Positions 1 through 64,000 of a stretch of DNA of 64,000 bases are shown piece by piece. Source of the stretch: Rhizobiales bacterium dw_265 (lineage in GTDB: Bacteria > Pseudomonadota > Alphaproteobacteria > Micropepsales > Micropepsaceae); NCBI GenBank assembly GCA_018449595.1, contig JAAVUU010000003.1, positions 496,001 to 560,000 of the forward strand, read 5' to 3'. Numbering within the stretch: position 1 is the stretch's first letter; every line of letters starts with the position of its first letter. Both the position numbers and the translations under genes were made by a program. The notes beneath the pieces were generated by a model that saw only the letters and a program-made list of their open reading frames with translations, was not told the DNA's origin and did no database searches.

Positions 1-209
1 GCACCGCCAATCCCGACAGCGCCAACAGCCAGTTCTATATCTGCTTCGACGACGCCCCCTGGCTGGACCGCCAGTACTCCGTATGGGGCCAGGTGGTCGA
101 AGGCATGGACAATGTGGACAAGATCAAGAGGGGCGGCGAGCATAACAACGGCGCCATCAGCGGCGCGCCCGACAAGATTCTGAAAGCGCGGATCGAAACC
201 GAAGCCTGA
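1..209 (+). CDS. Peptidyl-prolyl cis-trans isomerase, cyclophilin type (3' end only)
   Basis: This is the C-terminal 69 codons of a gene that begins left of the window, read from base 3 to a TGA at 207-209. The visible peptide contains NSQFYICFDDAPWLD followed by YSVWGQVVEGMD and ends KARIETEA. The first is the substrate-binding strand and the second the conserved FGxVxxGMD-like segment of bacterial cyclophilins. The enzyme speeds cis-trans isomerisation of prolyl bonds during folding; with the N-terminus missing, cytoplasmic or periplasmic location cannot be decided. pgi follows after 13 bases on the same strand. In many Alphaproteobacteria cyclophilin genes sit directly before queA-tgt, which here lie about 6 kb further on. 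Confidence 0.85.
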   Translation, partial: TANPDSANSQFYICFDDAPWLDRQYSVWGQVVEGMDNVDKIKRGGEHNNGAISGAPDKILKARIETEA

Positions 210-222
210 GGGTTATCGCGAC

Positions 223-1509
223 ATGCCGAAATCGCCGTTGAATATTTCCCTCGATCTTGCGCTGAGCGGCAAGGGTGCGCCGTCCAAGGCGGCCTTCAAG
301 GCGTCGCTGGAAAAGACGGGCCCCGCGCTGGCCTGGTTGCGCGAGCAATATCAGACCGAGGCGCTGGAGCTGCTGCAGATCCCATCGCGCACCGACGATC
401 TGGAAGCGGCGGAAAAACTGGCGCGCAAGATCGGCAAGGGCATGAAGACCGTTGCCGTGCTGGGCATCGGCGGCTCGAGCCTGGGCGGCCAGGCGCTGAC
501 CGTGCTCAGTGTGGTGTCCGACAAGCGGCCCTTTGTGGAATTCCACGACAATCCCGATCCCTTGACCTGGCAACGGACTTTGAAACGGCTGAACCTGGCG
601 CGCACCCATTTCATCGCCATCTCGAAGTCGGGCGGCACGGCGGAAACCCTGGCCCAGGTTCTCACGGCGGAGGCGGCGCTGAAAAAGGCGGGCATCGCCA
701 ATATCGGCAAGCATTTCACCGTCATCACCGAGCCGCACCAAAGCGCGCTCGCCGATTTCGCGACGTCGGTCGGCGCGTCGGTGCTGGATCATCCCACCGG
801 CGTGGGCGGGCGCTATTCGGTGCTCACGGTGGTGGGCATGCTGCCGGCCGCGCTGATGGACCTGGATGTGTGGGCGCTCCGGCGTGGCGCACAGACGCTG
901 CTGGAAGAGACGCTGGCGGCCAAAACGCCGCAAGCTTCGCCCGTGGCCAAGGGGGCGGCGCTGCATCATGCGCTGGAACAGGAAGGCCGGCTGGCCACGA
1001 CCATCCTGTGGCCTTATGCCGACAAGCTGGCCATCTTCGGCGGCTGGTGGCGTCAGCTTTGGGCGGAAAGCCTGGGCAAGGATGGCAAGGGCTCCACCCC
1101 GGTCTCGGTGCTGGGTCCGGTGGATCAGCACAGCCAGCTGCAGCTTTTCCGCGATGGGCCGGGACACACGCTTTTCACCCTGATGACGGTGGACACCAAG
1201 GGCCGGGGCGCCGCCGTTCCGAAAGCGCGCGCCAAAAGCCTTAAGCTCGATTATCTGGCCGGGCGTACTCTGGGCGATATTGTGGACGCGGAAGCCCGGG
1301 CCACCGCGCAGACCCTTTACAAGAACGGCCGGCCGGTGCGGGTCATCCATTTTCACCGCGTGGATGAATATGCGATCGGCGCCCTGATGATGCATTTCAT
1401 GCTGGAGACCATCATCATGGGCCGGCTGATGGGCGTGGACCCGTTCGACCAGCCTGGGGTGGAAGAAGGCAAAATCCTGGCGCGAAAATATCTGGCGGAG
1501 CCGGCCTGA
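223..1509 (+). CDS. pgi: Glucose-6-phosphate isomerase
   Basis: Interconverts glucose 6-phosphate and fructose 6-phosphate in the cytoplasm, so it links glycolysis to the mannose-nucleotide branch encoded by the next gene. The 428-residue protein has the phosphosugar-binding SIS motifs GIGGSSLGG (81-89) and SKSGGTAET (about 144-152), and DQHSQLQLFRDGP near 301-313 with the expected catalytic-region histidine. It is much shorter than the roughly 550-residue enterobacterial enzyme and matches the short form common in Alphaproteobacteria. The ATG lies 13 bases after the cyclophilin stop, suggesting co-transcription. A 467-codon antisense open frame over it is a GC-bias shadow. Confidence 0.93.
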   Translation: MPKSPLNISLDLALSGKGAPSKAAFKASLEKTGPALAWLREQYQTEALELLQIPSRTDDLEAAEKLARKIGKGMKTVAVLGIGGSSLGGQALTVLSVVSDKRPFVEFHDNPDPLTWQRTLKRLNLARTHFIAISKSGGTAETLAQVLTAEAALKKAGIANIGKHFTVITEPHQSALADFATSVGASVLDHPTGVGGRYSVLTVVGMLPAALMDLDVWALRRGAQTLLEETLAAKTPQASPVAKGAALHHALEQEGRLATTILWPYADKLAIFGGWWRQLWAESLGKDGKGSTPVSVLGPVDQHSQLQLFRDGPGHTLFTLMTVDTKGRGAAVPKARAKSLKLDYLAGRTLGDIVDAEARATAQTLYKNGRPVRVIHFHRVDEYAIGALMMHFMLETIIMGRLMGVDPFDQPGVEEGKILARKYLAEPA

Positions 1510-1564
1510 GTGGATCGCCGCCCCGGCAGCGGCATTCCTGACGATTTTTCTCCCATGCAACCAA

Positions 1565-1595
1565 TTGATCGGACTTGATTATATCGGAATATAAC
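1565..1595 (+). promoter_or_regulatory. Candidate promoter with AT-rich dyad before manC
   Basis: A TTGATC hexamer (1565-1570) is followed 19 bases later by TATAAC (1590-1595), a plausible sigma70-type promoter with a long spacer. The interval contains the perfect inverted repeat TTATAT-CGGA-ATATAA (1579-1594), an AT-rich island in GC-rich DNA that overlaps the -10 element and could be an operator. This is read from sequence only; the spacer is longer than ideal. Confidence 0.35.
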
Positions 1596-1641
1596 CACAG
1601 CCCGGCTTGACGCGGGCCGCAAATTTTGCCGAAAGACATCC

Positions 1642-3081
1642 ATGTCCAAGATCGTGCCCGTTATACTTTCCGGCGGCTCGGGCTCCCGCCTGTGGCCGCT
1701 TTCCCGCAAGGCCTTGCCCAAGCAGCTGCTGTCGCTGGCGGGCGAGCGCACCATGATACAGGAAACCGCCGCGCGCGCGCATGGCGAGGGTTTCGCGCCT
1801 CCGCTGGTGATCTCCAACCAGGAGCACCGCTTTCTGATCGCCGAGCAGTTGCGGGCGGCGGGCATCGCGCATGCCGGCATCATCCTGGAGCCGGTGGGCC
1901 GCAACACCGCGCCCGCCGCCGCCATCGCCGCGCTGAAGGTGTCGGAAGACGATTCCGAGGCGCTGATCCTGCTGATGCCGTCCGATCATATCGTCGGTGA
2001 CACTGCCGCTTTCCATGCGGCGGTGGCGGTGGCCGCCGCCGCGGCCGGGACTGGCGCGCTGGTCACCTTCGGCATCGCGCCCGCGGCCCCGGAAACCGGC
2101 TATGGCTATATCAAGGCGGGCGCGGCGCTTGCCGGCGCGCCCGGCGCGTTTGCCATAGAGCGTTTTGTGGAGAAGCCCGACCGCGACACGGCCGAGACCT
2201 ATCTGGCGAGCGGAGATTATTTCTGGAACAGCGGCATGTTCCTGTTCCGCGCCTCCGTTTTCCTGCGGGAACTGGCGCGGCTGCAGCCGCGCATGCTCGA
2301 TGCCTGCCGCGACGCGCTCGCCCATGCCCATCGCGACATGGATTTCATCCGTCTGGGCGAGCCCGCCTTCGTCGCCTGCCCGTCGGATTCGATCGACTAT
2401 GCGGTCATGGAAAAGGCCGCCAGCGCGGCGGTGGTGCCGGTCGAGATGGGCTGGAACGACGTCGGCTCCTGGCAATCGCTGTGGGATATCGCGGCGCGCG
2501 ACGAGAGCGGCAACGCCATCAAGGGCGATGTGGTGACCGAGAAGGTGAGGAATTCCTACATCCGCAGCGAAGGCCGGCTGGTCGCCGCCGTGGGCGTGGA
2601 AGACCTGATCGTGGTCGCCACCAAGGATGCGGTGCTGGTCAGCCACCGCGGCGCCAGCCAGGATGTGAAGAAGATCGTGGAGCAGCTGGACCGGGCCGGC
2701 CGCGACAGCCACATCCACCATGCCGTCGTGCATCGTCCCTGGGGCACCTATGAAAGCATCGACTCCGGCCCGAACTTCCAGGTCAAGCACATCATGGTGA
2801 AGCCGGGCGCCAAGCTGTCGCTGCAGATGCATCATCATCGCGCCGAGCATTGGATCGTGGTGAACGGCACCGCGCTGGTCACCAACGACGACCGCCAGTT
2901 CATGCTCAAGGCCAACGAATCCACTTTCATTCCGCTGGGCGCCAGGCACCGGCTGGAAAATCCCGGCAAGCTGCCGTTGCAATTGATCGAGGTGCAATCG
3001 GGCTCGTATCTTGGCGAGGACGACATCGTGCGCTTCGAGGACACCTATGGCCGCGTGCCCGAGCCGAAGAAGCAGGACTGA
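1642..3081 (+). CDS. manC: Mannose-1-phosphate guanylyltransferase / mannose-6-phosphate isomerase (type II PMI)
   Basis: Bifunctional enzyme that makes GDP-mannose from mannose 1-phosphate and usually also converts fructose 6-phosphate to mannose 6-phosphate. The 479-residue length is standard for the ManC/AlgA/CpsB family. The N-terminus has the nucleotidyltransferase signature SGGSGSRLWPLSRKALPKQ (10-28), with LEPVGRNTAPA near 80. The C-terminal cupin-like isomerase domain has GAKLSLQMHHHRAEHWIVV near residue 395, including the metal-binding His cluster. The gene follows pgi by 132 bases holding a candidate promoter. No phosphomannomutase gene (manB) is visible, so it must lie elsewhere. 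Confidence 0.93.
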   Translation: MSKIVPVILSGGSGSRLWPLSRKALPKQLLSLAGERTMIQETAARAHGEGFAPPLVISNQEHRFLIAEQLRAAGIAHAGIILEPVGRNTAPAAAIAALKVSEDDSEALILLMPSDHIVGDTAAFHAAVAVAAAAAGTGALVTFGIAPAAPETGYGYIKAGAALAGAPGAFAIERFVEKPDRDTAETYLASGDYFWNSGMFLFRASVFLRELARLQPRMLDACRDALAHAHRDMDFIRLGEPAFVACPSDSIDYAVMEKAASAAVVPVEMGWNDVGSWQSLWDIAARDESGNAIKGDVVTEKVRNSYIRSEGRLVAAVGVEDLIVVATKDAVLVSHRGASQDVKKIVEQLDRAGRDSHIHHAVVHRPWGTYESIDSGPNFQVKHIMVKPGAKLSLQMHHHRAEHWIVVNGTALVTNDDRQFMLKANESTFIPLGARHRLENPGKLPLQLIEVQSGSYLGEDDIVRFEDTYGRVPEPKKQD

Positions 3082-3149
3082 CGAAGCTTTCTGCAATATT
3101 TTGTTAGGGGCGCGGATGGCGTCCTGGCCTAAAGTCGCCGCGATCCCAA

Positions 3150-4289
3150 TTGGTGCCTCTCTTGACCCAGTCCATTGCCTTCATTGACCTCCAGGCTCAA
3201 CGCCGCCGCCTGGGCGAACCGCTCAACCGGGCCATTCAGGCCGCGGTGGAAGGCGGGCAGTGGATACTGGGGCCGCAGGTGGCGCAGTTCGAAAAGGACA
3301 TCGCGGCCTGGGCGGGTGTCAGGCACGCCGTGGCCTGCGCCAACGGCACCGACGCGCTTTTACTGGTGTTGCGCGCCTGGGGCGTGGGGCCGGGCGATGC
3401 GGTGTTCGTGCCGGCCTTCACCTTTGCCGCCACCGCGGAAGTGGTGGCGCTGGCCGGCGCTTCGCCGGTCTTTGTCGATGTGTTGCCCGACACCTTCAAC
3501 ATGGACCCGGCCAGCCTGGAAGCCGCCATTGCGCTGGTGAAGCGCGCGGGCACGCTCACCGCCAAGGTGGTGATGCCGGTGGATCTGTTCGGCCAGCCGG
3601 CGGATTACGCCACGCTCGCGCCGATCGCGGCACGCGAGGGCCTCAAGCTTTTCTGCGACACCGCCCAGGGTTTCGGCGGGCTGCTGAACGGCAAGCGCGC
3701 GGGCGCCATTGGCGACGCGGCCGCGACCAGCTTCTTTCCCGCCAAACCGCTGGGCTGTTATGGTGACGGCGGCGCGATGTTCACCAATGACGATGCGCTG
3801 AAAGACCTGCTGCTGTCGCTGCGCATGCATGGCCAGGGCAGCGACCGCTATGAGCATGTCCATGTCGGCTACAATTCCCGGCTGGACACCATCCAGGCGG
3901 CGATCCTGATCGAGAAGCTGAAAATCTTCGAGGATGAGATTGGCCTGCGCAATGCGGTGGCCAAGCGCTACAACGACGGTTTTGCCGGCTCCAACCGCAT
4001 CGTCACGCCGCAGGTGATCGCGGGCGCCATCTCGACCTGGGCGCAATATACGCTGCAGGTGGAGGACCGCGCCCGGTTCCAGGCCGATCTGAAAGCGGCA
4101 GGCGTGCCGACCGCGGTTTACTACCCGATCCCGCTGGCGAAACAGAAGGCCTATGCCCATTATCCCAGCGCACCCATCCCGGTGAGCACGACCCTGTCGT
4201 CCAGGGTCGTCAGCCTGCCGATGCATCCCTATATGGATGAAGAGACCCAGGATCGCGTCATCGCCGCCGTGCTGGCCTCCGCGGCATAG
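3150..4289 (+). CDS. DegT/DnrJ/EryC1/StrS sugar aminotransferase, WbpE-like
   Basis: PLP-dependent aminotransferase of the nucleotide-sugar family, 379 residues. The PLP lysine is K199 in FFPAKPLGCYGDGGA, a motif most like UDP-2-acetamido-3-keto-glucuronate aminotransferases (WbpE/WlbC), and CANGTDALLL near residue 65 is the usual phosphate-binding region. The substrate is therefore probably a 3-keto nucleotide sugar, though the dehydrogenase and acetyltransferase partners (WbpB, WbpD) are not in the window. The start is a TTG at 3150 or a GTG at 3153; there is no in-frame ATG nearby. It follows manC by 68 bases and ends 37 bases before the convergent priming-transferase gene, with a perfect palindrome GTTCCGCGGAAC (4291-4302) in the gap. 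Confidence 0.85.
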   Translation: MVPLLTQSIAFIDLQAQRRRLGEPLNRAIQAAVEGGQWILGPQVAQFEKDIAAWAGVRHAVACANGTDALLLVLRAWGVGPGDAVFVPAFTFAATAEVVALAGASPVFVDVLPDTFNMDPASLEAAIALVKRAGTLTAKVVMPVDLFGQPADYATLAPIAAREGLKLFCDTAQGFGGLLNGKRAGAIGDAAATSFFPAKPLGCYGDGGAMFTNDDALKDLLLSLRMHGQGSDRYEHVHVGYNSRLDTIQAAILIEKLKIFEDEIGLRNAVAKRYNDGFAGSNRIVTPQVIAGAISTWAQYTLQVEDRARFQADLKAAGVPTAVYYPIPLAKQKAYAHYPSAPIPVSTTLSSRVVSLPMHPYMDEETQDRVIAAVLASAA

Positions 4290-4326
4290 CGTTCCGCGGA
4301 ACCTGTTCGCCCTTGCCGGCGGAATG

Positions 4327-5823
4327 TCAGAAAGCGCCTTTGCGGGCGATCACGATCCAGCTGGTCTGGATCAGGATGACGATGTCGTACCAGAAGGACC
4401 AGTTGAGAATATACCATTCGTCCAGAAAGACGCGGCGCTTGTAGCTGGTGTCGCTACGGCCGCTGACCTGCCAGAGGCCGGTTATGCCCGGGCGGGCCCG
4501 GATATAGAGTTGCGTCGCGGGACCGTAATGTTCTTCCAGTTCCTTCTGCACCACCGGGCGCGGGCCCACCAGGCTCATGTCTCCGCGCAGCACGTTCCAC
4601 AATTGCGGAAGCTCATCCAGGCTGGTCTTTCGCAGCCATTTCCCGATCGGCGTGATGCGCGGATCGTCCCGCAGCTTGTAGGTCTTGAGATATTCGGCAT
4701 GCAGCACCGGATTGTCCCTGGCCCAGCCGCGCAGCACGGCTTCCGCGTCAATCACCATGGTGCGGAATTTGATGCAGGCGAAGGGCACGCCATGGCGCCC
4801 GATGCGCGTCTGCGAATAGGTCACCGGGCCGGGGCCGGCGCGCTTGATGGCGATGCCCAGGATCATGAAGACCGGCGCCAGCAGGATCAGCAGGAAAGCC
4901 GACACGGCGACGTCGAACAGCCGCTTGGCGATCCGCGACGGCAGGCGCTGCACATTGCTGCGCACCTGCATCAAAAGGATGTCGCTGCCGAAGAAATAGT
5001 TGGTGGTGGCGTTGGCCAGCGGCAGCCGGTTGATCGCGGGAATGATGGCGACCGGCACGTTCACTTCCAGAAGGCGCTGCACCACATCGGCCAGGTGCGC
5101 CGACTGCATGTCCTCGGCGGCGATGATCGCTTCCTTGCAGCCCTGGCCGCAGACCATCGCGGCGATGCGCGCCGGATCGGTGGAATGGATCGGCTTGAGC
5201 AGGGACAGGCTTTCGGGCGGCGAGGCGTTCTCGTCCTCGATCACCAGCCAGCGGACATCGAAGCCCAGCGACAGCGAGCTCTTGAGCGCCGTCCAGATTT
5301 CTCCCGACCTGGGGCTGATGCCGATCAGGGCGGTGGGTATCTGCCAGATGCCGGCGCGGGTCATCAGCACCCGCGCGCCCTGGCGCAGGACGGGCAGGAT
5401 GACGAGCAGGCTCGCCCAGCTCAGAAAGACGGGCCACGCCGTGTATACGCCGTTGCCCAGCAGCAACATGATGAAATCGGGCAGGCCGGTTACCAGCAAC
5501 GCGATCGTGGTGACCTTGGCGCCGTCCCAGAAAAGCTGGCGGCGGCTATAATCGCCCGAGAGGTAGCGCACCGCGACGAATATCGCGCCCAGCAGGGCGA
5601 AGACGTTGATGGGCGTCGAAGGATGGGCCGAATTGTTTCCTAAGAACATCACCAGCGTGGGTACGCTGTGGCCGTGGCGGAACAGGACGTCGGCGGCCAG
5701 AAACGAAAGGGCATCGGCAAACGCCAGTCCGAAGACGCTGAGCCAGTAACGGATATGCCGTGTACGGATCGCCCTGCGGGACGGGTCCCATGTATCGTTC
5801 ATCCAGGTCGTGCTGGTTGTCAT
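4327..5823 (-). CDS. Undecaprenyl-phosphate sugar phosphotransferase (WbaP-like priming transferase)
   Basis: Transfers a sugar 1-phosphate from a nucleotide sugar to undecaprenyl phosphate, starting lipid-linked repeat-unit assembly at the inner membrane. The 498-residue protein has several N-terminal hydrophobic helices (about 20-130), a middle region like the CoA-binding-fold domain of WbaP/WcaJ, and the catalytic bacterial sugar transferase domain from residue 300. That domain contains KFRTM (about 353), [14 protein letters not shown] (about 399) and VGPRP (about 420). It ends in the usual aromatic tail. The sugar could be glucose, galactose or another hexose; motifs do not decide. A candidate promoter-operator lies just upstream. 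Confidence 0.92.
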
Positions 5824-5851
5824 GCTCGGTTTTTACTTGGCGCTCGTTTGA

Positions 5852-5883
5852 ATTATAAGGGAAATATCGCTGCGGTGCAGCGA
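5852..5883 (-). promoter_or_regulatory. Promoter and dyad operator before the priming transferase
   Basis: On the minus strand a perfect TATAAT -10 lies at 5857-5852. The -35 position, 17 bases upstream, falls inside the perfect inverted repeat TCGCTGC-GGT-GCAGCGA (5867-5883). There is no good -35 hexamer, so the dyad may hold an activator or repressor. Seen in sequence; function is inferred. Confidence 0.4.
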
Positions 5884-5961
5884 CTCCATGACAATATAAG
5901 CTCCTGTGGCTTCAAAGGTTCGCTTGACGCCCCTTTATTTTGCGGCGGCTTGTTAATCTTT

Positions 5962-5985
5962 GCGCTTTCTCCTATGCGAAAGCGC
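5962..5985 (+). other. Hairpin in the queA leader
   Basis: GCGCTTTC (5962-5969) and GAAAGCGC (5978-5985) form a perfect 8-base-pair stem with an 8-base loop, ending 16 bases before the chosen queA ATG. No T-run follows, so it is not a classical terminator. It does not resemble a preQ1 aptamer. It could modulate queA translation or simply be chance. Confidence 0.4.
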
Positions 5986-6001
5986 CTTCCGGCTCTCCGC
6001 C

Positions 6002-7057
6002 ATGCTGACCAGCCTTTTCGATTTCGAGCTTCCGCCTGCCTTGATCGCCTTGCGGCCCGCGGAACCGCGCGATTCCGCACGCTTGATGGTGGTTCATCCG
6101 GGCGGCCGAATCGAGCACCGCCGGTTCCGGGATCTGGGAGATTACCTCTCGGAAGGTGATATTCTGTCACTTAATGACAGCCGGGTCATACCGGCCCGTC
6201 TGACCGGCCATCGCCCTTCGCGCCAGGCTGGCTCGCCGGCGGTGGCTGTCGAAGTCACCCTGCACCGCCGCAGCGCGCCGGATCGCTTCCTGGCCTTTGC
6301 CAAGCCCGCCCGGCGGCTCCAGCCGGGGGACCGGCTGGATTTCCCCCCCGCCTTGCAGGCCGACATCCTGTCCCGTGAAGGGGGCGAGGTAGAACTTGCT
6401 TTCAATTGCCATGGCGCGGCTCTGGACCTGGCCATAGCCCAAAGCGGGGCGATGCCCCTGCCGCCCTATATCGCCAGCCGCCGCGCCCCTGACGCCCGCG
6501 ACCGGGTGGATTATCAGACCATCTATGCCGCCCATGACGGGTCCGTGGCGGCCCCGACGGCGGGACTTCATTTAACACAAGAAATGATGGATAATTTGAG
6601 GCGGCGAGGCATCGCGCTTGCCACCCTGACCCTGCATGTCGGCGCGGGAACCTTCCTGCCGGTCGCCGCCGAGGATACCGCCGGCCACGCCATGCATGCG
6701 GAACGGGCCATCCTGGATGCCGCGACGGCCGCGCGGTTGAATGCCGCGCATGACGCGGGCGGGCGCATCGTTGCGGTGGGAACGACCGCGCTGCGCACCC
6801 TGGAAAGCGCGGCCGGCGAAAGCGGCCGTATCGCGCCCTTCGATTCCGACACCAGCATCTTCATCACGCCCGGCTATGAATTCCGCGCCGTTGACATGCT
6901 GGTGACCAATTTTCATCTGCCCTGTTCGACCCTGTTCATGCTGGTTTCGGCTTTCATGGGGCTGGAGACCATGCAGCACGCCTATGCCGAGGCGATCCGC
7001 GAGCGCTACCGTTTCTATTCCTATGGCGATGCCTGCCTGCTAATCAGGCCGGCATGA
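6002..7057 (+). CDS. queA: S-adenosylmethionine:tRNA ribosyltransferase-isomerase
   Basis: Adds the ribosyl moiety of S-adenosylmethionine to preQ1-modified tRNA, giving epoxyqueuosine, the penultimate step of queuosine synthesis. The 351-residue protein begins [11 protein letters not shown] and contains [12 protein letters not shown] (about 54-65), [11 protein letters not shown] (about 182-192), [10 protein letters not shown] near 208 and [17 protein letters not shown] near 302, all typical of QueA. A longer frame begins at 5960, but the family start is the ATG at 6002. Its stop overlaps the tgt start by 4 bases (ATGA), so the two genes are translationally coupled. Confidence 0.95.
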
Positions 7058-8196
7058 GCGATATCCGCCTGGAACTGTCCGCCACCGATGGCGCGGCGCG
7101 CACCGGCATCCTGCGCACGCCGCGCGGCGACATCCGCACGCCCGCCTTCATGCCGGTGGGCACGGCGGCCACCGTCAAGGCGATGCTGCCGCAGAGCGTG
7201 CGCGAAACCGGCGCCGACATTCTGCTGGGCAACACCTATCACCTGATGCTGCGGCCCGGAGCCGAACGGATCGCGCGGCTGGGCGGGCTGCACACATTCA
7301 TGGACTGGCAGCGGCCGATCCTGACCGACAGCGGCGGCTTCCAGGTGATGTCGCTGGCGGGCCTGCGCAAGATCACGGAAGAGGGCGTGCGCTTTCAATC
7401 GCATATCGACGGCCATGCGGAATTTCTCTCGCCCGAGCGCGCGATGGAGATACAGCGCCTGCTGGGCTCCGACATTCAGATGGTGCTCGACGAATGTCCG
7501 GCGCTCCCGGCCGAGAAGGCCGCGATCGAGGCATCGCTGTCCCTGTCCATGCGCTGGGCGCGACGTTCGAAGGACGCCTTCGGGGAACAGCCCGGCAGGG
7601 CCTGTTTCGGCATCGTCCAGGGCGGCACCTTCGCGGATTTGCGGCAGCGTTCCGCCGCGGCGCTGCGCCAGATCGGCTTTGACGGTTATGCGGTCGGCGG
7701 CCTGGCGGTGGGGGAGCCGCAATCGGCGATGTTCGAGACGCTGGAGGCGACCGTGCCCCATTTGCCCGCGGATCGGCCCCGCTATCTGATGGGCGTGGGC
7801 AAGCCGGATGACATCGTGGGCGCGGTGGAGCGCGGCATTGACATGTTCGACTGCGTGTTGCCGACCCGTTCGGGGCGCAACGCCCAGGCCTTCACCTGGG
7901 ACGGGCCGCTCAATCTCAAGAATGCGCGTCATGCCGAAGACGGATCGCCGCTGGATCCGGCCTGCCGCTGTCCGGCCTGCCGCCAATTCTCCCGGGCCTA
8001 TCTGCATCATACGGTCAAATCCGGCGAGATCATCGCCGCCATGCTGCTGACCTGGCATAACCTGGCCTTCTATCAGGACCTGATGGCGAGCTTGCGGGGG
8101 GCAATCGCGGTTGGCGAACTGGTAGTTTTCGCCGCAGGCTTCCGGGCCCGCTATGGCCGCCAAAAACCCGATCATCCCGCCGATTTTCCGGAGTAA
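7054..8196 (+). CDS. tgt: Queuine tRNA-ribosyltransferase (tRNA-guanine transglycosylase)
   Basis: Exchanges the wobble guanine of GUN-anticodon tRNAs for preQ1. The 380-residue protein has the catalytic base D92 in [12 protein letters not shown] and the nucleophile D266 in [18 protein letters not shown]. The C-terminal zinc site is visible in [16 protein letters not shown] with a further His in LLTWHNL. Length and motifs match bacterial Tgt throughout. It is coupled to queA and is followed 52 bases later by tRNA-Lys, which Tgt does not modify because its anticodon is UUU. Confidence 0.96.
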
Positions 8197-8204
8197 ATCG
8201 CAGG

Positions 8205-8233
8205 TTGACCCCTGGGAAGCCGCCCCATATGGT
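8205..8233 (+). promoter_or_regulatory. Candidate promoter of tRNA-Lys
   Basis: TTGACC (8205-8210) and TATGGT (8228-8233) are separated by 17 bases and lie 16 bases before the mature tRNA 5' end, as expected for a sigma70-type tRNA promoter. It begins within 10 bases of the tgt stop, so the tRNA can be transcribed on its own. Confidence 0.5.
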
Positions 8234-8248
8234 CCGCCCGCTTGGTGA

Positions 8249-8323
8249 GAGCCCATAGCTCAGCGGTAGAGCATCTGACTTTTAATCAGAGGGCCGATGG
8301 TTCGACCCCATCTGGGCTCACCA
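8249..8323 (+). tRNA. tRNA-Lys (anticodon TTT), CCA encoded
   Basis: A complete cloverleaf can be drawn. The acceptor stem is GAGCCCA (8249-8255) with TGGGCTC (8313-8319), the D arm carries AGCTCAGCGGTAGAGC, and the anticodon arm is TCTGA-CTTTTAA-TCAGA with TTT at 8281-8283. The T arm contains GGTTCGACCCC, and discriminator A is followed by an encoded CCA (8321-8323). Its 3' half (8286 onward) is overlapped on the other strand by the end of a glycosyltransferase gene, and the composition becomes more A+T-rich immediately after it. Confidence 0.97.
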
Positions 8324-9341
8324 ACTCTGTCACCGCCCTCTTATTGAGAAGTTCCGAAATCTTACTCAACACTAAATCAACGCTTATGCTTTCCATACAG
8401 ACATTACGAGGGCAGGAATAGAACTCCCGTCCATCATAACAAGGACGGCATGCCAGTCCTTCTCCGCCCCAAATCCCATAAGCGGCTTTCCGCGGAAATA
8501 GGAAGCTTGCCATTGGCGTAGGGCCAAACAACGCCACGAGGGGCGTTTCAACGAGATTAGTCAAATGGATCAAGGACGTATCGTGGGATACTACGGCGTC
8601 GGCTGCTGCAACCACACCTAGGAGTTGCGGGAGAGTGGTATGGCCAATTAAGTCGATCACCGGAAGGTTCTGAAAAGCCAGTCGAAGGTGACCGTCACTT
8701 TTTGCGCCAACGACAATTACTTTGCTGCCTTGTTGGATCAAACGCGTAGCTAGCTCAACATAGTGTTCGATGGGCCAGCGGCGCAGCGAATCCGTCCTGC
8801 GCGCATTTTGGCCACCGCCGGGCGCAACTATAACTGACAGGCTTTCATGCATCCAATCCGGCTTGGGGGGGACATTGAGGCGCGCGGCAGGAAAGTTGCG
8901 ATTTGCGAAAGGCCCGTCTTCCCTGCTCACCAATCGGATGTATTCGAAAGTATGATGTCGGCCAGCCAATGGCCCCTGCCGACCTTCACCAAAACTGTAG
9001 GTAGCCTTGCGCCATGCGCTCCAGGTTAATATTTTATAGCGACTGTCCGAATGGCAAACATAAACGGCATCGTACCTCCGTCCGAATAATTTTGCCCAGA
9101 CCGCGGCTATCGCCCGCGCCCGATCTCGTATGGACCGCCCGAAGAGATATTGTTCGTTTACGACCACAAGCTCATCGATATCCTGAGCGATTTCTAACAA
9201 CGGTGCAGGAACCTGACCACAAAGCCAGGTTATGTGCGCTTGAGGATGGCGTTGCCGGATTGCGCCCAGCATGGGGATCGCCATGGCGACGTCGCCAATC
9301 GCGCCGATTTTAATTATCAGAAACCGCTCGCCCATCTTCAT
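8286..9341 (-). CDS. Glycosyltransferase family 9 (heptosyltransferase-like)
   Basis: A 351-residue GT-B protein of the ADP-heptose:LPS heptosyltransferase family, acting at the cytoplasmic face on lipid A-core. The N-terminus MKMGERFLIIKIGAIGDVAM has the family KxGxxGDxxxA pattern. The C-terminal half has VAPGGGQNARRTDSLRRWP (about 172-190), DAVVSHDTSLIHLTN near 253 and LFGPT near 275. The last residues, ending GVEPSAL, are encoded by the antisense strand of tRNA-Lys and the stop lies in its anticodon arm, so the natural 3' end has probably been replaced by tRNA sequence. A 7-base G run is at 8866-8872. It lies downstream of a GT4 gene on the same strand. Confidence 0.88.
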   Translation of the reverse strand: MKMGERFLIIKIGAIGDVAMAIPMLGAIRQRHPQAHITWLCGQVPAPLLEIAQDIDELVVVNEQYLFGRSIRDRARAIAAVWAKLFGRRYDAVYVCHSDSRYKILTWSAWRKATYSFGEGRQGPLAGRHHTFEYIRLVSREDGPFANRNFPAARLNVPPKPDWMHESLSVIVAPGGGQNARRTDSLRRWPIEHYVELATRLIQQGSKVIVVGAKSDGHLRLAFQNLPVIDLIGHTTLPQLLGVVAAADAVVSHDTSLIHLTNLVETPLVALFGPTPMASFLFPRKAAYGIWGGEGLACRPCYDGREFYSCPRNVCMESISVDLVLSKISELLNKRAVTELVSPDGVEPSAL

Positions 9342-9400
9342 CGTCTTAGCTTTTCATTGTCACGGCCAACCGGCGCCCCCTTCCGATTCCGCGAAGACAG

Positions 9401-10513
9401 TCAAAGCAGGGGAGGCCCGTTTTTCTTAAACTCAGAGAACTTGCGATCCACAAACGCTTCGAACTCGGAACGGAACCGCGTCGCCGAAAACCGGGCCACG
9501 GTTGCCGAGATTTCCGATGGAAGAAAACGGTCCTTGCATTGCTCGAAACGTGCGATTGCCGCCACAAGCCCATCCACGGTCTGTTCTTGGAAAAGAATTC
9601 CGTTTATCCCGTCCTGCACGGTGTCTTGTATTCCCCCCTTGTCGAAACCGATAACGGGCCGTCCCGCCGCCATCACTTCCACGGGCACAATACCGAAATC
9701 CTCTTCGCCCGGGAAAATAAGTGCTTGGCAAACCGCATAGATATGTGCCAATTCAGCGGAGCTCTGACGTTTTAAAAAACGGATATTGGGTCGCGCGATC
9801 GATTTAAGCCGAGAAAGCTCTTCGCCTTCCCCAACGATCAAGAGGGGCTTCCCGAGGCGGTTAAAGGCCTCGACCGCGAGATCGGCGCGCTTGTAGGCGA
9901 CGAGTTGGCCGCAATATAAATAGTAATCCGCTTGCGGTTGAAGAGCGAAGTTCTCGATGTTCACGGGCGGGTGAATAACTTCGGACGGACGGCGATAGAA
10001 CTTCGCGATCCTCTTGGCGACAGTCGTGGAATTGGCGACGAAATGATCCACCCGACCGGCTGATACATAATCCCATTGCCGAAGGCGCCCAAACATCCAA
10101 TCCATTGCCGCCCTGTTCATCAGTCCCGCGCCGTCGCGGTAATCATGATGCATGTTCCATAAGTAGCGCATGGGCGTGTGGCAATAACAGATGTGCAAGG
10201 TATCTGATCCTGTAATAACACCTTTGGAAGGCCCGGATTCGGAACTGATGACCAGGTCATAGCCACGCAAATCCAGTTGTTCCAGTGCGGCCGGCATCAA
10301 GGGCAGATAGGTCTTATAATATTTGCGGGCGCCGGGTAATTTCCCGATAAAAGTCGTTCGAATCTGGTGGGATTTCAGGGTTTCGGAGATGGCCTCGAAA
10401 TCTACAACATGTGTAAAAATATCCGCTTCAGGAAAGATGCGGCATATCTGCTCCAACACCTTTTCACCACCGCGCATCGTCACAAGCCAATAATGAACGA
10501 TTGCGATTTTCAT
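9401..10513 (-). CDS. Glycosyltransferase family 4
   Basis: A 370-residue retaining GT-B glycosyltransferase. The N-terminus has the acceptor-domain pattern MRGGEKVLEQICRIFPEADI. The C-terminal domain has the nucleotide-sugar site FPGEEDFGIVPVEVMAAGRP (about 271-290) with the paired glutamates of the E-x7-E motif. HTPMRYLWNMHHDYR near 137 is typical of the WbaZ/mannosyltransferase-like subset, so mannose from ManC-made GDP-mannose is a possible donor, but this is inference. It lies between the Wzx flippase upstream and the GT9 gene downstream, all on the minus strand with short gaps. Confidence 0.9.
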   Translation of the reverse strand: MKIAIVHYWLVTMRGGEKVLEQICRIFPEADIFTHVVDFEAISETLKSHQIRTTFIGKLPGARKYYKTYLPLMPAALEQLDLRGYDLVISSESGPSKGVITGSDTLHICYCHTPMRYLWNMHHDYRDGAGLMNRAAMDWMFGRLRQWDYVSAGRVDHFVANSTTVAKRIAKFYRRPSEVIHPPVNIENFALQPQADYYLYCGQLVAYKRADLAVEAFNRLGKPLLIVGEGEELSRLKSIARPNIRFLKRQSSAELAHIYAVCQALIFPGEEDFGIVPVEVMAAGRPVIGFDKGGIQDTVQDGINGILFQEQTVDGLVAAIARFEQCKDRFLPSEISATVARFSATRFRSEFEAFVDRKFSEFKKNGPPLL

Positions 10514-10543
10514 TATGAGGACCGCGGATGCTGAAGTTACGAG

Positions 10544-11977
10544 CTAGTTTTGAGAAGGGCGAAAGCGACCCCATATCCAACTGTCGCCGCTGACGGCGAG
10601 TGTCAATACGTAACAAACAATTATCGCTAAGGTAAAGGCCGCGGTCTGAGCAAGCGATACCGTCTGTATGCGTGGCAGGGCATCAAAGCCAAGAGTTACA
10701 ACCACCCCTGCGCCCACGCGTCGCCAAGTATCACGGTCTCTCAGAAATGAGCGAAGAACCGGGATGATGTCAGTTCGGCAGGCCCAAAACATGGCGCCAA
10801 GAATAACCGAGTTTGAAGCGATCATTCCGTAGGCGGTACCGCTTGCTCCCATAAGCCAAGTCGTAACTGGCACTACCGTTATTTGTGTGACGGTCCCGAG
10901 GAGAATTGTCTTTAAGTAAGCCGATTGCCGGCCGGAAGGCAATAATATCATATTCCCGATAAACAGGGTGAGGATATAGAGAATCAAATTCCAGCGCAGG
11001 ATATTTAAAATCTCTCCTACCGGACCGAATGCTTTGCCGAAAAGAACAATCGACCAAGCGTGTCCGGTAAGACCCATGCCCACCACCAACAGGACGGCAA
11101 TCGGCAAAAGTATCCATAGCGCAGTAATTGCATCTCTCCAGACGGCCGTAGCACCAGACCCGGCCACGGCGCGAGACTGGCGTGGAAGCATGACGCCTGT
11201 CACGGCTCCGGATAGGGAAACAGCGATGGAGCAAAGCCTATCCGCCAGACTGTAAAATGCCAAAGATCCGGATGAGAGCAGGTATCCACCAACAACTTTG
11301 TCGAAGGACATCTGCAAGGTGGTCGCCACCTGCAGAGGGGCAAAGAGCTTCAACTCGCGCAAATGGCGAAAGGGCCGAAGCTTTTCATCGCATATACCGA
11401 CCTCCCAAGCTGCATATACGAAGTTGATAATCTGGCTGCCAGAGAGACCCAGCGAGATCGCGACCATATAAGCAAGCGCATCTTTGGGCGTATGCACAAA
11501 GACCATAACTACGGCGAGTACAATGAGTTTGACCGAAAAGTTGCGCAGGGCCATAAAAAAGAACCTCTGCCGGCCGACGAAGTACCATTCAGAACTTAAA
11601 CTTCCAATCAAAATGTTTGCGCCGGCCACTTGAAATAATATAAAGTTCCCTGACCATCCGCCATAAAACCACACCAGAATCTCGAAGAGTGTCCATGCAG
11701 GAACTACGGCTGTCATTTGCAGGGCGATCATCTCCCAAAAAAAGGTCGCAGCAGCACTCCTGCTTTCGTCCCGTTGGGCGATCTGAATCACTGCGTAACC
11801 CGTGACACCAAGGGCAGCGAATGCTGAAAGTGGAACCATTAAAGCAACAGAAAAATTGACCACACCCAGCATCTGCGGGCCCAATGCTCTAGTGGCCAGC
11901 GGCAAAGTGAGAAGGGGAAAGCAAATATTTAGAAACGTATTCAGGCTATTCAGCGCCAGGTCGATTTTCAATTTCAT
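10544..11977 (-). CDS. wzx: O-antigen/polysaccharide flippase (Wzx-like)
   Basis: A 477-residue integral membrane protein of the MOP/polysaccharide flippase superfamily. It begins MKLKIDLALNSLNTFLNICFPLLTLPLAT and shows about a dozen or more hydrophobic segments across its length. The expected role is to flip undecaprenyl-linked repeat units from the cytoplasmic to the periplasmic face of the inner membrane. Its presence with a Wzz-like protein and a Wzy-like polymerase further on indicates a Wzx/Wzy-type pathway. It is the first gene of the minus-strand trio ending at tRNA-Lys and is divergent from a methyltransferase gene across about 200 bases. Confidence 0.88.
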   Translation of the reverse strand: MKLKIDLALNSLNTFLNICFPLLTLPLATRALGPQMLGVVNFSVALMVPLSAFAALGVTGYAVIQIAQRDESRSAAATFFWEMIALQMTAVVPAWTLFEILVWFYGGWSGNFILFQVAGANILIGSLSSEWYFVGRQRFFFMALRNFSVKLIVLAVVMVFVHTPKDALAYMVAISLGLSGSQIINFVYAAWEVGICDEKLRPFRHLRELKLFAPLQVATTLQMSFDKVVGGYLLSSGSLAFYSLADRLCSIAVSLSGAVTGVMLPRQSRAVAGSGATAVWRDAITALWILLPIAVLLVVGMGLTGHAWSIVLFGKAFGPVGEILNILRWNLILYILTLFIGNMILLPSGRQSAYLKTILLGTVTQITVVPVTTWLMGASGTAYGMIASNSVILGAMFWACRTDIIPVLRSFLRDRDTWRRVGAGVVVTLGFDALPRIQTVSLAQTAAFTLAIIVCYVLTLAVSGDSWIWGRFRPSQN

Positions 11978-12184
11978 CGGTGGGGGGCAACACTGCTTTG
12001 GTCAAATGGCCGAACATGGCGTGCGAAAAAGGATAATCTCCTTCGGTATCCAAGTGAAATGATTTTCGGCTGCACAAGGCGAGAATTGTCTGTAGATTCC
12101 TTGCGCTTATCGCCACGATTTCGCTAGAGGGATAACGCTTATAACGATACAAAACCGGTGCTATTTGATGAAAGAATCGCCGTA

Positions 12185-12970
12185 ATGAAACCTAGCCGCA
12201 GTAAGCTTATAAAGCTCATGACGGTTCTAAAGAGCCCGCTATCAAATCTGGCGCTGTTTAAGCGGGGCATAAATCTGCTTTATAATGAAATTCTTTTGGC
12301 CCAAAGTCCAATCGTGTCGGTCGCAGCCTGCGATTACTTGGACGTCGCTGAAATATCGATGAGAAATTTTTTCCCTCAAGATGGGAATGTATCTCTCGAA
12401 GAAGTGGTTTTTTTGGCGGCCCTTTGCCGGAAATTGCAACCGGGGTCTGTATTGGAGATCGGGACGTTTGATGGCAACACCGCTCTCCAGCTGGCGCTCA
12501 ACGCGCCTGAGGGGGCATCCATTTACACCCTGGACCTTCCCGTGGCAGAAACCAACAATCCCGGACAGGAGCCGGAGGATCTGAAATACATAGTTTCTAA
12601 GCGCAGGGTAGCGCGTAGATTTCTTGGCACCTCCGTGGAGGGAAGGATAAGGCAATATTACGGCAATTCTCTTCGATTCGACTTTTCGATATTTGCGGCG
12701 GATCGAAAGCCCGATCTGATTTTCGTCGATGCAGGCCACAGCTATGAATGTGTGAAGAACGACACTGAAAAGGCGCTTACGATTTTGGCGCCTGGAGGGA
12801 CGATTGTATGGCAAGACTACGGAGCGACTTGGCCCGATGTGTACAGGTATCTGGTTGAGCTGTCTTCAGTGCATAAGCTCTTTCATATAAGGGGAACGTC
12901 TCTGGTTGTATTTAGAGACGTTACGGTGCCAATGGCGGGCAAGGAATCAAAAGTTGAGCTAAAGGGATGA
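12185..12970 (+). CDS. Class I SAM-dependent methyltransferase (Methyltransf_24-like)
   Basis: About 261 residues from the ATG at 12185; a GTG at 12158 in the same frame would add nine residues. The SAM-binding core is visible as PGSVLEIGTFDGNTALQLAL, an acidic strand end in IYTLDLP, PDLIFVDAGHSYECVKND, and LAPGGTIVWQDY. The HSY-plus-D pattern resembles small-molecule O-methyltransferases seen in polysaccharide clusters. It probably methylates a sugar or glycan; the acceptor is unknown. It starts the plus-strand set of an SDR gene, two GT2 genes and the tyvelose epimerase. Confidence 0.75.
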   Translation: MKPSRSKLIKLMTVLKSPLSNLALFKRGINLLYNEILLAQSPIVSVAACDYLDVAEISMRNFFPQDGNVSLEEVVFLAALCRKLQPGSVLEIGTFDGNTALQLALNAPEGASIYTLDLPVAETNNPGQEPEDLKYIVSKRRVARRFLGTSVEGRIRQYYGNSLRFDFSIFAADRKPDLIFVDAGHSYECVKNDTEKALTILAPGGTIVWQDYGATWPDVYRYLVELSSVHKLFHIRGTSLVVFRDVTVPMAGKESKVELKG

Positions 12971-13127
12971 AGATAACGGCACACAACGACCGGTCTGCGC
13001 GCTCGGCAACGGGCTTCGGGCCGCCTGTCGGAAGGCAAGTTAATGATTGGAGTTCAGGCATTCGCCGCCACCGCGCCCTCGGTAGAGACATTGGTGGTTC
13101 GTTGGTACCCAATTGGTAGGTAATGCC

Positions 13128-14066
13128 ATGCGGGTTTTGATAACTGGCGCTACGGGTTTTTTTGGCGCCCATATCGTACGCGCTGTGCGCGATAGGGGAA
13201 TGCAACCTGTCGCTGGTGCACGGACTGTGAGTGATCCTTGGCGATTAGTTGCCTTGGCGCCCGGCGTGGAAATCGTGGCATTTGACATGATAGATTCCAT
13301 GGAGCGGATGGCTGCGCTTTTCAAACAGGCCCGCATAGACGGAATCATTCATGCGGCCGGGTATGGGGTAGATTATCGGCAGTCGGATTTCGAGATGGGG
13401 CTTCGCACCAATGTCCTGGGCGGAGAAAGGCTGGTTCGGGCAGCTAAGCGGGGGGGGTGCCGGCTCATTGTTCATGTGGGCACCAGCATGGAATTTGGGC
13501 CGCACGATGCAGCTGTCAACGAACGCACCCCCTTAGAGCCACGCGGCTCATATGGTGTAACCAAGGCCTGTGCATCCATTGCCATGCGCGATGCTGCGAT
13601 TTCCGAAGGAATAGACTTGGCCATAGCGCGGCCGTGGGGCTTATATGGCCCGCTGGAAGGCCTACATAAATTTATTCCGGTCGTGATGGAGGCTGGACGG
13701 CGAGGACGCCGGGTTGATCTTAGCCCAGGAGAGCAGCTTCGCGATTATGTCTATGTGGTTGATGCCGCCAAAGGCGTCGTTGACTTGTTTTGCCGGCCGG
13801 ACTTCCCCTCCGGTGAGAGCTTCAATTTTGGATCTGGGAAGACAATAACGCTTCGCCAATTGGGAGAGGCGGCGCTTCAAGCGGTCGGGGGCGATCCGAA
13901 TCTCCTCAATTGGGGCGGTAAGGCATACCGCTCCGATGAAGTGATGCGCATGATGAGCGACCAATCAAAGACCCATGCGGTATTGGGATGGCAAGCCAAG
14001 ACAAATCTTATGGATGGCATGCAACAAACGGCGGCTGTACCATATTGCGGGCCGCCCGAGCAATGA
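13128..14066 (+). CDS. NAD-dependent sugar epimerase/dehydratase (SDR family)
   Basis: About 312 residues from the ATG at 13128 (MRVLITGATGFFGAHIV); a start at 13113 adds five residues. The Rossmann motif GATGFFG, the strand HVGTSMEFG and the catalytic SYGVTK (Y-x3-K) are intact. The enzyme should act on a nucleotide-linked sugar, but motifs do not say whether it is a 4-reductase, epimerase or dehydratase. It is a second candidate, besides the SDR at 19434, for the reductase giving CDP-paratose. A run of eight G residues (13450-13457) lies inside the gene. It follows the methyltransferase by about 157 bases in which no gene is seen. Confidence 0.8.
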   Translation: MRVLITGATGFFGAHIVRAVRDRGMQPVAGARTVSDPWRLVALAPGVEIVAFDMIDSMERMAALFKQARIDGIIHAAGYGVDYRQSDFEMGLRTNVLGGERLVRAAKRGGCRLIVHVGTSMEFGPHDAAVNERTPLEPRGSYGVTKACASIAMRDAAISEGIDLAIARPWGLYGPLEGLHKFIPVVMEAGRRGRRVDLSPGEQLRDYVYVVDAAKGVVDLFCRPDFPSGESFNFGSGKTITLRQLGEAALQAVGGDPNLLNWGGKAYRSDEVMRMMSDQSKTHAVLGWQAKTNLMDGMQQTAAVPYCGPPEQ

Positions 14067-14143
14067 ACACAAGTTTTGCCATTCGTTTGCGGCTAGTGCC
14101 GTTACTTGGTGACATGGCGCATTTCAATGGCGGACACGCATAG

Positions 14144-15172
14144 ATGCCCCTCCTTTCAATCTGCATCCCTACGTACAACCGTGCAGAGTGCCTCGCTCTG
14201 TGTCTCGACAGATTGCTGCCCCAGATCGAAGCCAATCCCGAAGCAGAACTAGTTATCAGCAATAACGCTAGCACGGACGGCACCCATACTATCTTGGCGA
14301 GGTTTGAAGGCGCGCCCAGGGTTCGAGTCTACTACAATGATGTAAATATCGGCCTTGATGAGAATCTCATAGCGGTTGTGGAGCGGGCTCAATCCGATTA
14401 TGTGGCGTTGATGTCGGATGACGACGTTCCATTGGATAATTATGTAGCGACCCTGCTCGACCGAATTCAGAAATATCGACCGTCAGTATTGTATTGCAAT
14501 TATTATGGGTTTTCCAAGGATTGGAAAACGCCGACGATGGCAGCCTATGCCGAAAACGACATTGTTTTCGACCGCGGGGATGAACTGATAGAGCTAACGG
14601 CCCTCGGTCATTTTTCCGCGCTGACCATGCGCCGGGATTTGGCTCTGGCCCAAATTCCTGTTGCCCGGGAATTCGGTCAGAAGGGATTCTCAAGGGCTTA
14701 TGCTCTCTATGCGCTCGGCCTGGGCTCGGCCCTGGCGGCAGGAGGACCAGCGGTTCTGGTAGGGCCATTCCTGTTTGCGGCCCGCAGCCTTGGCACGGAA
14801 GAAATTGATTATGACTTCATTACCAATGTCGAAATCGACTATGCGCGACATTTGAATTACTGGGTGGAGAGGGGGCTTTTCGATCCGCAGTGCCGGGCGC
14901 AGAAGTTAAGGCAAATACTCTACTCCTTGCCGCAACATATTCTGTCCAAACGCCTTGTAAGGCGCGAGGGTATAACAACAAGCCAACGAAATGCATTGCG
15001 AGGGATATACGGCAGTAAGCTTTATTACTGGATGGTCGCCGAGCCTTTGATGGGGATTCCCAGGTTCCTTCTCGCGCCACCGTACTTTTCATTGCGTTGG
15101 CTTATCAGGCGCATGCGGACACGAAAACTGCGCTTGCTTCTCCCAAAAAGCACAAGCCAGGCTGTGGTATGA
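14144..15172 (+). CDS. Glycosyltransferase family 2
   Basis: A 342-residue GT-A enzyme. LSICIPTYNRAECL at the N-terminus, ISNNASTDGT (about 40-49) and the DxD-type metal site LMSDDDVP (about 88-95) are those of inverting GT2 transferases. The C-terminal third is basic and amphipathic, suggesting membrane association. It is distantly similar to the two RfbV-like genes at 16239 and 18406 but diverges after the catalytic domain. Donor and acceptor are unknown. It is followed 21 bases later by the CDP-paratose 2-epimerase gene. Confidence 0.88.
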   Translation: MPLLSICIPTYNRAECLALCLDRLLPQIEANPEAELVISNNASTDGTHTILARFEGAPRVRVYYNDVNIGLDENLIAVVERAQSDYVALMSDDDVPLDNYVATLLDRIQKYRPSVLYCNYYGFSKDWKTPTMAAYAENDIVFDRGDELIELTALGHFSALTMRRDLALAQIPVAREFGQKGFSRAYALYALGLGSALAAGGPAVLVGPFLFAARSLGTEEIDYDFITNVEIDYARHLNYWVERGLFDPQCRAQKLRQILYSLPQHILSKRLVRREGITTSQRNALRGIYGSKLYYWMVAEPLMGIPRFLLAPPYFSLRWLIRRMRTRKLRLLLPKSTSQAVV

Positions 15173-15193
15173 TCGCTGCACAGTGACGAAAAG

Positions 15194-16255
15194 GTGAGGA
15201 GAGTGCATATTTCAAAATATCTAATAACCGGTGGGTGCGGCTTTCTCGGCAGCAATTTGGCGGCGTCCGTACTTCGGCGTGGCGATGCCTTAACCGTTTT
15301 TGACAATCTTTCGCGCTCCGGTAGCGTGGAAAACCTGTCATGGCTGCGCAGGATCGGAGAGTTCGACTTTCGCCATGGCGATATCCGCAATGCTTATGAT
15401 GTGGAAAAAGTGGTCAGCGAAGTGCGGCCTGACGTTATTTTCCATTTATCCGGCCAAGTCGCCATGACGACATCCCTTGCGAATCCGAGAATGGATTTCG
15501 AGGTGAATGCGTTGGGAACCATGCTTCTTCTCGAGGCGGTCCGGCACCACAGTCCGGAAGCCACGGTTGTTTATAGCTCGACCAATAAAGTTTATGGTGA
15601 CCTCGAATACTTTGATTTTATTGAAGATGAAACTCGATATCGAATTGTTGGAAAGCCGGCTGGCTTGAATGAGGCTACGCCACTGGACTTTACGTCCCCT
15701 TATGGCTGCTCCAAAGGGGCGGCGGATCAATATATGCGCGATTTTCACCGAGCTTATGGGCTTAAGACCGTCGTTTTCAGGCACTCGTCAATGTATGGGG
15801 CACGACAGTTCGGCACATTTGATCAAGGTTGGATTTCCTGGTTTTGCAAACAGGCAGTGTTGAGCAAGCTGGATGCTTCACGCGAACCATTCACTATCGC
15901 GGGAAATGGAAAGCAGGTCCGCGATGTACTCGAGGTTCGTGATATGGAGCGGCTTTATTTCAGCGCGGTCCAAAATATCGACCGCGCGGCGGGCGAGGTG
16001 TTCAACATCGGCGGAGGGGAGGGTAACAGCCTATCGCTGTTGGAACTCCTTTCGCTTCTCGAAGGTATTCTGGGGGTGCGCTTGAATTACCGTAAGATCG
16101 CACCTCGCTATAGTGATCAGAAGGTGTTTATTGCTGACATCGAGAAGGCCAAGATTCTTTTGAATTGGTATCCTGAAGTAGGCGCCGAACAGGGTCTTCG
16201 TGAAATGGTGGAGTGGATCGCCAAGATCGGAAAAGACAATGGCGAATCACGGTAA
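15194..16255 (+). CDS. rfbE: CDP-paratose 2-epimerase (CDP-tyvelose synthesis)
   Basis: Converts CDP-paratose to CDP-tyvelose by NAD-dependent epimerisation at C2. The 353-residue SDR protein has [10 protein letters not shown], the family-specific [15 protein letters not shown] and the catalytic [17 protein letters not shown]. It also has [30 protein letters not shown] and [17 protein letters not shown], which together closely resemble RfbE/Tyv of Salmonella and Yersinia rather than general 4-epimerases. The remaining pathway genes (rfbF, rfbG, rfbH and a reductase) are on the opposite strand 3-8 kb away. The gene overlaps the next glycosyltransferase by 17 bases. The start at 15194 gives two or three residues before the first beta strand. 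Confidence 0.88.
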
Positions 16256-17270
16256 GGCAAGCATTTCCATTTGCGTTCCGACATTCAACAGAGCGGATTG
16301 TCTTCCTCAACTTCTAGAAAGCATTGCAGCGCAATATACCGACGATATCGAGCTTATCATAAGTGACAATGCTTCCACCGATTCCACGGCGGTGGTCGTA
16401 GCCGGGTTTCAAGCCAGAATTGCACGGCTGGTTTATTCCCGAGCCGACGAAAATCGTGGCATGGATCACAATATACGCCGAGCAATCGATCTCGCATCTG
16501 CGGATTTTTGCTGGTTGATGGGAAGCGACGATAAAGTCGAACCGGGCGCGATAGCCCTCATACTATCCGCCCTGCGCAAAGACCCTCTGTTAAGTGGTAT
16601 AAGTGTGGCCGCCAGAGGCTATTCTCCGGATCTCAAGAATCCTATTTTCATTCGTGATCCGGTGGCGGCATTTCCCAAGCCTCTTTTATTGACGGACGCC
16701 GATGAGGTTGCCTCCCTGATTGGTCCTTCTCTTGGGTTCATCTCCAGCTTGGTCGTGAGAAGAGATGTCTGGCGTGCCGCGATCGAGGAAATATCAGGGG
16801 CAGAATTTCCGGCAACCTATGCGCATCTTTATACCGTGGTGAAAATGCTGACTAAGGCGCCTCGATGGTCAATTCTTCCTATCCCTTGCGTCGGCTGGCG
16901 CAGCGGTAACGATTCCTTCCTCGGCGATGGCCGATTCCGGCGCCTGCAAATTGATGTTCTCGGGTTCGAGAAAGCCTTTGCCCTGTTGGGACGCGCCTCC
17001 GTAGGGTTTCATGCGGTGCAGGTTCGTATTGCGACCGTGCATGTGCGCTGGACATTGATCGGCGGCAAGCTCACTGGCGAAAAGAGCGGGTTTTTCTTGC
17101 GGGCATTGACACTGACAGTTCCACGTTATGGGCGTTATCCCGCATTCTGGATAAAGACTTTTCCTATTTTTCTCACACCGTCATGGCTCATGCGAGGGGC
17201 CCGCTGGCTTTATCGGCATATGTTGAAGCCGGCACGGGATAGAAATGCGGCTTTATCCGCTACTCCGTAG
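16239..17270 (+). CDS. Glycosyltransferase family 2, RfbV (abequosyltransferase)-like, copy A
   Basis: About 343 residues from the ATG at 16239, which overlaps the rfbE stop by 17 bases; an upstream in-frame start at 16200 is less likely. [31 protein letters not shown] and the metal site [12 protein letters not shown] define GT2. The conserved [13 protein letters not shown] and GWRSGNDSF resemble the Salmonella dideoxyhexosyl transferase RfbV. A paralogue covering the full length is at 18406 on the other strand. With rfbE immediately upstream, transfer of tyvelose or paratose onto the repeat unit is the most economical role (inference). The stop is 3 bases from the convergent GT61 gene. Confidence 0.85.
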
Positions 17271-17273
17271 GAG

Positions 17274-18386
17274 TTACGGCTCAGCCTTCAAGGCATTTTC
17301 CAAGATGGGCAAAGGGACGCACAAGTCATAATCCGAAACAAGGGCATCCCTTGTGATCGAATCGCAGGCCAAATAGGAATAGTCGAGCTTGCGCAGATAT
17401 GCGATCATCTGAAAGAAATGCTGCGGCGTCAGGTCCGGCACTAGTTCAATGATTCGTGTTCCAGGCCGGCAAAACACGATGTTCGTTAAACCAGCTCCGA
17501 ACGCGCCGATGATCAAATCGGCGTTTTGCGCTATCGAAATTTTTTGCGACAGCGAAAAATCCTCCAGATAAATCGTCTCGACATGGTATCGCCTTAGGAG
17601 AGCGACGAGCTCCGCCTCGTTGATGGCTTGCCGCCCGCGTGCGCGTGCCCTGCTGACATAAAGCCTTTTGGGAGCATTCGGCACACTGTCTGCGCGAGGC
17701 AGGCTGTTGGATAGAAAATCCAACGCCCAATCGAGTTGAAAATCTATCAACATGTAGTTGAAATGGGGAGATGCCACCAGCCGATTCTGGGTTAATTTAT
17801 CGGGATAGATGACCTGTTCGCAGTAGAAATGGCTGTTATGGTTCGCGGCGACAATCTTGTCGGCTATGCCCAGAATTTCATAGGCCTCGCGCTGGTAATC
17901 TTCATTGGCGTGCACCACGTATCGGTCGATAGCGATTCCGGATCGCATGACGAGGTCAAGTTTCGGTAGCGTATCGATGAAAAAGTGATAATAGTTGTTT
18001 CTGGCAACGTCCGTCAGGATGATCGCGGTGGTACCTGCCAATGGGATCGGCCGCGTTATGGCGGTGTGCATATCTGAAGGATTTAAAGCAATCCCATTGA
18101 GAATCCATTGCATGCGCTTTGTAAGCAAAAGGCCGCGATCCGCCAGAATGTGTACAGACGGCAAGCGCCATACGCCGAAAGCGGGAATCCCGCCGCGCCA
18201 TGGCTCCATGAGCGTTTTGTCGATCGCCTTGCCGCATCCGAAGTCGCAAGTGCGTTTATCGAAGATCGCGATCCGATCGGCACCGGCATATCTTTCGGGC
18301 GAGATGGCCAAGCGGAAGGTGCGCGCAAAAAGCAGCGCTAGCCTTTTAAGCTGTCGTTTTATCTTAAATATCCATCGCCTTTGCAT
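17274..18386 (-). CDS. Glycosyltransferase family 61 (DUF563) protein
   Basis: A 370-residue protein with the GT61/DUF563 pattern: DVARNNYYHFFIDTLPKLDL (about 149-168), PKRLYVSRARARGRQ (about 245), the acidic YLEDFSLSQKISIAQNADLI, and IGAFGAGLTNIVFCRPG near 308. In bacteria such proteins are putative transferases in capsule and O-antigen loci; most have no assigned donor. It is the last gene of the minus-strand rfbF-rfbG-rfbH operon, 19 bases after a GT2 gene, and meets the copy A GT2 gene tail to tail. Confidence 0.83.
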   Translation of the reverse strand: MQRRWIFKIKRQLKRLALLFARTFRLAISPERYAGADRIAIFDKRTCDFGCGKAIDKTLMEPWRGGIPAFGVWRLPSVHILADRGLLLTKRMQWILNGIALNPSDMHTAITRPIPLAGTTAIILTDVARNNYYHFFIDTLPKLDLVMRSGIAIDRYVVHANEDYQREAYEILGIADKIVAANHNSHFYCEQVIYPDKLTQNRLVASPHFNYMLIDFQLDWALDFLSNSLPRADSVPNAPKRLYVSRARARGRQAINEAELVALLRRYHVETIYLEDFSLSQKISIAQNADLIIGAFGAGLTNIVFCRPGTRIIELVPDLTPQHFFQMIAYLRKLDYSYLACDSITRDALVSDYDLCVPLPILENALKAEP

Positions 18387-18405
18387 CTTGCCTTCCTTAA
18401 ATCCG

Positions 18406-19434
18406 TTACGGCGCCGGATGCCAGGTTTCCGCCATTTTTTTCAACCGAAGAGGTTTGATCGTTAGACGATACGCTGCCCGCGTAACGCGCATTACGAAAG
18501 AGGGAACGAAAAAAAGAGGAAATACCGTCAACCAAAATGACGGGTACTGCCAATAGAAGCGGAGAAGCAATGGAATTACGACCCGATAATAGGCGAGGTT
18601 TTCTCCTCGGATCTTGGCGCCAATCACTTTGGCGCGGACATGCAATCGAATCATGGCATTCGTGACGGCGCGGTAGGCCGGCGAGCTCCTGCCAAGTACA
18701 TCTCCAAATACCGCGTCCATTCCTTTGACGTCCGTCTCCATGCGCTTTTGCTGACCAAAAACCAAAAATGAATCATTACCGGATCGCCACCGAACCAATG
18801 GCCGCGGGTAGCAAAGCCATAACGGGTTTTGTCGCAGCACATTGAGAATCACAAACACATGGACGAAGGCGTTAAAATATCTTTCGACGGGATTATTATG
18901 AACGCTCTGTGCCCATAGTATCCTGTCCACAAGAATGACGGAAAGATATCCGAATGACGTTCCTATACTTGCGGAAACTTCGTCAGGACCGCGCAATATC
19001 GTTTCCGCAGGTACGTTGGATGCGATGATGTCATTGAAATAAATCGGATGCTTCAAGTGATAATCGAAGCCACGGGCGGCGATGCTCATGCCTGCAACAC
19101 CAGGATGACGGCTTAACGCTCCGCGGATGTTGGCAATTGCGTCGGGTTCGACCGCATCGTCGCTTCCCATAAACCATAAGTATCTGTTGCCGGCCATGCT
19201 GGCAGCGCGCAGGTAGTTGCGGTCATGACCCTGGTTCTCAGGTGCCCGCGAGTAGACAAGGTTGCGAATCCTGGGCCGGTATATGTCGATGACAGCTTCC
19301 GTGTCATCCGTAGAGGCATTATCGCTTATAACGACTTCGATATCGTCATCCGCTTGCACTGATATCGAGTCGAGAAGATCCGGAAGAAATTCCGCGCGAT
19401 TATATGTGGGTATACATATGGATATATCGCCCAT
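18406..19434 (-). CDS. Glycosyltransferase family 2, RfbV (abequosyltransferase)-like, copy B
   Basis: A 342-residue GT2 enzyme aligning over its full length with the protein at 16239. Shared features are [62 protein letters not shown] and RWRSGNDSF. These are also features of the Salmonella abequosyltransferase RfbV. Its start abuts the stop of the SDR gene (19434) and it sits inside the CDP-dideoxyhexose operon, so a dideoxyhexose donor is likely. Two such paralogues in one locus suggest either two branch residues or two different acceptors. Confidence 0.85.
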   Translation of the reverse strand: MGDISICIPTYNRAEFLPDLLDSISVQADDDIEVVISDNASTDDTEAVIDIYRPRIRNLVYSRAPENQGHDRNYLRAASMAGNRYLWFMGSDDAVEPDAIANIRGALSRHPGVAGMSIAARGFDYHLKHPIYFNDIIASNVPAETILRGPDEVSASIGTSFGYLSVILVDRILWAQSVHNNPVERYFNAFVHVFVILNVLRQNPLWLCYPRPLVRWRSGNDSFLVFGQQKRMETDVKGMDAVFGDVLGRSSPAYRAVTNAMIRLHVRAKVIGAKIRGENLAYYRVVIPLLLRFYWQYPSFWLTVFPLFFVPSFVMRVTRAAYRLTIKPLRLKKMAETWHPAP

Positions 19435-20384
19435 TATGATCTCTCATTTCCGGGTGAGACCGCTAGGTCTTCGTTCATGATCCTGCGCAGACCGGTTACC
19501 AAGTCCGTTTCCGGTCGCCAATCTGGTACCGTCTGACCTCCAGTCCATGGCCTCATCACGTCCCGAGCCCGGTAGGGCAGCCCCCCCCATTTTACCAGTA
19601 TGGCCTTCTTCCAGACGCTTTCCATTGTCGCTACCAGTTCGCGCAAGCTAGTCAATTGGCCCGTGCGGACAGTCCATGAATGATACTCGGGCTTTTGTGT
19701 GTGAAGCAGTAGATCTGCAGCCTGTATCATGGCCTCGATGGCATCATCGACGAAGATTAAGTCAAGTAATTGTTCGCCGGGGGATAAAGGGATCTCTTCA
19801 CCCGTGTTCAAGGCGCGCCGCAAAAGATTGATGATCTTCGGGCGCGGATCGTTTGAACCATAAACATCATACAAAATGAGAGTGCTTACTGCCAAGGGAT
19901 AGGCATCCGCATAATATCGCAGAATATCTTGGAATGCCTGCTTGGTCGCCGCGTATAGGTTTACTGGTCGATACTGCATGCTGTGATAATATTGCCAATG
20001 CGTGCCAATATCGACAAAAGCCGGCACAGCAGCGTCAACCGCTGCTTCGGCGAGATGGGTCGATAGCTGGATATTGGAGAAAATGAGATTGTCGATATCA
20101 TCGCCCGTATGGCCATAACGTGCGAGCGCGGCGGCCAAATGAAATACCACATCTGGCTTGAAAGCCGCGATGCCCTGGCGCAACGGGCCGATCTCGTTCG
20201 TGTAGCGTAGGGTCTGAAATTCGCAGGCAATCACCGAGCTCGGCCGTGCGACGATGAGGACATCCCATCCCGTCTCATGAAGTCGCCGCAAAAGATGGCT
20301 TCCGAGATAGCCGCTCGCTCCCGTCAGAACGGCCCGCATAGGCCTGCTAGGTCCGGTAATCCTCGAGACGTGCGGATCAGGCAT
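19434..20384 (-). CDS. SDR-family reductase, probable CDP-paratose (or abequose) synthase
   Basis: Likely reduces the 4-keto group of CDP-3,6-dideoxy-4-keto-glucose. The protein is 316 residues from 20384, or 301 from the ATG at 20339 (MRAVLTGASGYLGSHLL), which fits the family better. The catalytic region DIGTHWQYYHSMQYRPVNLY with AATKQAFQDI, and the segment YGSNDPRPKIINLLRRAL, recall RfbS/RfbJ-type synthases and related O-antigen SDR enzymes. Its place directly after rfbH and the presence of an RfbE-type epimerase favour paratose over abequose. A run of eight C on the plus strand (19581-19588) lies in the gene near the codons for KWGGLPY. Stop and next start overlap by one base. Confidence 0.78.
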   Translation of the reverse strand: MPDPHVSRITGPSRPMRAVLTGASGYLGSHLLRRLHETGWDVLIVARPSSVIACEFQTLRYTNEIGPLRQGIAAFKPDVVFHLAAALARYGHTGDDIDNLIFSNIQLSTHLAEAAVDAAVPAFVDIGTHWQYYHSMQYRPVNLYAATKQAFQDILRYYADAYPLAVSTLILYDVYGSNDPRPKIINLLRRALNTGEEIPLSPGEQLLDLIFVDDAIEAMIQAADLLLHTQKPEYHSWTVRTGQLTSLRELVATMESVWKKAILVKWGGLPYRARDVMRPWTGGQTVPDWRPETDLVTGLRRIMNEDLAVSPGNERS

Positions 20385-20431
20385 ATATTGCCCGTCTGCG
20401 CTGCGTGCGCCGCGAAGGCTCGGCTGCTCTT

Positions 20432-21784
20432 TTACGAGACTTTTGCACTGGCGAAATATCGGCGGAGTGAATCCATGGTGAAATCCAGATGATCCTGTGT
20501 TAAGCCAGGATAAACGCCAATCCAGAAAGTCCGGTTCATGACAATGTCGGAATTGATTACAGGCCCAACCGTCCGATAATTACGATCCTTCATGTAGGGT
20601 TGGCGAAGCAGGTTGCCGGCAAAAAGAAGCCGTGTGCCAACTTTTCGCTCATTGTTGAGATATTGAAGCAGATTTTCGCGATCGAATGGGGCATCCGGTC
20701 TTAGCGTCACACAAAACCCGAACCATGATGGATCGCTGTTCTTTGTGGCTTCCGGAAGCAGCAGGATGTCCTCAAGATCCTTGAGACCATCCCGCAAGTA
20801 CTGCCAATTTCTTCTGCGTGCCGCGACGAATCCATCGAGCCGATCAAGCTGGGCCAGCCCAATCGCTGCCTGCATATCGGTTATCTTCAAATTATAGCCC
20901 AAATGAGAGTAAGTGTACTTATGATCGTATCCATAAGGCAAATCACCCAGTTGCCAATCGAACCTGCGGTTGCAGGTATTGTCCTTGCCAGGTTCGCAAT
21001 AGCAGTCGCGACCCCAGTCACGTACCGATTCGACGATCCGTTTGAAGATCATCCTGTTACATAAGACGGCCCCACCTTCTCCCATGGTGATGTGATGAGC
21101 AGGATAAAATGAAAGTGTGCCCATAGTCCCAAAGGTACCGACCTTTTTCCCGCCATAAGTTGCTCCCAAGGCGTCGCAGCAATCTTCGATAAGGAAAAGA
21201 TCGTGCTTTTGCGCGAATGCCGTTATGGCGCCCAGATCGAAGGGATTGCCGAGCGTATGGGCGACCATGATTGCCCGGGTTCGTGGGCTCAAAGCTTCTT
21301 CGAGGCGGCAAATATCGATATTGTAGGTGCCGAGTTCGACATCTAGGAACACAGGCACCAAATTATTTTGTAACGTCGGGTTGACCGTCGTGGGAAATCC
21401 CGTGGCGCAGGTAATGACTTCGTCTCCCGGCATCAGTCTTTTGTCTTTAAGGACATGCGATGTCAAAGCAGTCATCGCCAAAAGATTGGCGGAAGAGCCA
21501 GAATTGGTCGTCAAGGCCTGCATCACGCCCGTTACGGCTCCCAGTCGCTTTTCGAACTGCGTATTGAATCGCCCCGTGGTGAGCCAAAAATCCAGGCAGG
21601 AATCGATAAGAGCCCGCATTTCCGGGGGCCCCAACACTTTGCCTGCGGGAGGAACCGTACTCACCCCCGGCTGAAACGGAACCGGGCCATGCTTCAATTC
21701 TGCATATCGTTCCGACAGAGCAAGAATCTGCTCGCGAAGTCGGTTCAATTCATCGGGCGTGCTCATCTGTTCAGGCTGCTCCAA
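20432..21784 (-). CDS. rfbH: CDP-4-keto-6-deoxy-D-glucose 3-dehydrase (E1)
   Basis: PMP- and [2Fe-2S]-dependent dehydrase that removes the C3 hydroxyl in CDP-3,6-dideoxyhexose synthesis. It is 450 residues, a little over the usual 437. It belongs to the DegT fold but carries His230 in [13 protein letters not shown] where aminotransferases have the PLP lysine, the hallmark of RfbH/AscC/DdhC. The iron-sulfur cysteines are visible in [13 protein letters not shown]1 needs an NADH-dependent flavin/iron-sulfur reductase (E3: AscD, DdhD or RfbI), and no such gene is in the window. Its start overlaps the 3' end of rfbG by 22 bases. Confidence 0.95.
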
Positions 21785-22848
21785 GTGAAAATTCGAATCT
21801 GGTCGCGGGTAAAATTTGCCATATCTTCGCCTTTATGCCATGCAGCATACCAGGCTGTCGTAAAGGCGATGGTCTCTTGAAACCTGAAGGTCGGCGCCCA
21901 GCCCAATCTAGCGCGGGCCTTACTGCAGTCCAGGCGAAGCAGCGTGGCTTCATGGGGGGCGTCCGGGTCTTTACGTATGATCACTTTTCCGATGCCCATG
22001 CTTTCAACGACCGCGTTTGCCACTTCCAAAACCGGACGCTCTTCCCCTTCGTGGGGCCCAAAATTCCACGCATCGTCGTTGAGTGCGCCATTGTTGACCA
22101 AGTGTTCCGCGAGCAAGAGATAGCCCCCAAGCGGCTCGAGCACGTGCTGCCACGGTCTTACGGCGACTGGATTGCGAAGTATAACTTCAGCAGAAGGGCC
22201 AAAGCAGCCGCGCAAAATATCGGGAATGAGACGGTCTTCCGACCAATCGCCGCCGCCGATGACGTTGCCTGCTCTCGCCGTGGCAATAGCCGGCGCTGCA
22301 GGGACGTTCCGGAAAAAAGACTGGCGATAAGAAGCCGTTACCAATTCGGCGCAGGCCTTGCTATTGCTGTAGGGATCGCGACCACCCAGCCTGTCCACCT
22401 CGCGATAACCCCAAACCCATTCATTGTTCTCGTAACATTTGTCAGTCGTCACCACGATGACTGCGCGTACGGTCTCCAGACTGCGTATCGCCTCGAGCAA
22501 GTGGGCCGTTCCCATCACATTGGTGGCATATGTACCAATGGGATCGGCATAGCTCTCGCGAACCAGGGGCTGAGCCGCCATGTGGATGACAATTTCAGGA
22601 CCTGCGTTGTGCACCGCTTGGCGCAAGGCATTCAGTTCGCGGACGTCGGCGATCACGTTTGCCGAAAGCAAATCGGCTATGCCTGCCAATTCGAAAAGAT
22701 TCGGCTCGGAAACAGGCGCAAGAGCAAATCCACTGACTTTGGCGCCCAGTTCTGCAAGCCACAGACTTAACCAGGCGCCTTTGAACCCGGTATGTCCCGT
22801 GAGGAAAACGCGACGGTCTTTCCAAAATGAAGGCGTTATGAAAGCCAT
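21763..22848 (-). CDS. rfbG: CDP-glucose 4,6-dehydratase
   Basis: Converts CDP-glucose to CDP-4-keto-6-deoxyglucose using bound NAD. From the ATG at 22848 the protein is 361 residues, as expected for RfbG/DdhB/Asc[20 protein letters not shown] is the characteristic Rossmann motif. [38 protein letters not shown] and [11 protein letters not shown] (Y-x3-K) follow in order. A longer frame from 22884 would overlap rfbF by 36 bases. The start chosen shares one base with the rfbF stop (TGATG), a coupled arrangement. Confidence 0.95.
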
Positions 22849-23624
22849 CACCAGACCTTCCAGGGGGCAATTCCCTTTTCCCACTCTTCATCGAGATAAT
22901 GTTTGTCGCGCAGCGTATCCATGGGCTGCCAGAATCCGTCATGGCGGAATGCTTTCAATTCCCCGGCCACCGCCAACTGCTCCAGGGGGTCGCGTTCCCA
23001 GATCGTCGTATCATCCTTGATGAAGTCGATGACGTCCGGCGACAGCACGAAGAAGCCACCATTCACGTAAGCGTTGTCCCCAATGGGTTTTTCCGCGAAC
23101 GATTTTACCGTGCTGTCTTCGGTGATTTCCAGGGCGCCAAAACGTGCGGGCGGCCGCACCGCAGTCAAGGTTGCCTTACGACCGTGGGCTCGGTGGAACG
23201 CGATTGATGCACTGACGTCGACGTCCGACACGCCATCGCCATAGGTGAGAAGAAAAGTATCATCCCCAGCCAGATAATCTCTGACGCGTCTGATGCGACC
23301 GCCGGTCATAGTTTTTTCTCCGGTGTCGACCAAGGTGACGCGCCACGGTTCCGAATTGTTCTGATGAACATGGCCGCTATTGTTAGAGTTCATATCGAAG
23401 GTAACGTCCGACATATGGAGCTGATAATTCGAAAAATACTCCTTCAGCATATACCCCTTGTATCCAAGGCAAATAACGAAGTCGTTTATTCCGTAGTGGG
23501 AATAAATCTTCATGATGTGCCAAAGGATCGGCCGCCCTCCAATTTCCACCAACGGTTTGGGCTTCACTTCGGTAACTTCCTTGAGGCGCGTCCCAAAGCC
23601 GCCCGCAAGAATGACTGCCTTCAT
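22848..23624 (-). CDS. rfbF: Glucose-1-phosphate cytidylyltransferase
   Basis: Makes CDP-glucose from CTP and glucose 1-phosphate, the entry step of the 3,6-dideoxyhexose pathway. At 258 residues it matches RfbF/DdhA/AscA. The nucleotidyltransferase motif MKAVILAGGFGTRLKEVTE is followed by KPKPLVEIGGRPILWHIMK and LTYGDGVSDVDVSASI. The ATG is preceded by a good ribosome site (TAGGAG, 6-base gap). It heads the minus-strand series rfbF-rfbG-rfbH-SDR-GT2-GT61, with one- to 47-base gaps or overlaps, probably one operon. About 236 bases without a gene separate it from the methyltransferase upstream. Confidence 0.95.
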   Translation of the reverse strand: MKAVILAGGFGTRLKEVTEVKPKPLVEIGGRPILWHIMKIYSHYGINDFVICLGYKGYMLKEYFSNYQLHMSDVTFDMNSNNSGHVHQNNSEPWRVTLVDTGEKTMTGGRIRRVRDYLAGDDTFLLTYGDGVSDVDVSASIAFHRAHGRKATLTAVRPPARFGALEITEDSTVKSFAEKPIGDNAYVNGGFFVLSPDVIDFIKDDTTIWERDPLEQLAVAGELKAFRHDGFWQPMDTLRDKHYLDEEWEKGIAPWKVW

Positions 23625-23860
23625 GCTATGCTCCTAGCTTATCATTATGTTTCAGTGAGGGATGACCGACTGAATCTTGTCCGGGATGCTGTTGCGTTTC
23701 AGTCAATACTACCCTTGACAGCATTTGCAAATCGGTTTTGGAGAGGGGGGGATTGCGCTTTTTCCCGATTTTGGGTTGGCTGCGATGTGGGTTGTCATAA
23801 CCTCCATGCGCTCTGTAACACAACTGCGAAACCTGCAGCGCGTATTAAAATGCCACTATT

Positions 23861-24595
23861 TCAGGTCAGGGGAACTTTGACTATGGCATAAAGATTGGGA
23901 GTATATATTCCTCCCATCGCTGTGCCATAAGCTGCCAAGAAATAGGTCCGAATGGTCGGCGCAAAAAAGGTAGACCATAAAATGCGCCGAATGGTGCTCT
24001 TGGGACCATGCATGATCGGCGGCATGGCCAGGAACTGAAAGTCGTTATAGCCAGCCATGCGTAGCAGCTGGGCTAATGAAAGCGATGAGAAAGCGCGTTT
24101 ATGTGTCACGTCGCCGTGAAAAGTAGGCGCGAAGGGCGCCAATGCGTTTGGGACCTGGATGATGGCCAATCCTCCGCTTTTGAGAGTGCCACGGATTGCT
24201 CGCAAGAGGTTGAGCGACTCATCCAACTCGAAGTGTTCGAGAACATCGATCAGCAGCACGACATCAGCGCTTTTTCCGCGACTGGCCAGAAACGGTATTG
24301 CGTCGCTCCGTTCGATCTGCAATCTGAGCCTGTCGCGACCGAACGATACTTGGTCGATGCTGATATCGACCCCATGGACATTAGTAAACCCTGCCGCATG
24401 AGCCGCCGCCAAATACTTCCCAAAGCCGCACCCGACATCTATAATGCAGCCATCGCTACCGCATCCAAGGAAAGGTAAGAAGTAATGGTTGAATGCTAGG
24501 CGGGCTCGTTCGATCTCCGCTCCTACGTCCATGCCTTCCCCAGCAACCGAGAAGAGATATTGGTCATATATTGAAGGAGGGGGGGGCTGGAGCAC
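23861..24595 (-). CDS. Class I SAM-dependent methyltransferase
   Basis: A 244-residue protein with IIDVGCGFGKYLAAAHAAGF (SAM motif I), VHGVDIS, VVLLIDVLEHFE and LKSGGLAIIQVPN, typical of Methyltransf_11/23 enzymes in O-antigen loci. It probably methylates a glycan or its precursor; no acceptor can be named. The start is a GTG at 24595 with a plausible ribosome site. A run of eight C (24586-24579 on the coding strand) follows within the first ten codons, encoding consecutive prolines. Slippage there would stop translation early, so the gene is a candidate for phase-variable expression. Confidence 0.82.
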   Translation of the reverse strand: MLQPPPPSIYDQYLFSVAGEGMDVGAEIERARLAFNHYFLPFLGCGSDGCIIDVGCGFGKYLAAAHAAGFTNVHGVDISIDQVSFGRDRLRLQIERSDAIPFLASRGKSADVVLLIDVLEHFELDESLNLLRAIRGTLKSGGLAIIQVPNALAPFAPTFHGDVTHKRAFSSLSLAQLLRMAGYNDFQFLAMPPIMHGPKSTIRRILWSTFFAPTIRTYFLAAYGTAMGGIYTPNLYAIVKVPLT

Positions 24596-24981
24596 TGGTT
24601 TTTCCGTTAAATGTTTCGCTGGTTACGCACATACAGGGACGAGAGGGTCGCGTCCGAAGCAACTGCTCAACTCCTAAATTCTGCGCGAATAGGGCATGAA
24701 AACTTCGGTGGTTGATAGGGGATTCCTTGCGATCATTTGATATGACTGAAAATCGTGATTTGCGCAATATTATGTCTCGGAAGCCAGGCATGGGCGGGTG
24801 GATGGTGAGTTATGATAACCACTGGGATGTCGGATCGGTGTTATCCTTTGCGCTCTGGGCGATCACATTCCTTTTTTGGCGTTTCGCCAGTTGATTGTGA
24901 GAAAAAGATAGGAATGGCAAGATGACGTGGGCATTGCCTTGAACGTTGGATAGCCAGGCCGAAGCTAGGAATGCCTTAATC
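24596..24981. other. Divergent intergenic region, 386 bases, no confident gene
   Basis: Lies between the methyltransferase (minus) and the Wzz-like gene (plus) and must hold promoters for both directions. It is rather A+T-rich. I found no -35/-10 pair with good spacing. One short plus-strand frame (24712-24894, TTG start, 60 residues) ends in the hydrophobic, aromatic stretch VLSFALWAITFLFWRF. It has no recognisable family and may be a small membrane peptide, a gene remnant, or chance. Confidence 0.5.
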
Positions 24982-26019
24982 ATGTCGGCCGAGCATCAAG
25001 ATGCAATACCCTATTGGAGGGAACGGATATCTTCCTTCGCGAGGTCCGTGCAGAATTGGCTCTTGCCGATTCCGGACAGCATGAGCGGCTGCCGGACCGA
25101 TGATGTGTCGATAGCGGGCGTCGCAGGGGCTGTCATGCGCGGCTGGCGATTTATTTTATTGTGCATCCTCATCTGCACAATCGCCAGTGTCATGGTGAGC
25201 CTGAACAAGCCGAAAATGTACTCGGCATCGATGCGCATTACCCCCCGCATAGACCAAACGTCACAGTCCGGCGGGGCGGCAACAAGTGTATTGGGGGCGC
25301 TGACTGGCTCTCAGCAAGCGTCGTCCCGCACATTTACCCAAATGTTGAATCTGTTGCATTCCAATCGGGTTGCGGCGTTTTTTCTGAATGACCGAGGGCG
25401 CATTCGCCATATCTTTGGACCGAATTGGGTGTATCGGGACGGGCGATGGATTTCCCTGCGGTCGCCGGGCTTCTCTGGGCGTCTGAAAAGCAGCTATTTG
25501 TCTATTTTCGGCATTTCGGTAGACGAGGGTCCTAGCATCCCCAATATCTATCGATATCTTGCAGGGGCAGTAAGCACACTCCAGGCATCAGAAGGCCAAT
25601 CGGTTTTGGGAGCGAGCTCTTCCTCACAGATTGTAACCGTGAGCGCGGTAGATAATACGCCGGAAGGGGCGACCTCACTATTAATACAAGCTGTTAAGGC
25701 AGCAGATACGATCTTAAAGGAAAGCGAACGACAGAATCTTCAGCGGCGGATCGCTTATCTCTCAGACAGGTTGGCTACAGTTTCCATCGTCGAATATCGT
25801 ACTTCACTTGTCAATGTTCTTTCAGAACAAGAACGATACGCGATGATGATCGACGACGCGGGTTATTATTCGCTGTTCGTTCTCGATGACCCGGTGATTG
25901 ATGCGGTGCCCATATCTCCCGAGCCGATCCTGAATTTGGCGATCGGCGCGATGCTGGGCTTGGTTTTGGGCTCACTATTCATTCTTTTCCGCGATGGAAA
26001 GTCTGGCCGTTTAGGATGA
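24982..26019 (+). CDS. Wzz-like polysaccharide chain-length regulator
   Basis: About 345 residues from the ATG at 24982; a TTG at 24946 would add twelve. One hydrophobic segment lies near residues 57-77 (FILLCILICTIASVMVSL), followed by a periplasmic Wzz-type start (SASMRITPRIDQ) and a long periplasmic, partly helical region (about 240-300). A second transmembrane helix sits near the C-terminus (LNLAIGAMLGLVLGSLFILF). This is the topology of Wzz/PCP proteins, which set polymer length with Wzy. No cytoplasmic tyrosine-kinase domain follows, so it resembles O-antigen Wzz (PCP-1) more than Wzc. It is followed ten bases later by the Wzy-like gene. Confidence 0.8.
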   Translation: MSAEHQDAIPYWRERISSFARSVQNWLLPIPDSMSGCRTDDVSIAGVAGAVMRGWRFILLCILICTIASVMVSLNKPKMYSASMRITPRIDQTSQSGGAATSVLGALTGSQQASSRTFTQMLNLLHSNRVAAFFLNDRGRIRHIFGPNWVYRDGRWISLRSPGFSGRLKSSYLSIFGISVDEGPSIPNIYRYLAGAVSTLQASEGQSVLGASSSSQIVTVSAVDNTPEGATSLLIQAVKAADTILKESERQNLQRRIAYLSDRLATVSIVEYRTSLVNVLSEQERYAMMIDDAGYYSLFVLDDPVIDAVPISPEPILNLAIGAMLGLVLGSLFILFRDGKSGRLG

Positions 26020-26028
26020 GGAGAGGCA

Positions 26029-27375
26029 GTGACGTATCTGAATCGGTTTTTTTCGTCTGGTACGAGCGCAATCCATGTCCTTGCAATCCTCGGTCTTTTT
26101 ACAGCGACCGGGGACGTTTTCTTCGTGTTCCAGCTCGGTGGCCTGACGGTACGGTATACGCAAATTTTTCTTTTGGCTGCCGTCGCATTGTTTCTCACCC
26201 AGCATGGGGGCGCCGGTTTCAAGAAGCCACTGGGGGTTGCTTATCTCCTTGTGGTTTTTGGTCTGAACTTGGCTTTTCTTCCCAATTCTCCGTTTTTCAA
26301 TAGAAATGTGGCCTATGCCATCGCCTTATTCTTCAATATTCTAACAATCATATTTTATACCAACTATTATGGTGTTTCCGAAATTCGCCTGAGATCCCTG
26401 CTTCGTTGGTATATCCGCAGTTTTCTGTTTGTCGGCGCTTTCGGTCTTCTACAGTTTCTGTCGGGTCTCGCTGGTAAATCCCTGCTCACACAGCAGTGGC
26501 TGGTAGAGGGACGGCTTCCCCGTTTGAACGGTTTTTCCTATGAGCCAAGTTATTTCGCACTCTACATAATGAGTGGGTGGATCACTTTGGTTTTGCTACT
26601 GGACCATGGTAGCAAAATCGTGTCGCGGCGAACGTTGATTACGGGCGTGTGCCTGCTTTCGGCGGTGGAAATACTCTCAACGTCACGCTCAGGATTGGCC
26701 ATGATGTATGCTGTCTTTATCGCTTTTTGTTTGGCATGGATCTATCGAGCTTACCAAGGCGAGCGGATTGGCCGAGTGCGCAAATCGATCGGAATCGCGG
26801 GCTTTCTGGGGCCGGCGGTTTTGGTTGCTTATATTTCGATCTATCAATTTTGGTTAATTCAGGCACTCACGGCCGGGATAGGTATCCTTAGAGGAGGGAC
26901 TACACACTCCATTGGAGAGAGAACCGACGCATTTGCCCGCACGGTTGCTTTAGCGATGGATCATCCCGTAATTGGCGTCGGTCTGGGAGGCGTCGGACCT
27001 TCAATTTCCGATCGGCTCTTTCCTGGAATCACATATGACCAATACATGGTTCTGCATCTGGAGGGGTTGAACGTCTTCGCCGAGGTTTTTGCAGCGGTCG
27101 GAATAACGGGAGGCCTCGCTCTCATCGCATATCTGGCCAAGCAGTTCCAAGTCCTGCTTTGGAGAAGAAGCTCAGATAATGAGCTATTCATTGTAGCCTC
27201 GGCATTGGCTTTTGGAATGCTGGGAGAGTTGGTTCTCTTGCTTTTCGAGCAGAATATCATGCGGACTTATCTGTGGGTTCATATAGCCGTTTTGGCGGCA
27301 GTTAATTACGCCCTATTTGAACGGCGATCACGATCCACCGGCCCGAAAGGAAATACATCGCGAGTGTCTCTGTGA
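26029..27375 (+). CDS. O-antigen polymerase/ligase-like membrane protein (Wzy-like)
   Basis: A 448-residue polytopic membrane protein with about 11-12 hydrophobic segments and a large loop around residues 290-350 (GVGLGGVGPSISDRLF), typical of Wzy/O-antigen ligase (Wzy_C) proteins. Expected to polymerise repeat units in the periplasm; WaaL-type ligase activity cannot be excluded on sequence. NGFSYEPSYFALY near 165 is a pattern often seen in Wzy proteins. The start is a GTG at 26029 after GGATGAGGAG. It overlaps the next gene by four bases (GTGA). Confidence 0.82.
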   Translation: MTYLNRFFSSGTSAIHVLAILGLFTATGDVFFVFQLGGLTVRYTQIFLLAAVALFLTQHGGAGFKKPLGVAYLLVVFGLNLAFLPNSPFFNRNVAYAIALFFNILTIIFYTNYYGVSEIRLRSLLRWYIRSFLFVGAFGLLQFLSGLAGKSLLTQQWLVEGRLPRLNGFSYEPSYFALYIMSGWITLVLLLDHGSKIVSRRTLITGVCLLSAVEILSTSRSGLAMMYAVFIAFCLAWIYRAYQGERIGRVRKSIGIAGFLGPAVLVAYISIYQFWLIQALTAGIGILRGGTTHSIGERTDAFARTVALAMDHPVIGVGLGGVGPSISDRLFPGITYDQYMVLHLEGLNVFAEVFAAVGITGGLALIAYLAKQFQVLLWRRSSDNELFIVASALAFGMLGELVLLLFEQNIMRTYLWVHIAVLAAVNYALFERRSRSTGPKGNTSRVSL

Positions 27376-28529
27376 AACTTAGCGCCAATATCAGCAAAGA
27401 CTGGCTGCTTCATCACGCTGCGCCGCTGTGGTCCACCGTGGGTGTCGATGACGTTAATGGCGGGTTCTATGATGCGATTGGTCAGGATGGGGCGCCGCTC
27501 GCTGTACCGAAGCGCTGCCGGACAATCGCGCGCCAGATTTATTCTTTTGCCCTGCTTTCTCAACTGCAGCCCGGTGGGCCCTGGCCGCGGCTTGTCAAAT
27601 CTGGATGCGATTTTCTGGTGGATCGTTACCGCACAAGGCAGGGCGAGTACCGCAATAGTGTGGACATACAGGGACGCCCGCACGACGAAGGCTGCTTCAA
27701 TTACGAGCTTGCCTTTGTCTTATTGGCGCTGGCTCACGCCGCGCATGTGCTGGAAAACCGGGCGCTGGAGGATCTCGCGTTTGAAATATATGATTTCCTG
27801 GCAAGGGGGAGGGCTCACCCCGCCGGTGGTTATATCGAAGGCACCGACCAAGCATATCTTCTTGCCAATCCTCATATGCATCTGTTCGAAGCAGCGCTGG
27901 CCTGGCGAGAAATCTCCAATGCGCCTTGCTGGAAGCTCATGTCAGATTCGCTCGGGACCAATTGTCTTGATCGTATGATCGACCGGGAAAACGGTACTAT
28001 ATGTGAACATTATAACCGGCAATGGGAGCCGGCATCGTTCGGCGTTGCCCCGCTGGTTGAGCCTGGCCATCAGTTCGAATGGGCATGGCTGCTATTGCGC
28101 TGGGCTGTGCTGACGGGAGAGAGTAGCCGCGTCGAGCCGGCTGTGACACGGCTATATCAATTTGGAATGACATTCGGCGTCGATCCGGAGCGAGGTGTTG
28201 CAGTCGCGGGTCTCAGTCCGAGCGGCGCGGTTCAGGACCCTTCAGCCCGTCTTTGGGCACAAGCAGAATGGCTCAAAGCGGCGCTTGCCTTGGCGAAGGC
28301 GCCGTGGCAGTTGCGCCGGCAGTCGCTTGAAGAAGATGCCGCGAGAGCGTGGGCGGGACTCTCCCGCTACCTCGAGACCGCTATTCCGGGCCTCTGGTTC
28401 GACATCCTGAAAGAGGACAACAGCTTTGTCGATGAACCAGCGCGCGCGTCTTCGCTTTACCACATTGTAGGCGCGATAGACGCGCTCACCGAATATGCGG
28501 ATCAAGCCGCCGCACATGCCGGACAATGA
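27372..28529 (+). CDS. AGE-family sugar 2-epimerase/isomerase
   Basis: A 385-residue (alpha/alpha)6-barrel protein of the N-acylglucosamine 2-epimerase superfamily, which includes mannose isomerases and YihS. Key motifs are intact: RTIARQIYSFA (50-60), NPHMHLFEAALAW (166-178), EPGHQFEWAWLLLRW (230-244), RLWAQAEWLKA (293-303) and SSLYHIVGAIDAL (360-372), which supply the catalytic histidines. Family members interconvert aldoses and ketoses or epimerise C2. It is translationally coupled to the Wzy-like gene and lies 3 bases before gmhB in a stretch that otherwise makes ADP-heptose but has no gmhA. Mannose/mannose-6-phosphate isomerase is the conservative guess; sedoheptulose-7-phosphate isomerase is a speculative one. 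Confidence 0.82.
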   Translation: MKLSANISKDWLLHHAAPLWSTVGVDDVNGGFYDAIGQDGAPLAVPKRCRTIARQIYSFALLSQLQPGGPWPRLVKSGCDFLVDRYRTRQGEYRNSVDIQGRPHDEGCFNYELAFVLLALAHAAHVLENRALEDLAFEIYDFLARGRAHPAGGYIEGTDQAYLLANPHMHLFEAALAWREISNAPCWKLMSDSLGTNCLDRMIDRENGTICEHYNRQWEPASFGVAPLVEPGHQFEWAWLLLRWAVLTGESSRVEPAVTRLYQFGMTFGVDPERGVAVAGLSPSGAVQDPSARLWAQAEWLKAALALAKAPWQLRRQSLEEDAARAWAGLSRYLETAIPGLWFDILKEDNSFVDEPARASSLYHIVGAIDALTEYADQAAAHAGQ

Positions 28530-28532
28530 GCA

Positions 28533-29054
28533 ATGGAAAAACGGCCCTGCCTTTTCCTTGACCGAGACGGAACCATAAATGTCGACCACGGGTACGTTGG
28601 CCGATATGACGATGTTGCTTGGATTCCAGGGGCCAAAGAGGTCATCAGGCGCTTCAACGAGGCGGGCTGGCTCGTGGTCGTCGTGACGAATCAATCCGGT
28701 GTTGCCCGAGGTATGTTTGGTTCGGAAGACGTTGATGTCTTGCATCGCGAGATGGCTCGTGAATTGGCGGCGAGTGGAGCCAGGATCGATCGTTTTTATT
28801 TCTGTCCGTACCATCCGGAAGCTCAGATGGAGCGCTGGCGGCAAGATCATCATGACAGAAAGCCAAACCCCGGCATGATTGAAAAGGCGATGCGGGATCT
28901 TAGCATCGATCCAACGTGTGCCTTTTTGGTTGGAGACAAAATGTCGGATGTCGAGGCGGCCCGCAACGCGGGAATTCCCGGTTATCTTTTTGATACATGG
29001 GATCTTCGGGCATTCTTTGAAAAGCACGGCCTATTTATGGCTCTAACCCGGTGA
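28533..29054 (+). CDS. gmhB: D-glycero-D-manno-heptose 1,7-bisphosphate 7-phosphatase
   Basis: HAD phosphatase that removes the 7-phosphate in ADP-heptose synthesis. The 173 residues contain LFLDRDGTINVDHGYV (HAD motif I), VVVTNQSGVARGMF, RKPNPGM and FLVGDKMSDVEAA, typical of GmhB. The zinc site is altered: FCPYHPEA keeps a Cys and a His, but where the family has CxC before RKP this protein has HHD, so at least one zinc ligand is lost or replaced. The D-D motif and size still argue for a working phosphatase; the related histidinol-phosphate phosphatase function is an alternative. It overlaps the next gene by four bases. Confidence 0.87.
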   Translation: MEKRPCLFLDRDGTINVDHGYVGRYDDVAWIPGAKEVIRRFNEAGWLVVVVTNQSGVARGMFGSEDVDVLHREMARELAASGARIDRFYFCPYHPEAQMERWRQDHHDRKPNPGMIEKAMRDLSIDPTCAFLVGDKMSDVEAARNAGIPGYLFDTWDLRAFFEKHGLFMALTR

Positions 29055-30277
29055 GGTATTCCCCAGCGAGTTCTGTGCCGGTGTCTTTGCCTCCCGATCT
29101 TCCCGCACCGCGCCCCGCGATGAGAGGGCGTTATCTGATCCGAAGCCCTCGCGCGGCATTGATGTTGACCGCCGTTGATCTGCTGCTGCGACTGGTACCG
29201 GCGTCTAAGCCGGTGAACTTGGCGAAACCTCGACATATTCTTTTATCGAATTGGGGGCATATCGGAGACGTAGTGACGACCTTCGGCGCCATCCGGGCAT
29301 TGCGCCGCCGGATCCCTGGGATACGGATCGGTATGCTTGTGGGGAGCTGGGCCGCAAAAGCCATCTCCGATAGTAAGCTCGTCGACAATATTCATATTGT
29401 TGATCATTGGGCGATTAACCGGTCCAGGGCGTCCTTGCGTAGAAAAAAGAGCAAATACCGAGAAATGCGCTCCAGTGCCTTGAGCGAGATAAAATCGTTC
29501 GGATACGATACCGCGATTGATTTCTACCCCTTTTTCCCTCCCGCTCATGTGCTCTTTTTCCGCGCGCATATTCCGGCACGGATAGGATTTGATAGCGGCG
29601 GCTTCGGCCCACTATTGAATTACCCCGTACGTTGGGTTGACGAAGATAGGCCTGTTTCGGATTACCATCGAGATCTGCTGAATGTTGTTTTTTCAGACGA
29701 TCCGCTGCGATTTGGGGAGCTTGATCCCGCGCTGGCGTTCGACGGCAAACCCGCATGGCCGTCTGTTATGCCGGCTGACACGCCCTATATTGTCCTTCAT
29801 CCGGGAGCAGGCGCCCCGTTCAAAGACTGGGGTGCCAAAAACTGGTTCATGCTTGCTGACCTTTTCCGGTCTTTTCGTCCTTCATTCCGGTTGGTTGTGA
29901 CCGGTGCCGGAGATGCAGAAGAAGGCGTCGCGCGAGACATGCAGGAACACACTCCTGCGGTCATAAATCTTGCCGGAAAGCTGTCGCTGGCCGATTTCAC
30001 CAGCGTTGTTGCCCATGCGAAGCTGCTGATCTGCCCAGACACGGCGGCGTCGCACATCGCAGGTCTCTTCCGCACACCGACAGTGTGCCTTTTCACAGGT
30101 ACGAATAACAGGTGGCAATGGAGCCCGCCGAATCCCCATATCCGCGTTCTGACTTATCCCGTGCCGTGTGCGCCCTGCAATCGGCCAGGCTGCATATACA
30201 TGTCCTGTCTTTTGAACATATTGCCGGCCCATGTGTTCGAAGCGGCCCAGTCACTTCTGGATCAAAATGAGGGTTAA
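29051..30277 (+). CDS. Glycosyltransferase family 9 (ADP-heptose:LPS heptosyltransferase-like)
   Basis: A 408-residue GT-B enzyme. HILLSNWGHIGDVVTTFGAI (about 63-82) is the N-terminal acceptor-domain motif. The C-terminal half has YIVLHPGAGAPFKDWGAKNW and LLICPDTAASHIAGL with the donor-site pattern of heptosyltransferases, and the Cys-rich PCAPCNRPGC near the end is common in the family. About 45 residues before the GT fold make it longer than usual. The start is a GTG coupled to gmhB (GTGA). With hldD and hldE convergent downstream, transfer of heptose to the LPS core is the likely role. Its stop overlaps the hldD stop by four bases on opposite strands. Confidence 0.88.
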   Translation: MRYSPASSVPVSLPPDLPAPRPAMRGRYLIRSPRAALMLTAVDLLLRLVPASKPVNLAKPRHILLSNWGHIGDVVTTFGAIRALRRRIPGIRIGMLVGSWAAKAISDSKLVDNIHIVDHWAINRSRASLRRKKSKYREMRSSALSEIKSFGYDTAIDFYPFFPPAHVLFFRAHIPARIGFDSGGFGPLLNYPVRWVDEDRPVSDYHRDLLNVVFSDDPLRFGELDPALAFDGKPAWPSVMPADTPYIVLHPGAGAPFKDWGAKNWFMLADLFRSFRPSFRLVVTGAGDAEEGVARDMQEHTPAVINLAGKLSLADFTSVVAHAKLLICPDTAASHIAGLFRTPTVCLFTGTNNRWQWSPPNPHIRVLTYPVPCAPCNRPGCIYMSCLLNILPAHVFEAAQSLLDQNEG

Positions 30278-31263
30278 AGATAAGGATCTGATGTCGCGAT
30301 ATAGTCCCTTACATATTGCCCTACTCCATCTTCCAACGACATGAAAGGCTCGGAGTAGCCCGCTTCCCTCAACTTGCTCATGCGCGCCTGCGTGAAATAC
30401 TGATATTTTGACCGTATGGCTTCCGGCATTTCCACAAATTCGATTTTTTCAGGTTTTTCCAGCGCGGCGAAGATGCTTCGTCCCAGTGCGAGCCAACTGC
30501 GGGCGTTGCCGGTTCCCAGATTGAACAAGCCGGAAACTGCGGGGTTTTTTAGAAGCCAGCTGACCACCGCGGCACAGTCCTTGACATAGACGAAATCGCG
30601 CAGTTGTTCTCCGTCGGCATAGTTTGCCCGATAGCTGCGGAAAAGCCTGAGTGAGCCGCCCTCCTGTATCAACCTGCAATTCTGGGCGACAATGCTCATC
30701 ATCCCCTTTTTATGATATTCGTTCGGACCATAAACATTAAAGAACTTCAGGCCGCACCACTGTGGTGGTGTTCTGCTTCCGTTGGCGACCAGATGGGCGA
30801 TCCTTTGATCGACAAAGTGCTTGCTCCATCCATAAGCGTTCAACGGCCTTAGCTTTCCCAGCTTCCGTTCGGAAAAATCGTCGTTAAACCCTGCCTCACC
30901 ATTTCCGTAAGTTGCAGCAGAAGAGGCATATATTAGAGGCTTGTGGCGATCGGTGCACCAATCCCAAAGATCCATTGTCAATCGTATATTGTTTTGCAGA
31001 ATGCTGTCGACGTCGGTCTCGGTCGTGGAACTGATGGCGCCCATGTGCACGATGCCGTCGAGGCTGTCGCCATGCCTTTCGAGCCAGGCGGGGAGTGCTT
31101 CCGGAATCACGATATCCTGAACGGCATGTTTGGCGAGATTTCGCCAACGTTCATCCTGCCCTAGTTTATCACAAACCACTACTTCATCGCCGGCGTCCGC
31201 CAAGGAGGCGACGATATTGGATCCGATGAAGCCGGCTCCGCCGGTAACCAGATAACGCCGCAT
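30274..31263 (-). CDS. hldD: ADP-L-glycero-D-manno-heptose 6-epimerase
   Basis: Converts ADP-D,D-heptose to ADP-L,D-heptose, the last step of the LPS core heptose pathway. The 329-residue SDR protein has VTGGAGFIGSNIVASL and HMGAISSTTETD. It also has ASSAATYGNGE, NAYGWSKHFVDQ (Y-x3-K) and FFNVYGPNEYHKKGMMSI, which are specific for HldD/RfaD. Its ATG shares one base with the hldE stop (TAATG), so the pair is coupled. Confidence 0.95.
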   Translation of the reverse strand: MRRYLVTGGAGFIGSNIVASLADAGDEVVVCDKLGQDERWRNLAKHAVQDIVIPEALPAWLERHGDSLDGIVHMGAISSTTETDVDSILQNNIRLTMDLWDWCTDRHKPLIYASSAATYGNGEAGFNDDFSERKLGKLRPLNAYGWSKHFVDQRIAHLVANGSRTPPQWCGLKFFNVYGPNEYHKKGMMSIVAQNCRLIQEGGSLRLFRSYRANYADGEQLRDFVYVKDCAAVVSWLLKNPAVSGLFNLGTGNARSWLALGRSIFAALEKPEKIEFVEMPEAIRSKYQYFTQARMSKLREAGYSEPFMSLEDGVGQYVRDYIATSDPYL

Positions 31264-32720
31264 TAACTGACCTTCTCCGCGATACGGGCAATGGTTCGGC
31301 TTGTACTTTGTCCTGGTTGGATCGTAGCAAGGTGGACACGCCCGCCATACGCAGTAACCTCAGCCGCTCCCACCACCTGATCGACGGTATAGTCTTGCCC
31401 CTTAACAAGGACGTCCGGTCGGATCGCGCAAATCAGCTCAATCGGGGTGTTCTCGTCAAACAGAACTATCATGTCGACGGCCGAAAGAGAACCAAGCACG
31501 ATAGCTCGCGCGACCTCGTCTTGGACGGGCCGCGTCGGGCCTTTCAGGCGCTTGATGGATGAATCGGTGTTGAGGCCCACCACCAGCCGGTCGCACACGC
31601 CTTTCGCCTCTGTTAACAGGGAAACGTGGCCTGGATGGATGAGATCAAAACAACCGTTGGTGAAGCCAATGCGCACGCCGCGTTTTCGCCAGCCAGCCAC
31701 TATTGAAGCACATTCTTCCAGGCCAACGACCTTGGCGGTGAAATCCGGTTGGCCCGCCAGCAAAAGAGCTTTTAGAAGTTCGTCGTGCGATACCACGGCG
31801 GTGTTGTGCTTTCCAACCACCAAGCCTCCTGCCGTATTGGCAATTAGGACCGCGTCATCCAGACTGAGGCCTGTGGCCAAAGATAGCGCCAGACTGGCGG
31901 TCACCGTATCTCCGGCTCCCGAAACATCGAAGACTTCTCGTGCGAGCGCGGGGCTGTGTGCTATCGAACCGTCGCGCCGCGCCAACGTCATCCCATCGGC
32001 TCCTCGGGTAATCAGCACAGATTGTGTCTCCGGCATCATGTCCAAAAGGATCTTAGCCGCAGCAGCCGCATCTTCATCGCCTTCGATGGCGATACCCGAC
32101 ATCGCCGCCGCCTCGCCGCGGTTGGGCGTGAGGACGGTCACGCCATTATATCGTGAGCAATCCAGATTCTTGGGATCCAGCACGATCGGAATGCCCGCAT
32201 CGCGCGCTGCTGCGATCACGGGCTTAAGCAGTTCGGGGGATAAAACGCCTTTTGCGTAGTCGGATAATACGATGGCGTGCGCGCCGGGAAGATGATGGAA
32301 GAACCTTTCCGCCAGCGGCTGCCAATCCGCGGTTTGTGGCTGTTCGCTGTCAGCGCGCAACAGCTGCTGTTGCGCCGCGATAAAGCGAATTTTCTCGGTC
32401 GTCTGCGCGGTTGGTACGCGAACGAAATCTCCTGCAAGGTTTTTTTCAAAATCAAGCATAGCCTGAAGGCTGTCTCCCGCACGATCATCGCCGATCACGC
32501 CGATGAGAATGGCTTCGCCGCCTAGCGCGGCCACGTTGCGGGCGACATTGGCTGCCCCTCCGGGCATGGCGGATTCCTTGTCGATCAACAGAACTGGAAT
32601 GGGCGCTTCTGGCGATATTCGAGCGACGTTCCCGTACACAAACCTGTCCAGCATCACGTCCCCGAGTACGATGATACGCCGACCCTCGAAGGTCAGGGAA
32701 GCAAAAGAGTGATCTTTCAT
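31263..32720 (-). CDS. hldE: Bifunctional heptose-7-phosphate kinase / heptose-1-phosphate adenylyltransferase
   Basis: Phosphorylates D-glycero-D-manno-heptose 7-phosphate at C1 and, after GmhB action, adds AMP to give ADP-heptose. The 485 residues split into an N-terminal ribokinase-type domain (about 1-320) with MPGGAANVARNVAALGG and VFDVSGAGDTVTASLAL, and a C-terminal cytidylyltransferase-like domain with GFTNGCFDLIHPGHVSLL near residue 356. Length and order match HldE. The ATG is preceded by AGGTGG at a good distance. Heptose input would normally come from GmhA, which is not encoded in the window. Confidence 0.96.
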   Translation of the reverse strand: MKDHSFASLTFEGRRIIVLGDVMLDRFVYGNVARISPEAPIPVLLIDKESAMPGGAANVARNVAALGGEAILIGVIGDDRAGDSLQAMLDFEKNLAGDFVRVPTAQTTEKIRFIAAQQQLLRADSEQPQTADWQPLAERFFHHLPGAHAIVLSDYAKGVLSPELLKPVIAAARDAGIPIVLDPKNLDCSRYNGVTVLTPNRGEAAAMSGIAIEGDEDAAAAAKILLDMMPETQSVLITRGADGMTLARRDGSIAHSPALAREVFDVSGAGDTVTASLALSLATGLSLDDAVLIANTAGGLVVGKHNTAVVSHDELLKALLLAGQPDFTAKVVGLEECASIVAGWRKRGVRIGFTNGCFDLIHPGHVSLLTEAKGVCDRLVVGLNTDSSIKRLKGPTRPVQDEVARAIVLGSLSAVDMIVLFDENTPIELICAIRPDVLVKGQDYTVDQVVGAAEVTAYGGRVHLATIQPGQSTSRTIARIAEKVS

Positions 32721-32880
32721 GTTTCCACCTATGGTAGTTCCGCGGGAGGATAGCGCCCATGATTAGCTTCGCCAATAGGCAGTTAAAGATGATTGAAAGC
32801 TCTGCATCGTGACCGGTACTGCCCGCTCATTGAAATGATCGCGCGCGATACGTTAGGGCATATTTAGATCGCGGGATTTG

Positions 32881-35394
32881 CTACTCGATGAGGGAGTTCC
32901 GTTGCAAATCAAACTCTGCTTCGCTTGTGCGTCGGGTCTCCTCGTATAGCAGGGTGTCGCCCTGTAAACGCTGTCCGCCGTCGCGCTGCACAGGTCTTAG
33001 ATCCAACGCCAATTGACTCTGTGTATCGACAGGCAAGCTCCACTGCAGTGGAATGCGAATGATAATACCCTTATCGAAACTGCCTTCACCGAATTGCTCG
33101 GCGGACACATTTGTCTTAGTGAAGAAAGCTCCAATTTCCACGCCGGTGCTAAACCGTCTAGTCATCTCAAAGGTGAGGCCGCGATCTCCGGCCAAATATT
33201 GTCCCGCGTGGACGGCGAGATTGAGGTCATACCAAGGCGAAGCGTAGTAGAGCGAAACATGCCCGGTAAAGACATGATAGCCTTGCAGGCCGAACATGCG
33301 GTCGAAATCGCGCTGCTTCACTTCGTAAAGGTCCACGCCCAACGCCCAGCGCTGGTGTTCGGGCCGCCAGAGGACTTCACCGCCGACGCCCGCGAACATG
33401 CTTTCCAGATAACCGGCGCGTGCGACGGCGAAGACGGTTGGCGACAGGCGGAAATTATAATCCGCCTCTAGGTTGCCCACCCCGTTTTTCCCTTCCGAGA
33501 AATATTTGAGGAAATCGGTGCGCACATGAGGCAGATCGCTGGAGGCCGGACGCAGAAGATTGAAATTATCGTAGAGACTGAATTCTGCTTCTCCCTGCAG
33601 GCTAAAGCCCGGCCACAATTCCACCATCGCCGATCCGCCGGCGAGAAACTGCACCGCAAATGGGTTGCTGGGATCGAACAATTCCTGGCGGAACTGGGGG
33701 AAGATGCTCCAGGAAAAGCGGGGAAAGCTGTCGCGGGCCGCTGCGGCCAGGACAGGATTGTGCATCGTTGCCGGACCACCGGGATAATCGTCGCCCAGCA
33801 GGTCGTCGCCTTGGATGGCGGCCCGCTCCGCCGGCCCGCGCAGGATGTCGAATTCGCGTTGCGGGACGTTGTTGACCACGGCAATGAAACGGAACTTTTC
33901 GATGTCGCCCGGCGCATCGGCCATCAGGACGCGCACCATCCGTTCCAGTGCCTGCTTTTCGCTGAAGTAGCGAAGGTTGGTGTAATAGACGATCGCCTGG
34001 CCGTCCTGAAGCGACAGGGCCTGAAGCGCGATCCGCTGCACGCCCAGGTCCTTGCGAATGGTGGCGATGGCCGCGGCATATCCGATCTGCGGCGCCGCCG
34101 ATGCATCGATTGTGGTGGCTGTGTTTCGCGCCAGCAGCAGGTCATGAATGCCGGCGGTCGCGGGATTGTCGGAATAGGCGGCTTCCTGCAGGCGCGGCGG
34201 CGACAGGACCGTGCAGCGTGTGGTTCTTCCGCTCCGCACCACGTTTACGTCGGTAACGGCAATGCCGCTGTCCGCCGCGATTGCGGCCGCTTTCGTGCAG
34301 ATTGCCGCCGGGTCCGCGGCGGAGACATGAAGGACCAGCGTGCGGCCGTTGATGGCGACGTCGTCCGCTGCGATGGACGATTTCCAGATGGCGTCCACGA
34401 ATGCGGAATGATTGATGCGGCTGGCGTTTGTGGGTGAAGGTTGTCCTTTCAGCCGATAGAGAGCCTGCTGTTGCTGCTCCGGATCGCGGATGTGAGGCTG
34501 CGGCGGGGAGGGGCCGAGGCGACCCGAAAAACTGTCGTGGACGGGATCGAGCTGGAAGATGAGCGAGCCCGCGACACTCTTCCCGTAAATCCAGTCCAGA
34601 TTCAAGGCGATGCTGTCCGCCACCTGGTAGCTGGCGCCGATGTTGTACTGACTTTTCGGAACAAAAGAACTGTGCGATCTTTCCAGCGTATAATTGTCGC
34701 TGGAAATCTCGGCTGAAAGCGCTAGGTTTTCCAGCGGCGTTTGCCAGGTTATGCCGCCGAAGATGCCGGCATTGGGGCCATGGAAAAGCCCACTGAAGTT
34801 CGCCGCCCCCGGATCGGCTTCCGTGTTGCCGCCCTTGAAAGAGTTGGAAATCAGCGTGAAGGGATTGGTGATGGTATTCGCCGTTCCCAATCGGCCAAAA
34901 CCCATTCCCAATGTCGCATCAATGTCGCCAAAGCGCTTGGACGCGACGATAAATTGACTGTGGTAAAGGCCCGTACCGACTGCATCATTCACCCCCACCG
35001 CAAGCGCGGGGAGATAGTCGCTCTCGTTCCACAACCGAATCTTGAAGGCGAAGCTGCGGTCGTAATAGACAGGATAGCCTGGATCGTAGTGTGAAAAGCC
35101 GGAATACCGGAAGGAAGTTTCCAGCCAGGGCATGACCTGGAAACCGAAATTGTAGCGCTGTGTGTTCTCGAAGAAGGATGCACCTACGGAAAGTTCGCCA
35201 TCCGGTGCCATGCGCGCATCGGGCATGTCCACCAGGCCGGGACTGCCGAAAAGATTGCGGGTGACGACAGGATCGTCGTCGGCCATGGCGGACGACTGGA
35301 AGCCGGCGAGCGCCGCGGCTGAAATGCCCATCAAAAGGACCAGCCGCCCGACCTGACACGGCATTGTTCCGGTTTGCCGCCGTCGCGACCCCAC
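32881..35394 (-). CDS. YjbH/GfcD-like outer-membrane polysaccharide export protein
   Basis: An 837-residue exported protein of the YjbH family. A signal sequence (VLLMGISAAALAGFQSSAMA) is followed by the family N-terminal block RNLFGSPGLVDMPDARMAPD and a long series of aromatic-rich beta strands consistent with outer-membrane beta barrels. It is longer than E. coli YjbH (about 700 residues). The start could be 35394 or the ATG at 35364. YjbH/GfcD proteins occur with YjbE, YjbF and YjbG (GfcA-C) in exopolysaccharide and group 4 capsule secretion. Here it is divergent from the SLBB export gene, with YjbE- and YjbF-like genes 3-4 kb away. Confidence 0.85.
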   Translation of the reverse strand: MGSRRRQTGTMPCQVGRLVLLMGISAAALAGFQSSAMADDDPVVTRNLFGSPGLVDMPDARMAPDGELSVGASFFENTQRYNFGFQVMPWLETSFRYSGFSHYDPGYPVYYDRSFAFKIRLWNESDYLPALAVGVNDAVGTGLYHSQFIVASKRFGDIDATLGMGFGRLGTANTITNPFTLISNSFKGGNTEADPGAANFSGLFHGPNAGIFGGITWQTPLENLALSAEISSDNYTLERSHSSFVPKSQYNIGASYQVADSIALNLDWIYGKSVAGSLIFQLDPVHDSFSGRLGPSPPQPHIRDPEQQQQALYRLKGQPSPTNASRINHSAFVDAIWKSSIAADDVAINGRTLVLHVSAADPAAICTKAAAIAADSGIAVTDVNVVRSGRTTRCTVLSPPRLQEAAYSDNPATAGIHDLLLARNTATTIDASAAPQIGYAAAIATIRKDLGVQRIALQALSLQDGQAIVYYTNLRYFSEKQALERMVRVLMADAPGDIEKFRFIAVVNNVPQREFDILRGPAERAAIQGDDLLGDDYPGGPATMHNPVLAAAARDSFPRFSWSIFPQFRQELFDPSNPFAVQFLAGGSAMVELWPGFSLQGEAEFSLYDNFNLLRPASSDLPHVRTDFLKYFSEGKNGVGNLEADYNFRLSPTVFAVARAGYLESMFAGVGGEVLWRPEHQRWALGVDLYEVKQRDFDRMFGLQGYHVFTGHVSLYYASPWYDLNLAVHAGQYLAGDRGLTFEMTRRFSTGVEIGAFFTKTNVSAEQFGEGSFDKGIIIRIPLQWSLPVDTQSQLALDLRPVQRDGGQRLQGDTLLYEETRRTSEAEFDLQRNSLIE

Positions 35395-35538
35395 GGGTTG
35401 AAGCCCCCCTAAACCATTCCTCGCTTGTTTCCTTCCCCATTCGCCTAAGCAATTGCAAGGAAATTCTTTTTTTCTCTTTCCGGGGTGCCGGCCCCGTGTT
35501 ACATGGCGGCTTCAGATCGAGCTTGCAGGTCGAGGGGG

Positions 35539-38500
35539 ATGCCAATTCGCTATCGTGGACGTAATGGCCGGGCGGCGTGGCGCAACCTGGCCTTTGTGGC
35601 GCCCGCCGTTGCTTTCATCGCGATTGTCGTGATGTCCCCCCTTCAAAGCTATGCGCAGCCGTCGCCTGCAGACCAACTGTTGCAGCAGTACCAGCAGCGT
35701 CAGTCCCAGGGGCAAGGGCAGGGCACCTACGGTGACGAGAATCTTCCCCAAAGCGTGATCCTGCAGCCCGCGGTGCCGCAGGAACCGCTGCCGCAGTCGC
35801 GGATCGAGCAAATTCTCTCCTCCCGTTCGGGCACGCGTTTACGGCAATTCGGATACGAACAGCTGGGCCATGGCCGTGCGGTGACGGTGCCAATGACCGG
35901 GGCGGTGCAGGACGATTATGTGCTGGGGCCTGGGGATGAAATCGTCGTCTCGATGCGCGGTCAGGAAAATGGCGAATTCCGTGCCATCGTTGACCGCAAT
36001 GGGCAGGTGGTCCTGCCGCGCCTTGCGCCTCTGCCAGCGTCCGGGCGCAGTTTTGGCAGCTTCCGCACCGATCTGGAAGCGGCCGTGCATCGGTCGTATG
36101 TAGCGACCAATGCGTCTGTTTCGGTGGCGCGCGTCCGCCAGATCAGCGTGCTGGTTTCCGGCGAGGTCAACCAGCCGGGCCAGCGCCTGCTGACGGGTTT
36201 GTCGTCGGCGGTGGATGCCCTGTTATTGTCGGGTGGCGTGCGCAAGACGGGGTCCCTCCGCAATATCCGCATCTCTCGGGGAGGGCACGAGTATGATGTT
36301 GATCTGTACAATGTCCTGACGGATCGCGGTGGCGCATCCTCGCTGCGTCTGGCTGACGGCGACCGCATTCTGGTGCCGCCGCTGGGGCCGACTGTGGCAG
36401 TGGCGGGCCTCGTACGCACACCCGGCATCTTCGAACTGGCCCCCCACACGTCCTCCACTCCGGTGCGCAGTTTGCTCGCGTTGGCGGGTGGTCAGGAGGT
36501 CCGGGGCCGCTATCGTCTTTCGGTGCTGCATATCCAGCCCGACGGCAGTTCGAACATGCAGCAGGTCGCCAACGAAACCGGGACGCTGGTACATGACAGC
36601 GAAATCCTGTTCGTCCAGCTTGGCGCCGATCAGGTCAACAGCCAGGCGACCCTTTCCGGCGGCACGGGATTGGCCGGCTCCTATCCCATCGTTACCGGTA
36701 CGCGGCTTTCGGAGGTGCTGAAGGCGCCGGGTGCGCTGGGCGCCTCGCCCTATACGCCATTCGGAATTATTGTCCGTAAGGACACCGCCACATTGATGCC
36801 GACTCTGCTGCCTTTTACCCCGGTGGCGGTTTTGGCGGGACGGGAAGACCAGACTCTCCAGAGCGGAGACGTCATTCGGATTTTGTCGGCGAATGAAATC
36901 CAGCTGCTGACCTATGTCGTCCATACATATCTGAAGAACTTGAGGGATCAGCAGACCGCTATCCGCAATCCTCTGGGGCTGTTGTCCAATAACGACAATG
37001 CTCTCAATCAACAGCTGGCTTCCCAGACGGAGCAGAACTCGGCGGAGATCGAAGACGTCGCCAGCGTGCCGGCCAATATCCAGCGCGAGCAGGTGATTGG
37101 AGTGCTGGAAACGCCTGCGCCCGGTTCAGATATGGCGCGCCGGCAGGACGAGGAAGAGCGTGCGCAACAGCAATCGGTTCAGCGGCAAATGCAAGCCGGC
37201 AGTGCGACACAGGGCACAACGCAAGGATTGTCCCCGGCCGCGGGAGCGAACTCTGGCGCCGGCCAATTTAACGCCGGCCAATTTAACGCTGGCCAATTTA
37301 ACGCTGGCCAGTATGGGCCCGGCCAGTATGGACCCAGCCAGTATGAACAGAGAATGGGCGGAACCCCGACGCCCGAGGACCAGAGTAACAGGGATGCGGG
37401 CAGCGCCGATGGGCCCATGTTGCAGCCGGCGCGGAACTTCACGGATCAATCCGTGGATGCCACCCGTTTCGCCTCCAATCGCGAGGTGCAGACGTTTGGC
37501 CAGTTGGCGCGTCAGCTTGGCGTCGATCCGCTGATCCTGATTAACTTCCTGACCGACCACCGCGTGCGGCTGGATGGTGCCGTGCGGGGCCCAGGATATT
37601 ATTTCGTGGGGACGAACGCGACCCTTGACGATGTCGTTCAGGCGGCCGGCGGGACGGTCAACTGGGCTGATGAGAGCGGCGTGGAACTGATTTCCACGGT
37701 CATCGATCGCCAGACGGGACGATCCGTGACACAGCGCAATACGTTGCCGTTGCATCAGGGCGCGCTGGCCAGCTATGTCGTGCGCCCCAGGGATCTTTTT
37801 CGCTTCGGTCAGGTTTTCAGTGATGTGGGCCTTGGTTCCGTGACGGTGCAGGGCGAGGTCCATTATGCGGGCACCTTCTCGATCCTGCGCGGTGAACATC
37901 TTTCGGACCTGCTGGCCCGCGCCGGAGGACTGACCAACACCGCCTACCCGTACGGAACGGTCTTTTTGCGGCAGTCCGCGGCACAGGCAGAGCGTGACGG
38001 TTATGTCCGCGCCGCCAATGAGGTCCAGAGCCAGCTTGTCATTGCCATGACCCGTGTCGGCAATGACAAGATCGATCCCAACACGTTTGCCTCGATGCAG
38101 ACCTTCGTGGCGGAACTGCGCAACCAGCGTGCGCTAGGCCGCATCTCGATTGTCGCCGATCCCTCGGTGCTCGTCGCCAATCCGTCCCTGGACCCGCTGC
38201 TGGAGGCTGGTGACGTGATCTATATTCCGCAGCGTCCCAGCACCGTTTCAGTCCTGGGACAGGTGTTGCAGCCTGGCAGCTATCCCTACAGGCCGGGCGA
38301 AACCGTGGGCGATTATATCGGCCATGCGGGTGGCTATGCCACTACAGCGGACGAATCGCAGACCTTCATCGTTCTGCCGGATGGTTCGGCGCGCCGGATC
38401 CAGCATTCCTGGCTGGGCTTCAGCGTGGATAATCTGCCGCCGGGCAGCACCATTGTCGTGCCAAGGGATGTCACCCCGCTGGATCTGCGCCAGACCATCA

Positions 38501-38571
38501 TTGACGTTTCCCAGATATTCAGCCAGTTCGCGGTGGCGATTGCCTCCGTCGCGGTCCTCTCGAAGCAGTAG
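35539..38571 (+). CDS. Large multi-SLBB polysaccharide export protein (Wza/GfcE-like)
   Basis: About 1010 residues from the ATG at 35539, preceded by GAGGGGG; a frame from 35485 is open but less likely. A signal peptide ends SYAQP without a lipobox. A Poly_export domain (DDYVLGPGDEIVVSMRGQ) is followed by several SLBB/beta-grasp repeats (VLVSGEVNQPGQ, VAGLVRTPGIFEL, VQGEVHYAGTF, VLGQVLQPGSYPYRPGE). The C-terminal helix (IFSQFAVAIASVAVL) could span the outer membrane as in Wza. Between the SLBB blocks lies a Gln-rich, low-complexity linker with six five-residue repeats. It is far longer than Wza (about 380) and lacks the acyl Cys. A separate GfcC/YjbG gene was not found; its domains may be included here. 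Confidence 0.88.
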   Translation: MPIRYRGRNGRAAWRNLAFVAPAVAFIAIVVMSPLQSYAQPSPADQLLQQYQQRQSQGQGQGTYGDENLPQSVILQPAVPQEPLPQSRIEQILSSRSGTRLRQFGYEQLGHGRAVTVPMTGAVQDDYVLGPGDEIVVSMRGQENGEFRAIVDRNGQVVLPRLAPLPASGRSFGSFRTDLEAAVHRSYVATNASVSVARVRQISVLVSGEVNQPGQRLLTGLSSAVDALLLSGGVRKTGSLRNIRISRGGHEYDVDLYNVLTDRGGASSLRLADGDRILVPPLGPTVAVAGLVRTPGIFELAPHTSSTPVRSLLALAGGQEVRGRYRLSVLHIQPDGSSNMQQVANETGTLVHDSEILFVQLGADQVNSQATLSGGTGLAGSYPIVTGTRLSEVLKAPGALGASPYTPFGIIVRKDTATLMPTLLPFTPVAVLAGREDQTLQSGDVIRILSANEIQLLTYVVHTYLKNLRDQQTAIRNPLGLLSNNDNALNQQLASQTEQNSAEIEDVASVPANIQREQVIGVLETPAPGSDMARRQDEEERAQQQSVQRQMQAGSATQGTTQGLSPAAGANSGAGQFNAGQFNAGQFNAGQYGPGQYGPSQYEQRMGGTPTPEDQSNRDAGSADGPMLQPARNFTDQSVDATRFASNREVQTFGQLARQLGVDPLILINFLTDHRVRLDGAVRGPGYYFVGTNATLDDVVQAAGGTVNWADESGVELISTVIDRQTGRSVTQRNTLPLHQGALASYVVRPRDLFRFGQVFSDVGLGSVTVQGEVHYAGTFSILRGEHLSDLLARAGGLTNTAYPYGTVFLRQSAAQAERDGYVRAANEVQSQLVIAMTRVGNDKIDPNTFASMQTFVAELRNQRALGRISIVADPSVLVANPSLDPLLEAGDVIYIPQRPSTVSVLGQVLQPGSYPYRPGETVGDYIGHAGGYATTADESQTFIVLPDGSARRIQHSWLGFSVDNLPPGSTIVVPRDVTPLDLRQTIIDVSQIFSQFAVAIASVAVLSKQ
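37258..37347 (+). repeat. Six tandem 15-bp repeats inside the SLBB gene
   Basis: Units read A-G-Q-F-N three times, then AGQYG, PGQYG and PSQYE (about residues 574-603). The first three DNA units are nearly identical (GCYGGCCAATTTAAC), the later ones drift, which suggests recent expansion at the 5' side. In-frame 15-base changes in copy number would only alter linker length. Confidence 0.93.
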
Positions 38572-38721
38572 CGGGGCATCGGCGAAGGGGGCTCCAACGG
38601 AAGATTGCGGCAACTGGTCGCTGGAGCGGCCTTGGAAGGCGCTATCCCGGCGGGATGGGAGCCCGACCGATGAATTTTTCGCGAAATCCCAAGGTTTTAC
38701 TGCATTGCAGCACAGAAATGG

Positions 38722-38750
38722 TTGACAGTCTTACAGGCCCCATCTACAAA
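38722..38750 (+). promoter_or_regulatory. Sigma70-type promoter of the Thr-rich small protein gene
   Basis: Consensus TTGACA (38722-38727) and TACAAA (38745-38750) with a 17-base spacer, 36 bases upstream of the ATG at 38786. A strong ribosome site GAGGGAG (38773-38779) follows. This is the clearest promoter in the window and fits a highly expressed secreted product. Confidence 0.6.
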
Positions 38751-38785
38751 AAGCTGAAGACGGGATATTTTTGAGGGAGTTATAA

Positions 38786-39082
38786 ATGCGCAGCTTTGCC
38801 GCCGTTATTCTGGCGACCGCGTTCCTGGCGTCCAATGCCTTTGCCGCTGGCAATGAGAGCCGTGCGCCTCTGGTTCCTGGCAAGCCGGCGGGTGTCAAGG
38901 CTGCCCAGCTGGATGGTACCCCGACCCTCCTTCTCGTGGCAGGTGTGGGCATCGTCGCCGCTGGCATCGCCCTGTCAGCCTCTGGTGACAACAATTCGAT
39001 TGTTTCCGTCGGCACGACCTCATCGACGACCACGACGACTTCCACTACGAAGACGTCGACTTCGACGGGCACAACCACCTGA
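38786..39082 (+). CDS. YjbE/GfcA-like small secreted Thr-rich protein
   Basis: A 98-residue protein with a signal peptide (MRSFAAVILATAFLASNAFAAG), a Gly/Ala/Val hydrophobic segment (LLLVAGVGIVAAGIALSASG), and a C-terminal tail almost wholly Ser and Thr (SSTTTTTSTTKTSTSTGTTT). This layout matches E. coli YjbE and GfcA, the first gene products of the yjbEFGH and gfcABCDE operons, whose exact role is unknown. It has its own strong promoter and ribosome site and is followed by a terminator. It lies between the SLBB gene and the YjbF-like gene. Confidence 0.8.
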   Translation: MRSFAAVILATAFLASNAFAAGNESRAPLVPGKPAGVKAAQLDGTPTLLLVAGVGIVAAGIALSASGDNNSIVSVGTTSSTTTTTSTTKTSTSTGTTT

Positions 39083-39107
39083 TTTTTTTGCAGACTGCTG
39101 GTTTCGG

Positions 39108-39146
39108 AAAACCCGGGGAGCAATTTCGCTCACCGGGTTTTCTTTT
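39108..39146. terminator. Rho-independent terminator, probably bidirectional
   Basis: AAAACCCGG (39108-39116) pairs with CCGGGTTTT (39133-39141), with an inner GAGC/GCTC stem and a loop of about six bases, followed by TCTTTT. The A-run on the left gives a T-run on the opposite strand. It sits between the convergent ends of the YjbE-like gene and the YjbF-like gene. Confidence 0.75.
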
Positions 39147-39155
39147 GCGCGGGCA

Positions 39156-39824
39156 TCAACCGGGCGGACGGAATATCTCAATATGCAGTTCGTCCAGCTT
39201 GGGATGAACATGCTGGATACTGCGCCATACAAATCCGCTCTTCGCATCTATCCAGAATGTATCGATGAACGACCAGCCCAGGCCGGGTGCGTCGCAATTT
39301 TCCATCACCCGCATGGTGGCGAGGGCGCTTCCGAGAATTGAAATGGTCTCGGCCCGCCCGTTCGCCATGCGGCAGTTCAGGAGCGCACCGTAAATGCCCA
39401 TGTCCGGGAAATCGGCCAACCGCGTATAGGCGACGGGGCCGCTCAGCGCCGCGGCCGGTGGTGGCAGTTCCCGGCGTGATCCCGGCGTGACTGTCCCCAG
39501 GTCACGGCCCAGTTTCTGGGTGCGCACGACGCGGCCAGCATCGATCGTCAGCACCACATGGCTCGCGGCGGTCCAGATCTGCTGGCCGCCGGCATCTGTC
39601 GCCAGCACCAGAATCATCTCCGGGCCGCTGCCGACCTGATAACCCAGGCTGGCATAGGGGATTGCCGCCGCCTGGGCCCGGGTGATGCGCGGGCTCCCCA
39701 GGCTGTTGTTCAGGCCCATCTTCGCGATCTGGAAATACTGCCCCCAAAGCGAGGTGCTGTTCGAATTGCAGCCCATCAGCAGCAATGCCGCCGCCGCCGG
39801 CAGCCATCTGCGAAGTTTCCTCAC
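39156..39824 (-). CDS. YjbF/GfcB-like lipoprotein
   Basis: A 222-residue lipoprotein with a type II signal peptide ending LLLMGCNSNS (acylated Cys near residue 19). The body has ITRAQAAAIPYASLGYQVG, AGRVVRTQKLGRDL and WSFIDTFWIDAKSGFVWRS, patterns of the YjbF/GfcB (DUF2886-like) family found beside YjbE, YjbG and YjbH. It should act in the periplasm or at the outer membrane in polysaccharide secretion. The start is a GTG that overlaps the galU stop by four bases (GTGA), so it is coupled to galU, and transcription probably ends at the terminator just beyond. Confidence 0.85.
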   Translation of the reverse strand: MRKLRRWLPAAAALLLMGCNSNSTSLWGQYFQIAKMGLNNSLGSPRITRAQAAAIPYASLGYQVGSGPEMILVLATDAGGQQIWTAASHVVLTIDAGRVVRTQKLGRDLGTVTPGSRRELPPPAAALSGPVAYTRLADFPDMGIYGALLNCRMANGRAETISILGSALATMRVMENCDAPGLGWSFIDTFWIDAKSGFVWRSIQHVHPKLDELHIEIFRPPG

Positions 39825-40696
39825 ACCAGGCCTTTTAGGATGGCGCCCAGTTGCGGCGCGATGTCGGGCCGCGACAGACCGACCGCGATATTGGCGTGCA
39901 GGAACCCCACCTTGTCGCCGCAGTCATAGCGGGCGCAGTCGGTCTTCACGGCATGGAAGGGCGCCTTGCCGATCATCTGGGCCATGGCGTCGGTGAGCTG
40001 GATTTCATTACCCGCGCCGCGTTCCTGCCTGTCGAGAATGCCGAAAATCTCCGGCTGCAGGATATAGCGGCCGATGACGCAGAGGTTGGACGGTTCGGTG
40101 CCGGTGGCCGGCTTTTCCACCACGCCCAGCACTTCGGTGGCATTGCCTTTCGTGGCGCCGGGCTTGACCACGCCATAGCGCTTGATCTCGTCCTTGGGTT
40201 TTTCCTCCGCCGCCACGATGATGCCGCCGCCCACCTGGTTGTAGGAGTCGATCATCTGCGACAGGGCGCCGGGCTTGCCCACCATCAGGTCGTCGGGCAG
40301 CAGCACGGCGAAGGGTTCGTTGCCCACGAAATGGCGCGCGCACCACACCGCATGGCCCAGGCCCAGCGGCTGCTGCTGGCGAACGAAGCCGACCGACCCG
40401 GTCGGCGGCAGCATCTCCAGCAGGCTGTTCAGTTCGGTGGTCTTGTCTCGCTGGGACAGCAGGGCCTCCAGCTCATAGGCATGGTCGAAATGATCGGCGA
40501 TGACATGTTTGCCGCGCCCGGTGATGAAGACGAACTGTTCGATCCCGGCCTCGCGCGCCTCTTCCACCGCATACTGAATGACGGGCTTGTCCACCACGGG
40601 CAGCATTTCCTTGGGGATCGCCTTGGTGGCGGGCAGGAAGCGGGTTCCCATGCCGGCCACGGGAAAGACAGCTTTGCGGACGGGTTTGACGGTCAT
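39821..40696 (-). CDS. galU: UTP-glucose-1-phosphate uridylyltransferase
   Basis: Makes UDP-glucose, precursor for GalE and Ugd products encoded nearby. From the ATG at 40696 the protein is 291 residues, as expected. A frame from 40738 would add fourteen. AVFPVAGMGTRFLPATKAIPKEM is the nucleotidyltransferase motif, here within the usual GalU context; VDKPVIQYAVEEA and LPDDLMVGKPGAL follow. The ribosome site CGGA lies eight bases before the ATG. It is divergent from the TPR-SPOR gene and coupled to the YjbF-like gene. Confidence 0.95.
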   Translation of the reverse strand: MTVKPVRKAVFPVAGMGTRFLPATKAIPKEMLPVVDKPVIQYAVEEAREAGIEQFVFITGRGKHVIADHFDHAYELEALLSQRDKTTELNSLLEMLPPTGSVGFVRQQQPLGLGHAVWCARHFVGNEPFAVLLPDDLMVGKPGALSQMIDSYNQVGGGIIVAAEEKPKDEIKRYGVVKPGATKGNATEVLGVVEKPATGTEPSNLCVIGRYILQPEIFGILDRQERGAGNEIQLTDAMAQMIGKAPFHAVKTDCARYDCGDKVGFLHANIAVGLSRPDIAPQLGAILKGLV

Positions 40697-40785
40697 GGAA
40701 TTTTTCCGGGGGATGCTTTTGCGATCACCCTGTTTCATGGCATGGCCCCGCCATTATTGTCCAGTTTCAAGGATTTGGTGGGTCT

Positions 40786-41940
40786 ATGCGCGCCGCGGGA
40801 CTGATCGGCATGCTGGTTTTCGTAAGCGTCATGGGCTTGGCCCATGCCGCGCCCGCGACCCATGCCGTCATCGCCGAAATCCAGGCCGCGCTCGACCAGG
40901 GCGATGCCCAGCATGCCGCCAATCTGGCGGACGCCGCGCTGAAGGAAGACACCGGCGCGGCCGAGCGCGGCCGGCTGTTGCTTTACCGGGGCCTGGCGCA
41001 GGAACTGCTGGGCCGGCATGACGAAGCCATGACGGATTTCAGCCGCGCCCTGGCGACACGCGCCTTGCCGCCGGACGAACGGGAACAGGCGCTGCTGCAG
41101 CGCGGCTTTCTGTGTGACGGCCTTGGGCGGCTGGATGAAGCGGTGGCGGACTACACCGCGGTCCTGGCGCTGAAAGGCGAAAATGCCCCCACCGCGCTCA
41201 ACAACCGCGCAAATATCTATCGCCGCCAGAACCGGCTGGCCGACGCCAGGCGCGACTATCGGGCGGCGCTGGCGATGATGGGGGGCAGGCCGCAATATTC
41301 CTGGTACGGCTTGGGACAGATTGCCGAAGCCCAGAATGATGTCATCGCGGCGCGTGGTTTTTATGCCCGGGCCGTTGCACTGGATTCCGGTTACGCCCTT
41401 GCGTCGGAGCGCCTGACGGCGCTGGGGGGGCCGCCGGAGGGCGCCATCGCCGATGCGGGTGTGATTGTCCTGCATCCGCCCGCCGCGAACCGGGTGGCGC
41501 AGGCCGCACGCCCGTCTGCGACGGAAGCGACCAAGGCCGACGATGGAACCATCATCCTGCGTGCGCCATCCATGGCGGCGCCCAAGGCCCAGGGGGAAAG
41601 CGTGGTTCTGCGCCCGCCCAGGCCCCGTGCTTCCCCCGCCAGGCCAGCCAACCCGATCCTGCGTCCGGCCTTGGACGCGCCACAGGGCCGGGCGGGCGGC
41701 GCACAGGTCCAGCTGGGCGCCTGGCGCAGCGAGGCGGAAGCCCGGGAGGGCTGGGCCAAGGCCCGCGGCCACGCTGCGGGCGCCCTGGAAGGGCTGGCGC
41801 CCGATATCGTCGCCGCCGACCTGCCCGGGAAGGGGCGCTATTACCGCCTCCGTGTGACGCCCTTGGTGGGCCAGGACCGCGGCCGGTTCTGCGCCACCCT
41901 GACGGTCCAGGGTGTGGCCTGTTTGCCCGTTCGCGATTGA
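40786..41940 (+). CDS. Exported TPR and SPOR-like domain protein
   Basis: A 384-residue protein with a signal peptide ending LAHAAP. Several tetratricopeptide repeats span about residues 28-210 (for example LLYRGLAQELLGRHDEAMTD and ALNNRANIYRRQNRLADARR). A Pro/Ala-rich linker follows, then a C-terminal SPOR-like region from AQVQLGAWRSEAEAREGW to TPLVGQDRG with the FC-x6-C pattern near the end. SPOR domains bind denuded peptidoglycan, so it may anchor or organise the export complex in the periplasm. It is followed by the Wzi-like gene after 90 bases and opposed to galU. Specific function unknown. Confidence 0.78.
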   Translation: MRAAGLIGMLVFVSVMGLAHAAPATHAVIAEIQAALDQGDAQHAANLADAALKEDTGAAERGRLLLYRGLAQELLGRHDEAMTDFSRALATRALPPDEREQALLQRGFLCDGLGRLDEAVADYTAVLALKGENAPTALNNRANIYRRQNRLADARRDYRAALAMMGGRPQYSWYGLGQIAEAQNDVIAARGFYARAVALDSGYALASERLTALGGPPEGAIADAGVIVLHPPAANRVAQAARPSATEATKADDGTIILRAPSMAAPKAQGESVVLRPPRPRASPARPANPILRPALDAPQGRAGGAQVQLGAWRSEAEAREGWAKARGHAAGALEGLAPDIVAADLPGKGRYYRLRVTPLVGQDRGRFCATLTVQGVACLPVRD

Positions 41941-42030
41941 TTCTTCGTCACAATTTGGTTGCGGAGGCAAGGCTTGTTCGCATCCGCGATACAAGTTTAT
42001 GGTCGGTCGCCGGGGGGCCTTTGGAGACGC

Positions 42031-43512
42031 ATGCGGACTTGGGGAAAGACCTGGACGGCCAGCCTGACGCTTCTGGCGCTGTGCTGGGGAGCTTTGCCCG
42101 CCCTGGCGTCACCCTGGGCGGAGGTCGGTGACAACCAGCTTCGCTCCGATATCGAACTGCTGGCCGCTGCCGGCGTGATTGACGGCGTCACCATCCATTG
42201 GCCGCTGCCGTGGAAAGGTATTGCCGATGCCCTGGCGCGCCACAGCCTGGCGGGACAACCGGCGGCGGTGCGGGATGCCGCCCGCCGCGTGCTGGGCAAG
42301 GCCCAGGAGGGCACCGCGCCGGGATTTTCGGCGTCCGCCTTCGCCGATGCCACCAACCACACCGGCCTGGTTTACGGCTTCGACGGCATGGGCCGCGGCG
42401 AGGGGCAGGGCCAGCTTTCGCTGGAAGGCAATGACGGCATCTTTTCGGGACGGGTGTCGCTGGGTGGCTTCAGCCAGAATTTCGGCGCCAGATCGAACAA
42501 GATCATGCCGGATGGAACCTATTTCTCGGCCCAGCTTGGCGGGATTCTGGTTTATGGCGGCTATCTCGATCACTGGTGGGGCCCAGGGCAGATATCCGCG
42601 CTCCAGCTTTCCAACAATGCCCGTCCCATGCCGCAGGTCGGCATCGAGCGCTCGTCCACGGAAGCGTCGTCATGGCCGGTGCTGCGCTGGCTGGGGCCGT
42701 GGCAGTGGGAGTTTTTCCTGGGCAAGCTCGACGGCCCGCAAATCCAGTCCAATGTTTATTATGACGCCACGCACCTGACGATCAATCCGTTGCCGGGGTT
42801 GGAGCTGGGGTTGGCGAAGACCGAGGAGTTTTGCGGCCAGGGCCATCCCTGTGCGCCCTTGAGGGATTATTTCCAGAACATCGATTTCTCCACCCATTCC
42901 AACAATGTCAATGGCGAGGGATCGCTGGAATTCAAATATGGCCATAGCCTGGGCGGGGTGCCGGTACAGGTCTATATGCAATTGATGAACGAGGACTATT
43001 CCTTCATCAATCACTCCGGCACCAGCCATCTGTTCGGCGCCAGCGTCTTTCTGCCGACGCAAGGCAGTCCGGTGAAGCTAACGGCCGAGTTCACCGACAG
43101 CATCGCCACCAGCACGTTCTTCAGCTTCGGCGACAATATCTACGGCTTCACCTACAACGACTATCAGTATCCCGACGGCATGCGCTATCGCGGCCGCACC
43201 CTGGGCTTCAGCCTGGACGACGACTCCACGCTCCTGTCCCTGCAGGGAAGCTGGACCGACGATTCCGGGCGTTTCTATGAATTGAGCATCCATCACGCCA
43301 CGCTCGGCACCAGCCACACCCCCGCCGGCGCCAATATCCTCACCACCGCGCCGGTGCTGCTGAACATGGGCGAGGCCCGTGTCAGCCTGCCGCTGGAACT
43401 GGGCGGACACGGCATCAAGCTGGATTTGGCCGGCCGCCTGCAGGATGATCAGCCCAGACCAGGGCGGGGATTCGAGGCCGGCATAGAAGCGGCCCTCAGG
43501 ATAAATCTATGA
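42031..43512 (+). CDS. Capsule assembly Wzi-family outer-membrane protein
   Basis: About 493 residues from the ATG at 42031 (MRTWGKTWTASLTLLALCWG), which gives a normal signal peptide ending LPALAS; the open frame from 41959 lacks one. After SPWAEVGDNQLRSDIELLA the protein has repeated amphipathic beta strands, GGYLDHWWGPGQIS and TSHLFGASVFLP, as in Wzi, an 18-strand outer-membrane lectin that holds capsule on the cell surface. It overlaps galE by four bases (ATGA). Its place beside the SLBB and YjbH-like genes supports a capsule or surface-attached polysaccharide rather than a purely released one. Confidence 0.85.
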   Translation: MRTWGKTWTASLTLLALCWGALPALASPWAEVGDNQLRSDIELLAAAGVIDGVTIHWPLPWKGIADALARHSLAGQPAAVRDAARRVLGKAQEGTAPGFSASAFADATNHTGLVYGFDGMGRGEGQGQLSLEGNDGIFSGRVSLGGFSQNFGARSNKIMPDGTYFSAQLGGILVYGGYLDHWWGPGQISALQLSNNARPMPQVGIERSSTEASSWPVLRWLGPWQWEFFLGKLDGPQIQSNVYYDATHLTINPLPGLELGLAKTEEFCGQGHPCAPLRDYFQNIDFSTHSNNVNGEGSLEFKYGHSLGGVPVQVYMQLMNEDYSFINHSGTSHLFGASVFLPTQGSPVKLTAEFTDSIATSTFFSFGDNIYGFTYNDYQYPDGMRYRGRTLGFSLDDDSTLLSLQGSWTDDSGRFYELSIHHATLGTSHTPAGANILTTAPVLLNMGEARVSLPLELGGHGIKLDLAGRLQDDQPRPGRGFEAGIEAALRINL

Positions 43513-44486
43513 CGACACTGATTACCGGCGGCGCGGGCTATATCGGCAGCCATACCGTCCATGCCCTGCTGGATCGCGGCGACGCGGTGGTGGTGCTGGA
43601 CAATCTTTCCACCGGGGTGCGCGCTCAGGTCGGCGAAAAGGCCGCCTTTGTCCAGGGCGATGTCGCCGACACCGCCCTGGTGCGCGAAACCATCGCCGGG
43701 CATGGCGTGGCTTCGGTGATCCATTTCGCCGGCTCGATCGTGGTGCCGGAGTCGGTGGCCGATCCGCTCAGCTATTACGAGAACAATGTCGTCAAGTCGC
43801 GCGCCCTGATCCAGGCCTGTGTCGCGGCGGGGATCAGGAATTTCATCTTCTCCTCCACCGCCACCGTCTATGCCGAGGATGCCCCCCAGCCGCTGGCGGA
43901 GGGTGCGCCCAAGGCGCCGATCAGCCCCTATGCCCGCTCCAAGCTGATGACCGAATGGATGCTGGAGGATGTCAGCCGCGCCCATGATTTTCGCCACACG
44001 GTGTTGCGCTATTTCAATGTCGCCGGGGCCGACCCCCAGGGCCGTACCGGCCAGTCCACGCCCAAGGCGACCCACCTGATCAAGCGCGCCGCCATGGTGG
44101 CGCTGGGGCGCGTGCCGCACCTGGATATTTTCGGCACCGACTATCCCACGCCGGACGGCACCGGGGTTCGCGATTATATCCATGTCAGCGATCTGGCGGC
44201 GGCGCACCTTCTGGCGCTGGACGCGCTGCGCGGCGGTGCCGGCACGACCTCCTACAATTGCGGCTATGGCCGGGGCCTGTCGGTGCGCGAGGTGGTGGCG
44301 GGCGTTGAGCGCGTGACGGGCCGTCCCCTGCCGGTTCGCGAAGGTCCGCGGCGCCCGGGCGATCCGCCGACCCTGGTGGCCGACCCCAGGCGGATCAAGT
44401 CCGAACTGGGCTGGGTCCCCCGCCATGACGGCCTGGACGGGATCATCCGATCCGCCATCGCCTGGGAACGCCGGTTCAACACCTGA
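43509..44486 (+). CDS. galE: UDP-glucose 4-epimerase
   Basis: Interconverts UDP-glucose and UDP-galactose (or the N-acetyl forms). At 325 residues it matches GalE. TLITGGAGYIGSHTVHAL is the NAD site, followed by VIHFAGSIVVPESV, FSSTATVYAEDAP and the catalytic SPYARSKLMTEWML. RDYIHVSDLAAAHLLAL and the C-terminal DPRRIKSELGW are also family features. Coupled to the Wzi-like gene upstream; substrate is supplied by GalU 3 kb away. Confidence 0.94.
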   Translation: MTTLITGGAGYIGSHTVHALLDRGDAVVVLDNLSTGVRAQVGEKAAFVQGDVADTALVRETIAGHGVASVIHFAGSIVVPESVADPLSYYENNVVKSRALIQACVAAGIRNFIFSSTATVYAEDAPQPLAEGAPKAPISPYARSKLMTEWMLEDVSRAHDFRHTVLRYFNVAGADPQGRTGQSTPKATHLIKRAAMVALGRVPHLDIFGTDYPTPDGTGVRDYIHVSDLAAAHLLALDALRGGAGTTSYNCGYGRGLSVREVVAGVERVTGRPLPVREGPRRPGDPPTLVADPRRIKSELGWVPRHDGLDGIIRSAIAWERRFNT

Positions 44487-44549
44487 AACATGCCGTAATG
44501 TTGGCGTGCGGGGTTGGCAGGATGGCTGTCGCCACCTAAAGACCAGCCG

Positions 44550-45656
44550 ATGCGTCCCTTCGACCCGAAATCCTTCGAACCCGCCATCAGCTGGGCGCGC
44601 CGCCATGAGCGCAGCATCTCCGCCTTGTCGCTGGCGGGCGGCTTTGCCTTCGACAGCGCCACCTTCGGGCGGATCGACCATGCGGTGACCCAGGCGGTGT
44701 TCATCGTCTATCTGCTGGTGGCGGGCATCGCCATCGCCGTGCTGCACGGGCTGGAATCGCGGCCCGACGGCAGGAAGCCGTCCGACAAGACCCGCACCAT
44801 CCTGGTCGCCGTCACCCAGTTCGCCCTGGGCTGCCTGCTGTCGGGCTTCTGCGTCTTCTACATCCGCAGCGCCTCGATCACTTCGTCCTGGCCGTTCCTG
44901 CTGGCGATGGCGGCGATCTTCATCGGCAACGAATATATGCGCCGCTATCACGCGCGGCTGGTGTTTTCGGCGCTGCTGTTCTTCTTCGCGGTCTATTCCT
45001 ACGCCATCCTGCTGGTGCCGGTGGTGGCCGGGCGCATCGGGCCGCACTGGTTCCTGGTCAGCGGCGCCATCGCGGTGGTGGTGTTCTTCTTCTTCATGCG
45101 GGCACTGGCCCGGCTGGGGCATGAGCGATACCACGGTGCCCGCATGCAGGTGTTCGTGGGCATGGTGCTGATTACCCTGTTCCTCAATGCCGCCTATTTC
45201 CTGCGGGTGCTGCCGCCGCTGCCTTTGGTTCTGACCGGGGCTGGCGTCTATCACGATGTCGAGCGGGTGGGCGGCAACTATCAGGTGGCCGAGGAGGACG
45301 AGCCGCCGGAATGGCAGGCCCTGTTCGGCACCCATGCCATCATGCATGTCCAGCCCGGCGCCAAGCTCTATGTCTATAACGCGGTGTTCGCGCCGCGCGG
45401 CTTGCGCACCCGCATCGTGCATGAATGGCAGTGGCTCGATCCCGCCCGGGGCTGGCAGACCCAGCAGCGCGTTCCTGTGATGATCGCGGGCGGACGCGAG
45501 AACGGCTTTCGCTGGGCCACCTACAAGACCGATCCCCGGCCGGGCCAATGGCAGGTCAATATCCAGACCGTGGATGGCCGCGCCGTGGGACGGGTGCGCT
45601 TTGCCGTGGAGCAGCAGGCGGTGCCGCCCGCGATAGTAATCAAAACCCTGAAATAG
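44550..45656 (+). CDS. Membrane protein with C-terminal DUF2914
   Basis: A 368-residue protein from the ATG at 44550 ([11 protein letters not shown]); a start at 44514 is possible. Six or so hydrophobic helices lie between about residues 40 and 220. A soluble C-terminal domain follows, with [35 protein letters not shown] and [18 protein letters not shown], characteristic of DUF2914. The domain is beta-rich and of unknown function, probably periplasmic. The gene lies between galE and cysD on the same strand. I cannot assign a specific role. Confidence 0.8.
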
Positions 45657-45727
45657 CCGTGCGCACGCCGCCTTGCATCGGAGCCGGGTTCGGACTATTT
45701 CACAGCCCGCTGACGGGATACAAAAAA

Positions 45728-46642
45728 TTGTCCATCAATAAAACTGTTATATCGCATCTGCGGCGGCTGGAGGCCGAGAGCATCCACATTATCCGCGAAG
45801 TGGCGGCGGAGTTCGCCAATCCGGTGATGCTTTATTCGGTGGGCAAGGATTCCGGGGTGATGCTGCACCTGGCGATGAAGGCTTTCTATCCCGCCAAGCC
45901 GCCCTTTCCGCTGATGCACGTCAACACGACGTGGAAATTCCAGGAGATGATCCGGTTCCGCGATGAGACCGTCAAAAGGCTGGGCCTGGATTTCATCGAG
46001 CACATCAACCAGGACGGCGTTGATCGCGGCATCAACCCCTTCGACAGCGGCTCGTCACTGCATACCCAGGTGATGAAGACAGAGGCGCTGAAACAGGCGC
46101 TGGACAAGTACAAGTTCGACGCCGCTTTCGGGGGCGCGCGCCGTGACGAGGAAAAGAGCCGCGCCAAGGAGCGCATCTTCTCCTTCCGCAGCGCCAGTCA
46201 TGCCTGGGACCCCAAGAACCAGCGGCCGGAGCTCTGGCGCGTCTACAACACCCGCATCAACAAGGGCGAAAGCATTCGCGTCTTTCCGCTGTCCAACTGG
46301 ACCGAACTGGATATCTGGCAATATATCCTGGCCGAGAACATTCCCATCGTGCCGCTGTATTTCGCGGCCAAGCGACCGGTGGTGGAACGCGCCGGCACGC
46401 TGATCATGCGCGACGATGACCGCATGAAGCTGCTGCCCGGCGAGAAACTGGAAGAGAGGCTGGTGCGCTTCCGCACCCTGGGCGATTATCCGCTGACCGG
46501 CGCCATCGAATCCGATGCCGACACTTTGGAAGCCATCGTCACCGAGATGTTCACCGCCCGCACCAGCGAACGCCAGGGCCGGCTGATCGACAGCGACGAG
46601 AAGGCCTCGATGGAGAAGAAGAAGAAGGAGGGGTATTTCTGA
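45728..46642 (+). CDS. cysD: Sulfate adenylyltransferase subunit 2
   Basis: Small catalytic subunit of ATP sulfurylase, which with CysN forms adenosine 5'-phosphosulfate. About 304 residues from a TTG at 45728, giving the family N-terminus [19 protein letters not shown]; longer frames upstream lack homology. The PP-loop is [15 protein letters not shown], followed by [36 protein letters not shown] and [12 protein letters not shown]. It is followed by a palindromic element and then cysNC. The product PAPS can serve cysteine synthesis or polysaccharide sulfation; no sulfotransferase gene is seen. Confidence 0.94.
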
Positions 46643-46670
46643 TGCCGACCTCTTCCACCTCTCCGATGTC

Positions 46671-46746
46671 ATGGCCGGGCCTGACCCGGCCATCCACCCA
46701 TCCCGCACCATATCCAGCCGTGGATGGCCGCCTCAAGGGCGGCCAT
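46671..46746. repeat. Paired extragenic palindromes (REP-like) between cysD and cysNC
   Basis: Two perfect 9-bp hairpins with five-base loops: ATGGCCGGG/CCCGGCCAT (46671-46693) and ATGGCCGCC/GGCGGCCAT (46724-46746). Their flanks are also complementary to each other (GTCATGGCC with GGCCATGAC; GGCCATCCAC with GTGGATGGCC), so the whole element can fold into one larger cruciform. This is the form of repeated intergenic palindromes common in Alphaproteobacteria. It lies within the cysD-cysNC transcript and may affect mRNA stability. Confidence 0.75.
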
Positions 46747-46760
46747 GACAGGGGGAATGA

Positions 46761-48647
46761 ATGAACGCCCCCACGGACCTTCAGCAATTTCTCGCGGCGC
46801 AGGAAAAGAAGACCCTGCTGCGGTTCCTCACCTGCGGCAGCGTCGATGACGGCAAGAGCACGCTGATCGGGCGGCTGCTCTATGACACCAAGCTGCTGTT
46901 CGAGGACACGCTCGCCTCGCTGGAAAAAGACAGCAAAAAATTCGGCACCAATGGCGAGGACATTGATTTCGCGCTGCTGGTGGACGGGCTGGAGGCCGAG
47001 CGCGAGCAGGGCATCACCATTGACGTCGCCTATCGCTTCTTCGCCACCGACAAGCGCAAGTTCATCGTCGCCGACACGCCCGGCCATGAACAATATACCC
47101 GCAACATGGCGACGGGGGCCTCCAACTCCGACCTCGCCGTCATCCTGATCGACGCGCGCAAGGGCGTGCTGACCCAGACCCGGCGGCATGCCTATATCGC
47201 CAGCCTTCTGGGCATTCGCCATGTCGTACTGGCGGTGAACAAGATCGACCTGGTGGATTACAGCCAGGCGGTGTTCGACCGCATCGTCTCGGACTTCCAC
47301 CAGTTCGCGGCGCGTCTGAACTTCACCAGCCAGGTGGCGATCCCGCTGTCGGCGCGCTTCGGCGTCAACGTCATCGGCAAATCGCCCCAGACGCCCTGGT
47401 ACACCGGCCCGTCCCTGCTGTCGCACCTGGAAGTGGTGGATGTGGACACCGCGCTGGCCGACACGGTGTTCCGCCTGCCGGTGCAATGGGTCAACCGTCC
47501 TGACCTGGATTTCCGGGGCTTTGCCGGCACCATCGCAGGCGGGCGCGTGCGGCCCGGCGATGCCGTCGCCGTCGCCAGGTCGGGGCGCACCTCCACCGTC
47601 ACCCGCATTGTCACCATGGATGGCGACTTGCCCGAAGCGGTGGCGGGCGATGCCATCACCCTGACCCTGGCCGATGAGGTGGACATTTCGCGCGGCGATA
47701 TGCTGTGCGATCCCCAGGCCCGGCCCAATGTCTCCGACCAGTTCGCGGCGCATCTTTTGTGGATGGCGGACGAGCAACTGCTGCCCGGCCGGCAATATCT
47801 GCTCAAGCTGGCAACCGCCACCGTACCCGCCACCGTGTCGGCGCTGAAGCACAAGATTGACGTCAACACGCTGGACCATCTGGCGGCGCCGACCCTGGCC
47901 CTCAACGAAGTCGGCTATGGCAATTTCGCCTTGTCCCAGCCGCTGGCCTTCGACGCCTATCGCGACAACCGGGACACTGGCGGTTTCATCCTGATCGACC
48001 GCTTCACCAACGCCACCGTCGGCGCGGGGATGATCGACTTCTCGCTGATGCGCGCCACCAATGTGCATTGGCAGGCGCTGGACGTGAACAAACAGGCCCG
48101 CGCGGCGATGAAGGGCCAAAAGCCCGTCATCCTGTGGTTCACCGGCCTGTCGGGGTCGGGCAAGTCCACCATCGCCAATCTGGTGGAAAAGCAGCTGGCC
48201 GCCGAGGGCAAGCACACCTATCTGCTGGACGGCGACAATGTCCGCCACGGCCTGAACCGCGATCTGGGCTTCACCGACGCCGACCGGGTGGAGAATATCC
48301 GCCGCGTCGCCGAGGCCGCCAAGCTGTTCGTGGATGCCGGCCTGATCGTGCTGACCGCCTTCATCTCGCCTTTCCGCTCGGAACGCCGCATGGCGCGAGA
48401 ATCGGTGGGCGAGGGCGAGTTCCTGGAAGTGTTCGTGGACACCCCCATCGAGATCTGCATGCAGCGCGACCCCAAGGGGCTCTACGAAAAGGCCAAGGCC
48501 GGCAAGATCAGGAACTTCACCGGCATAGACAGCCCGTATGAATCGCCAGAACAGGCCGAACTGACCTTGCGCCCGGTGGCGGGCAGCCCGGAAGACCATG
48601 CCCAGGCGATCGTCCGGCATCTGCGCGACAAGGGCTATCTGGGCTGA
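46761..48647 (+). CDS. cysNC: Bifunctional sulfate adenylyltransferase subunit 1 / adenylylsulfate kinase
   Basis: A 628-residue fusion. The N-terminal GTPase part (CysN) has the P-loop [13 protein letters not shown], the switch [18 protein letters not shown] and NKIDLVD, followed by two beta-barrel domains. The C-terminal APS kinase part (CysC) begins near residue 455 with the P-loop GLSGSGKST (462-470), [16 protein letters not shown] and [16 protein letters not shown] hydrolysis drives APS synthesis by CysD; CysC then makes PAPS. Such NC fusions are frequent in Alphaproteobacteria. Stop at 48645-48647. Confidence 0.95.
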
Positions 48648-48671
48648 CGCCACAGGGCGTTCTGCGCGACC

Positions 48672-48935
48672 TTGTCCACGCAGCTTTCGTTCGTGATAGG
48701 ATTGCCGGCCAAGCCCGCCCCGCGTGGATTGGACCTTGTGGACAAGGCGGGAGGGGGCTGGTTTTACGGCCCAAAAGCCGCCCGGTTTGCGCGGGCTTTG
48801 GGCCGCCGGGGCATGGACAGGACGCTGTGGCCAAGCCCTGCCATGCACCCGGCAGAGGGCCGCGCGCGGCTGGCCTTGGGCATCGGATGGCTTTATACGG
48901 AGCGCCCTGAAACGCCGCCCGGAAGAAGCCCATGA
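48672..48935 (+). CDS. Short hypothetical frame before the aminotransferase gene
   Basis: An 87-residue frame from a TTG at 48672 fills most of the 284 bases between cysNC and the aminotransferase gene. Its TGA overlaps that gene's ATG (ATGA), which would allow coupling. The sequence (STQLSFVIGLPAKPAPRG at the start, LALGIGWLYTERPETPPG near the end) matches no family I recognise and has no signal peptide. Third-position bias is weak. A dyad CCTTG-TGGA-CAAGG lies within it. Chance is a real possibility. Confidence 0.22.
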   Translation: MSTQLSFVIGLPAKPAPRGLDLVDKAGGGWFYGPKAARFARALGRRGMDRTLWPSPAMHPAEGRARLALGIGWLYTERPETPPGRSP

Positions 48936-50110
48936 AGACCATCCCGAATTTCGACCGTATCGGCGAGGAAAACGCCTTTGCCGTGCTGGCCCGCGCCAAC
49001 GCCCTGGCCGCCCAGGGCCGCGACATCATCAACCTGGGCATCGGCCAGCCGGATTTCCGCACCCCCGACCATATCGCCGAGGCTGCGATCCAGGCCATTA
49101 AAGACGGCCATCACGGCTATACCGCCGCCACCGGCATTCCGGTCCTGCGCGAAGCGGTCTCCGCCGACCTGCACAAGCGCTATGGCGTGGAGGTCTCGCC
49201 CGACTCGGTGATGATCATGCCGGGCGGCAAGCCCACCATGTTCATGTCCATCCTGATGTTCGGCCAGCCGGGGGTGGAGATCATGTATCCCGATCCCGGC
49301 TTTCCCATCTATCGCTCGATGATCGAATATACCGGCGCGACGCCGGTGCCGATTCCGATCCGCGAGGAAAATGGCTTCGCCTTCAGCGCCGAAGAAACGC
49401 TGGCGCTGGTCAACGACAAGACCCGGCTGATTATCATCAATTCGCCCGCCAACCCGACCGGCGGCGTCACGCCCAAGGCCGAGGTGGACAAGTTCGTCGC
49501 CGGGCTGGAGGCGTGGCCCGAGGTCGCGGTGATGTCGGACGAGATCTACGACCAGTTGATCTATGACGGCGAAAAGCATGTCACGCTGCTGAATTATCCC
49601 TCCATCCGCGACCGGCTGATCCTGCTCAACGGCTGGTCCAAGACCTATGCCATGACCGGCTGGCGGCTGGGCTATGCCATCTGGCCGGGCAAGCTTTACG
49701 ACTATGCCCGCAAGCTGTCGGTGAATCTGCATTCCTGCGTCAACGCGCCCACCCAGTATGCCGGTCTTGCCGCGCTCACAGGCCCGCAGGATGCCGTCGC
49801 CCATATGCGGGCCGAATTCGACAAGCGCCGCAAGGTGGTGGTGGAGGGGCTGAACAAGCTGCCGGGCGTGTCCTGCATCATGCCCAAGGGGGCTTTCTAT
49901 GCCTTCCCCAACGTCAAGGCGACGGGCTGGAAGGCCAAGCCGCTGGCCAATGCCCTGCTGGACGAGACCGGCGTGGCGCTGATCGGCGGCCCGGACTTCG
50001 GTGTGCTGGGCGAAGGCTATATCCGCGTCTCCTATGCCAATTCGACCGAGAACATCCTGAAGGCGCTGGGCCGGATGGGAGATTTCCTGGTTTCGCGCAA
50101 GGCGGCATGA
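48932..50110 (+). CDS. Class I pyridoxal-phosphate aminotransferase (aspartate aminotransferase-like)
   Basis: A 392-residue fold type I aminotransferase. IINLGIGQPDFRTPDHI, GYTAATGIPVLREAV, NSPANPTGGV and SDEIYDQLIYDG are standard. The PLP lysine lies in NGWSKTYAMTGWRLGYAI (about residue 237), and the C-terminal arginine is in GEGYIRVSYAN. Such proteins are annotated as aspartate or aromatic aminotransferases; the exact substrate cannot be told from motifs. It overlaps the following HAD gene by four bases (ATGA). It may be ordinary amino-acid metabolism sitting among glycan genes. Confidence 0.87.
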   Translation: MKTIPNFDRIGEENAFAVLARANALAAQGRDIINLGIGQPDFRTPDHIAEAAIQAIKDGHHGYTAATGIPVLREAVSADLHKRYGVEVSPDSVMIMPGGKPTMFMSILMFGQPGVEIMYPDPGFPIYRSMIEYTGATPVPIPIREENGFAFSAEETLALVNDKTRLIIINSPANPTGGVTPKAEVDKFVAGLEAWPEVAVMSDEIYDQLIYDGEKHVTLLNYPSIRDRLILLNGWSKTYAMTGWRLGYAIWPGKLYDYARKLSVNLHSCVNAPTQYAGLAALTGPQDAVAHMRAEFDKRRKVVVEGLNKLPGVSCIMPKGAFYAFPNVKATGWKAKPLANALLDETGVALIGGPDFGVLGEGYIRVSYANSTENILKALGRMGDFLVSRKAA

Positions 50111-50781
50111 CGCTGATTAAAGCGGTCATCTTCGATTGCGACGGCGTGCTGGTGGACAGCGAAGTCATCGCGCTTGCGGTCGAGCTTGAGATCCTGGCCG
50201 AGCAGGGGCTGACTTTCGAACGCGACGATTATGTCGTGCGCTTCATGGGTCTTTCGACAGACGCCTATCACACCGCCATTGACGCGGAGGCGCAGGCGCG
50301 GCTGGGGCGGCCGATTTCCGGCGCCGTGCGCCAGTCCGAGCGGCTGCGCGCCGTGATGGTGGCCGAGATGGACGTGGTGCCCGGCGTGCATGACATGGTG
50401 GCGGCGCTTCGCCTGCCGTTCGCCATCGCCAGTTCCGGCTCCCTGGAGGGATTGCAGCGCAAGCTGACCCGCACCGGGCTGTGGGATCTGTTCGCGCCGC
50501 ACATCTATGGCGCCGACCATGTGGCCAACGCCAAGCCGGCCCCCGACCTGTTCCTGCATGCGGCCGAGGCGCTGGGTGTCGCCCCCGCCGATTGCCTTGT
50601 GATCGAGGACAGCATCAATGGGGTGAAAGGCGCGATCGCCGCGGGCATGACGGTGTGGGGTTTCCTGGGCGGCGGTCATGCCAGTGAGAGCCTGGGCAGG
50701 CGGCTGGTGGAAGCCGGGGCCGAACGGCTGGTCGCGGACTGGCCGCGGACCACGCGCCTGCTGGCGGCGCTTAACGGGTAA
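50107..50781 (+). CDS. HAD-superfamily sugar phosphatase / phosphoglucomutase-like
   Basis: A 224-residue HAD protein of the beta-phosphoglucomutase/phosphatase subfamily. The nucleophile motif is VIFDCDGVLVDSE (about 7-19), with a helical cap, IASSGS (motif II), NAKPAPDLFLHAA (motif III lysine) and CLVIEDSINGVKGAIAAGM (motif IV). Substrate is probably a phosphorylated sugar; phosphoglycolate and 2-deoxyglucose-6-phosphate phosphatases are close alternatives. Coupled to the aminotransferase gene. About 75 bases without a gene follow. Confidence 0.85.
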   Translation: MTLIKAVIFDCDGVLVDSEVIALAVELEILAEQGLTFERDDYVVRFMGLSTDAYHTAIDAEAQARLGRPISGAVRQSERLRAVMVAEMDVVPGVHDMVAALRLPFAIASSGSLEGLQRKLTRTGLWDLFAPHIYGADHVANAKPAPDLFLHAAEALGVAPADCLVIEDSINGVKGAIAAGMTVWGFLGGGHASESLGRRLVEAGAERLVADWPRTTRLLAALNG

Positions 50782-50856
50782 GCTTAACGCACGGCAGGCG
50801 TTGGCGGCTGTGCCAAAACGGGATACCTATCCTGACGTGACGGTAATGGGGCGGCC

Positions 50857-51000
50857 ATGAGCGCGTTGGCGCTGTTCGTGCGGGGATTTGGGCAGGGGGC
50901 TTTGACGGCCGCCGCCTGTTTTGCCGTGCTGGCTGTGTCTTTCGCCGCCGTGTTCTTCGTGCTGATCTGCGCCGCGCCGCTGCAAAGGCTTCGCCGCTAG
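50857..51000 (+). CDS. Possible 47-residue membrane peptide
   Basis: An ATG frame encodes MSALALFVRGFGQGALTAAA and continues with a hydrophobic helix (FAVLAVSFAAVFFVLICAAP) ending LQRLRR, so a single-pass membrane peptide with a positively charged tail is plausible. No strong ribosome site and no known family. Its stop overlaps the stop of the convergent epimerase gene. It is too short for certainty. Confidence 0.4.
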   Translation: MSALALFVRGFGQGALTAAACFAVLAVSFAAVFFVLICAAPLQRLRR

Positions 51001-51968
51001 ACGCCGTAATAGTCCTTATACCAGTCAATGAATTTCGGGATGCCGGTGCCGATCGGCGTCTGGGGCCCAAAGCCCAGGTCGCGCGTACTGGCTTCGATGT
51101 CGGCACAGGTGGCGGGCACATCGCCGGGCTGCATCGGCTCCATCACCATCACCGCCTTCTTCTGCAGCGCCCGTTCGATTTCCGCGATGAAATCGGTCAG
51201 CTTTTCCGACTTGTGATTGCCGAGATTATAGAGCGCATGCGGCGGCGAACCCGCAGCAGGCCGGTCCAGCGCCCGGATCACACCATCCGCAATGTCGTCA
51301 ATGTAAGTGAAGTCGCGCCACATCTCGCCATGATTGAAGACGCGGATGGGCTGGCCCGCCGCGATGGCCTTGGCAAACAGGAATGGCGCCATGTCGGGCC
51401 GGCCCCAGGGGCCGTAGACGGTGAAGAAGCGCAGGCCGGTGGCGGGAATGCCATAAAGATGCGCATAGGTATGGCTGAACAGTTCGTCGGCCCGCTTGGT
51501 GGCGGCATAGAGCGAATTGGGCCGCTCGACCGCGTCGCCCACCGCGAACGGAATCTTGTCATTGGCGCCATAGACCGACGAGGAACTGGCATAGACGAAA
51601 TGCCTGAGGCCGGGCAGGGCGCGGGCCAGTTCCAGCATCACCACCTGGCCCATCACATTGGCGGTGACATAGGCATAGGGATTTTCCAGGCTGTAGCGCA
51701 CCCCCGGCTGCGCCGCCAGATGCGCGATATGGGTGATGCCGGGGAAATCCGCCGCCAGTTTGCCCATGCGGTCGCGGTCGGAAATGTCGAGGCGGTGGAA
51801 ATCGAACCCGGCTTGCGCCGTCAGCCGGTCCAGCCGCGCCTGTTTCAGGCTCACGTCGTAATAGTCGTTGAGAATGTCCACCCCGATCACATGATCGCCG
51901 CGCGCCAGCAGGGCCTGGCAAACCGCCGCGCCGATGAAACCGGCCGCGCCGGTGACCAGGATAGTCAA
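50997..51968 (-). CDS. UDP-glucuronate 4-epimerase-like SDR
   Basis: About 323 residues from a TTG at 51968, giving MTILVTGAAGFIGAAVCQAL; the longer open frame from 52106 has no homologous N-terminus. DILNDYYDVSLKQARLDRL, HLAAQPGVRYSLENPYAYV, YASSSSVYGAN, the catalytic NSLYAATKRADE and FFTVYGPWGRPDMA are typical of LspL/CapI-type enzymes that convert UDP-glucuronate to UDP-galacturonate. The start overlaps the ugd stop by four bases, so Ugd product feeds it directly. Confidence 0.92.
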   Translation of the reverse strand: MTILVTGAAGFIGAAVCQALLARGDHVIGVDILNDYYDVSLKQARLDRLTAQAGFDFHRLDISDRDRMGKLAADFPGITHIAHLAAQPGVRYSLENPYAYVTANVMGQVVMLELARALPGLRHFVYASSSSVYGANDKIPFAVGDAVERPNSLYAATKRADELFSHTYAHLYGIPATGLRFFTVYGPWGRPDMAPFLFAKAIAAGQPIRVFNHGEMWRDFTYIDDIADGVIRALDRPAAGSPPHALYNLGNHKSEKLTDFIAEIERALQKKAVMVMEPMQPGDVPATCADIEASTRDLGFGPQTPIGTGIPKFIDWYKDYYGV

Positions 51969-53263
51969 GGCCGACCGACGCTGATATATTTGAAACCGGC
52001 TTCCGTCATCTGGGCCGGGCGATAGATGTTGCGCAAGTCCACCATCAGGGGCGTTTTCAGCACCGCTCTCACCCGCGCGAAATCCAGGGCGCGGAATTCG
52101 TTCCATTCGGTGAGGATCACAACGCCGTCGGCGCCGTCCAATGCGTCATAAGCATCCTTGCGATAGTCCAGCTGCAGCTGCTTGGATGCTTCCTTGTGGC
52201 CTTCGGGATCGAAGGCGCGGATGGTGGCGCCCGCGGCCTGCAGATAGGGCACGATGACCAGCGCGGGCGCGTCGCGCATGTCGTCGGTATTGGGCTTGAA
52301 GGTCAGGCCCAGCACGGCGATGGTCTTGCCTTTGACGCCATCGAACGCCGTCTCGATCTTTTTCGCCATGGCCAGCTTGCGCGCTTCATTGACCGCCACC
52401 ACCGCCTCGACGATGCGGGTGGGGGCGCCCAGTTCCTGCGCCGTCTGCACCAGCGCCAGCGTGTCCTTGGGAAAGCAGGAGCCGCCATAGCCGGGCCCGG
52501 CATGCAGGAACTTGCCGCCGATGCGGCCGTCCAGCCCGATGCCGCGCGCCACATCCTGCACATTGCCGCCGACCTTCTCGCAAATATCGGCCATCTCGTT
52601 GATGAAGGTGATCTTGGTGGCCAGGAAGGCGTTGGCGGCATATTTGATGAGTTCGCTGGATTCCCGGCTGGTGAACAGGATCGGCGTTTCGTTCAGATAA
52701 AGCGGGCGATAGACTTCGCGCATCACCGCGCGCGCGCGATCGGTATCGCAGCCCACCACCACCCGGTCGGGACGGCGGAAATCCTCCAGCGCCGAGCCTT
52801 CGCGCAGGAATTCGGGATTGGACGCCATGTCGAACTGCGCCTCGGGGCGCTTGCCGCGGATAATTTCCTCCACCTTGCGGCTGGTGCCCACCGGCACGGT
52901 GGATTTGGTCACCACCACGGTATAGCCCGACAGGGCCTCGGCGATCTCTTCTGCAGCGGCGAAGACATAGGACAGATCGGCATGGCCGTCGCCGCGGCGG
53001 CTGGGCGTGCCCACGGCAATGAACACGGCATCGGCGGCGGCCACTGCATCGCGCATATCGGCGGCGAAGGACAACCGCCCGGCGCGGGCATTGACCGCCA
53101 CCACATCTTCCAGCCCGGGCTCGAAGATGGGGACGCCGCCGGCGCGTAGGGTCTGAACCTTGGCCGCATCCTTGTCTATGCAGACCACGTCATGGCCGAA
53201 TTCCGACAGGCAGGCCCCTGACACCAAACCGACATAGCCGGTGCCGATCATCGCGATACGCAT
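51965..53263 (-). CDS. ugd: UDP-glucose 6-dehydrogenase
   Basis: Oxidises UDP-glucose twice to UDP-glucuronate with NAD. At 432 residues it matches the bacterial form. MRIAMIGTGYVGLVSGACL is the NAD site, VGTPSRRGDGHADLSYV and GTSRKVEEI follow. The catalytic cysteine is in HAGPGYGGSCFPKDTLAL (about residue 260), and LGLTFKPNTDDMRDAPAL marks the C-terminal domain. Operon with the epimerase downstream (TTGA overlap); divergent from the ABC transporter across 112 bases. Confidence 0.96.
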   Translation of the reverse strand: MRIAMIGTGYVGLVSGACLSEFGHDVVCIDKDAAKVQTLRAGGVPIFEPGLEDVVAVNARAGRLSFAADMRDAVAAADAVFIAVGTPSRRGDGHADLSYVFAAAEEIAEALSGYTVVVTKSTVPVGTSRKVEEIIRGKRPEAQFDMASNPEFLREGSALEDFRRPDRVVVGCDTDRARAVMREVYRPLYLNETPILFTSRESSELIKYAANAFLATKITFINEMADICEKVGGNVQDVARGIGLDGRIGGKFLHAGPGYGGSCFPKDTLALVQTAQELGAPTRIVEAVVAVNEARKLAMAKKIETAFDGVKGKTIAVLGLTFKPNTDDMRDAPALVIVPYLQAAGATIRAFDPEGHKEASKQLQLDYRKDAYDALDGADGVVILTEWNEFRALDFARVRAVLKTPLMVDLRNIYRPAQMTEAGFKYISVGRP

Positions 53264-53375
53264 TGAGTCTCCGACAGAAGGTGGCTCGTTCTGGCGTGAA
53301 TAACGCTCAATTTCAAGCGATTCGAAAACGAGTGGTGAAATTGTTCCTTTCGTGACAAAGGGTTATAAAGTTTCG

Positions 53376-54284
53376 ATGATTGTTATCCGCGATCTGGTGT
53401 TTGAATATCCCGGCCACCGGGCGCTTAACGGCGTCAGCCTGGCGGTGGAGCGGGGGGCGATCACGGCGCTGGTCGGCCCCAATGGTGCGGGCAAGACCAC
53501 GCTGCTGCGCTGCATGGCGGCACTGGAAACGCCCTATGCCGGCACGGTGACCGTCGACGGGCTCGACACGCGCAGCAGCCCGCGCGCCATTCATGCCCTG
53601 CTGGGCTATCTGCCCGACTTCTTCGGCCTGTATGATGCGCTCAGCGTGCGGCGCTGCCTGCACTATGCCGCGCGCGCCCATGGCATCGGCCCGGACGCCG
53701 CGGCGGGCGCAGCGGCGAAAGCGGCGGCGCGGGCCGGCCTGTCGGATCGGCTGGAGCAGGCGGCGGGGGCGCTGTCGCGCGGCCTGCGCCAGCGCCTGGC
53801 GATCGCGCAGGCCATCGTGCACCAGCCGCGCGTGCTGCTGCTGGATGAACCGGCGGCCGGGCTCGATCCCCAGGCGCGGCGCGACCTGTCGCAGCTTTTA
53901 TTGTCGCTGAAGCAGGGCGGTATGACCCTGGTGGTGTCGTCGCACATCCTGGCGGAGCTGGAGGATTATTCCGACCGCATGATCATCGTGGATCATGGCC
54001 GCATCGCCGGTGGCCAGACCATCACACTCAAGGATGCTGCGCACACAAGGGTCCGAATCGTGCTGGCGACGCCGCGTCCGGACCTGCCTGCCTTTCTACA
54101 TGGTATGGCAAATATTGAAGTTCTCGCCGATGGCAACATGCGCGCATTGGTATCGCTGTCGGGCGATGCTTCGGAACGCGCCGCGCTGTTGGCGGCACTG
54201 ATACAGAACGGCTTTGCCGTGGCGGAATTCGCCGAAGATGCCCGCGCCCTGGAAGACGTTTATTTCGCGCAGGTGAAATCGTGA
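53376..54284 (+). CDS. ABC transporter ATP-binding protein
   Basis: About 302 residues from the ATG at 53376; a GTG at 53352 would add eight. Walker A is VGPNGAGKTTLLR, the Q-loop region is LLGYLPDFFGLYDALSVRR, the signature is ALSRGLRQRLAIAQAI (LSRGL instead of LSGGQ) and Walker B is VLLLDEPAAGLDPQ, followed by the H-loop histidine in VVSSHILAELE. The C-terminal 70 residues resemble those of ABC-2-type exporters. It is coupled to the permease gene by GTGA. The cargo is unknown; nothing marks it as a Wzt-type polysaccharide exporter (no carbohydrate-binding domain). Confidence 0.9.
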   Translation: MIVIRDLVFEYPGHRALNGVSLAVERGAITALVGPNGAGKTTLLRCMAALETPYAGTVTVDGLDTRSSPRAIHALLGYLPDFFGLYDALSVRRCLHYAARAHGIGPDAAAGAAAKAAARAGLSDRLEQAAGALSRGLRQRLAIAQAIVHQPRVLLLDEPAAGLDPQARRDLSQLLLSLKQGGMTLVVSSHILAELEDYSDRMIIVDHGRIAGGQTITLKDAAHTRVRIVLATPRPDLPAFLHGMANIEVLADGNMRALVSLSGDASERAALLAALIQNGFAVAEFAEDARALEDVYFAQVKS

Positions 54285-55600
54285 ATCCCGAACTGCTGCG
54301 CAACCTGTGGCTGGAGGCCAATCCGTTCCGGCTCTCCCTGATCGCGGGTCTGTTGCTGCTGGTCTTTGCCGCCAGTTCCGCCAGCAACATCGCCACGCCC
54401 GCCGGTGCTGGGCTGGCGCTCTACTGGTTCTTCGCCGTGCTGTGGGGCACGCGCAGCGCCGCCCTGTCGGTGGTGGCGGAAATCCGCGAGCGCACCTGGG
54501 ACAGCCAGAAACTATCTTCCATCGGCCCCTGGGCGATGATGTGGGGCAAGCTTTTGGGCGCCACCAGCGCCAACTGGTTCGGGGCGCTGCTCTGCCTGCC
54601 GTTCATCCTGTATCCACCATGGCGCGACAGCGGATCGGCCGCCGCCATCACCTATGGCATCATCCTGCTGGCCCTGGGCCTGTTCGCCCAAGCGGTGGCG
54701 CTGTTGTCCAGCCTGATGCTGATCCGTCGCCAGACCGGCAACTGGCGGCTGGATACCTTCCTGTGCCAAGTGGCGGGCATCGGCGCCGCCTTTGCCTATT
54801 ATTCGCTGTGGAGTTCGGCGGGCGCTTTTGAGCGCACCATTGGCCAGACGATCACCTGGTGGGGACAGGTGTTCAATGTCACGGCCTTCCATTTCGCTTC
54901 GCTGCTGCTGTTCCTGGCCTGGGCGCTGACCGGCTGCTGGCGGGCGATGCGGGCCGAACTGCGCTTCGCCAACGGGCCCTTTGTATGGCTGGCCTGGCTT
55001 GCTTATCTCTGTCTCTATGACGCGGGCTTTGAATCCGAGATCGCGCTGCGCATGCCCGTGCTGCTGCAGGCCGGCCCCGTGGTGATGCGGCTGAGCTTGG
55101 CCGCCCTCGTGCCGCTGCTGACCTGCTACAGCATGGCGTTCCTGGAGCCCAAGGACCCGGTGCGGCTGCGCTGGCTGGGCGAACAGCTGCGCGCCGGCCA
55201 TCTGCGCCAGGCTTTCCTGGTGCTGGATGCCTGGATACTGAGTTACGGCGTCACGCTGGTTCTGGGCCTGGCGCTGGCGGCGTGCTTCGCGGCGAGCAAC
55301 CTGTCGCGGCTGGCCTTTCCGGTGCTGGCGATGCTGGGCTTTGTCACCCGCGACCTCGCCATCTTTGTGCTGATGCGCACGATGGCGGGCGGCAAGGGCG
55401 ATTTTGCGGCCCTGGCGATCATCGCCGCGCTCTATCTGCTGATGCCGGTGCTGGCGAACGGTCTGCACCTGTCCGTTCTGGGCGTGCTTTTTCTCCCGGC
55501 GGCACAGAATCCGCTGGGGCCGCTAGTGAGCTGGGCACAAGGGATTGGTGTGGCCTGGTGGGCGGCGCGCAGGATAGGCGCGTCTTTCACATCTCGTTAA
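54281..55600 (+). CDS. ABC-2-type membrane permease
   Basis: A 439-residue polytopic protein, about 10-12 hydrophobic segments, starting at a GTG coupled to the ATPase gene. SVVAEIRERTWDSQKLSSIG near residue 60 is a loop seen in ABC-2 permeases fused or paired with such ATPases. It lacks the short six-helix layout of Wzm, so an O-antigen exporter is unlikely; lipid, peptide or drug export is possible. A short dyad CGTTAA-GGC-TTAACG (55595-55609) overlaps its stop codon. Together with 53376 it forms a two-gene unit between the ugd operon and pseB. Confidence 0.82.
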   Translation: MNPELLRNLWLEANPFRLSLIAGLLLLVFAASSASNIATPAGAGLALYWFFAVLWGTRSAALSVVAEIRERTWDSQKLSSIGPWAMMWGKLLGATSANWFGALLCLPFILYPPWRDSGSAAAITYGIILLALGLFAQAVALLSSLMLIRRQTGNWRLDTFLCQVAGIGAAFAYYSLWSSAGAFERTIGQTITWWGQVFNVTAFHFASLLLFLAWALTGCWRAMRAELRFANGPFVWLAWLAYLCLYDAGFESEIALRMPVLLQAGPVVMRLSLAALVPLLTCYSMAFLEPKDPVRLRWLGEQLRAGHLRQAFLVLDAWILSYGVTLVLGLALAACFAASNLSRLAFPVLAMLGFVTRDLAIFVLMRTMAGGKGDFAALAIIAALYLLMPVLANGLHLSVLGVLFLPAAQNPLGPLVSWAQGIGVAWWAARRIGASFTSR

Positions 55601-55669
55601 GGCTTAACGCTTCAGCCTTTCTTTACCGTGAGGTTCCACACTGCGGGCAGCTAAACAGGATTAATGCCC

Positions 55670-56779
55670 ATGGCCCCCCGCGCCACCGTCGTTCGGCGAC
55701 CCCTCACTGCGCCGCAGGAAATGCCCGCCGCCACCGTCTCGCCGATCTTCAGCGGCTTGCGCGACTTCAGCCAGCCCTGGATGGATTTGAACGACAAGAC
55801 GGTGCTGGTCACCGGCGGCACCGGCTCCTTCGGCAAGCATTTCATCAAGACGGTGATCGACCAATACAAGCCGCGCCGGCTGATCGTGTTTTCCCGCGAC
55901 GAACTCAAGCAGTTCGAGATGCAGCAGGAATTTCCGCTCGAGAAATATCCCTTCATCCGCTATTTCATCGGCGATGTGCGCGACAAGGACCGGCTGGAAA
56001 TGGCGCTGAACGGCGTGGATTTCGTGGTCCATGCCGCCGCCATGAAGCAGGTCACCACCGCCGAATACAATCCCTTCGAATGCATCCGCACCAATGTCTT
56101 CGGGGCGGAGAATGTCGTGAGCGCCGCCCTGCGCTGCGGCGTCAAGCGGGTGGTGGCGCTGTCCACCGACAAGGCCGCCAATCCGATCAACCTGTATGGC
56201 GCCTCCAAGCTGGCGTCGGACAAGATTTTTGTCGCCGCCAACAACCTGGCCGGTGCCGACGGCACCCGCTTTTCGGTGGTGCGCTATGGCAATGTCTTCG
56301 GGTCGCGTGGCTCGGTCGTGCCATTCTTCAGGAAGCTGATCGCGGACGGCGCCGACAGCCTGCCGATCACCGACGAACGCATGACCCGTTTCTGGATCAC
56401 GCTGACCCAGGGCGTCAACTTCGTGCTCTCCAGCATGGAGATGATGAAGGGCGGCGAAATCTATGTGCCCAAGATCGCCTCCACCACCATTCCCCAGCTC
56501 GCCACCCTGGTCAGCCCCGGCCACAAGACCCATGTGGTGGGCATCCGCCCGGGCGAGAAACTGCACGAAACCATGATCCCGGCCGACGACGCCCATTGCA
56601 CCGTGGAACTGGACGACCGCTATGTGATCCTGCCCTCGGGCGCGACGGCCCAGCGCGAGGTCTATCTGCATCGCGGCGGCAAGGCGGTGCCGGACGGTTT
56701 CAGCTATTCCAGCGATGGCAATCCGGAAAAGCTGGACGCGCGAGGCCTGCAGCTGCTGTTGCAGATGGCCTATGCCTGA
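55670..56779 (+). CDS. pseB: UDP-GlcNAc 4,6-dehydratase (inverting), PseB/FlmA-like
   Basis: First enzyme of pseudaminic-acid-type synthesis: dehydrates UDP-GlcNAc and inverts C5. LVTGGTGSFGKHFIK, AAAMKQVTTAEYNPFE, LSTDKAANPINLYGASK (catalytic TDK and Y-x3-K) and FWITLTQGV are those of PseB/FlaA1/FlmA. The ATG at 55670 has AGGA nine bases upstream and gives 369 residues. Typical PseB has about 332, which would begin at the Met at 55781, so about 37 extra N-terminal residues are predicted. The stop overlaps the pseC start by eight bases. Confidence 0.94.
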   Translation: MAPRATVVRRPLTAPQEMPAATVSPIFSGLRDFSQPWMDLNDKTVLVTGGTGSFGKHFIKTVIDQYKPRRLIVFSRDELKQFEMQQEFPLEKYPFIRYFIGDVRDKDRLEMALNGVDFVVHAAAMKQVTTAEYNPFECIRTNVFGAENVVSAALRCGVKRVVALSTDKAANPINLYGASKLASDKIFVAANNLAGADGTRFSVVRYGNVFGSRGSVVPFFRKLIADGADSLPITDERMTRFWITLTQGVNFVLSSMEMMKGGEIYVPKIASTTIPQLATLVSPGHKTHVVGIRPGEKLHETMIPADDAHCTVELDDRYVILPSGATAQREVYLHRGGKAVPDGFSYSSDGNPEKLDARGLQLLLQMAYA

Positions 56780-57941
56780 CCGCCCCACGTCCGAATCCGA
56801 AGGCGCAACAGAGCCGGCCTTTCTGCCCTACGGCAAACAGGAGATCGCCGACGCCGACATCAAGGCGGTGGTGGAGGCGCTGGTTTCCGGCTGGCTGACC
56901 ACCGGCCCGCGTGTCGCCGAATTCGAACAGGCCTTTGCCGCCCATTGCGGCGCCAGGGAAGGCGCGGCCGTCAATTCCGGCACCGCCGCCCTGCATTGCG
57001 CCATGCGCGCGATTGGCGTTGCGGAGGGTGATGAAGTCATCGTGCCCGCCATCACCTTCGCCGCCAGCGCCAATGCCGCCGTCTATGAAGGCGCGGCGCC
57101 GGTCTTTGCCGATGTCGAGGCCGACACGCTGCTGATCGACCCCGTTTCGGTGGCGATGAAGATCACCCCCAGGACCAAAGCCATTGTGGCGGTGGATTAT
57201 GGCGGCCAGCCCGCCGATTATGATGCCCTGCGCGATCTGGCCAAGGACCGCGGCATCGCGATCATTGCCGATGCCTGCCACGCCCCCGGCGCAATCTACA
57301 AAGGCCGCAGCACCGGCACCCTGGCCGACATCTCCTGTTTTTCGTTTCATCCCGTCAAGCACATGACCACCTGCGAGGGCGGCATGGCGGTGACGGACAA
57401 TGCGAAGATGGCCGCCCATATGCGCCGCTTCCGCAATCATGGCATCGACAGCGATCATCGCAGCCGCGAGGCGCAAGGTGCGCACGCCTATGACATGGTC
57501 GAGCTAGGCTACAATTACCGCCTGCCGGATGTGCAATGCGCCCTGGGCTTGGCGCAGCTTGCGCGCCTGACCGGCTGGGTCGCGGCGCGCCGGCGGGTTG
57601 CCGGCTGGTATGACGCCGCGCTCGCGGGTCTGGCGGACGTTACGCCGCTCAAGACCCATGGCGACCGTACCCACGCGCATCATCTGTATGTGGTGAAGCT
57701 GGCCAACCATGTGGACCGCGACCAGGCCTTCGCCCGGCTGCGGGCAGAGGGCATCGGCGCCAATGTGCATTATGCTCCGGTGCATCTGCACAGTTTCTAT
57801 CGCCGGCGTGGCCATGGACCCGGTCTTGCGCCGGTGGCGGAAGCCGTCAGCAAGCGGATACTCACCTTGCCGATGTTTCCGGCCATGAACCAGGCCGATG
57901 TCGCGCGCGTTGCCGACGCCTTGCAGCGCGCCACCGCTTAG
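56772..57941 (+). CDS. pseC: UDP-4-amino-4,6-dideoxy-N-acetyl-altrosamine transaminase, PseC/FlmB-like
   Basis: PLP aminotransferase that acts on the PseB product. About 389 residues from the ATG at 56772, which overlaps pseB. FLPYGKQEIADADIKAV, TTGPRVAEFEQAFA, AVNSGTAALHCAM, DACHAPGAIYKGR and the PLP lysine in SFHPVKHMTTCEGG match PseC/FlmB. YNYRLPDVQCALGLAQL and the C-terminal LTLPMFPAMNQADV complete the family pattern. The acetyltransferase, hydrolase, synthase and cytidylyltransferase (PseH, G, I, F) are not in the window. It meets the GH57-like gene tail to tail. Confidence 0.93.
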   Translation: MPDRPTSESEGATEPAFLPYGKQEIADADIKAVVEALVSGWLTTGPRVAEFEQAFAAHCGAREGAAVNSGTAALHCAMRAIGVAEGDEVIVPAITFAASANAAVYEGAAPVFADVEADTLLIDPVSVAMKITPRTKAIVAVDYGGQPADYDALRDLAKDRGIAIIADACHAPGAIYKGRSTGTLADISCFSFHPVKHMTTCEGGMAVTDNAKMAAHMRRFRNHGIDSDHRSREAQGAHAYDMVELGYNYRLPDVQCALGLAQLARLTGWVAARRRVAGWYDAALAGLADVTPLKTHGDRTHAHHLYVVKLANHVDRDQAFARLRAEGIGANVHYAPVHLHSFYRRRGHGPGLAPVAEAVSKRILTLPMFPAMNQADVARVADALQRATA

Positions 57942-59851
57942 GCGGTTTTTCCGACTATCGAAAAACGAAACCGCCGTGGCCCCTCGCGATAGGGCGCGGG
58001 CTTGGCTGTGTCGTCCAGTTCCAGGGCCGACAGCAGCAACTGGCAGAACAGCTTGCCGCCGGCGTTGCGGTGGTTGACCAGGCCAATCAGCGGCGCGGTC
58101 TCGCGGTCCACTTCAATCCGGATGGTGTGCTTCCTGTCCGCCAGTTCCAGCCAGCCTTCCGTCATTCCCAGCGCGCAGGTGGCCGAGACCAGGAACGACA
58201 CCGGCGCGCCATGCTCCACGGTCTGGCCCGCCAGTGCGAACCGCTCCGCCGCGCCGCCATTGGTGGTGACGTAAGCAAGACTGGCCTCGTCGAAGGCATC
58301 GGGCAGCAGAGTGATATGGCCCAGCCGCAGCACGCCGCGTCCCCAGGCCTGCCAACGGCATTCCAGTTCGAAATCGATGCGCGGTTGGTGGGCGTGAAAG
58401 GTCATGACCTTCACGATGGGGCCCAGCGGGGTGGCGATCTCGCCATGCACCGTTGCCCCGCCGTCGGTATTGCGCATGACATGGGTCTTGGCCCATTCCA
58501 GGTCGGTGACCTTGGGCTCGCCCGGCGCCTCGAACACGCAGTCGCCGGTGTACCAGTCGGCCTGCAGCGCGATGTCGTCAAAGGTGCCATGCGGCAGCCC
58601 GCCGATCAGCGGCGTGAAATCCGGCGCGAAACCCGCGCTTTGAATCGCCAGGCCGCGGCGGCGGTCCAGCCGCGCCCGGATCGCCGGGGTTTCGATGTCG
58701 AGAAAGCGGTCTTCAAATGCGTTACCCGTCGCGGCAGGCAGGGGCGCGGGGGCAGTGATACCCAGCCGCGCCTCCATGGCCGCCAGGTCGCGGCAATAGC
58801 GTTCCCAGCGCGCCTGGGTGATATGGGTTCGGAAGTCGCTGGCCCATAGCCGGCACAATTCGCGCCAGTCTTCGTCCGGCGCGCCGGTCTTTTTCAACGC
58901 CGTGTAAATGCGCTGGCAGGCGGCATTGACGCCGATATCGTCGCGACCGCTGACCGCCCAGCGGGTGAGATTGTACTTGCGCTGCTTCTTGACCGGCACC
59001 GGATAGGCGGCGCTTTCCAGGATGAGTTTCTCGCCGCCGATGGGCGCGGCAAGGGCCTGCGATGGCGTCACCATCGCCACGCCGTCCATCGCCGCCACGG
59101 CTTCGAAGGCCGCGAAGATGCGCGCCCATTCCGCGGCCCCCTGGTTGGCTTCCTCGGTGCGATAGCGGCCGGGGCGGAAGCCGAAGATTTCCGCGTCGCT
59201 GGCATAAAGGCACAGCACCCGTTCGCCGGCGCGCTGGTCGCCGACAAAGCGCAGGTAATCGTCCAGCGAGATGTCGTCATGCGCCAGGCGCTGCAGCTTC
59301 TGGAAGGCGACGGTGTTGGTCCACAGGATAGCGATGTCGTGCCCGTCGCTGCCCACCGCGTGTTGCGGCGCATAGCGGAATTCGGGCCGCCAGTCCGGGT
59401 GGAAGCCCGCGACATTGTCCCAGTCCACCAGCAAAGCCCGATAACCGGCATCGCGATAGGCGCCGACCAACCCGCCCGCATAGGCCTGTTCGTTGACCAG
59501 CGCCACGCGCGGCTTCAAGCCCAGCATCGTCCGATAGGCCTGGTTGCCCAGCCGCAGATTGGCCGCGACCATTCCGGCCGGAACCAGCGGCCCGATCATC
59601 TGCGACTGGCCGGAGCCGACAAATTCGATCCTGCCGTCCCTGGCCAGCGCCGCCAGCCGCGCCAGCCAGGCCGGATCGCATTTTTCGATGGCCGCCAGGG
59701 TATAGGCGGTGGCTTCGATGGCGATGGGGCCATGGCGCTCGGCCAGATCGAGCAGCGGGACATAGCAGTTCTTCACCACCGCGCAGCGCTGCTCCTCCTC
59801 GATGGAGGAAAAAGCCAGGTTGAGATGAAAGAGCGCAAAGACGTTCAGCAA
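57938..59851 (-). CDS. Glycoside hydrolase family 57-like protein
   Basis: A 637-residue protein whose first third resembles the GH57 N-terminal barrel: MLNVFALFHLNLAFSSIEEE at the start, EFVGSGQSQMIGPLVP, RVALVNEQAYAGG with a Glu at 121 in the nucleophile position, and YASDAEIFGF with Asp219 in the acid position. GH57 enzymes act on alpha-glucans. Sequence after about residue 300 is beta-rich and unfamiliar. The only start in frame is a TTG at 59851, with no clear ribosome site. It follows an aldo/keto reductase gene by 47 bases. Its place in a sugar-modification locus suggests a role on a glycan or glycoprotein, but substrate is unknown. Confidence 0.72.
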   Translation of the reverse strand: MLNVFALFHLNLAFSSIEEEQRCAVVKNCYVPLLDLAERHGPIAIEATAYTLAAIEKCDPAWLARLAALARDGRIEFVGSGQSQMIGPLVPAGMVAANLRLGNQAYRTMLGLKPRVALVNEQAYAGGLVGAYRDAGYRALLVDWDNVAGFHPDWRPEFRYAPQHAVGSDGHDIAILWTNTVAFQKLQRLAHDDISLDDYLRFVGDQRAGERVLCLYASDAEIFGFRPGRYRTEEANQGAAEWARIFAAFEAVAAMDGVAMVTPSQALAAPIGGEKLILESAAYPVPVKKQRKYNLTRWAVSGRDDIGVNAACQRIYTALKKTGAPDEDWRELCRLWASDFRTHITQARWERYCRDLAAMEARLGITAPAPLPAATGNAFEDRFLDIETPAIRARLDRRRGLAIQSAGFAPDFTPLIGGLPHGTFDDIALQADWYTGDCVFEAPGEPKVTDLEWAKTHVMRNTDGGATVHGEIATPLGPIVKVMTFHAHQPRIDFELECRWQAWGRGVLRLGHITLLPDAFDEASLAYVTTNGGAAERFALAGQTVEHGAPVSFLVSATCALGMTEGWLELADRKHTIRIEVDRETAPLIGLVNHRNAGGKLFCQLLLSALELDDTAKPAPYREGPRRFRFSIVGKTA

Positions 59852-59898
59852 GGCGCGAGCCGCATCGAATCCACATCAGTATGGGGCGTCACGGTGGG

Positions 59899-60726
59899 TC
59901 ACCAGCGCGACGGGGTCAACACCAGCTCGTCGTCCAGCGCCAGTGCCGCCCAGTCCAGCGCGGGCAGGGGCGCGGTGGCGGCGACGAGGATTTCCTCCAG
60001 CTCGGCCGGGCTGGTGACGCCGACCAGCGCCACCGCGATCTGTGGCCGCGACAGCACAAATCCCAGCGCCGCCGCCAGCGGCGTTGCGCCGGCTTCGCGG
60101 ATGCGCGCCTTGATCGCGGCCAGGCGCGGCGCGGCATAGGCCAGCTTCTCCGGCAGCCGCTCCAGGAACAGCAGGCCCTGCAGGAAGATCGAGCGGGCAT
60201 GGATCTCCACCCCCAGGTCGCGCAGCCGCGCCAGGGTGTGGTCGGCCAACAGGCGCTGGTCCAGCAGGCTGAACGGCAGCTGCATCACATCCGGCTGGAA
60301 GCGCGCCGCCAGCGCGGTGGGATTGTCGGCGACATAGATGGAAATGCCGATGCGGCGAAAGACGCCTTCCGCCTTCAGGTCCAGCAAGGCCGGCCATAAT
60401 TCGGGATGGGCCAGGTCGGCGGCGGCATGCACCAGCAGGGTATCGGCGTTCAACAGCTCGGCCGACTGGCGCGTCCGCTCCAGCACGGCGTCTATGCCAT
60501 GCGCCATGCCGATGGTCTTGGTGACAATGCGGAAGGGCCTGGTGTCCAGCGACGCCAGCACGGTTTCCGCCTCGCCGTAATTGGCGGCGGTATCCAGCAG
60601 GCCGATGCCGGCGCCGGCGGCACGGGCCAGAATGGCGCGGGCCGTGTCGCGCGAAACCTGGCCGTGGCTGTTGGACACGCCATAGGCCTGGCCGAACTGC
60701 ACCGTGCCCAGGCCGAGCCTGGCCAT
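59899..60726 (-). CDS. Aldo/keto reductase
   Basis: A 275-residue AKR-fold protein. It begins MARLGLGTVQFGQAYGVSN, the pattern of a subgroup often found in nonulosonate and O-antigen loci. The catalytic tetrad can be traced: Asp and Tyr in GLLDTAANYGEAE, Lys in IVTKT, and His in LLVHAAADLAHPE. SRPQIAVALVGVTSPAELEE is the cofactor-end segment. It should reduce a carbonyl with NAD(P)H, plausibly of a sugar precursor. Its ATG directly follows the stop of the TPR glycosyltransferase, with no gap. Confidence 0.84.
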   Translation of the reverse strand: MARLGLGTVQFGQAYGVSNSHGQVSRDTARAILARAAGAGIGLLDTAANYGEAETVLASLDTRPFRIVTKTIGMAHGIDAVLERTRQSAELLNADTLLVHAAADLAHPELWPALLDLKAEGVFRRIGISIYVADNPTALAARFQPDVMQLPFSLLDQRLLADHTLARLRDLGVEIHARSIFLQGLLFLERLPEKLAYAAPRLAAIKARIREAGATPLAAALGFVLSRPQIAVALVGVTSPAELEEILVAATAPLPALDWAALALDDELVLTPSRW

Positions 60727-62478
60727 TCAGGCTGCGGCCCAATCTGCCAGTTCGGCGGCGAATTTCGGCAGGATGGCGTTCCAGTCGCTGAGCTTTTCCG
60801 GCCAGAAGACACGGGTATCGGGATGCCAGGGATATTCGGCGGTGCCAAGTTGCGGCCAGCCCTGGCCGGCGCTGAGGAACCAGGTCTTGGCGCCCACGGC
60901 GGCGGCGGTGTGGGCGGCGGCGGTGGGGGCCGACAGCACCAGGTCGAGCGCGGCCGACAAAGCGGCGGCGCCGTCAATATCCGCGCGCAGATCGAGGCCC
61001 TCCATCCGGTGGATGGTGACGCCGAATTTCTCCTCGGCGCGCGCCAGTTCGGCGGCGCAATCGCCATACTGCAGGTTGACGAAGCTGATGCCGGGGGTCT
61101 GAAGCACCGGGCCCCAGACATCGATCGGGCTGAAATATTTGGCGCGCTTGGCCCCCAGCATCATGGAGCGCCAGCAGATGCCGACCTTCCTGCCGGGAAG
61201 CGCCGCCAGCTTTTGCTTGAACTCCGCCACCCGCACCGGATCGGGCGTCAGGAAAGGCTTGTGCGGGAAGTCGCTCAGCGACTTGCGGTAATGTTGCAGG
61301 GCGGTGCCCATCGGCGCCCACAGGTCGGGCTTGTTGTCCTTGGCGGCGAACGGCACCAGGCGCAGCGCCTTGTTGCCGTCATCGTCCATCAGGGTGCGGT
61401 CGTCATAGGCGCCGACCTCGGCCTGCGGGTAGGACCGCTGGAACAGCCCCACCATGCGCGGATCGACGCAGATCTGCAGCTTGCCGGTCTCGCCCACCGC
61501 GGCCTGGGCGTCGGGCAGGATGTTGGCGAACATGATCTCGTCGCCCAATCCCTGCTCGCCGACCAGCAGCAGCTTCCTGCCCGCCAGGTCTTCGCCCTGC
61601 CACATCGGCGCATCGATCATGTGATGCAGATAGGCGCGGAAACGCTGGTTGTTGCGGATTTCGTATTCGCGGAAGCCTTCCGCGATCCGGCCCAGCCCGA
61701 TCAGGCAGATGCTGCGGGAATGGCGGGTCTCGATGCGCTCGGCCGGGTCCACCACCAGTTCCAGTGCCTTGTCGTAATTGTCCAGCGCGTCCTGCATCCT
61801 GCTCAGATGCTGATAGGCATAGCCCAGATTGTGATAGGCGCGGGCGAAGTTGGGCGCCAGCCGCGCCGCCTCGTTGTAGAAGACGATGCTTTCATCGGCG
61901 CGGCCCTGCTCGGCCAGCACGGTGGCCAGCGAATTCCACAGGATGGATTCGTGCGGCATGCGATAGATCGCCGCTTTCAGGGTCTCGATCGCCATGTCGG
62001 GTTGGCCCATGTCGCCCTGGATGCCGCCCAGATTGTTGTAGCCCAGCGGCGAATCCGGACAGGCGGCGATATAGAGCCGGAACATCCGCGCCGCGCCCTC
62101 GGTCAGCTTGAGATTCCAGGCGGTGAGGCCTAGGTTGATCAGCAGTTCGGGATCTTCGGGGTCGAGCTGAAAGGACCGCTCATAGGTCACCAGCGCCTTG
62201 TGCAGATGGCCCATGCGCTCCAGCGCCATCGCCAGCACATGGAAGGCCTTGGCATTCGTATCATCCGCCTCGGTCGCCTTCAGCGCCCACTGGCCGGCCT
62301 TGGCGATGTCGCCCTTGCGCCAGGTGCGGATGCCGCGCTTGAGGAAGACATTGGAGCGGTGGCGGGCTTTTTCCCGCGCCACTTCGTTGACCAGCGCCTC
62401 CAGTTTGTCGATGGCCTGCAGGCGCGCATCCACACCGGACTTGGCGTCCACGCTGGGCAGGGGAAGGACCTGGGGCAT
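60727..62478 (-). CDS. TPR-containing flagellin glycosyltransferase, FlmG-like
   Basis: A 583-residue protein with about six tetratricopeptide repeats in the N-terminal half (for example AFHVLAMALERMGHLHKALV, RAYHNLGYAYQHLSRMQDAL). A GT-B-like C-terminal domain follows with GRKLLLVGEQGLGDEIMFAN, GRKVGICWRSMMLG and LDLVLSAPTAAAHTAAAVGA. This two-part layout is that of Caulobacter FlmG, which binds flagellins through the TPR region and adds pseudaminic-type sugar. PseB/PseC genes nearby fit. It lies first in the minus-strand series TPR-GT, AKR, GH57-like. Other TPR glycosyltransferases with unknown acceptors are the alternative. Confidence 0.82.
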   Translation of the reverse strand: MPQVLPLPSVDAKSGVDARLQAIDKLEALVNEVAREKARHRSNVFLKRGIRTWRKGDIAKAGQWALKATEADDTNAKAFHVLAMALERMGHLHKALVTYERSFQLDPEDPELLINLGLTAWNLKLTEGAARMFRLYIAACPDSPLGYNNLGGIQGDMGQPDMAIETLKAAIYRMPHESILWNSLATVLAEQGRADESIVFYNEAARLAPNFARAYHNLGYAYQHLSRMQDALDNYDKALELVVDPAERIETRHSRSICLIGLGRIAEGFREYEIRNNQRFRAYLHHMIDAPMWQGEDLAGRKLLLVGEQGLGDEIMFANILPDAQAAVGETGKLQICVDPRMVGLFQRSYPQAEVGAYDDRTLMDDDGNKALRLVPFAAKDNKPDLWAPMGTALQHYRKSLSDFPHKPFLTPDPVRVAEFKQKLAALPGRKVGICWRSMMLGAKRAKYFSPIDVWGPVLQTPGISFVNLQYGDCAAELARAEEKFGVTIHRMEGLDLRADIDGAAALSAALDLVLSAPTAAAHTAAAVGAKTWFLSAGQGWPQLGTAEYPWHPDTRVFWPEKLSDWNAILPKFAAELADWAAA

Positions 62479-62524
62479 CGGGCTCTCTGGGTGAGAAATC
62501 AGCCTCTATCAAAGCGGTTTATCG

Positions 62525-62539
62525 TTAACCCGGGGTGAA
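62525..62539. promoter_or_regulatory. Possible CtrA-type box
   Basis: TTAA-N7-TGAA (62525-62539) differs by one base from the TTAA-N7-TTAA half-site pair bound by the alphaproteobacterial cell-cycle regulator CtrA. It lies 47-61 bases before the FlmG-like start and inside the divergent gap with the ThDP gene. CtrA controls many flagellar genes; one short near-match is weak evidence. Confidence 0.3.
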
Positions 62540-62611
62540 CGGCGGGCGTCAGCTTTTGTTAACCATACCGTCTCATCTTGGCGTCGAGACCGGCCCAAAG
62601 ATGGTTGCCCT

Positions 62612-64000
62612 ATGTCAGTGATGGATATCCGCCCTTTCGCCTTGTCGAAGGCAGACCAGGCCAGGGAATTCCTGGGCGCCGATATTGTCTCGGATGCCTT
62701 TCTGCGCAACCGCATCAAGCACGTCTTTATCTATCCCGGCGGCACCATCGCGCCCATCCTCGATGCCATCGAGAACAAGTCGAAAATCGAGATCGTCTGC
62801 CTGCGCGCCGAGCAGGGCGCCGGCTATGCCGCGCTGGGCTATGCCCGCGTCACCGGCAGGCCGGCGGTGTTCATGGTCACCTCCGGTCCCGGCGTCACCA
62901 ATGCCGTCACGCCGATTGCCGATGCGTACTATGACAATATTCCGCTGGTGGTGATTACCGGCCAGGTCGGCACGGGCGACATGCGCGGCAATCTGCCCGT
63001 CAAGCAGCGCGGTTTCCAGGAAGTCGATACCGTGGACCTGATGAGGCCCATCACCAAGGCGGCCTTCCTGGTGAAGGATATCCGCGAACTGCCCAATGTC
63101 ATGGAAGCGGCCTTCTTCCTGGCGCGCTCAGGCCGCCAGGGTCCGGTGGTGGTGGACCTGCCGATGAATGTGCAGCGCGGCACTTGTGCCGGCTGCGATT
63201 TCTTTCCGGTCGAGATGCGCAGCGATGTCGCGCCCGCGCTGCCGAAAGACAAGATCGCCACCCTGGCGCGCTGGATCGGCGAGGCCCAGCGCCCGGTCAT
63301 CCTGGCCGGCGGCGGCATGATCGCATCCGGCGCGATGAAGGAACTGCGCGCCCTGGCCAACCGCCACAAAATTCCCGTCGCCATGAGCATGCCGGGCATG
63401 GGCGCCTATCCGTCGGACGCGCCGCTGTCGCTGGGGCTGTGCGGCTATGCCGGCAGCCAGTGGGCCAACATGGCGATGTACAAATCCGACTTGCTGATCG
63501 GCATCGGCACCACCTTCCATCTGCGCCAGACCGGCAGCCTGCCGGAGCGCACGGTGGAGCAGGGGCGCGTCGCCCGCATCGACCTGGACGGCAACGAGTT
63601 GCGCCACAGCCGCGTGCCGCTGGACCTGGACATTCAGGCCGACGCCAAAAGCGCCTTGGTGGCGCTGGCGAAAACGCTGGACGCGCCCGCGAAACGCACG
63701 GCCTGGCGCAAGACGATTGCCGGCTGGAAAAGCCAATATGCGCTGATGACGGGCAAACCATCGAAACTGTCCAAGCCGCAGGAGATCATCATCGCCGCCA
63801 ATCAGGCGGTGCGCGGCGCCGCCATCGTCACCACCGGCGTCGGCCAGCACCAATGCTGGGTGCCGCGTCATTTCGATTTCAACAATCCCAGCCGCATGCT
63901 GCTGACCTCGTCGGGGCATGGCACCATGGGCTTTGACCTGCCCGCCGCCATCGGCGCGAAAGTCGCGTCTCCCGACAGGCCGGTGATCTGTTTTGTCGGC
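62612..64000 (+). CDS. Thiamine-diphosphate enzyme, acetolactate-synthase-like (5' part)
   Basis: An incomplete gene of at least 463 codons running off the right edge. From the ATG at 62612 (MSVMDIRPFALSK; the second ATG is at 62621) it has the PYR domain with VFIYPGGTIAPILDAI, catalytic Glu67 in LRAEQGAGYAALGYARVTG and FMVTSGPGVTNAVTPIADA. The central domain has RPVILAGGGMIASGAM, and the PP domain begins with TTGVGQHQCWVPRHFDF and SSGHGTMGFDLPAAIGA. Family members do carboligation or decarboxylation of 2-keto acids. No small regulatory subunit is visible. Near pseBC and a flagellin transferase, it could instead build a branched or extended sugar, as YerE does. It is divergent from the FlmG-like gene. 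Confidence 0.85.
   Translation, partial: MSVMDIRPFALSKADQAREFLGADIVSDAFLRNRIKHVFIYPGGTIAPILDAIENKSKIEIVCLRAEQGAGYAALGYARVTGRPAVFMVTSGPGVTNAVTPIADAYYDNIPLVVITGQVGTGDMRGNLPVKQRGFQEVDTVDLMRPITKAAFLVKDIRELPNVMEAAFFLARSGRQGPVVVDLPMNVQRGTCAGCDFFPVEMRSDVAPALPKDKIATLARWIGEAQRPVILAGGGMIASGAMKELRALANRHKIPVAMSMPGMGAYPSDAPLSLGLCGYAGSQWANMAMYKSDLLIGIGTTFHLRQTGSLPERTVEQGRVARIDLDGNELRHSRVPLDLDIQADAKSALVALAKTLDAPAKRTAWRKTIAGWKSQYALMTGKPSKLSKPQEIIIAANQAVRGAAIVTTGVGQHQCWVPRHFDFNNPSRMLLTSSGHGTMGFDLPAAIGAKVASPDRPVICFVG

Follow-up and report, generated by a model that had tools for sequence, protein, structure and literature searches.

Which sugar would a flagellar locus make when pseB and pseC stand beside genes for a GH57-like protein, an aldo/keto reductase, a FlmG-type protein, and a ThDP enzyme? 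The question arises at the end of a 64,000-nucleotide stretch of the Rhizobiales bacterium dw_265 genome (the window), where an earlier note, made from the sequence alone, had recognized an atypical flagellin-sugar pathway built on PseB and PseC. Both proteins exceed their family cut-offs, that reading is supported, and the six genes that it named lie at the positions it gave (Table 1). Together, the genes appear to form part of a widespread, little-studied pathway for a sialic-acid-like flagellar sugar with an unusual side group.

Table 1. Genes of the locus in window coordinates, with the window numbering continued beyond position 64000
Feature	Coordinates	Strand	Evidence
pseB, UDP-GlcNAc 4,6-dehydratase (inverting)	55781..56779	+	TIGR03589, 511 bits (cut-off 408)
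pseC, 4-aminotransferase	56772..57941	+	TIGR03588, 425.6 bits (cut-off 423.5)
GH57-like enzyme	57938..59851	-	PF03065, E 4.8e-11, 42.9 bits vs 21.2
Aldo/keto reductase	59899..60726	-	PF00248; KidO family NF011432 at cut-off
FlmG-type protein, TPR array + GT-B domain	60727..62478	-	TPR match; predicted model
ThDP enzyme, acetolactate-synthase-like	62612..64000, continues to 64366	+	TIGR00118, 518 bits (cut-off 538)
SDR	64368-65096 (L007:10369-11097)	+	PF13561/PF00106
ATP-grasp ligase	65093-66307 (L007:11094-12308)	+	PF18603, 7.7e-22
Short SAF-less NeuB	66300-67163 (L007:12301-13164)	+	PF03102, 3.1e-57

The pseB and pseC ORFs span 55664-56779 and 56715-57941, both on the plus strand, with the starts at 55781 and 56772 likelier. 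PseB is 68-78% identical to the PseB of congeners; PseC shares only 40-43% identity with theirs, so pseC was probably exchanged.

An Operon That Continues Past the Window

The ThDP gene is cut by the window end; in full (62612-64366) it encodes 584 aa. ThDP, SDR, ATP-grasp, and NeuB genes form one tight same-strand operon (spacings +1, -4, and -8 bp), in which the ATP-grasp start overlaps the SDR stop as ATGA. The best PDB match of the ATP-grasp protein is the L-amino acid ligase 3vot (8.5e-30). The earlier note had suggested looking past 64 kb for neuB homologues, and a short NeuB of 287 aa does lie there, the sole NeuB in the genome; neither a Pfam profile search nor an alignment gave a match to a SAF domain in it.

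Reduction of the ThDP product, previously ascribed to the aldo/keto reductase, is more plausibly the task of the SDR, since the SDR gene lies 1 bp downstream of the ThDP gene and the aldo/keto reductase sits at the KidO cut-off and is rare in related loci. On the KidO model NF011432, the latter scored 243.9 and 245 bits in two runs (cut-off 244) and is the sole strong match in the genome; just 4 of 80 related loci hold a match above the limit. An aldo/keto reductase gene adjoins the GH57 gene in loci L069 and L070 and shares its locus in L073.

Affinity of the ThDP Enzyme

An ordinary metabolic role, with the ThDP gene an ilvB copy and its neighbors unrelated, would fit the top family matches of the enzyme, which are acetolactate synthases, but it is already contradicted and retains almost no probability. 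The enzyme falls below the cut-off of the biosynthetic acetolactate synthase model, on which the genome's own ilvB scores 794 bits; no ilvH lies downstream, the SDR gene coming next, and an ilvB-ilvH-ilvC set, each gene over its cut-off, is found elsewhere in the genome. A pathway ThDP profile of five rows, the window's own sequence among them, gives the window enzyme 1011 bits, against 479 for the genome's ilvB; in a sample of genomes drawn evenly across phyla, the top match among the 59 others reaches 497. The operon also recurs in unrelated genomes, and the enzyme belongs to a clade of its own that has an insertion ahead of the GFQE motif.

A second possibility, raised in the earlier note, is that the enzyme adds a two-carbon branch to PseB's UDP-4-keto sugar and a reductase reduces the product, so that the flagellin sugar itself would be branched. 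The product of PseB is a 4-keto sugar, and the SDR gene adjoins the ThDP gene. YerE carries out such chemistry on a CDP-4-keto sugar, and YerE-like ThDP carboligases make yersiniose and other branched sugars (PMC12247030). Against this, the closest PDB match of the enzyme is AHAS (372 bits), and among the best 60 matches listed those with names other than acetolactate or acetohydroxyacid synthase reach at most 227 bits; AHAS entries rank first, and PDB names do not tell which entries are YerE. The AHAS-position arginine is kept in 7/7 pathway ThDP enzymes (in an alignment without a YerE control sequence), an ATP-grasp ligase goes along with the ThDP enzyme, and the Shewanella oneidensis core C11H18N2O6 agrees with an unbranched mono-N-acetyl Pse (PMC3765264). 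These points make branching of the flagellin sugar itself improbable. The likeness to YerE-like carboligases lies in a ThDP-dependent two-carbon transfer that forms a tertiary alcohol; their acceptor is the isolated ketone of a CDP-sugar, whereas a keto acid is likelier here (PMC12247030).

Relation to the Shewanella sfm System

In S. oneidensis MR-1, sfmABCDE encodes a short NeuB, an IlvB-like TPP enzyme, a FabG-like SDR, a methyltransferase, and an ATP-grasp protein (290, 581, 255, 395, and 412 aa); flagellin modification needs the operon, and PseB and PseC are encoded outside it (PMC3765264). Short NeuB, ThDP, SDR, and ATP-grasp genes in one operon are common to both systems, a likeness of types, sizes, and spacing rather than of compared sequences. 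The present genome differs in its FlmG-type instead of Maf transferases, its GH57-like gene, its CMP-synthetase/PseG fusion, and the position of its methyltransferase on another contig. The locus is probably a variant of sfm-type modification. The suggestion that its glycan is undescribed holds in part: the five-gene set is known, yet the available text of the sfm paper gives no pathway steps for the ThDP or ATP-grasp enzymes and does not mention GH57 (0 matches for "glycoside hydrolase"; PMC3765264).

Deletion of sfmA-D left flagellins at unmodified size, whereas without the ATP-grasp gene there was still a pronounced mass shift, only slightly smaller, so the ligase may be dispensable for sugar transfer; for the ATP-grasp protein the authors suggest carboxylate-amine ligase activity (PMC3765264). 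The S. oneidensis flagellin glycan, of the 274 + 236 Da type, is composed of C11H18N2O6 and C9H16O7; the first unit is Pse5Ac7Ac minus one acetyl and appears to bear a basic amine, and the second group is nitrogen-free (PMC3765264). Its genes are known, and the literature available to us assigns them no enzyme steps. Of 132 combinations tried, 5 fit C9H16O7, and one of these includes no ThDP step; the formula thus leaves the route unfixed.

The extra moiety could also be a neutral branched sugar in its own right, a product of the ThDP enzyme and the SDR that is attached to the nonulosonate by a glycosidic bond, with the ATP-grasp protein doing something else. By arithmetic, a methylated octose residue also fits C9H16O7, and the set includes extra methyltransferases. 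The outer portion of the S. oneidensis glycan is easily lost in source (PMC3765264). We nevertheless consider a glycosidic sugar rather unlikely: an inner unit that is one acetyl short and has an apparent basic amine is as expected with the outer group on the amine, and the families mapped include no additional glycosyltransferase that is constant across the set.

Candidates for Canonical Steps Elsewhere in the Genome

Contig C19 carries a CMP-synthetase/PseG fusion, a methyltransferase, another FlmG gene, and two flagellins. The fusion scores 84.8 bits on the PseG model (cut-off 153.6) and has the GYGHVKR motif; its N-terminal half is KdsB-like, and no match to PseF was obtained at the limit applied. 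The methyltransferase lies near the flagellins, outside the operon, and is 67% identical to a congener's MT1.

The window's FlmG-type gene is the second of two found in the genome. A predicted model (pLDDT 89.7) shows the TPR N terminus expected of a FlmG-like protein, followed by a C-terminal GT-B domain; residues 295-583 match GT9 3tov_A (Z 17.9, rmsd 3.4, 268 aligned), and SPINDLY/OGT leads the Foldseek results with low TM-scores. The protein is a candidate flagellin glycosyltransferase. Caulobacter likewise has a PseB/PseC-type start and a FlmG flagellin transferase (596 aa, TPR + GT-B); it differs in its acetyltransferase FlmH and its pseudaminic acid product, and its six enzymes, as given in the description available to us, include no ThDP, ATP-grasp, or GH57 protein.

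No PseH over the cut-off was found in the genome (best 29 bits vs 93) and no PseI with a SAF domain; the PseH profile gave no match above the cut-off in any of 41 genomes. In the flagellar locus of congener G010, a double GNAT matching PseH (61 bits, below the same cut-off) and a true PseF lie between NeuB and pseB; its NeuB has a SAF domain, and no GH57-like gene occurs in the G010 genome. Congener G004, which has the ATP-grasp module, encodes two GNATs, scoring 62 and 60 bits; the second adjoins the flagellins of the same locus. As an argument for acyl replacement, the missing PseH is weak, because the G010 candidate also fails the cut-off and G004 combines the module with GNATs.

Could the short NeuB instead make a 3-deoxy-ulosonic acid for the acyl group, with another enzyme as the nonulosonate synthase? 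NeuB pairs in loci L156 and L120 speak for such a division, but it is very improbable here, where the short NeuB is the only one in the genome; S. oneidensis, too, is reported without a clear PseI (PMC3765264).

Proposed Pathway

With moderate confidence, we propose that the locus encodes the larger part of a pathway to a CMP-activated pseudaminic-type nonulosonic acid for flagellin, in which a nitrogen-free polyhydroxy acyl group takes the place of acetyl on the second amine. Gene content, family assignments, operon layout, the recurring set, and the intact catalytic residues are observed; which substrates are used, how the steps follow one another, and what the acyl group looks like are inferred, as follows. 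PseB and PseC would yield UDP-4-amino-4,6-dideoxy-AltNAc. The ThDP enzyme would transfer two carbons, with pyruvate as the probable donor, to a 2-keto acid; this acceptor is probably a 3-deoxy-ulosonic sugar acid, and the SDR would reduce the ketone so formed. The ATP-grasp ligase would then place the acid on the 4-amine of the PseC product (C7 of the final sugar), replacing PseH's acetyl. The PseG half of the C19 fusion would remove UDP, after which the SAF-less NeuB would condense PEP with the bulky sugar. CMP would be added by the second half of the fusion, and the FlmG-type transferases would put the sugar onto flagellin.

Such a pathway would give most genes of the set a testable step, account for a ThDP enzyme and an ATP-grasp ligase beside flagellins, and offer a reason for the clusters' missing clear PseH and the NeuB's missing SAF domain. 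It would also predict the same glycan class in many uncultured Alphaproteobacteria, in Desulfuromonas- and Desulfovibrio-like bacteria, and in others.

The GH57-like Protein

The GH57-like protein is a regular member of the gene set with intact catalytic residues. Its predicted model (pLDDT 91.9) comprises a GH57 barrel (residues 1-365) and a galactose-mutarotase-like C-terminal domain (380-637), with structural matches to GH57 9kyq_B (VIA Z 33.0, rmsd 2.7, 329 aligned) and to 4bze_B (VIA Z 18.5, rmsd 3.1, 226 aligned). In an alignment with Thermococcus litoralis 4-alpha-glucanotransferase (1k1w), E121 and D219 fall on its positions 123 and 214, which we take to be the nucleophile and acid/base of that enzyme. 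E121 and D219 are also invariant in 32 relatives; the apparent catalytic residues pointed out earlier were thus correctly identified. The fold and both residues are shared with the GH57 4-alpha-glucanotransferase, branching enzyme, and amylopullulanase, from which the protein differs in its weak sequence match (best PDB E 0.48, and no NCBIfam match), its mutarotase-like domain, an invariant lysine/arginine cluster (K288, K289, K292, and R297), and its nonulosonate gene context. Our guess is that its substrate is anionic, either a nucleotide sugar or a sugar acid. If the proposed pathway holds, it would place a GH57-family protein, otherwise associated with starch metabolism, in nonulosonate biosynthesis, where it is unexpected.

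Recurrence of the Gene Set

The earlier note proposed co-occurrence as a check. Homologous sets recur in several phyla, so the arrangement is not chance. Among 13 congeners with a close short NeuB, the NeuB-pseB interval holds ATP-grasp, SDR, and GH57 genes in 12, and in the 13th the contig ends before the interval completes. With the GNAT and PseF genes of G010 in the corresponding interval, this amounts to an exchange of modules within one genus. GH57 is present in 13/13 congeners with a short NeuB vs 3/11 without. Congeners have a split transketolase in place of the AHAS-like ThDP enzyme, and the two occur together in none of 80 related loci.

In a census restricted to the 42 GH57 loci flanked by at least 9 kb on each side, split transketolase occurred in 23, AHAS-like ThDP in 6, both in none, and neither a recognized ThDP enzyme nor a transketolase pair in 13. 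A nonulosonate gene was present in 38 (any recognized one being absent in 4), ATP-grasp in 35, and SDR in 30. A search in another class with the ThDP enzyme only was positive in 4 of 369 genomes. All four loci hold ATP-grasp, a CMP-synthetase domain, and a methyltransferase-like gene, three hold GH57 (the fourth contig ends), and two hold SDR and short NeuB; in locus L158, the 9 kb upstream of the ThDP gene contain neither SDR nor NeuB.

A broader reading, which we offer tentatively and hold at somewhat below even chances, is that the pathway spans several phyla, with the AHAS-like enzyme and the split transketolase as interchangeable makers of a branched polyhydroxy acid that ATP-grasp would put on the sugar amine in place of acetyl. 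GH57-family proteins would then be a new regular nonulosonate enzyme, and in this lineage one module would have taken the place of the other, of which a decayed ATP-grasp remnant would survive at the flagellar locus. Across these loci, a SAF-sized tail is present on 6 of 48 NeuBs.

The locus beyond the window

Matched by annotated type, size, and operon content to the sfmABCDE operon of Shewanella oneidensis, these genes represent a variant of the Pse-derived flagellin sugar pathways of Sfm type, one that uses FlmG-type transfer and includes a GH57-like protein. All six genes named in the earlier note—pseB, pseC, and those for the GH57-like protein, an aldo/keto reductase (AKR), a FlmG-like protein, and a ThDP enzyme—are real and were placed correctly. 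The stretch beyond 64 kb, where the earlier note advised looking for further pathway genes, carries three genes on the same strand as the ThDP gene: an SDR, an ATP-grasp ligase, and a NeuB without SAF, the C-terminal domain of canonical NeuB/PseI. Convergent genes follow, for an FAD oxidase and a recG-like protein (named from its translation). On the opposite strand, the genes for the FlmG-like protein, the AKR, and the GH57-like protein make up another unit, which diverges from the ThDP gene across 133 bp; pseB and pseC converge on the GH57-like gene. The AKR, formerly taken as the ThDP enzyme's partner, is less likely in that role than the SDR, which adjoins the ThDP gene; the AKR is the sole strong KidO-family match in the genome, right at the family cut-off, and a cell-cycle role is possible.

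Coordinates of features in the window and in other stretches (L numbers); window numbering runs on past the window end
Feature	Stretch	Position	Strand	Remark
AKR	window	59899-60726		
ThDP enzyme	window numbering	62612-64366	+	crosses window end
SDR	window numbering	64368-65096	+	downstream of ThDP gene, almost gapless
ATP-grasp ligase with L-amino-acid-ligase C-terminal domain	window numbering	65093-66307	+	start checked
NeuB, 287 residues, no SAF domain	window numbering	66300-67163	+	last of the ThDP-SDR-ATP-grasp-NeuB series
ATP-grasp remnant, 261 aa	L059 (own contig C19)	12292-13077		directly after methyltransferase, beside flagellins
Single GNAT, 208 aa	L063 (congener G004)	5765-6391		after flagellins
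Same GNAT and further TPR-containing protein	L063 (congener G004)	5765-8319		past flagellins
Two NeuB genes	L156	14104-16040		one short, one longer
Sulfotransferase-family gene (PF13469)	L041	12066-13010		also in congeners
Module beside FlmG	L052 (congener G009)	7143-10874		

Enzymes of the pathway

The nearest PDB matches of the ThDP enzyme are acetolactate synthases (372 bits; 227 for the best entry not so named among the matches listed). On the pathway profile, which includes its own sequence, it scores 1,011 bits vs. no more than 497 for any match in the sample's other 59 genomes, and by sequence it belongs to a clade separate from acetolactate synthases. An ordinary ilvB was considered and rejected on this profile score, on the SDR that follows the ThDP gene, and on a separate ilvB–ilvH–ilvC set on contig C1, all over cut-off (ilvB 1,093 bits vs. 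974). Because of that set, the refuting case raised in the earlier note, in which the ThDP gene would be a plain ilvB followed by ilvH, falls away. In an alignment that has AHAS as its control, YerE and JanthE not being identifiable by name among PDB entries, all seven pathway ThDP enzymes keep an AHAS-aligned arginine, and all have an insertion ahead of the GFQE motif. In AHAS, this arginine binds the acceptor's carboxylate.

The best match of the ATP-grasp protein is an L-amino acid ligase. The NeuB, the only one in the genome, can be aligned with SpsE along most of its length. Where SAF would follow, it has just a short tail, which reads WRADPxDGxRP in the alignment of three short NeuBs; on this feature, the set falls outside canonical Pse biosynthesis. 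Judged by tail length rather than by a SAF model, 40 of the 48 NeuBs from the loci surveyed, the window's included, have at most 22 residues after the domain; six have 54–70, one runs into a contig end, and one has 338. Clusters at L156 and L120 each hold a short and a longer NeuB gene, the second of which might serve acid precursor synthesis.

The predicted model of the GH57-like protein (pLDDT 91.9) combines a GH57 barrel with a mutarotase-like domain, and its catalytic Glu and Asp are invariant in 32 sequences, together with a lysine/arginine cluster. It may be the pathway's UDP-sugar hydrolase. Speaking against this role is a PseG-like half, with the GYGHVKR motif, retained in a CMP-sugar synthetase/PseG fusion on contig C19 (84.8 bits on the PseG model; cut-off 153.6); at a distant locus, L157, that half of the fusion was not recognized. 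The same contig carries flgI, a second FlmG-type gene, a methyltransferase gene, and two flagellin genes. The predicted model of the window's FlmG-like protein joins TPR and GT-B domains, the architecture reported for Caulobacter FlmG in the source sections covered.

Co-occurrence across phyla

The earlier note had called for a co-occurrence analysis, and ATP-grasp, SDR, and nonulosonate genes each accompany the GH57-like gene in most loci with long flanks. A GH57-like alignment scan of genome contigs gave 103 loci, of which the best 80, from related genomes, were kept; these span Alphaproteobacteria, Desulfuromonas-, Desulfovibrio-, and Acidobacteria-type genomes, Planctomycetota, and two bins, one of Bacteroidetes and one archaeal, in which contamination is possible. 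Among the 42 of these flanked by 9 kb or more on each side, and under bit-score limits of our choosing, 38 have a nonulosonate gene (four have none recognized), 35 an ATP-grasp, 30 an SDR, and 22 a flagellin. A pair of split-transketolase halves (TKN and TKC) occurs in 23 and an AHAS-like ThDP enzyme in six, with neither kind in 13 and both in none; this zero overlap, counted over related genomes from the best 80 of 103 loci, is not a measure of significance. L135, with a TKC match of 338 bits and no TKN match, was counted as lacking the pair.

The GH57-like protein itself is present in 10 of 385 genomes of an even sample of the class, including this genome and two congeners. Searching with the ThDP profile alone recovered one of 398 genomes in the phylum (our own) and four of 369 in another class. 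All four of the latter loci carry an ATP-grasp and a CMP-synthetase domain, and all four a methyltransferase by weak matches (73–90 bits). A short NeuB and an SDR accompany two; in another, the 9 kb upstream contain neither, and the contig of the remaining one is cut. GH57 is present in three, the fourth contig ending. Since the ThDP profile was the only key, this co-occurrence does not depend on GH57 as the query, and the GH57-like gene as a mere neighbor was rejected. GH57-like proteins were also seen in bins labeled archaeon, Bacteroidetes, KSB1, and Anammoxibacter (L134, L137, L123, and L141), with ATP-grasp, SDR, and transketolase halves alongside at L134. Cultured relatives carry such genes as well: Rhizomicrobium electricum DSM 21034 has a cluster of the transketolase type (L097), and Magnetospirillum aberrantis SpK has GH57 together with pseBC (L121).

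In the literature covered, no paper joined flagellin glycosylation with transketolase and ATP-grasp, and none among the matches listed held both a GH57 and a nonulosonate term. The main texts of two nonulosonate surveys (PMC7371886 and PMC13317340) make no mention of ATP-grasp, transketolase, acetolactate, thiamine, or glycoside hydrolase. Subscription papers lie mostly outside this coverage, and we do not claim absence from the literature.

Probable module exchange within the genus

Thirteen of 24 congeners have a NeuB 66–70% identical to the window's, three only a distant one (33–42%), and eight none at the limit used. The GH57-like gene is present in all 13 congeners with the short NeuB vs. 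three of the 11 without it. In 12 of the 13 it lies with ATP-grasp and SDR at the same flagellar locus, near flagellins; the contig of the 13th stops first. These congeners have two transketolase halves where the window has its AHAS-like ThDP enzyme.

The window's PseB, GH57, and NeuB closely resemble those of congeners, while its PseC (40–43%) and ATP-grasp (38–39%) do not; its SDR is mostly 39–43% identical, with 61% in one congener. The C19 ATP-grasp remnant is 59% identical to the ATP-grasp of two congeners and 52% to that of a third, vs. 30% to the window's own, and is apparently a relic of a lost module. From this remnant and the uneven identities, we infer that an AHAS-type module probably replaced a transketolase-type one in the window's lineage.

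Congener G010 lacks the GH57-like gene in a genome-wide search. The interval from its NeuB to pseB holds a double GNAT that matches PseH at 61 bits, short of the cut-off of 93, along with a true PseF (277.5 bits vs. a cut-off of 205.7); SAF is present in its NeuB. This looks like module substitution: an acetyltransferase and SAF NeuB in G010 vs. acid-building enzymes, a ligase, and a SAF-less NeuB elsewhere. Against it, congener G004 has the ligase module plus a 60-bit GNAT beyond its flagellins. The PseH model separates these cases weakly, as it misses G010's own candidate and gives the G004 GNATs 62 and 60 bits. The 60-bit GNAT of G004 adjoins a further TPR-containing protein, in a locus with the ATP-grasp module. 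In L041 and congeners, the flagellar sugar cluster has a sulfotransferase-family gene flanked by its methyltransferases; this gene was not found in our genome's stretches L007, which runs across the window end, and L059 on C19.

Comparison with Shewanella and a proposed mechanism

The S. oneidensis MR-1 operon encodes a 290-aa NeuB, a 581-aa TPP enzyme annotated ilvB, a 255-aa FabG-like reductase, a methyltransferase, and a 412-aa ATP-grasp protein; sfmA–D mutants have flagellins of unmodified size, and deletion of sfmE gives a pronounced, slightly smaller shift (PMC3765264). The glycan has a C11H18N2O6 part, agreeing with pseudaminic acid minus one acetyl, and a nitrogen-free outer group, C9H16O7, which can bear one or two additional methyls; the authors suggest carboxylate-amine ligase activity for the ATP-grasp protein, and the sections of that paper covered assign no pathway step to the TPP enzyme or ATP-grasp protein (PMC3765264).

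We propose the simplest chemistry that would employ all three enzymes: the ThDP enzyme would extend a 2-keto acid by two carbons, the SDR would reduce the ketone so formed, and the ATP-grasp ligase would couple the acid to the PseC amine as an amide. In the transketolase version, where the two-carbon unit would be hydroxylated, the logic would be the same. Such an amide, if made from a 4-hydroxy acid, would be expected to be lost easily as a lactone, leaving the amine, as in the spectra. The YerE-type reading of the earlier note, a two-carbon branch on the sugar ring, is compatible with the sequence but improbable, as the unbranched core of the sfm-type glycan speaks against it.

Under the proposed acylation, joining 3-deoxyheptulosonate to an acetyl-type unit, with H2 added and water removed, gives exactly C9H16O7. 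Five of 132 acceptor/donor/methylation combinations fit: this one, 2-ketogluconate with an acetyl-type unit and a methyl, KDG with a ketol and a methyl, 2-ketopentonate with a ketol and two methyls, and a reduced methylated KDO without ThDP. The arithmetic supports a class of compound, not a single structure. At L052 of congener G009, KduI/IolB-like protein, SDR, another ATP-grasp, methyltransferases, and a NeuB with a SAF-sized tail suggest yet another acyl group, perhaps from 3-deoxyhexulosonate. The acyl acid of Treponema denticola is reported to be 2-methoxy-4,5,6-trihydroxyhexanoic acid. By arithmetic, 274 plus this acyl gives 450.18. A glycan of 450.2 Da is cited in the covered sections of PMC9481697.
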